Virus record (IMG/VR): IMGVR_UViG_3300029266_001184
Coordinates: 1 to 26,251 of that record
Reading direction: 5' to 3' (one strand)
From: a virus
DNA: 26,251 bases
Shown here in pieces: positions 1 to 26,251 of this stretch. The notes beneath the pieces are model-generated. The model made no database searches, was not told where the DNA came from, and saw nothing but the letters and a program-made list of their open reading frames with translations. The position numbers were made by a program, and so were the translations under genes. The first letter of the stretch is position 1, and each line of letters begins with the position of its first letter.

Positions 1-702
1 GTTCATACTTTGGCTTCGGATGTTGTTAGCCGAATAAAGAATAGGTATGTTAAGCCATGGCAACCGAGATTAGAAAAAGGCACAGTCAATTATATATCCG
101 ACGACGAAGGAATAGACTTCGGAGCTGACGAAGGAACTTGGCTATGCATGAGCCGAAGCAAATACCTGCTCTATAGAATTAAAAGAGTCGTGAGGCAACA
201 AGGCTATGCTTACATTTATAATGGTCAAAGTTCCCTAGACACCGACGAGACAAAAGCTATAACCTCGTGGGAAAAGATACGCAAAGGCAAAGAGCTGAAT
301 AGACCAGAAGCGAAGAACCTTATTGGCTTTTTCAACTTTAACATAAAGCTCGAGAAAAAAGACAACTATAGAATAGAAGACCTTGGGCTTCCCGACGAAG
401 CTAGAAGCAAAGACTGGATGGCAATACTAAAAGGACTGCCACCCGACGAGCGAGAATATTTAAGATCTTGCATGAGGAATGGCGAGAAGTTTACCGACAA
501 ACCAAGAATAACAATTTCAACAATACACCAAAGCAAAGGTGGCGAAGCTGATAACGTGGTATTGATAACCGACATGGGAAAGCTAAGTTGGGACAACCTA
601 GGAAGCGATGAGGAGAACAGAGTATGGTACGTTGCATTGACCAGAGCGAAGGAGAATTTATACCTTGTACAACCGAGAGGCTTAAGATACTTTTCCATTT
701 AA
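1..702 (+). CDS. UvrD/Rep-type superfamily 1 DNA helicase, C-terminal part (5' end outside window)
   Basis: The reading frame is open from base 1, so this is the end of a longer gene and no start should be assigned here. Two SF1 helicase signatures are visible. At about 511-570 there is an ISTIHQSKGGEADNVVLI segment, matching the conserved region with His-Gln-x-Lys-Gly around motif V. At about 625-670 there is NRVWYVALTRAKENLYLV, matching motif VI with the arginine finger of VALTRA. UvrD-family enzymes unwind DNA 3'-5' using ATP. In a phage replication block such a protein would help fork progression or recombination. The Walker A and B motifs must lie upstream of the window. The frame ends at 702, just before a promoter cassette. 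Family assignment is strong; the exact role is inferred. Confidence 0.85.
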   Translation, partial: VHTLASDVVSRIKNRYVKPWQPRLEKGTVNYISDDEGIDFGADEGTWLCMSRSKYLLYRIKRVVRQQGYAYIYNGQSSLDTDETKAITSWEKIRKGKELNRPEAKNLIGFFNFNIKLEKKDNYRIEDLGLPDEARSKDWMAILKGLPPDEREYLRSCMRNGEKFTDKPRITISTIHQSKGGEADNVVLITDMGKLSWDNLGSDEENRVWYVALTRAKENLYLVQPRGLRYFSI

Positions 703-703
703 T

Positions 704-790
704 TTGTAAGTCATTGTTTTTAAACAAATCAAAAGGGTTTACATCTCTGTCTAGAAATGATAGAATACTTGTATGATTACTGAGAAAGGA
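704..790 (+). promoter_or_regulatory. Promoter cassette copy 1 (upstream box, -35, -10, ribosome binding site)
   Basis: A sigma70-like promoter with TTTACA at 738-743, a 17-bp spacer and TAGAAT at 761-766, followed by the ribosome binding site TGAGAAAGGA at 781-790 and ATG at 797. A box starting TTGTAAGTCATTG spans 704-724. It is identical over 21 bases to the box at 9976-9996 and sits 13 bases ahead of the -35. The same arrangement recurs before the genes starting at 8764 and 10068, with the same 17-bp spacer. The predicted transcription start near 773 gives a leader of about 24 bases, so ATG 773 is too close to be the real start. Confidence 0.85.
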
Positions 791-796
791 AAAATC

Positions 797-1387
797 ATGA
801 ATACTGTAACTTATACACTCGACCCGAAAAGCCTAGTTGTAAAAGGCTATTCTTCTGACAAGGTTGCTCGCTCGATGGGCAACGGAGTTGCTTTCTTTAA
901 GAACGCTGATGAGCTTCTTGCCGATCGCAATGTAACAGGTCCACTACTCGTTAATGCATACAACGAGATCGCTGAAATGATCAACGACCTAAAGCCTGTT
1001 AAAAAATTCTCTGATAACAAAACTGCTGCCAAGCGTTTTATGGATGCCATTTCTGATATCCATGTAACGACTACACCTTTCGATGGAGAACCCAAAGTAA
1101 TAAAAGGTGCTCTTTCAGAGGTTGAAATAAAAGTCACCGACATCACTCCACCAATGGCAAAAGTTGCCAAGCCTCGTGGTTCTTTCGCAGGTAAAGTTAT
1201 CAATGTTCTTGTTACTGCGAACCCTCGCAAGGAGAATACCAAAGAGGTTTGCGGTTATGCCTCATTCCAGCTTCTGCTAAACCACGGTGTTGATATGCCT
1301 TATGAGCTTTATATCAAGCAAGGCGGTCGTTTGCAGGATCTAAAGTGGGACATTGACCACGGCTGGGCTGAGGTTAAAGATGCCTAA
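797..1387 (+). CDS. Conserved phage protein of unknown function, possible DNA-binding C-terminus
   Basis: A 196-residue protein with no signal peptide or membrane segment. The start at 797 is chosen over the in-frame ATG at 773 because TGAGAAAGGA (781-790) sits 6 bases ahead of it and 773 falls at the predicted transcription start. The segment KKFSDNKTAAKRFMDAI (about residues 75-91) resembles a motif that precedes the DUF3489 winged-helix-like region in phage and plasmid proteins. The C-terminal stretch GGRLQDLKWDIDHGWAEV looks like a short helix-turn-wing unit. That resemblance is by eye only. It is the first gene behind promoter copy 1 and overlaps the next gene by 8 bases. A role in early regulation or DNA binding is possible but not shown. 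Confidence 0.75.
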   Translation: MNTVTYTLDPKSLVVKGYSSDKVARSMGNGVAFFKNADELLADRNVTGPLLVNAYNEIAEMINDLKPVKKFSDNKTAAKRFMDAISDIHVTTTPFDGEPKVIKGALSEVEIKVTDITPPMAKVAKPRGSFAGKVINVLVTANPRKENTKEVCGYASFQLLLNHGVDMPYELYIKQGGRLQDLKWDIDHGWAEVKDA

Positions 1388-1649
1388 AGTCATAAAAGAG
1401 ATAGAAGGGTTCACCATTGAGTATGGTGTTCCCTTGTCTGATTTAACCAAGTCTAAAGACAGGTGGGTCAGGCTTGTTAGTGCAATGGATTGTGGAGACA
1501 GCACTGTCCTTAAAACTTCAGGAGATGTTGTTTCTTTCAGACAGAATTGCAAAAGGCAAGGCTTCAAATGTGTTTCAAGAGCAATCAGAGATGATGATGG
1601 AAATGCAACTAATGACATCAGAGTTTGGAAATTAAAAAATGAAAATTGA
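1380..1649 (+). CDS. Small hypothetical protein
   Basis: An 89-residue protein that I do not recognise. It starts at ATG 1380, inside the last codons of the preceding gene, and ends 11 bases inside the next one, so all three appear translationally coupled. A TTG 27 bases upstream in the same frame is a poorer start because it lies deeper in the preceding gene. The protein is mixed in charge with no hydrophobic segment. Its order (basic N-terminus, a DRWVRLVSAMD segment, a basic region around FRQNCKRQGFKC, then RVWKL at the end) suggests a compact globular domain that could bind nucleic acid. It has two cysteines near each other (CKRQGFKC) but no full zinc motif. Confidence 0.7.
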   Translation: MPKVIKEIEGFTIEYGVPLSDLTKSKDRWVRLVSAMDCGDSTVLKTSGDVVSFRQNCKRQGFKCVSRAIRDDDGNATNDIRVWKLKNEN

Positions 1650-2715
1650 AATAATATCAGATGACAGAGTTTCGTCGGAAGGTAAAAATTTATCTAGGGT
1701 CGCTTGGGAGTTGTCAAGGTCTCCCGACGACACCACTCCATTAGACACGATCCTATCTATCGACGCACCAGTAAACGAGATACCATCTATTGTGATGAGT
1801 GTTGAGTGCACGATATTAGAGCGAGAAATATTCGCCTCATTCAGAGATCACGTTATGTGGGCAAGAACCTCTAGAGTTGACGCACCTTCTGAGTTTGTTG
1901 TTCCGGAATACTTTCAGTTGTCGGAGATGATGGACGATATTGTTTTCCTAAAAAAGAAAATAGACATAGATATGAAAGCAGGCATAATACAAGACGAGTA
2001 TCGTCTACACATGCCTATTTGCGCAATGACTTCTTTTACGACTAGGCTGTCTTGGCGAGGCTTAATAAAAATTTATAAGCTGTACAAACACCTCTCGACG
2101 ATACATGAGTATTTTGCTATCGGTAAGGAAGAGCTCGACGAGAAATTTCAGTGTAGTTGGTATGAAGATAATTATAGTTATGTCGATCCGATACCTATGC
2201 TAAAAGAGCATGAAAAAACCAGTGGTGTAATTGGACCAATAGTTACTGTGTGTCAAGAAATGACAATTGGCTTGAGAGCTCAGGTTGTTCGCCACCGCAA
2301 CTATACAATCAAAGACAACCTTATGGAAATAATAACTGCTGAAGATTGCTGGACCAGAACGCTTGGCGATAAAATAACAATATCAATATCAGCTGAAGTA
2401 GATTTTTGGAAAACAGTTGTTAATAAAAGGCAGTGTTGGATTGCTCAGTATGGTATCTGGAAAGACATCATAATTGCTGCACAAGAATACATAACTATCA
2501 GCGAGCAAGACTTGCCATGTAATAAAGGCTTTTGCCCTTATACTAGGGATGCCGAGCTGAGGCATACCGACGACGATCCTGGAGCACCTTGCCCCATTCA
2601 TAGTGACTTGACCTCTACACCCATAGCTCAGAAGTACATGGACATGGTGCGTATTGAAGCAAGTTACAGACCTGCCTTTTGGCAAAAACATATAGATAAA
2701 CTGGAGGACGCATAA
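1639..2715 (+). CDS. Double-length ThyX-like (FAD-dependent thymidylate synthase-like) protein
   Basis: A 358-residue protein; ordinary ThyX chains are roughly 200-250. It reads as two ThyX-like halves. The first half has FRDHVMWARTSR (R69, D70, H71) where ThyX carries its RHR motif, then HMPICAMTSFTTRLSWRGL, which parallels the LPLNLYT...N-aromatic strand/helix of ThyX. The second half has LRAQVVRHRNYTIKD with a true RHR at 218-220, then ISISAEVDFWKTVV and KRQCWIAQYGIW. ThyX makes dTMP from dUMP using FAD and methylenetetrahydrofolate. The Ser and Arg that normally follow RHR (RHRxxSxxxxSxR) are replaced in the second half, so activity is uncertain. Near the C-terminus, C294, C299, C318 and H321 could bind a metal. 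It overlaps its neighbours by 11 bases and 1 base. The neighbours, a deoxyribosyltransferase-like enzyme and an HD nucleotidase, support a thymidylate role. Confidence 0.6.
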   Translation: MKIEIISDDRVSSEGKNLSRVAWELSRSPDDTTPLDTILSIDAPVNEIPSIVMSVECTILEREIFASFRDHVMWARTSRVDAPSEFVVPEYFQLSEMMDDIVFLKKKIDIDMKAGIIQDEYRLHMPICAMTSFTTRLSWRGLIKIYKLYKHLSTIHEYFAIGKEELDEKFQCSWYEDNYSYVDPIPMLKEHEKTSGVIGPIVTVCQEMTIGLRAQVVRHRNYTIKDNLMEIITAEDCWTRTLGDKITISISAEVDFWKTVVNKRQCWIAQYGIWKDIIIAAQEYITISEQDLPCNKGFCPYTRDAELRHTDDDPGAPCPIHSDLTSTPIAQKYMDMVRIEASYRPAFWQKHIDKLEDA

Positions 2716-3281
2716 TGACTATGAAAATTTATTTGGCTGGACCATTCTTTAATCCTAAGCAAGTTGAAACGATAGAGGCTATCGAAAATGAATTCGATAA
2801 GTATGGCTTTGACTATTTCTCACCTCGTAAAAGTGGTGGTGTAATATCCCACCTCTCACCAGAGGACAGGACTAAAGCATCTAAAGGAATTTACGACAGC
2901 AACATTTCCGCAATGATTGATGCTAATGTTTTATTTGCTATTGTAGATGGCAGGGACACAGGCACAGTTTACGAGATGGGATATTTCCGAGCCTTGACCG
3001 ATCACTTTAAACTAAAAAGCGAAAACAGCACAGCTGAGAATAAACGCTATTCAATAACCTATACCAACGAGAACTTTGGTCTTAATATTATGCTGAAGGA
3101 GAGCGTTGATGCACATATCATTGGTGTTGGCGACTTAAAAAAGTTCGCAGGACTTTCTGCTAGAGCTTGGGACAAGCCTTATGGCAGGTCGATGTCCTCC
3201 GGAATAGACTGGGAAGACCACGTTGGTCGTAGACAAAAGATCTTAGAGCAGTTCCAAAATTTCAATCCGGACGTTGAATAA
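2715..3281 (+). CDS. Nucleoside 2-deoxyribosyltransferase-like protein
   Basis: A 188-residue protein starting at the ATG of TAATG, overlapping the previous stop by one base; a second ATG lies two codons in. The N-terminus MKIYLAGPFF is the first strand and nucleotide loop of the family (PF05014). The central DSNISAMIDANVLFAIVDG is the strand that carries a catalytic Asp. DTGTVYEMGYFRA (residues 81-93) holds the putative nucleophile Glu87. These enzymes move deoxyribose between bases, or hydrolyse deoxynucleotides in related phage enzymes. The C-terminal half is longer than in minimal family members. Placed between a ThyX-like protein and an HD nucleotidase, it probably acts in remodelling or salvage of deoxynucleotides. 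Its real substrate cannot be read from sequence. Confidence 0.85.
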   Translation: MTMKIYLAGPFFNPKQVETIEAIENEFDKYGFDYFSPRKSGGVISHLSPEDRTKASKGIYDSNISAMIDANVLFAIVDGRDTGTVYEMGYFRALTDHFKLKSENSTAENKRYSITYTNENFGLNIMLKESVDAHIIGVGDLKKFAGLSARAWDKPYGRSMSSGIDWEDHVGRRQKILEQFQNFNPDVE

Positions 3282-3961
3282 TGGACATTGTAAAACTATT
3301 CAGTGTCTCTCAGGGGATGTCTGCGATACAAAGGTATTCGCAGCTCCACCTTTTAAAGAGCGAATCAGTAATGGAACACACAGGTTTCGTGTGCCTCTTT
3401 ACCTATACTTTGTGCGAGGAGATCAATTCGGTCTCCTCTCCCAACGATAAGCTAGATGTCGGAATGGCTCTACAAAAAGCAATCGTGCATGATATTGACG
3501 AAGTTATAACAGGCGATATACCAAGACCAACGAAATATTATAGCGATGAGTCTGTTGCTGTATTTAAAAAGATAGCGGAAGCTGGCATTGACCAGATAAT
3601 TGATGAGTTGAGAATAAACAGCAGGAACATGAAGACCAACTGGGAGCAGTCTAAAGCTGGGAAAGAAGGTATGATTGTTGCGTTGGCTGACCTGTCCTCG
3701 GTTATATATAAACTCTGGGAAGAAATATTAATGCTTGGCAATAAGAAACTTTTCAGGCAAGCTAATGAAGTAAAGAACTTTTTAGGAGACTTTCAAGCTA
3801 AAATAACAGATGGAGACTGGTTCGACCCAGCCCAGAAGCACATTATCGATATTGCTTTAGATCAGCTTTATACAATACTCAACGAGATTTCGAAAACCTC
3901 CGAACCAATACACGGAACATTTAAAACATTCGAAGTCGACACAATGGTACACCACAGGTAA
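3281..3961 (+). CDS. HD-domain 5'-deoxynucleotidase (YfbR-like)
   Basis: A 226-residue HD phosphohydrolase, about YfbR length. The metal-binding set is visible: His33 in SVMEHT, His70-Asp71 in IVHDIDEVITGD and Asp137 in VALADLSS. The N-terminal RYSQLHLL segment also matches the YfbR family, where an Arg at this point contacts the substrate. YfbR removes phosphate from deoxynucleoside monophosphates such as dUMP, dTMP and dAMP. In a phage cassette with a ThyX-like protein and a deoxyribosyltransferase-like enzyme it would tune pools of dNMP or scavenge host nucleotides. Its ATG overlaps the stop of the preceding gene (TAATG). The hydrolase family is clear; the exact nucleotide is inferred. Confidence 0.88.
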   Translation: MDIVKLFSVSQGMSAIQRYSQLHLLKSESVMEHTGFVCLFTYTLCEEINSVSSPNDKLDVGMALQKAIVHDIDEVITGDIPRPTKYYSDESVAVFKKIAEAGIDQIIDELRINSRNMKTNWEQSKAGKEGMIVALADLSSVIYKLWEEILMLGNKKLFRQANEVKNFLGDFQAKITDGDWFDPAQKHIIDIALDQLYTILNEISKTSEPIHGTFKTFEVDTMVHHR

Positions 3962-3972
3962 AAGGAAAAAAT

Positions 3973-4221
3973 ATGGCAAATTTTAAGGAAAAGTATAGTC
4001 AAAATTTTGTTAACAGAGTTCACGAGATGAAAGCTGTTAAATTTACAAACGAAGAAATAAGCAAAGAGCTAAATATCAAAACACCAGCTGTTGCTTATAT
4101 TCTTAGAAATCGATCCTATGTAAAAACTTCTCCTATGGATGTTGTTTTAGAAGTTTTCCATGAGGAAGAAGCCAAGGAGAGCATGCTAACTAAAGCTAAA
4201 AGACTGTTAAAGTTTTGGTAA
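3973..4221 (+). CDS. Small helix-turn-helix protein, candidate phage regulator
   Basis: An 82-residue basic protein preceded by AAAGGAAAAAAT, a good ribosome binding site. Residues 24-48 (FTNEEISKELNIKTPAVAYILRN) have the pattern of a helix-turn-helix: Glu-Ile at the start, Leu-Asn-Ile at the turn, then a recognition helix TPAVAYILRN, as in resolvase-type or Sigma-70 region 4-like folds. The C-terminus is helical and ends with a Lys-rich segment. It is the only evident small DNA-binding regulator in the plus block. A possible target is the repeated promoter box at 704, 8673 and 9976, but nothing in the sequence links them directly. It could also be a structural DNA-binding protein. Confidence 0.7.
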   Translation: MANFKEKYSQNFVNRVHEMKAVKFTNEEISKELNIKTPAVAYILRNRSYVKTSPMDVVLEVFHEEEAKESMLTKAKRLLKFW

Positions 4222-4266
4222 AAATAAACTTTATTTTTTAGCCGAAAAGGTTTAAAGTTTTAATAT

Positions 4267-4276
4267 TGAGAAAGGA
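4267..4276 (+). promoter_or_regulatory. TGAGAAAGGA ribosome binding site of the 4283 gene
   Basis: The same ten-base leader found before the genes at 797, 8764, 9034 and 10068 lies 6 bases ahead of ATG 4283 in the 61-base gap after the HTH gene. The gap is very AT-rich (4222-4266). Weak -10-like sequences (TTTAAA, TAATAT) occur, but there is no good -35 at 17 bases, so I do not call a promoter here. Confidence 0.6.
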
Positions 4277-4282
4277 AGCCGA

Positions 4283-4765
4283 ATGAATATTTTTTACTTG
4301 GACACCAGTCCAAAACAAGCAGCTATGATGCACTGCGATAAACATTGCGTTAAGATGATACTCGAGACTGCGCAACTGTTATGCACTGCACACCGAGAGC
4401 TAGACGGAGACTATTGGTCTAACGAGGTTGGCTTATATAAGTCGACCCATAAGAACCACCCTTCAGCAGTTTGGGTTCGGGAAAGCTCTGAACATTATTG
4501 GTGGGCACTAGGATTATTTGTATATCTATGCAAAGAATATACATCTCGTTATGGTAAATCACACAAGAGTGCGGAGCTCATGCAGTTGCTTTGTATAGCA
4601 CCCATGAACATAGAAGAGATTGGCTTTACTGATCCACCCCAATGCATGCCTGATGAGTATAAGTGCGAAAATGCAGTAGAGGCATATCGGAGTTATTACT
4701 TAGGTGAGAAGATGGGTTTCGCAAAGTGGAACTATAGCCCAACTCCGGAGTGGACCTATGCTTAA
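4283..4765 (+). CDS. Conserved phage protein of unknown function (HCDKH family)
   Basis: A 160-residue protein of a type seen often in phages. It begins with NIFYLDTSPKQAAMMHCDKH and CVKMILETAQLL, then a THKNHPSAVWVRES block, an aromatic EHYWWALGLFVYL helix, and a FAKWNYSPTPEW end. The conserved His, Cys, Asp and Trp residues suggest an enzyme or metal-binding domain, but I know no proven activity for the family. It starts at ATG 4283 behind TGAGAAAGGA. Its last 8 bases overlap the next gene (start 4758). There is no membrane segment: the aromatic stretch is interrupted by charged residues. The function is left open. Confidence 0.78.
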   Translation: MNIFYLDTSPKQAAMMHCDKHCVKMILETAQLLCTAHRELDGDYWSNEVGLYKSTHKNHPSAVWVRESSEHYWWALGLFVYLCKEYTSRYGKSHKSAELMQLLCIAPMNIEEIGFTDPPQCMPDEYKCENAVEAYRSYYLGEKMGFAKWNYSPTPEWTYA

Positions 4766-4925
4766 AATAAGAGGAAATGATTTAGAGCTGAACGATAAAA
4801 AAGTTGCTAGGCTTTTCGACCTTAATACTTTTGATAGAAGAGACTTAGAGGATCTTTTTGACAAAGCTAATAACTATGAAGATGATGTACGCAGTTCATA
4901 TGAAAGAGGCAGAGACGATGAGTGA
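4758..4925 (+). CDS. Small acidic hypothetical protein
   Basis: A 55-residue protein starting at ATG 4758, within the end of the preceding gene, and ending in ATGAGTGA so that it overlaps the next start (4918) by 8 bases. It is strongly charged and rich in Asp, Glu and Arg. A likely helix FDRRDLEDLFDKANNYEDDV is followed by an acidic-basic tail. I do not recognise it. The tight coupling on both sides and the intact frame support a real gene. An upstream in-frame start at 4704 would put 54 bases inside the previous gene and is less likely. Confidence 0.6.
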   Translation: MLKIRGNDLELNDKKVARLFDLNTFDRRDLEDLFDKANNYEDDVRSSYERGRDDE

Positions 4926-5256
4926 TCTTAAAACAATCGGAGACGTTGCTAGAAAGCATCGCAGGAACAAGTCACCGATAGACTGCATGGAGGATGCTCT
5001 AGAAACCTTTAAAGAACGCAATAAAGTTTATGGTGATAATTACCATCGTCATGGAAAAGTAATGATGTCTTTATTCCCCAAAGGAGTTACTCTTGATAAT
5101 GAGAAGGAATGGAACAGGTTCGGCATTGTAAACATGATTGTTGCAAAGCTCACTCGCTATTCCGAGAATTGGCCAGGATCGCACGAGGACTCAGTCCATG
5201 ATATGGGTGTTTATTCTTTTATGTTGCAGTCCTTAGATAACGAGGACAAAGAATGA
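4918..5256 (+). CDS. DUF1599/DUF6378-like phage protein (nucleotide-modification-associated type)
   Basis: A 112-residue protein starting at ATG 4918, inside the stop region of the preceding gene, and overlapping the exonuclease start by 4 bases (ATGA). It shows a family pattern common in phages: ETFKERNKVYGDNYHRHGKVM, then LFPKGVTL, then IVAKLTRYSENW and GSHEDSVHDMGVYSFML. The order Glu-Arg-x3-YGDN, Lys-x2-Arg-Tyr, His-x-Asp-Ser-x3-Asp resembles the DUF1599/DUF6378 group, which is distantly related to MazG-like all-alpha NTP pyrophosphatases. The acidic and His residues could bind metal. Placement beside replication and nucleotide genes fits a nucleotide-handling role. The family call is by eye and the activity unproven. 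Confidence 0.6.
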   Translation: MSDLKTIGDVARKHRRNKSPIDCMEDALETFKERNKVYGDNYHRHGKVMMSLFPKGVTLDNEKEWNRFGIVNMIVAKLTRYSENWPGSHEDSVHDMGVYSFMLQSLDNEDKE

Positions 5257-5804
5257 TTATATTCGATCTTGAAACAACAGGACTACCCAAGGCTGAAGGC
5301 TCTGACCTAGACCTACAACCTAAAATAATTGAGTTCGGTGCTATAAAGTACAACGACAACCTTATCGGCAAAGGGGAAATGCGGGAGGAAGCAAGGCTTG
5401 AGTTTTTCTGCAATCCTGGACACCTACTCGATCCTAAGATAATAAAGATCACAGGCATAACCGACGAGATGTTAAAAGACGAGAAGCCATTCATAACTAA
5501 GGTCGAGGAGCTGACGGACTTCTTCCTAGGTGAAAGAGACATCGTTGCCCACAACTTGCCATTCGACCGAAAGGTTTTAAGGTTCGAGCTAGAAAGGCTG
5601 GACAAAGTTACTAAGTTCCCTTGGCCACCTAATCACATCTGCACAGTTGAGATAGGTCAAAAGATCTGGGGCAAGATGCGCAAGCTGGGCGATATTTACG
5701 AAGAGCTATTCGACGAGAAAATAGATGGTGCCCACCGATCAATAAACGATGTTGAAGCAACTGCCAGAATTGTAGACTGGTACATAGACAAAGGAGAGAT
5801 ATAA
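5253..5804 (+). CDS. DnaQ-type 3'-5' exonuclease (DEDDh, epsilon-like)
   Basis: A 183-residue exonuclease. ExoI is IIFDLETTGL with Asp5 and Glu7. ExoII is VAHNLPFDRKVLRFE with Asp105. ExoIII is GAHRSINDVEAT with His161 and Asp166. These give the four metal ligands and the general base of the DEDDh class. Family members proofread for DNA polymerase III or trim DNA and RNA ends. The start overlaps the previous stop as ATGA, and the end leads into a 19-codon micro-ORF and then the DnaE-type polymerase, so this is very probably its proofreading partner. No clear extra C-terminal polymerase-binding domain is visible; the chain ends soon after ExoIII. Confidence 0.9.
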   Translation: MIIFDLETTGLPKAEGSDLDLQPKIIEFGAIKYNDNLIGKGEMREEARLEFFCNPGHLLDPKIIKITGITDEMLKDEKPFITKVEELTDFFLGERDIVAHNLPFDRKVLRFELERLDKVTKFPWPPNHICTVEIGQKIWGKMRKLGDIYEELFDEKIDGAHRSINDVEATARIVDWYIDKGEI

Positions 5805-5863
5805 TGACAATCGCACTAATAGGTTTTATTGTTAGCTATGCCATTGTTGCGGTGATTATGTAA
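5804..5863 (+). CDS. 19-residue hydrophobic micro-ORF between exonuclease and polymerase
   Basis: A 19-codon frame, MTIALIGFIVSYAIVAVIM, starting at the ATG of TAATG that ends the exonuclease gene and stopping in TAATG that starts the polymerase gene. It has a strong ribosome binding site AAAGGAGA (5790-5797), 6 bases ahead. The peptide is almost wholly hydrophobic and could span a membrane once. It fills the exact gap between two coupled genes, so it may be a real small protein, a coupling leader peptide, or both. I do not recognise a family. Without it the polymerase would have no coupled start. Confidence 0.55.
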   Translation: MTIALIGFIVSYAIVAVIM

Positions 5864-8676
5864 TGCTTCACATAAGAGCTCGCACAGAGTATTCTTTCCG
5901 CAAAGCGTATGGTCCAATTGCAAATATAATAGAGTCAGATGGTGGTGATGCAATAGGCATTGCTGATGCTGGTACGTGGGGTCATGTTCCCTTTAGTAAT
6001 GCTTGCAAGAAGGCTGGAAAGAAACCAATATTCGGAGCCGAGATTGCAATTGTAATCGACTCAACCGATCGATCTAAACAGACCGCAAACATGATGGCTT
6101 TTATTGCTAAGAATAATGAAGGCTTGTCCGAGGTTTATGAGCTTGTTACAAGAAGCACGAGTAAGGAAAATTTTTATTACTTCCCGAGGCTCAGTTACTC
6201 CGACCTGTTCGATATATCGGAGAATGTGATTATCCTAAGTGGCACACACCCAGAGTGGGGACTGCTTCCTTTGACCAGAAAAGACGATCTTTACATTGAG
6301 ATAAATCCAATGAGTTCTAAAAAGGCTCTAGAGTTCTGCGAGAAAAAAGGCTTCAAGCCAGTAGCCACCTCCGACAATTATTATCCTAAAGTTTCCGATC
6401 GCAAGGCTTATGAGGTTCTGGTTGGAATGAATAGGATGGAACGAACCAAGCCTATGCACCTGTTAAACGAACACGAGATGCTAGACTGCATTCCTTGGCT
6501 TCCTGACGAGGCTATAGAGAACACCTATAAAATAGCAGACATGTGTAATGTTGATCTGCCTGTTGCTCAGATGATATCTTTTACACCTGAGAAAACTTTA
6601 GAGCAGATGTGTATAGATGGTGCTCCGGAAAGAGGAATAGATTTAAAAGATCCTGTTTATAAAGCTCGGCTGAAGCGTGAGCTCGATATGATAGAGCTAA
6701 AACAGTTCCACGATTATTTCTATGTTATTGCAGATATGATTAACTATGCGAAGCAACATATGTTGGTTGGTCCAGCTCGTGGATCTTCAGCTGGTTCTTT
6801 AGTTTGTTATTTAACAGGTATAACGGATGTTGACCCTATAAAGTTCGACCTCTTATTCGAAAGGTTTATTGATATTACTCGTGCTGACTTGCCTGATATT
6901 GATATTGACTTTCAGGACGACCGCAGGGAAATGGTCTTTCAATACCTGAGGGATAAGTATGGCTCCGAGAAAGTTGCTCACCTAGGAACAGTCAGCAGGT
7001 ATAAAGCCAAGAGCACAATAACCGAAGTCGCAAAAGAACTAGGAATTCCGTCTTGGGAAGTTAATGACCTGAAAGGTGCAATAATTGAGCGGAGCGGAGG
7101 AGACGCTCGTGCGGCAATGTGTATTCTAGACACCTTTAATGACCTAGACATCGGCAAGCAAGTTTTGGCTAAATATCCGCAAATGAAGATAGCAAGTAAA
7201 ATGGAGAACCACGCTCGCCACACAGGAGTTCACGCTGCTGGGATTATCGTAACTGAAGAGCCTGTGAGCAAATACTGCTCGGTGAGTGCTCAAAGTGGTG
7301 CAGCTCAGATAGATAAAAAGGATGCTGAAAACTTAAACTTACTGAAGATAGATGCCTTGGGACTTAGGACGCTATCCGTATTGCAGGATGTTTTAGATCA
7401 GGTTGGTTGGTCTAGGCAGAAGCTCGTCAGCTTTCCTTTAGAAGACGAGGAATCATTCAAGATATTAAACGACGAGAAATATGCAGGTATATTCCAGTTC
7501 GAAGGTTATGCCCTGCAATCATTAACGAGGCAGATGAAGATAGCGAACTTCGAAGATATTTGTTCTATAACTGCCTTGGCTCGTCCTGGACCATTAACCT
7601 CAGGAGGCACAACTCAGTTTATTAAAAAGAGGACAGGTGCGGAGCCTGTTTACCATTTCCATGAAATGACTAAAGAAGCAACCGATGTTACTTATGGCAT
7701 TGTGGTTTACCAAGAGCAGGTCATGACGATAGCTCGTGAGGTCGGCAAGCTGACTTGGGAAGAAGTGTCTCAGCTCCGCAGAGCTATGAGCAAATCTTTG
7801 GGCGAGGAGTTTTTCGATAGGTATTGGCAGAGGTTTAAGGTTGGTGCTGAGGAGAACGGATTAGACGAAAAGAAGTCTCGGGAAATATGGGACAATATTA
7901 ACACGATGGGATCTATGGCTTTTAACAGGAGCCATGCGGTTTCTTATGCAATGGTCAGTTATTGGTGTTGCGTTTTAAAAAGTCGTTTTCCGTTAGAGTT
8001 TGCTGCTGCTTGCCTCCGGAATGTTAAGGATGATGACCAAGGTGTAAAGCTATTGAGGGAAGTTGCTCGAGAGGGACTAGCTCATAAACCATACGACAAA
8101 TTCAAGTCTGAATTGAACTGGTCGGTACAGGATGGCGAGCTTATCGGTGGTCTTATCGGAGTCAGAGGTATTGGTCCAAAAATGGCTGATGACATTGTAA
8201 AACGCAGGGAAATGAAGCAACCTTTAACACCTCGGCAGAATACCCTCCTAGACAACGGAGAAACGCCATATGACGACATCTTTGAGTGCGAACGCAGGTT
8301 CGGGCATATTAAGAAAGATCCAGCCTCCCACAGCATAAAAACGAAGATAACAGACATCCACGACCTAGAAGCTGACAATCCTGGAGAGTTCGTTGTGTTC
8401 GGTAAGCTCGTCGAGAAAAACCTAAGAGACTTGAACGAGGCTGTAAACTTAGCCAAGCGAGGAGGTCGCAGAGCTGAAAACCACAACCTATGGCTAAACA
8501 TGAAGTTCGAGGACGACACTGGTCCAATACTAGCAGGAATAGACAGATTTAAATATCCCAAGCTCGGCAAGCCTATAGTTGAGGATGGTAAAATTGGCGA
8601 CTGGTATTTGCTAAAAGGCAAAATCAATAAAGGTTTCAGGAAATTAAACTTAGAAAAGTGGCGTAAACTCACGTAA
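5863..8676 (+). CDS. dnaE: DNA polymerase III alpha subunit (DnaE-type), replicative polymerase
   Basis: A 937-residue C-family polymerase, shorter than bacterial DnaE at about 1,160. The N-terminal PHP domain (about 1-200) has lost metal ligands: the usual HxH reads IRARTEYS and the usual TDH reads ADA, so it is probably not catalytic. The palm has GPARGSSAGSLVCYLTG and then PDIDIDF (344-350) with two catalytic aspartates. HARHTGVHAAGIIVT, IFQFEGYALQSL, the LARPGPLTSGG block and FNRSHAVSYAMVSYW follow as expected for the family. A helix-hairpin-helix lies at IGVRGIGPKMADDIV and an OB-like domain forms the C-terminus. It starts in TAATG, directly after the micro-ORF, and sits beside an epsilon-like exonuclease, so it is likely the phage replicase. 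Its stop overlaps promoter copy 3. Confidence 0.93.
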   Translation: MLHIRARTEYSFRKAYGPIANIIESDGGDAIGIADAGTWGHVPFSNACKKAGKKPIFGAEIAIVIDSTDRSKQTANMMAFIAKNNEGLSEVYELVTRSTSKENFYYFPRLSYSDLFDISENVIILSGTHPEWGLLPLTRKDDLYIEINPMSSKKALEFCEKKGFKPVATSDNYYPKVSDRKAYEVLVGMNRMERTKPMHLLNEHEMLDCIPWLPDEAIENTYKIADMCNVDLPVAQMISFTPEKTLEQMCIDGAPERGIDLKDPVYKARLKRELDMIELKQFHDYFYVIADMINYAKQHMLVGPARGSSAGSLVCYLTGITDVDPIKFDLLFERFIDITRADLPDIDIDFQDDRREMVFQYLRDKYGSEKVAHLGTVSRYKAKSTITEVAKELGIPSWEVNDLKGAIIERSGGDARAAMCILDTFNDLDIGKQVLAKYPQMKIASKMENHARHTGVHAAGIIVTEEPVSKYCSVSAQSGAAQIDKKDAENLNLLKIDALGLRTLSVLQDVLDQVGWSRQKLVSFPLEDEESFKILNDEKYAGIFQFEGYALQSLTRQMKIANFEDICSITALARPGPLTSGGTTQFIKKRTGAEPVYHFHEMTKEATDVTYGIVVYQEQVMTIAREVGKLTWEEVSQLRRAMSKSLGEEFFDRYWQRFKVGAEENGLDEKKSREIWDNINTMGSMAFNRSHAVSYAMVSYWCCVLKSRFPLEFAAACLRNVKDDDQGVKLLREVAREGLAHKPYDKFKSELNWSVQDGELIGGLIGVRGIGPKMADDIVKRREMKQPLTPRQNTLLDNGETPYDDIFECERRFGHIKKDPASHSIKTKITDIHDLEADNPGEFVVFGKLVEKNLRDLNEAVNLAKRGGRRAENHNLWLNMKFEDDTGPILAGIDRFKYPKLGKPIVEDGKIGDWYLLKGKINKGFRKLNLEKWRKLT

Positions 8677-8760
8677 GTGATTGTTTTATATAGTGAAGAA
8701 AACGCTTTACTTCTCTGGTGTATAGAGATAGAATACTTATATAAACTGAGAAAGGAACTA
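8673..8760 (+). promoter_or_regulatory. Promoter cassette copy 3
   Basis: TTTACT at 8706-8711, a 17-bp spacer, TAGAAT at 8729-8734, then TGAGAAAGGA ending at 8756 and ATG at 8764. A diverged upstream box GTAAGTGATTGTTTTATA begins at 8673 inside the stop region of the polymerase gene, 33 bases ahead of the -35. The spacing matches copies 1 and 2, with GATAGAATACTT the best-kept block. This copy is the most diverged in the box. Confidence 0.8.
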
Positions 8761-8763
8761 AAA

Positions 8764-8949
8764 ATGACAATCGCAACTTTAAAAATTGAAAATGCAAAGC
8801 ACTCATACGATGTAGAGGTTTCTGTTTATAAAGACGGAAAATATTATACTAGCGATAATGTTAGTGTAGAGGCAAACAGTCGTACACAAGCTGGATCAAT
8901 GGTTAGAAAATCTGGCTATGATGTTCGATCAGTAAATATGACTGGATAG
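8764..8949 (+). CDS. Small hypothetical protein behind promoter copy 3
   Basis: A 61-residue protein starting at ATG 8764, 7 bases after the TGAGAAAGGA ribosome binding site. An in-frame upstream start at 8677 is rejected because it would run through the promoter. The sequence alternates hydrophobic and polar residues (ATLKIEN, YDVEVSVYKDGKYY, NVSVEA), suggesting a small beta-sheet domain, followed by a short helix SRTQAGSMVRKSGYD. I do not recognise the family. It is transcribed from its own strong-looking promoter and followed by a hairpin, so it may be a highly expressed single-gene unit. Phage inhibitors of host functions often look like this, but no such role is shown. Confidence 0.7.
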   Translation: MTIATLKIENAKHSYDVEVSVYKDGKYYTSDNVSVEANSRTQAGSMVRKSGYDVRSVNMTG

Positions 8950-8970
8950 ATCGCTGATTGATCTTAACTG

Positions 8971-8990
8971 GTGAGCATTAATTTGCTCAC
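8971..8990 (+). terminator. Perfect 7-bp hairpin after the 8764 gene
   Basis: GTGAGCA, six-base loop TTAATT, then TGCTCAC, a perfect 7-bp stem 22 bases after the stop. It is followed by TTATTAAG rather than a clean T-run, so termination would be partial. It is the only strong inverted repeat in the 84-base gap before the next gene. An operator for a dimeric repressor is an alternative reading. Confidence 0.45.
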
Positions 8991-9015
8991 TTATTAAGAC
9001 TAATTACCAACCCAC

Positions 9016-9025
9016 TGAGAAAGGA
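9016..9025 (+). promoter_or_regulatory. TGAGAAAGGA ribosome binding site of the 9034 gene
   Basis: The shared ten-base leader found before five plus-strand genes, here 8 bases ahead of ATG 9034. No TAGAAT or TTTAC element lies at the cassette positions, so this copy is the leader without the promoter. Transcription probably reads through the hairpin at 8971-8990. Confidence 0.6.
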
Positions 9026-9033
9026 CTATCAAA

Positions 9034-9528
9034 ATGAATAAGCACAACCCTAAAATTCGCCAGATAATTTACTGCGACACAGGCATCCACAGAACTACAT
9101 GGTGTGGACCATTTTCTGTTGCGACTGTAGCTGGCATTGAATACGAACCAGCTTACCAGACTTTGCGCAAGATCCGTGGCAAGCGTCATTGTAAAGGTGT
9201 TAGCAATAGCAACATCGCAGTGGCTTGTAAAAAGCTCGGTCTAAAAGGCAAGTGGACTCACCTAGAGAAAAAGCGAAAGCTGAGTAAGTTCGTTCCGGAA
9301 AACCTAGAGCAAGGCAAAGTTTATATTATTCAAATTACTCGCCACGTTTTAGTTATGGACACTCGTGACTGGACCACAATCGACAATCAGGTTCCTGAGT
9401 GGAGAGCCATGGACGCTTCGCACCACTGGAGCAAAAAGCTGGTTCATGCTTTTTACGAAGTTGAGAACCCTAAGTTCGACAGCCACTGCGACGACCAATT
9501 CACTTTCGATTTCGATCTGGTGGCGTAA
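9034..9528 (+). CDS. Papain-like/C39-like cysteine peptidase-fold phage protein (putative)
   Basis: A 164-residue protein. Residues 21-31, TTWCGPFSVAT, look like the nucleophile region of papain-fold peptidases: Trp-Cys-Gly-Pro at the start of a helix with Cys24. Further on, VYIIQITRHVLVMDT gives His104 on a strand, and TIDNQ gives Asp118 as a possible third residue. This order (Cys, His, Asp/Asn) and spacing are those of the papain-like clan. The target could be a host protein, a phage protein or an amide in peptidoglycan. The next gene is a SleB-type cell wall hydrolase overlapping by one base (TAATG), which favours a joint cell-wall role. The fold call is by motif only; the family may also be non-catalytic. 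Confidence 0.55.
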   Translation: MNKHNPKIRQIIYCDTGIHRTTWCGPFSVATVAGIEYEPAYQTLRKIRGKRHCKGVSNSNIAVACKKLGLKGKWTHLEKKRKLSKFVPENLEQGKVYIIQITRHVLVMDTRDWTTIDNQVPEWRAMDASHHWSKKLVHAFYEVENPKFDSHCDDQFTFDFDLVA

Positions 9529-9971
9529 TGTTAGAAACAGCTCTTATGTGTCTAGCCTTGAACATATACTTCGAGGCTAGATCGGAACCGATACAAGGTC
9601 AAGTCGCAATAGCCGAGGTCACTCTTAATAGGGTGGCTTCGGCTAATTATCCAAACGATGTTTGTTCAGTTGTTTTGCAAGAAAACAGCTCTGGTTGCCA
9701 GTTTAGTTGGTGGTGCGACGGGAAGTCGGACAGTCCTAAAGAACACACCTCCCTACGAACCTCAAAAGCAATAGCCAAGTTGATGCTAGAGGAAGGCGAA
9801 TATATCAGCGTTGTTGGGGAAAATGCTACACACTACCACAATAATGAAGTTCACCCATACTGGGCAGACGAACTGCAAAGGATAAAACGTGTCGGGAGAC
9901 ATATTTTTTATAAGGAAAAAAGCGAAGAATGGTTGCGTCCAATGGCGAGACCTAAAAGACTCTTTGAGTAA
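9528..9971 (+). CDS. SleB-type cell wall hydrolase (Hydrolase_2 family)
   Basis: A 147-residue protein with the whole SleB/CwlJ pattern: ALNIYFEARSEPIQGQVAIA (Glu16 is the likely catalytic acid), LNRVASANYPNDVCSVV, CQFSWWCDGKSD, ATHYHNNEVHPYWA and GRHIFY. The family cleaves peptidoglycan glycan strands, usually as lytic transglycosylases. There is no clear signal peptide, although the N-terminus is fairly hydrophobic, so export may need a helper. It starts at ATG 9528 in TAATG after the peptidase-like gene. A second muralytic enzyme (GH19, minus strand 23718-24332) is in the late block, so this one may serve another step, such as entry or remodelling of the wall early in infection. Confidence 0.88.
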   Translation: MLETALMCLALNIYFEARSEPIQGQVAIAEVTLNRVASANYPNDVCSVVLQENSSGCQFSWWCDGKSDSPKEHTSLRTSKAIAKLMLEEGEYISVVGENATHYHNNEVHPYWADELQRIKRVGRHIFYKEKSEEWLRPMARPKRLFE

Positions 9972-9975
9972 AAAG

Positions 9976-10060
9976 TTGTAAGTCATTGTTTTTAAATGAA
10001 TCAAAGTTCTTTACCTTTCTGTCACATTCAGATAGAATACTTATATCAACTGAGAAAGGA
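9976..10060 (+). promoter_or_regulatory. Promoter cassette copy 2
   Basis: A box identical to copy 1 over 21 bases (9976-9996), then TTTACC at 10010-10015, a 17-bp spacer, TAGAAT at 10033-10038 and TGAGAAAGGA at 10051-10060, with ATG at 10068. It begins 4 bases after the stop of the wall hydrolase gene. Identity with copy 1 falls between the box and the -35 and in the spacer. The box, -35, -10 and ribosome binding site are kept, as expected for functional parts. Confidence 0.85.
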
Positions 10061-10067
10061 ATAAATT

Positions 10068-10760
10068 ATGTCGATATTTTTACCAGTCACTTCCGCAGGA
10101 TACAACAGACCTTGGACCAAGGAGCAGATTGTTGCTCGTGGAATCCAGAAAAGGAAATTTGCAGCCCAGCAAAAGGCGAGATTTATGGCTCCTGAAAATA
10201 AAGCTAAATTCAATGAAACCAATCCAGGACTTATAGATGCTCTTAGAGAGTTGACTTCTTGGAATTCTTTTGCTGCTTCTTTAGTAGAGCAGTTCGACGA
10301 TCGTGGTTCGCTTTCCGACAAGCAGACTGGTGCTGCTGTTGCGATGCTTATGAAGGTAAAAGCCAATCAGGCTACACGTGCCGAAGCACCTAGTGTTGAT
10401 CTTGGTAATGTAGTTGCTATGTTCAACAAAGCTCACGAGGCTATCAAGACACCTAAGTTCCGTTTTGAGGACTTGGTTATCTCTCGTGCACCCGACACTG
10501 GTGCTAATGCTGGTGCGTTATATGTTAAGGCTGATGGCCAGTATGTCGGTAAGGTTAAGGAAGGCAAGTTCTTCGGTATTCGTTTTACACCCGAGGACAC
10601 GCTCTCTAAGCTCCAACAGATAGCCGAGAGCCCACTTTCCTCAGCTGTAGCCTATGGTCGCAAAACAGGCACCTGTGCGTGCTGTGGTCGTGAGCTTACT
10701 GTACACGCAAGCATCGAGCGTGGCATCGGACCAATATGTGCAGAAAGGTTCGGACTATGA
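10068..10760 (+). CDS. DUF6011-like zinc-binding phage protein
   Basis: A 230-residue protein directly behind promoter copy 2, with its ATG 7 bases after the ribosome binding site. The C-terminus has GTCACCGREL and then SIERGIGPICAERFG (about residues 201-229), a pattern of DUF6011 with Cys203, Cys206 and Cys224 and one more ligand to complete a zinc site. The middle (about 120-190) forms a beta-rich segment including YVKADGQYVGKVKEGKFFG. The N-terminus is basic and helical. Proteins of this type are common in phages and predicted to bind nucleic acid, but their role is unknown. It overlaps the next gene by 4 bases (ATGA) and heads a unit with the SNF2 helicase and nuclease. Confidence 0.75.
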   Translation: MSIFLPVTSAGYNRPWTKEQIVARGIQKRKFAAQQKARFMAPENKAKFNETNPGLIDALRELTSWNSFAASLVEQFDDRGSLSDKQTGAAVAMLMKVKANQATRAEAPSVDLGNVVAMFNKAHEAIKTPKFRFEDLVISRAPDTGANAGALYVKADGQYVGKVKEGKFFGIRFTPEDTLSKLQQIAESPLSSAVAYGRKTGTCACCGRELTVHASIERGIGPICAERFGL

Positions 10761-10954
10761 GCGAGGAAAGGAAACATGGCTCCCCTTATCATAGGGGGAG
10801 CATGGATGCTTATTATGGTCGCAGACCTAGACCTCACATCTGGCTGGATAGCATGGGAAGAGAAAGAGTTCCCGAGGACAAAATGACTAAAGACCAGATT
10901 AAAGACTATTACAGAGGCTATGACGAAGAAGACGATCGGAAGGACTGGGGATGA
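10757..10954 (+). CDS. Small phage protein of the GSPYHRGSMDAYYGRRP type
   Basis: A 65-residue protein starting at ATG 10757 over the stop of the DUF6011-like gene, and itself overlapping the SNF2 gene by 4 bases. GSPYHRGSMDAYYGRRPRPH is a pattern I associate with small conserved phage proteins that carry GSPxDRGxADxYYGR. The rest is charged and ends in an acidic tail, YYRGYDEEDDRKDW. The function is unknown. The sequence coding for the GSPYHRGS segment also forms a 9-bp hairpin (10779-10801) and contains an overlapping frame; both are treated as findings. Confidence 0.65.
   Translation: MSEERKHGSPYHRGSMDAYYGRRPRPHIWLDSMGRERVPEDKMTKDQIKDYYRGYDEEDDRKDWG
10779..10801 (+). other. GC-rich 9-bp hairpin inside the start of the 10757 gene
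   Basis: GCTCCCCTT, loop ATCAT, AGGGGGAGC: nine pairs, one of them a G-U wobble, starting 19 bases after the last base of the start codon of the 10757 gene. It is one of the most GC-rich structures in an otherwise AT-rich block. No T-run follows, so it is not an intrinsic terminator. It may slow or shape translation of this coupled set, or may follow by chance from the amino acids encoded. Confidence 0.5.
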
Positions 10955-12648
10955 TAATAACCAAGGCAGATTACGGAAAGTATTTAGTCATCAAGTCTAA
11001 GCTCGTTGGCGATACTTTCGAAAAGTTATCTACACTTCCAGGATTTAAGAAGTGGGTCGGCAGGGATCTCCTGTTCGATCCCACAGGTGCGAATATCGAT
11101 AGAATTCGTAAATACTTTCCTGAAGCTGAGTGGGATGAGTCTGCTTCTCCAGCACTTGACCAATACATTAGCAACCTAAAAGAGATGGAAGCTAATATTC
11201 AGATGAAAAAAGCTGAGTTGCCTAGCAACGACGATTATGATTTTAAGACCAAGCCTTTCGACCACCAACGCAAAGCCTTCTACATGAGCCGAGACAAAAA
11301 GTCTTTCGCTTTATTAATGGAACAAGGCACAGGTAAAACTAAAGTTATAATTGACAACGCTGCATATCTTTATGCAAAAGGTGAGATAACTTCGCTTGTT
11401 GTTATTGCTCCTAATGGAGTTCACCGCAACTGGTTAAAAGAGCTAGACATCCATATGCCCGATTGGTGTATTCGAAAGTCTTTTTATTATTCCTCCGGAA
11501 TGACTAAAAAACGCATCGAGGAATATGATGCTGTACTAGGCTCTTCCGAGTGCCTTAAAATATTCACTTTTAATGTTGAGGCTTTTGCAAGTCCCAAAGC
11601 AATATACTATATGCAAAAGATCCTAGTCAGCAACAAGACAATGCTAGTTGTAGACGAAAGCTCTAGGATCAAACGTCCAGGAGCCAAGCGAACTAAAATA
11701 ATAACAAAATTCGGAAAACAAGCCGACTATAAAAGAATAATGACTGGTACACCTGTGACTAAAGGTCCAGAGGATGTTTATTCTCAGTTCAAGTTCCTAG
11801 ACTCACAAGTCCTAGGCTATGACAGTTTTTATTCGTTTCGTGCGAGATACTGTGTTATGGGTGGCTTCGAGAATAAACAGATTATATCTTACCAGAATAT
11901 AGACGAGCTGACTCGAAACATCGAAGGTCACAGCTTTAGAGTTTTAAAGAAAGACTGCCTAGACCTACCTGATAAAATATATCAGCGTCATTATGTAGAG
12001 ATGACTCCTAAACAAAAGAAACTTTACCAGACTATGAAAAAGTCTTTCGTTGCTGAACTGGAAGGCAACATGATAGAAGCACCCGAAGCAATTACTCGTT
12101 TACTTAGGCTTCAGCAGATACTTTGCGGTTGGTTTCCGAGCGAGGGAAGCGTCACCCAGATAGACGATAAGAATCCTCGAATAGAGGCTCTAAAAGAGAT
12201 ACTAAGCGACATCGACTCTAAGGTGATTATTTGGGCACGTTTCAAGGCTGATTTAAGAGCAATAGAGCGAGCTCTTGGAGATCTAGCGGTAAGTTACCAC
12301 GGAGACGTTACAACAGACGCTAGAGAGGTTGCAGTCGATCGCTTTCAGAATGACCCATCTATTAAATATTTTATCGGTCAGCCTCAGTCTGGGGGAATAG
12401 GCTTGACGCTTACTGCCGCGGATTATGCTATTTATTATTCCAACAGCTTCGATCTAGAACAACGCATGCAATCCGAAGATAGATGCCACCGCATCGGAAC
12501 TAAAAACAACGTCACCTATATCGACATCGAAACACGCAAGTCCGTCGATAGTAAAATAATTAAAGCTCTGCGAGAGAAAAAGAACCTCGCTGATGTTATA
12601 ACTAAAGACCCAATATCATTATTTATGTCGGAGGAAGACAATGAGTGA
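10951..12648 (+). CDS. SNF2-type superfamily 2 helicase/ATPase
   Basis: A 565-residue SF2 protein. Residues about 100-110 (KPFDHQRKAFY) are the Q-motif-like entry. Walker A is MEQGTGKTKV (Lys129), motif II is VVDESSRIK (Asp235, Glu236; DESS instead of DEAH), motif III is MTGTPVTKGP (about 264-273), and motif VI is QSEDRCHRIGTKNNV (about 506-520). The two RecA-like lobes and the Gln-x2-Asp-Arg-x-His-Arg-x-Gly motif put it in the SNF2/RapA group of ATP-driven DNA translocases. The first 95 residues form a separate N-terminal region. It overlaps the following VRR-NUC nuclease by 8 bases, an arrangement repeated in many phages, which suggests that they work on the same DNA structure during replication or recombination. 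Confidence 0.9.
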   Translation: MIITKADYGKYLVIKSKLVGDTFEKLSTLPGFKKWVGRDLLFDPTGANIDRIRKYFPEAEWDESASPALDQYISNLKEMEANIQMKKAELPSNDDYDFKTKPFDHQRKAFYMSRDKKSFALLMEQGTGKTKVIIDNAAYLYAKGEITSLVVIAPNGVHRNWLKELDIHMPDWCIRKSFYYSSGMTKKRIEEYDAVLGSSECLKIFTFNVEAFASPKAIYYMQKILVSNKTMLVVDESSRIKRPGAKRTKIITKFGKQADYKRIMTGTPVTKGPEDVYSQFKFLDSQVLGYDSFYSFRARYCVMGGFENKQIISYQNIDELTRNIEGHSFRVLKKDCLDLPDKIYQRHYVEMTPKQKKLYQTMKKSFVAELEGNMIEAPEAITRLLRLQQILCGWFPSEGSVTQIDDKNPRIEALKEILSDIDSKVIIWARFKADLRAIERALGDLAVSYHGDVTTDAREVAVDRFQNDPSIKYFIGQPQSGGIGLTLTAADYAIYYSNSFDLEQRMQSEDRCHRIGTKNNVTYIDIETRKSVDSKIIKALREKKNLADVITKDPISLFMSEEDNE

Positions 12649-13060
12649 GAAAAATTTCTGGACGTTGCTTAGGAACAACTTGCCTTTAACTATGTATCGT
12701 GTTGAGAATAGAGTTGCCCAAGGAATGCCAGATGTTCACTATATAAGAGAAAGCAACTCTGGCTGGATAGAACTCAAATACATGGATAAATGGCCAAAGA
12801 AGCGTTTCGTCAGTGGTCTTAGATTAAATCAAGCAATGTGGGCAAACAAGTATATTCTAAACGGAGGCAGGAGCTGGATACTTATTCGTGTTGGCAGGGA
12901 CTTTACTGTTCTGGTCAGTGGGCATTATGCTAAAGATCTTTTCGACAGACCCTCCAGAAAGCATCTTATGGAAATATCATCTTGGAGCCAAAAAGGTAAT
13001 TTAAGCACAGAAGACTGGGAGTCTCTGGCGAAAACTATTTCTCTTTCTCATAAGAAATAG
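12641..13060 (+). CDS. VRR-NUC-type PD-(D/E)XK nuclease
   Basis: A 139-residue protein starting inside the end of the SNF2 gene (ATGAGTGA overlap). The nuclease core is visible: Glu22 in RVENRVAQGMPDV, Asp31 of GMPD, and Glu44-x-Lys46 in GWIELKYMDKWP, followed by LRLNQAMWA and a Gly-Gly turn, SWILIRVGRDF. This is the VRR-NUC arrangement shared with FAN1-type and phage nucleases that cut branched DNA. The partner ATPase just upstream could move along or remodel the substrate. It is the last plus-strand gene; its final 26 bases overlap the end of the convergent minus-strand gene. Confidence 0.85.
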   Translation: MSEKNFWTLLRNNLPLTMYRVENRVAQGMPDVHYIRESNSGWIELKYMDKWPKKRFVSGLRLNQAMWANKYILNGGRSWILIRVGRDFTVLVSGHYAKDLFDRPSRKHLMEISSWSQKGNLSTEDWESLAKTISLSHKK

Positions 13061-13073
13061 AAGTTTTATTTTT
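13031..13073. terminator. Imperfect AT-rich hairpin between convergent blocks, possible bidirectional terminator
   Basis: AAAACTATTTCT (13031-13042) can pair with AGAAAT (13053-13058) and AGTTTT (13062-13067), with a 3-base bulge. In plus orientation the stem runs into TTTTATTTTT (13064-13073), as expected for an intrinsic terminator, though the stem is AT-rich. In minus orientation only four T residues would follow, so it should work better for the plus block. It covers the stop codons of both converging genes. Confidence 0.4.
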
Positions 13074-13382
13074 AGCTTTGCCTGAGTATGCATTGAACCC
13101 CATAAATGCAGCCACAACTCCAGAAGCAGCAATAACATAAACCGAGGCAATATCTGTTATAAGGCTTGCTGCTTTGTCGAAACCTAGAACGGAGGCGAGC
13201 AAAATAATAAAAGGATATATTAACATCCCCATAAGAGCCAAGCCTGTGAACCTGCGTTCTGCGTTTCGCTTTAAGTCTTGGTCTATTATTTCTAACCTGC
13301 GATCCTCTAGCTCTAGTTTTCTCCACTCTGAGCGATCAATACTTCCGTTGGAGTCTAGGTCTGCTTTATCGAACTCTGTCAT
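13035..13382 (-). CDS. EF-hand membrane protein (late operon)
   Basis: A 115-residue protein when started at 13382; an ATG at 13388 gives 117, but the ribosome binding site AAGGAG is then only 2 bases away, against 8 for 13382. The N-terminus holds a canonical 12-residue EF-hand loop, DLDSNGSIDRSE, with Asp, Asp, Asn, Ser, Asp and Glu at the calcium positions. A charged helix follows, then two hydrophobic segments, LALMGMLIYPFIILLASVL and VYVIAASGVVAAFMGF, that look like membrane spans, and a basic tail. The pattern (calcium loop plus two spans) suggests a calcium-responsive membrane protein, perhaps an accessory lysis or virion protein. I know no proven function. Confidence 0.72.
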   Translation of the reverse strand: MTEFDKADLDSNGSIDRSEWRKLELEDRRLEIIDQDLKRNAERRFTGLALMGMLIYPFIILLASVLGFDKAASLITDIASVYVIAASGVVAAFMGFNAYSGKAKNKTSISYEKEK

Positions 13383-13500
13383 TTTCATATCTCCTTGATC
13401 TAGCGAATGCCTCTGCTATTCTTCTATCATAGGTAATAACGATAATTTTACCATTCTCATCGTAAAGAACCCAATACCTTTTCCGTTGAACTAAAAACAA
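13366..13500 (-). CDS. 44-residue small protein (TTG start)
   Basis: A 44-codon frame between two larger late genes, starting at TTG 13500 directly after the stop of the upstream gene (TAATTG) and ending 17 bases inside the next gene. The product reads as a short beta hairpin and helix: FLVQRKRYWVLYDENGKIIV, then ITYDRRIAEAFARSRRYEN. It is basic, with a clear strand-turn-strand pattern (YWVLYDENGKIIVITYD) that is unlikely in random sequence. It has no ATG start and only a weak ribosome binding site (GAGG about 10 bases ahead), so it depends on coupling. It fills the only gap in this part of the operon. I do not recognise a family. Confidence 0.45.
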   Translation of the reverse strand: MFLVQRKRYWVLYDENGKIIVITYDRRIAEAFARSRRYENDRVR

Positions 13501-13974
13501 TTACCACTTGCCTCGACCCTTACCAAGGAAATAAATAACAATAACTAATATCCCAATAGCACTTCCTAATATCAGAACTCCTAAAGACATGTCTATAATT
13601 TTCTGCCTGAGTTCTTCTTTAGCATATACAGCATCTCTTTGTGCTTTACGTTGCTCTGCTTCTATAGCCACGATTTCATTCCATGCTGCTGGTCCATAAG
13701 TCCATGAGATATGGGCTCTTAGTTCCTCCCGCATCTCTTTTAGCTTCTGTTTTTTCGTCCAGATGTCTAAAGCAGAAGACTGCGTATCTGTAAACATCTT
13801 ATACATGGGAGGCTTTTTTGCTTTTTGCTCTAGAAAGTCTAGATCAGCAACAGCCTTGCTCCAAGTAGAGAGCTGCGAGCCCATTGAGGTCAGGTCTTTC
13901 CCGACAGCAATAGCTTTTTTAAGTCCAGAAAATGCTGCACTTGCTGCGGTGAAAGCTGTAATAGGATCAATCAT
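13501..13974 (-). CDS. Conserved phage membrane-anchored protein with amphipathic helices
   Basis: A 157-residue protein; the ATG at 13974 is chosen because the protein then begins MIDPITAF and AAAGG lies 9 bases ahead. ATG 13980 is also possible. The N-terminus is an Ala-rich helix (ITAFTAASAAFSGLKKAIAVG), the middle is Lys/Gln-rich with KAKKPPMYKMF and SWTYGPAAWNEIV, then a long charged helix. The last 30 residues hold one hydrophobic span, LGVLILGSAIGILVIVIYFL. I recognise this layout from environmental phage genomes, where it has no known function. Beside large internal-virion candidates, a role in the virion or in DNA entry is possible. It overlaps the upstream small gene by 8 bases. Confidence 0.7.
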   Translation of the reverse strand: MIDPITAFTAASAAFSGLKKAIAVGKDLTSMGSQLSTWSKAVADLDFLEQKAKKPPMYKMFTDTQSSALDIWTKKQKLKEMREELRAHISWTYGPAAWNEIVAIEAEQRKAQRDAVYAKEELRQKIIDMSLGVLILGSAIGILVIVIYFLGKGRGKW

Positions 13975-14137
13975 CAACATCAACCTTTAAGCAAGCAACT
14001 GCTATTCCATTATGGGTTATCATAACTTCTGCTTTACTGCGGATCTGTTCGCACAAAGCCTTACTCTCGTAAGCTCCTAGCTGAAAGTAATCAACTGGCC
14101 TCCCCGATATAAGCTGGAGCCAAACAAGAATCCACAC
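13967..14137 (-). CDS. 56-residue small protein with hydrophobic N-terminus
   Basis: A 56-codon frame starting at GTG 14137, 4 bases after the stop of the large upstream gene, and overlapping the next start by 8 bases. The product begins with a short hydrophobic stretch, WILVWLQLISG, that could be a signal or membrane anchor, and continues PVDYFQLGAYESKALCEQI, RSKAEVMITHNGIAVACLKV. The pattern Tyr-Phe-x-Leu-Gly, then Glu-Ala/Lys-Cys and a closing strand VACLKVD resembles small proteins I have seen in marine phages. The two cysteines, C35 and C50 by count, could pair if exported. Function is unknown; likely a small envelope protein. Confidence 0.6.
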   Translation of the reverse strand: MWILVWLQLISGRPVDYFQLGAYESKALCEQIRSKAEVMITHNGIAVACLKVDVDD

Positions 14138-14141
14138 AGCA

Positions 14142-16286
14142 TTACTGAGCCACAGCTTGTTGTATTTTTAACGCTGTTGAAGGACTTACTGTGCTTATCA
14201 ACCCAGTTAAAGCACCAGTCGCAGCAGAGTCCACAGTTTCCGCAACTGGCTCTGTGACATCTGTTAAGGCTGTAACTCTAGGCTGAGAAGCTCCCAGTGC
14301 ATTTATAGCTTTCCGGAAGGCTTGGAAAATAGCATCGATCTGGGTGTCGTCAGTCATTGCTCTGCGGAGAAGCTCAGGATCTTCCGAAACAACGAGCTTT
14401 GCAATTTGCTCAAACTGCTCATCTGTGAATGGTGGCTTTTTGCCTCCGAATATTCTTGTTACGATGTTCGCAGTTGCTCCTATGTCTAAACCATTAGACG
14501 CTACAACTCTTCCTATGTCTGCAGCAGTCTGACCAACACCAACTCTACTTGCAGCACCTTCTCTGCCAGCAGTCGGAGAGCCTTTGAATATATTACCTTC
14601 AGCCTTAATAGCTCCGCTCGTAAGGTTTATTTTCGTTATTATATCGTCCAGCTTTTCTCCAGGATATAAGGCTTGCAATATCTGCTGTTCGTTTTTACTC
14701 ATATTCGTCAAAGGATCGTCAGCGAGCCTGTTTATCATGCTAACTTTTTGAGGACCACCACTTTTCAATTTAAGTGCTGAGGCTGCACCTGCTCTAAGAG
14801 CTGCAATAGCATCCTCATTGCCTGCTTCTAAAAGACGACTAAACATAATTGAAAATTCTTCAGGATTCGTTTTAGCAGAGAATATCCTCTGACCAGCCTC
14901 GTATTGTTTAACAGAGTCTTCTATCAATGCCCAGTTTTTACGAGTTGCTTGTAGATCTGGGGAAATACTATCAACGACTTCTTTTATTTGATTCTCATAG
15001 CCTTTCATTGTTTTGGCTTTATTGTTGTTTCCAGTTCTCGTCGCACTGTCCTTTAAGTCCATGAATGCTCGTTTTACCAACTCACCTTCTTTTAACGACA
15101 AAGACCTACTCAGCTGGAGCTTTGCTTTTTTACCTTTGCCAACCATTTTAAAAGGAGAAGGTAAACCAGACTCATCGAAAAATTTATTTATTACATTCCT
15201 AGAGTTTCTGCTCGCATTTGCCAGAGACAGAACAGCATCATCTATTTCTTTAAATGTTTGTCCTGCTGCACCATCAAAAATTCTATTGTATGCTGCACCC
15301 TCAGCTGTTTTTAATTTCGTGGTATTATTTGCGAAAGTTTCAAATATATTTCCACCTTGGGAGTCAGGTGCTAAGTCTTTTTGCAAAGTTGAATAAAGGT
15401 CTTCTACAAATGCATTTTTACGACCAACAACAGCATTTCGAACAATAGGAGCTCCTGGACCAGCAACTTTTACGAAACCTGAAACAACCCGATATGCCTC
15501 CTCGGACATTTCCGGAATTATTTCTCCTTTAGAAACTCTTTCTAAAACATCGTCTATGCTTAGTCCTGACTCTTTTAATATCCTTAAAAGCTCGTCTTCT
15601 ACTTTTTTACCAACCTTGCCTGTAACTTTTCTTTTAACATAATCGAATAGTGGTGCTGCTGCTTTTTGAGCAGCTCCTGATAATTTAGCAAAAGCTGGGT
15701 TCGCAATCGCACCTGTTACAACAGCGGTTGGTGCATCTGATAAACGAGCCACACCTTCTTTTTCGGAAGCACCTGTGCCCATAGCCAAGCCTTGCGTTGC
15801 ACCTATAGCTAGAAGTCTTCCCCAAGTTGGTACATTCGCAGCAAGAGACGTGCCACCTGTGAATGGTGCTCCAAGTACAGATGCAGCAGTTGTTATAATG
15901 GTCGGGACAAAAGCACCACCGATTTCATATTTCAAAGAGCCATCTTTATTGCGAGCGAGCTTATTGAACTCTCGTTCTTGAGACAATGCATCTTCATAAG
16001 TTACATTTGGGCTCAGAGCTTTTATCCCAGCAATAGCCTCGTCTGACCAATTAAAGCTCAGTCCTTGTCCAGCGAGCCTTAACCTGTCCATCATTGTCAA
16101 GTCTTCTGGTTCTCCAGCAGCTTGTTTTTGCTTAGACTCGAATTCACTTGCTCTCTTTATAAGCTCCTCGTCCGTTAAAACAATTGTTTCAGGCTCGACC
16201 TTAGGAGAACTTTTACTTTCTATCGCAGCAATAAGCTCCTCGTCATCTATTACTCCGTCCCCATTTAGGTCTCTAGGATCAGCCAT
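14142..16286 (-). CDS. Large EF-hand internal-virion / DNA-ejection candidate
   Basis: A 714-residue protein starting at ATG 16286, overlapping the upstream stop by one base. Its first 20 residues contain a perfect EF-hand loop, DLNGDGVIDDEE. Residues 69-90 (LRLAGQGLSFNWSDEAIAGI) resemble the AxGxxFGxxDE pattern common in large phage internal proteins. Residues about 121-172 form a Gly/Ala-rich hydrophobic stretch (GGAFVPTIITTAASVLG and onward). The rest is helical with many Lys, Glu and Asn. Such proteins in short-tailed phages are packed in the capsid and pass through the envelope ahead of DNA. There is no lysozyme or transglycosylase motif I can see. The role is inferred from architecture and neighbours. 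Confidence 0.6.
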   Translation of the reverse strand: MADPRDLNGDGVIDDEELIAAIESKSSPKVEPETIVLTDEELIKRASEFESKQKQAAGEPEDLTMMDRLRLAGQGLSFNWSDEAIAGIKALSPNVTYEDALSQEREFNKLARNKDGSLKYEIGGAFVPTIITTAASVLGAPFTGGTSLAANVPTWGRLLAIGATQGLAMGTGASEKEGVARLSDAPTAVVTGAIANPAFAKLSGAAQKAAAPLFDYVKRKVTGKVGKKVEDELLRILKESGLSIDDVLERVSKGEIIPEMSEEAYRVVSGFVKVAGPGAPIVRNAVVGRKNAFVEDLYSTLQKDLAPDSQGGNIFETFANNTTKLKTAEGAAYNRIFDGAAGQTFKEIDDAVLSLANASRNSRNVINKFFDESGLPSPFKMVGKGKKAKLQLSRSLSLKEGELVKRAFMDLKDSATRTGNNNKAKTMKGYENQIKEVVDSISPDLQATRKNWALIEDSVKQYEAGQRIFSAKTNPEEFSIMFSRLLEAGNEDAIAALRAGAASALKLKSGGPQKVSMINRLADDPLTNMSKNEQQILQALYPGEKLDDIITKINLTSGAIKAEGNIFKGSPTAGREGAASRVGVGQTAADIGRVVASNGLDIGATANIVTRIFGGKKPPFTDEQFEQIAKLVVSEDPELLRRAMTDDTQIDAIFQAFRKAINALGASQPRVTALTDVTEPVAETVDSAATGALTGLISTVSPSTALKIQQAVAQ

Positions 16287-17815
16287 TACTCCGTCCTCCT
16301 CGTTATCTCAGCTCTTATTTTATCTTTATTAGCTTCTGTTAGTCTGGTAGTTATTGGGGCAGTTAGCAGGAATGAAAGATCTTCTAAAGATACTTGGGTG
16401 GGGTCTGTAATTTTATCATCTCCAGGATATTTAGCAAAAACTTTAAGAGTAGATTGACCAGCTTTAGGATTCGGATCTCCATTTGGCAAATTATCAGGCT
16501 CTAGATAAGTTCTTGGCTGAATAATAAAGTCTCCTACATTTTGGATATTTTGATTTTGAGCTTCGTTTACTATCCTACCATTAAGCTCAGTGAGCAAAGT
16601 TGCATTCTTATTGTAAAATGCAAAAGCAGCATCACGAAAACTTTTACGTTGCAGGTCTGTTAAACTTCCTTCACCGAGCAAGCTGTTATACGTGTTGGCA
16701 AGATAGTCGAACATCCCACCAGTTCCACGAGCCTGTTGCTGCTCACCTTCTCTAACAACCGAACGAGGGTCTAGCATTTTCATGTAAGCAAAAATCATAC
16801 TAAGGTCAGCAACTTTTGGTGAGGCAAGATTGTAGGCTTGCTCATAAGAAGTATTAACTTTGTCGAAATTCGTTTGCAAAGCCTTAAAGTCTTTAAAGTC
16901 TTGGTCTTTGGAATATGCATCTCGAATGTCTTTATAACTAAACAGAGCTTCCATCTTAGTAACAGTTTTATTGGCGTCCTCTGCTAGTGCGTTTATCTCT
17001 GTCGGTGTCAGCAACTTCGTGCTTTTATTTATCGTTGATTCTCCACCTTCCTCTACTGAAGCAACAGTCTCGGTAACAGTTACCCATTGAGGTGTTTCTG
17101 AGCTATCGGATTCTGGGGTAATTTTAGGAATAATTAAACCTTGGGTCTGGCCAATAGCTGCTTGAGCGTCTGTTAATAAAACATTCCCGTCTGCGTCAGT
17201 TGTAAGTGAAGGAAGATTAAGAGCTGTTTTCAACCCAGCCAAGTTTCCTTCACCAACACCATATGCCTTAAAGCTAGTCGAGCCACTTTGTCCGGACTTA
17301 TCTTCTAAAACACTAACAACATTTTTAAGTGCTTTTAATTTAGGTATATCCGTGACAGGAACATAGTCTTGCTTGGTTGTCCCATCAACCATAGTTATAA
17401 CAACTGATTTGTAAGTTGAAGATCCTGTTGCTGATTTAGGTGGCTTTAGAGCTGTTGCCAAAGAGATAGCTGTCTGAGGCAAAGACGAATCTAGTTTTTT
17501 ATTGTATTGTTTTAAATCTAATAAATACTCAGCTGGGTCAATCGTCGCTGCAGCACCCGCACCTATAAGCGTCGCTCCTGGCTTGGAAGCCTCTCGAGTT
17601 AGTCCTGTGAAGTATTTAAGAGCTGCTATTGCTGGGTCGAATTCCTGACGTTTCGGACTAAGAGCTTGAGCCAGTGCCATAGCTTCCTGACCCTGTTTAG
17701 AGCCACCTGCTAAAGTGTTAAATGCACTTAATGCCCCACCAGTAAATAAAGATGGATCTGAGTTTGACCCTCCGAATCTTCTTCTGTTTAGCTCATCGTC
17801 AAAAACACTTGCCAT
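16286..17815 (-). CDS. Large hypothetical virion-associated protein
   Basis: A 509-residue protein with GGAAGGAGATAATTT ahead of ATG 17815 (strong ribosome binding site). I do not recognise a family. The first 120 residues are Ala/Gly/Leu-rich and helical, with GATLIGAGAAATIDPAEY as a hydrophobic segment. Residues about 130-250 look beta-rich (YKSVVITMVDGTTKQDYV, ADGNVLLTDAQAAIG). The C-terminal half is again helical, with ALQTNFDKVNTSYEQAYNLA, and a YNSLLGEGSLTDLQRKSF helix. Its place between a repeat protein and the EF-hand internal protein, with one-base overlap, suggests a part of the same internal or tail complex. It could also be a scaffold-like or ejection protein. Confidence 0.55.
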   Translation of the reverse strand: MASVFDDELNRRRFGGSNSDPSLFTGGALSAFNTLAGGSKQGQEAMALAQALSPKRQEFDPAIAALKYFTGLTREASKPGATLIGAGAAATIDPAEYLLDLKQYNKKLDSSLPQTAISLATALKPPKSATGSSTYKSVVITMVDGTTKQDYVPVTDIPKLKALKNVVSVLEDKSGQSGSTSFKAYGVGEGNLAGLKTALNLPSLTTDADGNVLLTDAQAAIGQTQGLIIPKITPESDSSETPQWVTVTETVASVEEGGESTINKSTKLLTPTEINALAEDANKTVTKMEALFSYKDIRDAYSKDQDFKDFKALQTNFDKVNTSYEQAYNLASPKVADLSMIFAYMKMLDPRSVVREGEQQQARGTGGMFDYLANTYNSLLGEGSLTDLQRKSFRDAAFAFYNKNATLLTELNGRIVNEAQNQNIQNVGDFIIQPRTYLEPDNLPNGDPNPKAGQSTLKVFAKYPGDDKITDPTQVSLEDLSFLLTAPITTRLTEANKDKIRAEITRRTE

Positions 17816-17818
17816 AAA

Positions 17819-19093
17819 TTATCTCCTTCCTGCATAATATGCAGCAGCAGCAGTTCCACCAGCACCTAAGAGCTGACCAAACAAGCTAGGAGTCTGAGCC
17901 GTATCCGAACCAATTCTATAGCCCATAGTTGAAGTTTGATATGGAACACCTTGCAATGCACCGAGAGCAAAGTTTATAGACTCACGATCTTTAAATCTGT
18001 CCTCTTGGTCTTGTTGGTTCGCAAGGTCAATTGCAGCTTGGTCTAGCCTTCTGCGAGCTTCGCCACTCGTTATTAGCCCTTGAGCAGCAGCTTCTTGTAG
18101 ACTTTGAGTCAATGGTGCTAAGTCTCTAAAGGACTGCATCTGGGCAAGCCTACTGGCTTCTTCAGCCTGATAACCTGCTCTAAGAGAATCTTCAGCTCCG
18201 AACCTAGAAGCTCTATCAGCATCGAACTGGCTTCTTCGCATTCCTTCTGTGTCGAATCTAGAGGCTCTGTCGGACTCATACTGACCACGCATAACATTTT
18301 CAGCATCGAATCTAGCACCTCTGTCAGACTCGAATTGTCCTCTTAACATATTCTCAGCGTCAAATCTAGCACCACGATCTGTGTCAAATCGATTTGCTGC
18401 GAAGCCTAATCCTTCAGCTGCAGCTCTGGATCTAAGGTCTGCTGCAGTTTGTACACCTTCGGAACCAAGCATGGCTTCTGCTATACCTAAACGAGAACCA
18501 CCGAAAGAACCACCTGTGGCAGCTCTAGCACGAGCATCCATTTGGTTTCTTAGCGTTTGGTTTTCTACTTCTCTAATAGATGCATCTTGAGCACCTTGGT
18601 AAATATCTAGAAATGGCTGTGCTTGTTCTAAGCTAAAAGCACCACCCAATAGTTCTTCACGTGTCGCACCTGTGTAGTCACCTAAAAGAGCGGAGCGATC
18701 TTGACCTGCGTATGTTCCTTGCAACTGTTCGTTTGTCATTCCGACATATGGGTCTCCCATAAGCGACTCACGAGTTGCAGAATCATAACCTTGACCAAGT
18801 GTATCAGCTACATTCTCAGCTTGGTCTATAAAAGGCTTATAGCTAGAAGCTCCATCTCTTAATATCTGAGCAGCGAGCTGTTCGTCTGGTGTTAGCCTTT
18901 GACCATCGTAAGATGCGAACTGAGCGAGAGTCGGGTCTCGTCCTGGATCGGAACTTGCTAGTCCGACAGCCTGTTCAAAAAGAGCCTTACCTCCCGCAGA
19001 CACCCAAGCTGGTAAATCTGAGCTACCGAACTCAACGTCATATTCAGGAAGAGTTTGAAATCCTGGTTCTAAACATCCGCTTGCACCACCCAT
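17819..19093 (-). CDS. Virion-associated protein with 18-residue tandem repeats
   Basis: A 424-residue protein with ribosome binding site GGAGG 9 bases ahead of ATG 19093. Residues 236-307 are four tandem 18-residue repeats with core Phe/Tyr-x-x-Asp-Arg-x-x-Arg-Phe-x-x-Glu-x-x-x-Arg, and a fifth degenerate unit follows. The charge pattern suits a long helix or coiled coil. The N-terminus is Gly/Pro/Ser-rich and unstructured, with a single Cys at residue 7. Residues about 187-235 are Ala/Arg-rich (ARARAATGGSFGGSRLG). The C-terminus ends in a Gly/Ala hydrophobic segment, LLGAGGTAAAAYYAGRR, that may insert in a membrane. Similar repeat proteins are common in the virion block of marine phages. 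A role in the internal core or DNA passage is inferred. Confidence 0.6.
   Translation of the reverse strand: MGGASGCLEPGFQTLPEYDVEFGSSDLPAWVSAGGKALFEQAVGLASSDPGRDPTLAQFASYDGQRLTPDEQLAAQILRDGASSYKPFIDQAENVADTLGQGYDSATRESLMGDPYVGMTNEQLQGTYAGQDRSALLGDYTGATREELLGGAFSLEQAQPFLDIYQGAQDASIREVENQTLRNQMDARARAATGGSFGGSRLGIAEAMLGSEGVQTAADLRSRAAAEGLGFAANRFDTDRGARFDAENMLRGQFESDRGARFDAENVMRGQYESDRASRFDTEGMRRSQFDADRASRFGAEDSLRAGYQAEEASRLAQMQSFRDLAPLTQSLQEAAAQGLITSGEARRRLDQAAIDLANQQDQEDRFKDRESINFALGALQGVPYQTSTMGYRIGSDTAQTPSLFGQLLGAGGTAAAAYYAGRR
18167..18388 (-). repeat. Four 54-bp coding repeats (18 residues each) plus a decayed fifth
   Basis: Codons for residues 236-309 of the 17819-19093 gene. Units: FDTDRGARFDAENMLRGQ, FESDRGARFDAENVMRGQ, YESDRASRFDTEGMRRSQ, FDADRASRFGAEDSLRAG. 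Units 1 and 2 are nearly identical and units 3 and 4 share DRASRF, so the array looks like stepwise duplication. There is no frame break between units. Confidence 0.85.
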
Positions 19094-19534
19094 CTAACTT
19101 ACCTCCACAAATAAAGAGCCAGCTTTCATAAAACCAAGCCTATTAAAGAATTTATCTTTACGATCAAGATCTCCAGAATAAACGTGACCCAATTTAACTT
19201 TTACTTTAAGCTCTTTTCCAATTTTAATAAAGCATTTTACCAATTTAATGGCTGCTCGTGATTTTCTAGCGTCTGGATGTACAAAAAACCAAGTGTCTGC
19301 TAAAAATTTCTCCTCAGACCACCAGTCGGAAGAAAAGTTCCCAGCTTGCGTTCCTAATATTTTTCCTTTGTCTTCTGCGAGAAGAACTATTCCTTTGTCT
19401 ATCATATGTTTTATCATATGTAAAATCTTTCCCTCACTTACTGGAGATCTTGGGACTTCAAATCCATCATGCATAGCAATTAACAATTTATACACCTCCG
19501 GAATATCATCAGGTACAGCTCTTCTTATTATCAT
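19094..19534 (-). CDS. GNAT-family acetyltransferase
   Basis: A 146-residue protein when started at ATG 19534, which overlaps the stop of the upstream gene (TGATG); a GTG one codon earlier is also possible. IIRRAVPDDIPEVYKLL is the N-terminal GNAT strand and helix. IVLLAEDKGKILGTQAG gives the next strands. The acetyl-CoA-binding part is WFFVHPDARKSRAAIKLVKC, where the R-x-x-G/A signature reads ARKSRA. The C-terminal FFNRLGFMKAGSLF is the usual closing hairpin. Phages often carry such an enzyme among structural genes; it may acetylate a virion protein, a host protein or a small molecule. The substrate cannot be read from sequence. Confidence 0.85.
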   Translation of the reverse strand: MIIRRAVPDDIPEVYKLLIAMHDGFEVPRSPVSEGKILHMIKHMIDKGIVLLAEDKGKILGTQAGNFSSDWWSEEKFLADTWFFVHPDARKSRAAIKLVKCFIKIGKELKVKVKLGHVYSGDLDRKDKFFNRLGFMKAGSLFVEVS

Positions 19535-19848
19535 CACATTCCACCAAGTGCTCCCATGTCTTGCTGAGGTGGACGTTGTTGGGCTTGACCACCAACCTGA
19601 TTAATGATTTGCTCTAACTCAGGAAGCAACTTCATCAAAACTCTAGCAGTCTGGGGATTAATAGCTTCGTCGAGCGTTTTTAGGTCCTCTGGGGACATAA
19701 GCGATATACGAGCCAAGAGTACAGCACCAATCTCTTCGGAAGGTTGCATGAGCCTCTGCTGGGCTTCGGGAGGCAATTCCCTCATTGGGCTGCCACCTGC
19801 CATTGGTGGACGCTCACCCATCTCATTAGGATTCATTTCTTCAGCCAT
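19534..19848 (-). CDS. Small acidic phage protein with disordered ends
   Basis: A 104-residue protein behind AAGGAGATACAAC at ATG 19848, which overlaps the end of the upstream gene by 8 bases. Its N-terminus is Met/Pro/Glu-rich and its C-terminus Gln/Pro/Gly-rich, and both are likely disordered. The middle, ISLMSPEDLKTLDEAINPQTARVLMKLLPELEQII, should form two or three helices. I have seen this layout in the structural block of environmental phages, next to the GNAT gene, but know no function. It could be a small scaffold, chaperone or linker protein. Confidence 0.6.
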   Translation of the reverse strand: MAEEMNPNEMGERPPMAGGSPMRELPPEAQQRLMQPSEEIGAVLLARISLMSPEDLKTLDEAINPQTARVLMKLLPELEQIINQVGGQAQQRPPQQDMGALGGM

Positions 19849-21085
19849 GTTGTATCTCCTTTTTGTTATAAAGCACTGACCAGTCGGTTTCTTTACAGAA
19901 CTTTCCTAATAACCAACAAATTGGTTCAAAAATTTTCCTGTAAACTTTACCTAGATAGTCAGGCTTGTCTCTTTCACCATATATATAGGCAATCTCGTTT
20001 GAACGACGCAGAACAACATGTTTCCAAAAATTAACATATTTTCCTTTGCGCATTTGCTTAACCATCCACAAAGCCCACAAATGATATCCATTGACATGAG
20101 CTGGAGTTAAATAATCTTTTGTGAATTTATAGTCATTTAATAATTGTCTTTTTGTTATTAATTTTTGATTGTACAATTCGTTGCAGATTACTCGCCCACC
20201 TACAATGCTTCCTAATGCACCACCAATAAACCCACCGATTGGTCCACCTATAGCAGTTCCTATAACTTTACCTATCGCACCAGCTCCCGCAGACTTAGCA
20301 GCTTTAACTGGATCTTGACCCATAAGAAGCTGGAGACCGAAGTTACCAACCGCACCACCGAAAGCACCTTTGAAGTTTTGAATTCCAGCAGGATCTTTTA
20401 AACTTAGATTTTTAAGGAATGTTCCTTTTGGACCACCTAAAAAACCACCACCAGAAAGGTCTCTTCCGACTAAACCTCCGAGTTCGCTTACTTCCGCTGG
20501 AGTTTCAACATTAAGAGCCGTCATCGCATCAGTAGTCGACAGAGTATTGTTGCCTGTTAATGAAGGCATCTTGTTCAATGCATCAACCTGTGCACCAGTA
20601 AGATTTTTAACAGCTGCTGGACTAAAGCTGGTAAAATCAGCCTCTAAGCTCAAGCCACTGTCTACTAATGGCAAGCCTTCCATAAGAGTCCCACCAGTTG
20701 CTATATTCGTGCCCATACTCATAGCAATAGGAGCAACTGTTGATCCGATCTCCCGCATTATTACAGAAGGGTCTATCATTCCAGACTCTTTGCCATTGAG
20801 GTTTTTATAATCCTCGATATATTGCTCCATCATTTCTCTGTCTGAAGCACTCGTGTCTGTATAAGTTCGCTGTCCGGAAACAATCGCATTTACAAAGTTA
20901 AACGATGGAACCCCACCCTCGTCAGCAGAGATACCATAAACATCTTGGAGTTTCCTGCCTCCCAGCGTATCGCCTATATTATTTCTTTGAAGTGTATAAA
21001 GATCGTATGTAAATGTTTGCGGATCATCAGTTCCGTCATCTACTGGCTCGGCTCCTAATTGAGGGTGTCCTGCTATGTGTGCCAT
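19841..21085 (-). CDS. Glycine-zipper membrane-active virion-associated protein
   Basis: A 414-residue protein behind AAAGGAGACAACA at ATG 21085. Residues about 265-297 are a glycine zipper, including AIGKVIGTAIGGPIGGFIGG, typical of helices that insert in or pass through membranes. The C-terminal 115 residues are a separate domain, from VICNELYNQKLITKRQLL through AHVNGYHLWALWMVKQMRKG to DKPDYLGKVYRK, with conserved His, Trp and Cys. I associate this ending with large proteins of marine phages. The N-terminal half is Gly/Ser/Thr-rich with no family I know. Placed among virion genes, it may help DNA cross the envelope. That role is inferred from the zipper and context. Confidence 0.6.
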   Translation of the reverse strand: MAHIAGHPQLGAEPVDDGTDDPQTFTYDLYTLQRNNIGDTLGGRKLQDVYGISADEGGVPSFNFVNAIVSGQRTYTDTSASDREMMEQYIEDYKNLNGKESGMIDPSVIMREIGSTVAPIAMSMGTNIATGGTLMEGLPLVDSGLSLEADFTSFSPAAVKNLTGAQVDALNKMPSLTGNNTLSTTDAMTALNVETPAEVSELGGLVGRDLSGGGFLGGPKGTFLKNLSLKDPAGIQNFKGAFGGAVGNFGLQLLMGQDPVKAAKSAGAGAIGKVIGTAIGGPIGGFIGGALGSIVGGRVICNELYNQKLITKRQLLNDYKFTKDYLTPAHVNGYHLWALWMVKQMRKGKYVNFWKHVVLRRSNEIAYIYGERDKPDYLGKVYRKIFEPICWLLGKFCKETDWSVLYNKKEIQHG

Positions 21086-21096
21086 TGTTGTCTCCT

Positions 21097-21420
21097 TTAG
21101 CTTACTTCTAGCAAACTGGCTACAACATGGAGTCTATTTGCAGTTGCTGCAGTTACTTTTAAAATTTCATTTTCTTGTACCACCAGTGGTGCTGTTAAAA
21201 GCTCGACTGTTGTATTCGCTGCAACAGCTTTAACTTTAAACAAACTGAAAACAGCACTATCGGAATCCGTGATTGTAACTGTTATGGTGTCTGCGTTTCC
21301 TGAATCCTCCGACGCAAGAATAGATTTTACGAGTCCTGTAGTGGCTCCTGGACAAGTATACAAGGTTGTTGCATTCGTTGTTGTAAGATCAACCTTTTTA
21401 TTTTTATAGTTATTTGCCAT
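21097..21420 (-). CDS. Small beta-rich phage structural protein
   Basis: A 107-residue protein starting one base after the TAG of the upstream 58-residue gene. The sequence alternates polar and hydrophobic residues throughout (KKVDLTTTNATTLYTC, ADTITVTITDSDSAVFSLFK, NTTVELLTAPLVV, EILKVTAATANRLHVVASL), as expected of a beta sandwich. I have seen close variants of this pattern in marine phage genomes, where it sits in the structural block and is commonly called a hypothetical or tail protein. It may decorate the capsid or the tail. There is no signal peptide and only one Cys. The structural role is a fair inference; the exact place is not known. Confidence 0.65.
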   Translation of the reverse strand: MANNYKNKKVDLTTTNATTLYTCPGATTGLVKSILASEDSGNADTITVTITDSDSAVFSLFKVKAVAANTTVELLTAPLVVQENEILKVTAATANRLHVVASLLEVS

Positions 21421-21597
21421 CTATGCCATGAACCATGCTGTTGCTTCTGCTTGTTGTACGATACTATTTAACGCAGAATCCGCTGAGAATAAAGTTGTTT
21501 GTTTGTCTAGCTCTAAAGTGTTAGTTAAACGAGCCATATAGCCTTGGTCATAGTCTCTCGGTGGACTAGGTAATCTAAGCTGACCAACACCGCTCAT
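21421..21597 (-). CDS. 58-residue small virion-block protein
   Basis: A 58-codon frame that exactly fills the gap between two late genes. Its ATG 21597 overlaps the stop of the hub-like gene (ATGA), and its TAG is directly followed by the ATG of the next gene. The product starts MSGVGQLRLPSPPRDYDQGY and then forms a helix MARLTNTLELDKQTTLF, and ends WFMA. I recognise the start, with Leu-Pro-x-Pro-Pro-x-x-Tyr, from small proteins in the tail region of environmental phages. The function is unknown; it could be a neck or tail adaptor fragment. Confidence 0.7.
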   Translation of the reverse strand: MSGVGQLRLPSPPRDYDQGYMARLTNTLELDKQTTLFSADSALNSIVQQAEATAWFMA

Positions 21598-23714
21598 CGT
21601 AAACCATCCTCTCTTGCGTTAATCCTAAATGTGCCCAAGCTCCAGTCGTCTAAAGTTCCTGAGCTTTGTAACTTCATGCTCATTTGGCGACCTTTAGCTC
21701 TCGTGCTTACTTTTGTTGTAGAGCTAGTTATAGAGAATGGTCCTTTAACAACCTCAGTTGAATTAGGATATTTGCGTGTATTTATAAACAATGATAAGTT
21801 CGTGTCGGAGCTCATAGTTACATCTGGTATAACTTTATCAACTAAGTATAAATTCTGACCAGTGTTGGGTATTTCTCCAGGAGAGCTTTCTATAAACGAA
21901 GTCATTGCCGAGCCATTGTCGCTTGTGCCTGTTTCATGATTATAAAGGAAGCCACCTTTGTCGAAAGCAAAAGGAACCTCTCTAGCACCGAACGAGTCTC
22001 TCCAAACAGTCCTGTCCATAGACCCAATAGACCAAGCATTTTCCGCATAATTAAAAGTAACATAGCTGTCTGGCTCAGGATTAGTTGCTGCGGAGTTTTC
22101 ATTGCTAACATAGAACCAAGTCACTTCTTTAAATTCTTTGTTGTGACCGACTGAGGTTTTGTCTATATATCGAGTCTGCATTCTGTCGAATACATAATAC
22201 TGAACGGAACAAGGCAATTCATTAACAACACCATTGTAGGTGAAAAAGTTCCTCTTGCCCATCCAGAAAACATTGCCATCAACATTTATCATTGTGTTTA
22301 AACCACCAGCACCAGAGTTTGTTGCTAAAAGCCTAAAGCTGAAAATAAATGGTGGTCCAACGAACGTCATTCCATAGATAGCTTCGTCTGTAGAAATAAT
22401 AGTTTCTTCACGAGATGCAACCATAGAGACTATTTTAGTGCCAACTTGCAGTCTTTGGTCACCTGCTGTATTTGTAGAAGTTGGTCCGAAGTCAGTAAAG
22501 TCCTCTTGATCAGACCAACGAACTAACATAGGATCAACATCTCCCCCATCACCAACTGCATAGGCTTGAGTTCCCCCAGCTATAAAATGTCTATCTGGAA
22601 AAGACACTGTTGAAACCAATGTACTGCTCGGCACGCTTAATGCTCCGGAAAGCGAAGAAACTAATACAGCTCTATTTGAGACCGTTCCGGACGTATCCCA
22701 ATAATAAATACCACCACCACGAACAACTGCTATAAGATCTTCTCCCCAGAGATTTAATGTCCAATTAGAATTTGTTAGATTAATATCTGAGTCACCTTCA
22801 GATCTTGGTGTTCCCCAAGTTCCACCATTCCAAGAACCAACACCAAAACCTAATGCTGGATCTGAGCTTTGAGTCCCTAGACCATCGGCTATTCCTATAA
22901 GATAAGCCAGAGCAACTGCATTACCACCACCAGCGGAAACCGTGGAAGTTGCAGCGGTTGGAGAAGTTACTGTATAAGTGTTGGTTGTTATGGCTGTTAT
23001 TTGGTAGCCAGCTTTCCTATTTAAGTTCTCAGCAGTTATCCCACCTGTCGCTGCAGCTCCTGTTATTGCAACGAAGTCTCCTACTCTTGAGCCATGGGCA
23101 GCATCTGTTATTGTAATGGTCGTGCTCTCGTCAGTTGTAGCGATTGGGTTTATTAGTATCTGAGTAACAACAGCTCCACTGTCGTGGGTTGCGGCTGAGG
23201 TGCTGTTCGTGCCTCTTGTGCAGCCTTGCAAAATTAAACCGCTGATTCCTGTGTAAGTTATAATCTCAGAGTCTATTTTTATTGTTCCAGCAGTTTTGAA
23301 TCCTGCAACGCTTACAAGATCAATTTCAGTCTCGCTGTTGTCTAAAGCCTCGCTTGTTGTAGTTGCGTCATTAGACTTGTCCCTTAGAGGTGTAATATCA
23401 TAAAGAGCTTGGTCTTGTATTATGTAAAGGTGGTTGTGTGTACCGACGGCAATTCTGTCCTCGCCATCGGTTATTGCTCGCCAATTAACCATTGCTCGAG
23501 CAATTCCAGTTATAGTTGTTTCTGTGCTTGTAGTTGTACCAGCAGCATCCACCTCGTTTATCTGGTCTTTTTCCCAACCACCTATTTTAGTTGGATAGCC
23601 ATTACGGAAACGCACAAGATCACCGTCAACCCAAAAAGGTCCAGTTTTCCCAGCGGAATATTCTGTTATATCTTTAACAATTCCTGGATTAAATTGTAAT
23701 AGCTGAAGTGCCAT
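21594..23714 (-). CDS. Putative tail hub / packaged-DNA stabilisation protein (P22 gp10-like)
   Basis: A 706-residue beta-rich protein. Its N-terminus, FNPGIVKDITEYSAGKTGPFWVDGDLVRFRNGYPTKIGG broken into FNPGIVKDITEYSAG and DGDLVRFRNGYPTKIGGW, is typical of phage stabilisation and tail-nozzle proteins. Repeated blade-like units follow, such as RIAVGTHNHLYII, LNLWGEDLIAVVRGGG, FIAGGTQAYAVG, MLVRWSDQEDFTDF, TIISTDEAIYGMTFVG and VFWMGKRNFFTYNG, suggesting a beta propeller. Residues about 120-250 are a Thr/Ser-rich Ig-like insert. It would close the portal or form the hub of a short tail. The family link is by pattern, not by a search, but its place at the head of the virion genes after lysis fits. 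Confidence 0.7.
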   Translation of the reverse strand: MALQLLQFNPGIVKDITEYSAGKTGPFWVDGDLVRFRNGYPTKIGGWEKDQINEVDAAGTTTSTETTITGIARAMVNWRAITDGEDRIAVGTHNHLYIIQDQALYDITPLRDKSNDATTTSEALDNSETEIDLVSVAGFKTAGTIKIDSEIITYTGISGLILQGCTRGTNSTSAATHDSGAVVTQILINPIATTDESTTITITDAAHGSRVGDFVAITGAAATGGITAENLNRKAGYQITAITTNTYTVTSPTAATSTVSAGGGNAVALAYLIGIADGLGTQSSDPALGFGVGSWNGGTWGTPRSEGDSDINLTNSNWTLNLWGEDLIAVVRGGGIYYWDTSGTVSNRAVLVSSLSGALSVPSSTLVSTVSFPDRHFIAGGTQAYAVGDGGDVDPMLVRWSDQEDFTDFGPTSTNTAGDQRLQVGTKIVSMVASREETIISTDEAIYGMTFVGPPFIFSFRLLATNSGAGGLNTMINVDGNVFWMGKRNFFTYNGVVNELPCSVQYYVFDRMQTRYIDKTSVGHNKEFKEVTWFYVSNENSAATNPEPDSYVTFNYAENAWSIGSMDRTVWRDSFGAREVPFAFDKGGFLYNHETGTSDNGSAMTSFIESSPGEIPNTGQNLYLVDKVIPDVTMSSDTNLSLFINTRKYPNSTEVVKGPFSITSSTTKVSTRAKGRQMSMKLQSSGTLDDWSLGTFRINAREDGLR

Positions 23715-23717
23715 ATA

Positions 23718-24332
23718 TTATTTCACCCATTCGTAAATTTTCTTCGTTTCTTTTATACGGTGATCCAGACCAGTGTAACCACCATTTATTCGTTTTGTTA
23801 GTCTCTTAATAGTGTCGTCGTTAACACCTTCGTCAGCAATTCTCCACAACTTATTAGAGTCGAAAAACCATATAGCTGTTTCCATTGCATACTCTTCTTC
23901 GAGCAAAGATGGATCAGTTAAGACTTCAGGATGACCCATTTCTGCTGCAAAGGCTCTGACATTATCGTATCCTGTTAATTGCAGAAACCCACGACCGATA
24001 TAAAGACTGGCTTTTTCTTTAGTATCGTTTCCCATTCTATCGAAATAAACATTCTCAGCAAGTGCTTTCGGGTTGCGTTCGTATGGCTTTGCACTTTCCT
24101 CAGTTGGAAACCTGCTTGGCCAAACACGCATCATAGACTCAGCCGAATAATTTAAATTTTCTTTTGTTAGCTTGAATGAGCCACTTTCATGAACAACTTG
24201 TCCGAGAAGGTGTGCACCACGCTCCGGAGAAATGTCATAATATGCTACAATTCCACGAGCTGTATTTGGACCAAAAGAACCATCGGCTGAACATCCGCAT
24301 TTAGTCTGTAGTGATTTGAGTGCATTACTCAT
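23718..24332 (-). CDS. GH19-family endolysin with N-terminal PG-binding-like segment
   Basis: A 204-residue muralytic enzyme. Residues about 4-30 (LKSLQTKCGCSADGSFGPNT) look like half of a PG_binding_1 motif. The catalytic domain follows: LLGQVVHESGSFKLTKENLNYS with Glu49 as the likely acid and Glu58 as the second carboxylate, then MMRVWPSRFPTEE, AENVYFDRMGN, IGRGFLQLTGYDN and AIWFFDSNKLWR. This is the GH19 chitinase-like fold used by many phage endolysins to cut glycan strands. No signal peptide is visible, so release would need the holin encoded two genes upstream (24632-25033). It stands in the late block as the main lysis enzyme. Confidence 0.88.
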   Translation of the reverse strand: MSNALKSLQTKCGCSADGSFGPNTARGIVAYYDISPERGAHLLGQVVHESGSFKLTKENLNYSAESMMRVWPSRFPTEESAKPYERNPKALAENVYFDRMGNDTKEKASLYIGRGFLQLTGYDNVRAFAAEMGHPEVLTDPSLLEEEYAMETAIWFFDSNKLWRIADEGVNDDTIKRLTKRINGGYTGLDHRIKETKKIYEWVK

Positions 24333-24335
24333 AAT

Positions 24336-24635
24336 TCAACCCTCGAAAAATTCATCAACCTGCTTTAAAAGATCATCTTTTGTTTTTCTTCTATCCAACT
24401 CTATATCGTGTTCTCGCATAAAAAGCTCTAATTCTTTTTTACTCATATTTCTGTATTCAGGATCAGCTTTTTCTACACTTACCATAACAACTTCTGTTCC
24501 ATTTATTCTTGCTAGAGCTTCAGCCTCGGTCATGCTTGAGGTTGGTAAACTCCTGCCACCTTTTACATAACGGAGATTGTATAGAGCCTCTCCTTCGCTA
24601 TTCTCGCCAACATGGAACATTTCTATGTCGCTCAT
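24336..24635 (-). CDS. HeH/SAP-like small protein in the lysis cluster
   Basis: A 99-residue protein whose ATG 24635 overlaps the holin stop (ATGA). The N-terminal half is beta-rich and ends VVMVSVEKADPEYRNM. The C-terminal half, SKKELELFMREHDIELD, then RKTKDDLLKQVDEFF, has the Leu/Glu spacing of an HeH or SAP helix-extension-helix motif, known from Rho N-termini and phage proteins that bind DNA or RNA. It lies between holin and endolysin. Whether it takes part in lysis or is a virion-linked nucleic acid-binding protein is open. I have seen such proteins near lysis genes of marine phages. Confidence 0.6.
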   Translation of the reverse strand: MSDIEMFHVGENSEGEALYNLRYVKGGRSLPTSSMTEAEALARINGTEVVMVSVEKADPEYRNMSKKELELFMREHDIELDRRKTKDDLLKQVDEFFEG

Positions 24636-25033
24636 TTGGTAAGTCCTTTCTGCTTCTCAAAGGTTCTCAATCCACCAATGCCGAGCATACCTAAAAGAAC
24701 AGTCATTAAACTTCCCATGTCGAACTCAGGTAAAGGTGGTATTGTTGCACCTGTTAATGTTATAATAAAAATAATCATCGGTGATAAAATAAAATGATAA
24801 AGCAAAGCGAATCCGCAAATCCAGCCAACGAAAGGTCTCCAACCACCTTTAAATAAACTGCCACTTGCGGCTTCTGCTTTATTAATTTCCAACTGAGCGA
24901 GTAAAGACTCTTGAGCATGCCTTTCACCCATAGTTGCAATCTCGTGAGCAAGAGCTGACTTTTGGTCTTTGTCTTCTATAAACTTATCAAGAAGTCCTGT
25001 TACTGGACCAACGAGTGATGTTATTAAGCTCAT
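24632..25033 (-). CDS. 3-TM holin (Holin_3TM / gene-transfer-agent release type)
   Basis: A 133-residue protein whose ATG follows the XhlA-like gene's stop directly. The N-terminal 55 residues are an amphipathic, charged helical region (LLDKFIEDKDQKSALAHEI, ERHAQESLLAQLEINKAE). Then comes GGWRPFVGWICGFALLY, the WRP motif of the Holin_3TM family (PF11351), and three hydrophobic segments at about 66-82, 83-96 and 107-122, ending in a basic tail. The family forms membrane lesions that release endolysin and virions. Its neighbours, a coiled-coil/TM protein and a GH19 enzyme, make a complete lysis set. Holin identity is firm; the topology is by eye. Confidence 0.85.
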   Translation of the reverse strand: MSLITSLVGPVTGLLDKFIEDKDQKSALAHEIATMGERHAQESLLAQLEINKAEAASGSLFKGGWRPFVGWICGFALLYHFILSPMIIFIITLTGATIPPLPEFDMGSLMTVLLGMLGIGGLRTFEKQKGLTK

Positions 25034-25195
25034 TTACATTCTCCAGACTATATTGGCTAGGAGAATAATTATTGTCCCAGCAACACCAATTAGAATAGCC
25101 TCTATCCTTTTTATTCTAAGGATCGTTTCTTTCCAGCGTTCTTCTAATTGAACTTCTACAACAGTCAACCTACGACTCAGCTCCTCTAGTTTCAT
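25034..25195 (-). CDS. XhlA-like coiled-coil/TM protein (accessory lysis)
   Basis: A 53-codon frame that fills the gap between two late genes. Its ATG 25195 overlaps the upstream stop (ATGA) and its TAA is followed directly by the holin ATG. The first 30 residues, KLEELSRRLTVVEVQLEE and the following charged stretch, form a heptad-like coil. The last 22, ILIGVAGTIIILLANIVW, are one membrane span. That is the layout of hemolysin XhlA-type proteins, which partner with holins in some phages. It sits directly ahead of the holin, which supports an accessory lysis role. An anti-holin or spanin-like part is possible. Confidence 0.7.
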   Translation of the reverse strand: MKLEELSRRLTVVEVQLEERWKETILRIKRIEAILIGVAGTIIILLANIVWRM

Positions 25196-25428
25196 GATGC
25201 TTCTTTAGTTTCCTCTTCAGTGCTTTCTTCAGAAGTCTTTTTAAAAGACTCTAGAAGTTCTTTTTGAAAACTATCTGCTGCTCGTTGAACTTGATCTAAG
25301 TCAGCTCGCAACTTGTTAGTTTTACCAGACAAATCTTTTAGCTGTGCGATTAGATACTTTTGTTGATTGTTAAGATCAGCTTCAGCATAGCCTTTGCCAT
25401 CAATACTTAATACGTTTTCATCAGCCAT
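25192..25428 (-). CDS. Small coiled-coil protein
   Basis: A 78-residue protein behind AAAGGAGATCACA at ATG 25428. The N-terminus has GKGYAEADLNNQQKYLIAQL and then a long helix KDLSGKTNKLRADLDQ with heptad spacing of Leu, Ile and Val. The C-terminus is Glu/Ser-rich and acidic. I recognise the DLNNQQKYLIAQL type from small proteins of marine phages without known function. It is the first of a tightly coupled set (coiled coil, XhlA-like, holin) and overlaps the next gene by 4 bases. A tail-related or lysis-related helper is possible. Confidence 0.65.
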   Translation of the reverse strand: MADENVLSIDGKGYAEADLNNQQKYLIAQLKDLSGKTNKLRADLDQVQRAADSFQKELLESFKKTSEESTEEETKEAS

Positions 25429-25457
25429 TGTGATCTCCTTTCGGGGTTGGGGTTAAA

Positions 25458-25799
25458 TTACCAAGGCATCCCTGTTTTAGCTGGGGGTGTTTTCTTTTCG
25501 TCTAGTTTAACTTGAGCCATGGCTTCTATGCGAGTTTTGGCTTCTGCCGCTGTTTCTGTTCCTTGAATAAGGGCAGCTTGCACCCAACCAAGAACATTGG
25601 CTTCTGTTACATCTGCGTAAGCAATAAAGTCAGATGCACTAGGGTCAGGTGTGTGGTGTGTCTTACCACTTACTCTAGCTGTAAAAGCCTTGCCACCTAC
25701 GGTTTCATCCGCTGCACAAATCCAATCAGCGTGTCTAATGCCGTCATTGCTTGATAGTCTTTCTAGGTTATTTATAGACCATGTAAATGTTGTTGCCAT
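25458..25799 (-). CDS. Tail-region phage protein (DUF7936-like, putative)
   Basis: A 113-residue protein starting at ATG 25799, 4 bases after the tail-fibre stop. It begins TTFTWSINNLERLSSNDG, a start I associate with small proteins encoded after tail-fibre genes in cyanophage and other marine phages, then ADWICAADETVGGKAFTARVSG, a beta-rich part, and a C-terminal helix NVLGWVQAALIQGTETAAEA. The family assignment to DUF7936 is from memory and tentative. It could be a fibre assembly partner. A 29-base gap follows before the next gene, holding only that gene's ribosome binding site. Confidence 0.5.
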   Translation of the reverse strand: MATTFTWSINNLERLSSNDGIRHADWICAADETVGGKAFTARVSGKTHHTPDPSASDFIAYADVTEANVLGWVQAALIQGTETAAEAKTRIEAMAQVKLDEKKTPPAKTGMPW

Positions 25800-25803
25800 T
25801 GTT

Positions 25804-26251
25804 TTATCCTTCTAAGGCTGTAATGCGAGATTCTAATTCTAGTATTGTTTTGACGAGAAGTGGTACTAATTTGGATTGATCTATCTGTTGATAAACAGGC
25901 ATTTCTTTGCTTGCTGTCCAAGAGGTATTAGATGGATACGTGGCTTCTGCAACTTCATTGCCATCAGCATCTGTTCGTGCAATCTTACCCGCTGTCCAAT
26001 CTGCCTCTGTTACATCTTCTGCAAGAACATTCCCAAAAGAGTTTAACACTGCATTTGTAACAGTTTTGACCCCATCTTTTGCCCCATCAGTTGCCTCTGG
26101 CACAACCGACGTTACTTCGTGTGCCATAAATCCATCTAATAAAGTATTAGTGTCATCCTCAATCCAGTTAAATCGTGCTGGCTTTAGTTGCTTGAGGCGT
26201 GTGGTTGCATCCCAACTATAATTTACATTTTCTTTTAGTCGGTAGTCTGAA
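25804..26251 (-). CDS. Tail fibre/spike C-terminus with S74 intramolecular chaperone (5' end outside window)
   Basis: The frame is open to the window edge at 26251, so the ATG at 26127 is internal and not the start. Reading from the edge, the sequence is SDYRLKENVNYSWDATTRL, then LKQLKPARFNWIEDD, then GFMAHEVTSVVPEATDG and YQQIDQSKLVPLLVKTILE ending in LESRITALEG. This is the Peptidase_S74 domain, which trimerises the fibre and then cuts itself off. The Ser of SDYRLK is the cleavage-site nucleophile and the Lys five residues on fits its dyad. The final coiled coil helps trimer formation. The receptor-binding part of the fibre must lie beyond 26251. Confidence 0.88.
   Translation of the reverse strand, partial: SDYRLKENVNYSWDATTRLKQLKPARFNWIEDDTNTLLDGFMAHEVTSVVPEATDGAKDGVKTVTNAVLNSFGNVLAEDVTEADWTAGKIARTDADGNEVAEATYPSNTSWTASKEMPVYQQIDQSKLVPLLVKTILELESRITALEG

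Follow-up and report, generated by a model that had tools for sequence, protein, structure and literature searches.

What kind of signal is carried by the three near-identical promoter cassettes at 706-790, 8673-8756 and 9978-10060 of the virus record IMGVR_UViG_3300029266_001184? An earlier note on this DNA took them for the mark of a likely phage regulon whose genes may be the first expressed. The whole stretch analysed, 26,251 nucleotides, is called the window in the following.

Composition of the cassettes

All parts named in the earlier note, i. e. an upstream box, TTTACN, a 17-bp spacer and TAGAAT, are present (Table 1). The box, GTAAGT[C/G]ATTGTTTT, starts at 706, 8673 and 9978, and no further copy with fewer than three mismatches exists elsewhere in the window. 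The hexamer pair occurs three times where shuffles lead one to expect 0.13. From box start to -35 start the distance is 32, 33 and 32 bp in cassettes 1, 2 and 3, exactly as had been described. Judged as sigma70-type promoters (two hexamers at 16-18 nt spacing, near TTGACA/TATAAT), the three pairs match at 10, 9 and 9 of 12 positions. A plain sigma70-type scan of the early region returned 26 matches against 26.5 expected from shuffles. Thus the hexamers alone would not pick out the cassette sites, whereas the composite of box, -35 and -10 does: searched on both strands, it was found three times in the window and never in 300 dinucleotide shuffles.

Between box and -35 the DNA is rich in A and T. 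TGAGAAAGGA, which had been counted as a part of the cassette, is present in five copies in the window, two of which (4267 and 9016) have neither box nor promoter; it is therefore an extended ribosome-binding site and separate from the cassette. A promoter-like stretch that includes TGAGAAAGGA precedes gene 4283; it has no phased box and is a separate class, conserved in relatives. An RNA hairpin or terminator at the boxes of the window was considered and rejected (folding z-scores -0.3, -1.9 and 0.1). In other phages, some boxes overlap intrinsic terminators. Genes 797 and 8764 had no family match in Pfam, PHROGs or NCBIfam.

Read on the reverse strand, the box is WAACAANNNNTTR, one base off the IHF consensus WATCARNNNNTTR (PMC7962754). 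Each of the three boxes has this single mismatch, WAACAA for WATCAA (T to A), and the deviation is common to 35 of 38 family variants. The conserved core spans -66 to -54 and includes fixed G and C pairs.

Table 1. Positions of the cassette parts and of associated features in the window
Feature	Position	Strand	Remarks
IHF-type 13-mer, cassette 1	707..719	-	reverse strand AAACAATGACTTA, 1 mismatch to WATCARNNNNTTR, centre -60
Promoter TTTACA-N17-TAGAAT, cassette 1	738..766	+	predicted start near 773
TGAGAAAGGA, extended ribosome-binding site of gene 797	781..790	+	
First gene of unit 1, 196 aa	797..1387	+	conserved in at least 36 viral loci
IHF-type 13-mer, cassette 2	8674..8686	-	reverse strand AAACAATCACTTA, centre -61; overlap with the DNA polymerase stop codon (8674-8676)
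Promoter TTTACT-N17-TAGAAT, cassette 2	8706..8734	+	predicted start near 8741
TGAGAAAGGA, ribosome-binding site of gene 8764	8747..8756	+	
61-aa orphan ORF behind cassette 2	8764..8949	+	
IHF-type 13-mer, cassette 3	9979..9991	-	reverse strand AAACAATGACTTA, centre -60
Promoter TTTACC-N17-TAGAAT, cassette 3	10010..10038	+	predicted start near 10045
TGAGAAAGGA, ribosome-binding site of gene 10068	10051..10060	+	
Gene behind cassette 3	10068..10760	+	C-terminal DUF6011-type cysteine motif (PF19474, phrog_4046)
Promoter-like stretch (TTTATT ... TTTAAAGT) with TGAGAAAGGA before gene 4283	4230..4276	+	without phased box

Conservation in relatives

In relatives whose proteins are as little as about 42-50% identical, the cassettes lie in intergenic gaps ahead of orthologous genes, and box, -35, -10 and ribosome-binding site are kept while other positions drift. 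This agrees with the proposal that the copies act as promoter cassettes whose functional parts are kept; the account of what is conserved has to be widened, as the -10 flank GATAGAATACTT is also conserved among the cassettes of the window. In one relative (L038) the 8764 ORF is absent and the cassette stands immediately ahead of the orthologue of gene 9034. The 16 related records contained 34 matches at fixed spacing and none with the reversed pattern, so that the motif is not placed at random in relatives, a case in which the earlier note would have been given up. The relatives also have a fourth copy, which heads a divergent leftward unit with the terminase and portal genes. The cassette thus marks transcription units in general and not an early class: of the proposed early regulon the promoter cassettes are supported, and the suggestion that their genes are the first expressed is not.

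To describe the variation of the box, 71 distinct cassettes were chosen by promoter and ribosome-binding site alone. YAANNNNTTG was present in 48 of them at exactly 32 (25 cassettes) or 33 bp (23 cassettes) from the -35, and in two more at 52; a degenerate box at the 32/33 distance was seen in just one cassette chosen in this way. Among 38 distinct boxes, a set for which YAA and TTG were themselves selection criteria, the Y at the fourth position was T or C only and the N positions took three to four bases each. Fixed YAA and TTG with free positions between them are what an IHF site requires, and they were found in the family variants as well as in a viral scan with the N positions left free. 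The exact IHF consensus (AATCAATGACTTG) is present in the relatives L130/L131; it also occurs in G004 and G014 and in other phages of equal layout.

No cassette like those of the window was found among 50,697 cultured phage records. The closest relatives in culture are Vibrio phage VA-RY-3 and Cronobacter phage Ss1; they show no such cassette, and a layout scan of these two and of the partial genomes of Salado, 1.076.O and VCPH gave nothing convincing. Among the cultured phages scanned, the sole one with such a layout is Pelagibacter phage HTVC115P (L642), in which an exact IHF core lies inverted at -70 relative to the promoter TTGCAA-17-TATAAT.

Helical phasing in environmental viruses

The layout was followed beyond the family in scans of sequence collections; two of these scans are samples, and their figures hold among the matches listed. 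In viral contigs the box-to--35 distance peaked at 32-33, 42-43 and 52-53 bp, i. e. at whole helical turns (Rayleigh test, 91 clusters among the matches listed, R=0.64, p=6.5e-17). With the four N positions unconstrained, R was 0.63 (126 clusters among the matches listed, p=9e-23). None of 2000 uniform simulations was as strongly phased as the viral set. In bacterial sequences (genome_contigs), which served as the control with the identical pattern, the offsets among the matches listed were nearly flat, and 202 of 2000 simulations were as strong. A scrambled core of equal composition gave no matches, compared to 87 with the intact core. Inverted sites were phased as well (R=0.56, p=3e-10). The sites centre at -60/-61, -70/-71 and -80 to -82; beyond about -82 phasing is weak (69 of 2000 simulations as strong). 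Preferred spacings that differ by whole helical turns are the pattern of helix-face-dependent upstream activation.

Single-linkage clustering told nothing about the phased loci, since most of them are chained to one another through common genes, and it was replaced by mutually unlinked sets, i. e. loci with no blastn or no tblastx similarity to each other. These stayed phased (74 loci, p=7e-8; 52 loci, p=1e-5). Distance from a plausible gene start (59 of 83 in-phase against 28 of 47 out-of-phase sites) gave a modest separation, as did a filter by intergenic position and nearby ribosome-binding site.

Outside the window's family the box most often takes the form of the exact IHF consensus, which is present in most phased boxes. 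As a yardstick for the flank we used the lambda H' IHF site, which has an A6 tract at -14 to -9. In the viral set, sites of both orientations have an A/T-rich tract on the IHF strand, set off from the core by a neutral stretch; it lies 10-14 bp 5' of the core and thus within the 9-14 bp expected from lambda H'. The window copies are A/T rich in the tract region but have no clean A tract. The box is of IHF type and its layout is shared by many dissimilar environmental phages, which does not fit a signal private to one phage.

Candidate role of host IHF

We consider it probable that the cassette is a host-sigma70-type promoter with a candidate IHF-type site at -60/-61, activated through bending by host IHF. 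IHF as the protein, activation rather than repression and bending as the route are what we infer from the sequence patterns. Host IHF, or a close paralogue, would bind the box and bend the DNA sharply; the bend would return upstream DNA towards the polymerase, since the site stays on one helix face relative to it, and would raise initiation at the imperfect promoter (TTTACN/TAGAAT). By setting one cassette at the head of several transcription units, the phage would tie their output to a nucleoid protein of its host.

The site centres, -60/-61, -70/-71 and -80 to -82, match positions from which CRP and other class I activators act. That such an activator and not IHF occupies the box is unlikely, even though one fixed base sets the window family apart from the IHF consensus and positions 5-6 (NN) favour pyrimidines. 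Both orientations are nearly equal in phase, as a pseudo-symmetric bender would give, the flanking A/T tract copies that of lambda H', and the exact consensus prevails outside the family. The A/T-rich gap could also suggest that box and gap together form an UP element, curved or A/T-rich DNA to which the alpha subunit would bind directly, the box itself being free of protein. UP elements occupy -59 to -38, and an A/T-rich stretch there would be the sole conserved upstream signal. Instead, the stretch from -66 to -54 is a specific core that includes fixed G and C pairs; it shifts by whole turns to -71 and -81 and is also found inverted, the A/T tract then being on the far side, and scrambling it at equal composition abolished all matches; we regard this explanation as very improbable.

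Still less credence is due to the box as an operator at which a phage or host repressor, or a nucleoid protein, silences the promoters until they are needed. Repeated sites near promoters can be operators, and conservation and phasing cannot separate activation from repression. Yet the sites are placed upstream of the polymerase footprint and stay in phase for three turns, as suits upstream activation better than occlusion, and the box shows no dyad symmetry and forms no hairpin. Least of all do we expect recent duplication, in which copies of one promoter spread by recombination with no functional reason for retention. Identity is indeed 82% over 51 nt between copies 1 and 3 and 78% over 67 nt between copies 2 and 3, but every copy is kept at its own locus in diverged relatives, functional positions are held while the rest drifts, and contigs with no detectable similarity have an equal layout. 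Duplication is thus disfavoured.

For IHF as the activator there are parallels. The IHF site and A-tracts of IS5 activate glpFK only in the right helical phase, i. e. after a 10-bp but not a 5-bp insertion (PMC2753651), and IHF acts on the early promoter of phage Mu (PMC3820752). Both share with the cassette an IHF-type site upstream of a sigma70-type promoter and nearby A/T tracts. They are, however, single promoters, and the glpFK site lies about 215 bp upstream, whereas the window phage repeats a cassette with the site built in at -60/-61 and spacing across many phages is quantised in steps of about 10 bp. The promoter of the phage-derived GTA cluster of Caulobacter crescentus requires IHF sites in addition to its -10/-35 elements (PMC11150451); in that system GafY, a dedicated activator, has its binding site further upstream than the IHF element, and no second site of that kind was noticed here. 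The lambda attP H' site likewise has a 13-mer core with an A/T tract on the same strand, but it is a recombination site, not a promoter, and reads WATCAA where the window boxes read WAACAA.

The SAS/ESAS of Cluster K mycobacteriophages (PMC3203893) are likewise short repeats ahead of start codons; some have in addition a longer element upstream, and their conservation follows the downstream gene family. An ESAS is an imperfect inverted repeat of 17 bp, in contrast to the asymmetric IHF-type site and sigma70-type promoter of the window, whose boxes gave no significant fold (z-scores above); the start-proximal part in the window is an extended Shine-Dalgarno sequence. The 21-nt direct repeats of coliphage TLS and T1-like phages (PMC11447400) have a different consensus, aaATAGCACnnnTTGnTAAAA, and were not tied to phased promoters. 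In the open-access literature covered by our search, no report of the phased pattern was found.

In uncultured phages promoters are difficult to locate, since sigma70 hexamers by themselves stay at chance. A phased IHF-type site together with the hexamers exceeds chance, and therefore transcription units can be annotated directly from contigs. The natural spacings and two orientations are a ready-made mutational series for studying how IHF bends activate sigma70 promoters. The phased IHF-like sites suggest that gene expression in these viruses depends on a DNA-bending protein of the host, and it seems rather likely that an IHF-type site at whole turns (-60, -70, -81, in either orientation) is a standard promoter design in a large share of environmental phages. 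This predicts that many of them depend on host IHF for transcription, and that IHF levels or mutants should alter infection. If so, host IHF would be a shared dependency of environmental phage gene expression, and the window phage would be one lineage with the repeated-cassette form of it.

Cassette parts and their conservation

The three copies of one promoter cassette described in the earlier note were recovered with all their parts. The hexamer pair occurs three times in the window, where 0.13 are expected, and the composite motif three times versus none in 300 shuffles. TGAGAAAGGA, which had been counted as part of the cassette, also occurs alone, at 4267 and 9016. Most probably it is an extended Shine-Dalgarno sequence, because it lies 6-10 nt before the starts and fits the 3' end of 16S rRNA, which is CCUCCUUUCU in many bacteria.

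Cassette parts in the window and Oceanospirillales matches to the box/promoter pattern
Feature	Start positions or loci
Box	706, 8673, 9978
Promoter TTTACN-N17-TAGAAT	738, 8706, 10010
TGAGAAAGGA	781, 8747, 10051
Oceanospirillales matches	L257, L261, L272, L282, L306, L309, L329

Scanning related genomes for the cassette pattern gave 34 matches in 16 records and none for the reversed pattern; in the window it found exactly these three copies. Relatives of gene 797 (behind cassette 1) and gene 10068 (behind cassette 3) are encoded by 36 and 15 viral loci, respectively, and most of these loci keep the cassette directly upstream. A second collection, selected by promoter and ribosome-binding site alone and ignoring the box, comprised 71 distinct cassettes. 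YAANNNNTTG was located exactly 32 (25) or 33 bp (23) from the start of the -35 hexamer in 48 of them, and at 52 bp in two. The remainder mostly belong to a separate boxless class, found before the orthologue of gene 4283 (window 4230) or other genes. In the window, this class, conserved in relatives, is represented by a promoter-like stretch without a phased box (4230-4276) preceding gene 4283 (phrog_624).

The box and its helical phasing

On the opposite strand the box reads WAACAANNNNTTR; the consensus of integration host factor (IHF) is WATCARNNNNTTR (PMC7962754). The window boxes are one base off the strict consensus, to which those of relatives L130/L131 and of records G004 and G014 conform exactly. 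Among 38 distinct boxes, each N position shows 3-4 different bases, the Y position is T or C only and TTGN is almost always followed by TTT. The variation thus falls where IHF does not read sequence. Host IHF is most likely the protein that binds the box.

When 2.9 million viral contigs were scanned for TAAGTNATTGWTTTT with TTKAC-N17-19-TANNAT downstream of it, at least 120 stretches matched; two of the collection scans are samples, and their figures hold among the matches listed. Among the matches listed, the box to -35 distances of 110 distinct sites were non-uniform: 32-33 bp in 36, 42-43 in 24 and 52-53 in 18, with almost no sites at 26-30, 37-38 or 46-49. The peaks were identical among the matches listed when the four N positions were left free and TATAAT was required. 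Rayleigh tests at 10.5 bp on clustered sites gave R=0.64, p=6.5e-17 (91 clusters) and, with free N positions, R=0.63, p=9e-23 (126 clusters), both among the matches listed; none of 2000 uniform simulations was as strong. In bacterial and archaeal genomes (257 Gb), the distances for this box/promoter pattern were nearly flat, and a scrambled core of unchanged composition gave no matches versus 87 for the intact core.

Phasing of forward sites was also found across loci without detectable mutual similarity by a DNA criterion (p=7e-8, 74 loci) or by a translated criterion (p=1e-5, 52 loci). Inverted cores were phased too, with peaks at -58/-59, -67/-68 and -79 to -82 (p=7e-5 for 32 loci and p=0.012 for 19 loci by the same two criteria). 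Sites with gaps of 38-68 bp were weakly phased and grouped near -82, -86 and -93.

When forward and inverted sites are aligned on the IHF strand, their flanks are superimposable: A+T is about 0.75-0.94 at -14 to -10 and near 0.5 at -8 to -6, and the core comes next. In the lambda attP H' site, our yardstick, TATCAATTTGTTG is preceded by an A6 tract that spans -14 to -9. This likeness and the agreement of both orientations indicate that the A/T tract is part of the site, not of the promoter. In the IHF-H' crystal structure the middle of the footprint reportedly lies about 7 bp from the 13-mer centre, towards the A-tract. If the bend centre lies there, forward bend centres would fall near -53.5/-63.5/-74 and inverted ones near -65.5/-75, hence on one helical face, give or take about 2 bp. 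Such agreement would favour bending rather than an orientation-specific protein contact.

To the observed sites, with their conservation, variation and phasing, we add a proposed mechanism. Bound IHF would bend the DNA, and the bend would favour polymerase binding or opening at the weak hexamers, since box and promoter lie in helical phase. Precedents are glpFK, activated in a phase-dependent manner by IHF and A-tracts in IS5 (PMC2753651), the Caulobacter GTA promoter, which needs IHF (PMC11150451), and the phage Mu early promoter, where IHF acts (PMC3820752).

Transcription units and wider occurrence

The 26,251-nt window is a complete IMG/VR record. Rightward genes (1-13060) encode a helicase C-terminus, nucleotide metabolism, a DnaE-type DNA polymerase, a DUF6011 protein and an SNF2-type helicase; leftward genes (13,035-26,250) are virion genes. 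Among cultured phages, Vibrio phage VA-RY-3 (45.7%) and Cronobacter phage Ss1 (43.7%) have the nearest DNA polymerases, and both share with the window an early/late layout with convergent blocks. Judged by gene order, candidate units could run from 797 to 4221, 8764 to 9971 and 10068 to 13060.

Several relatives carry a fourth cassette on the opposite strand, about 5.5 kb upstream of the one at gene 797. In record G001 this fourth copy opens a leftward series in which small genes precede those for terminase large subunit and portal, so cassettes mark the heads of transcription units, also of structural ones. For the proposed regulon of perhaps first-expressed genes this means that an early class is not defined by the cassettes alone.

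In relative L038 (7329-7420), cassette 2 directly precedes the orthologue of gene 9034; compared with it, the window has a 61-aa orphan gene (8764-8949) and a hairpin inserted between the two. Gene 8764 resembles a small cargo gene using an existing promoter. The strong hairpin TGATTGATCTTAACTGGTGAGCATTAATTTGCTCACTTATTAAGACTAATTA (8955-9006, z-score -4.1), between genes 8764 and 9034, is followed by a bare TGAGAAAGGA and is a possible terminator or processing site.

In some other phages (L358, L421, L423) the IHF-type box doubles as one arm of an intrinsic terminator, e.g. AAGTCCTTGATTTTCAAGGACTTTTTTT, that lies ahead of the following promoter, so that the two elements overlap in sequence. The box/promoter pattern also has matches in several Oceanospirillales genomes (Reinekea, Oceanobacter, Thalassolituus), frequently with similar spacings; hence it may also serve a conserved promoter on the chromosome. 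A TTGCAA-N17-TATAAT promoter of Pelagibacter phage HTVC115P (L642, around 19973, - strand) has an exact IHF core in inverted orientation, AAAATCAATGACTTA, with its centre at -70. HTVC115P is a cultured phage in which the phased-IHF idea could be tested.
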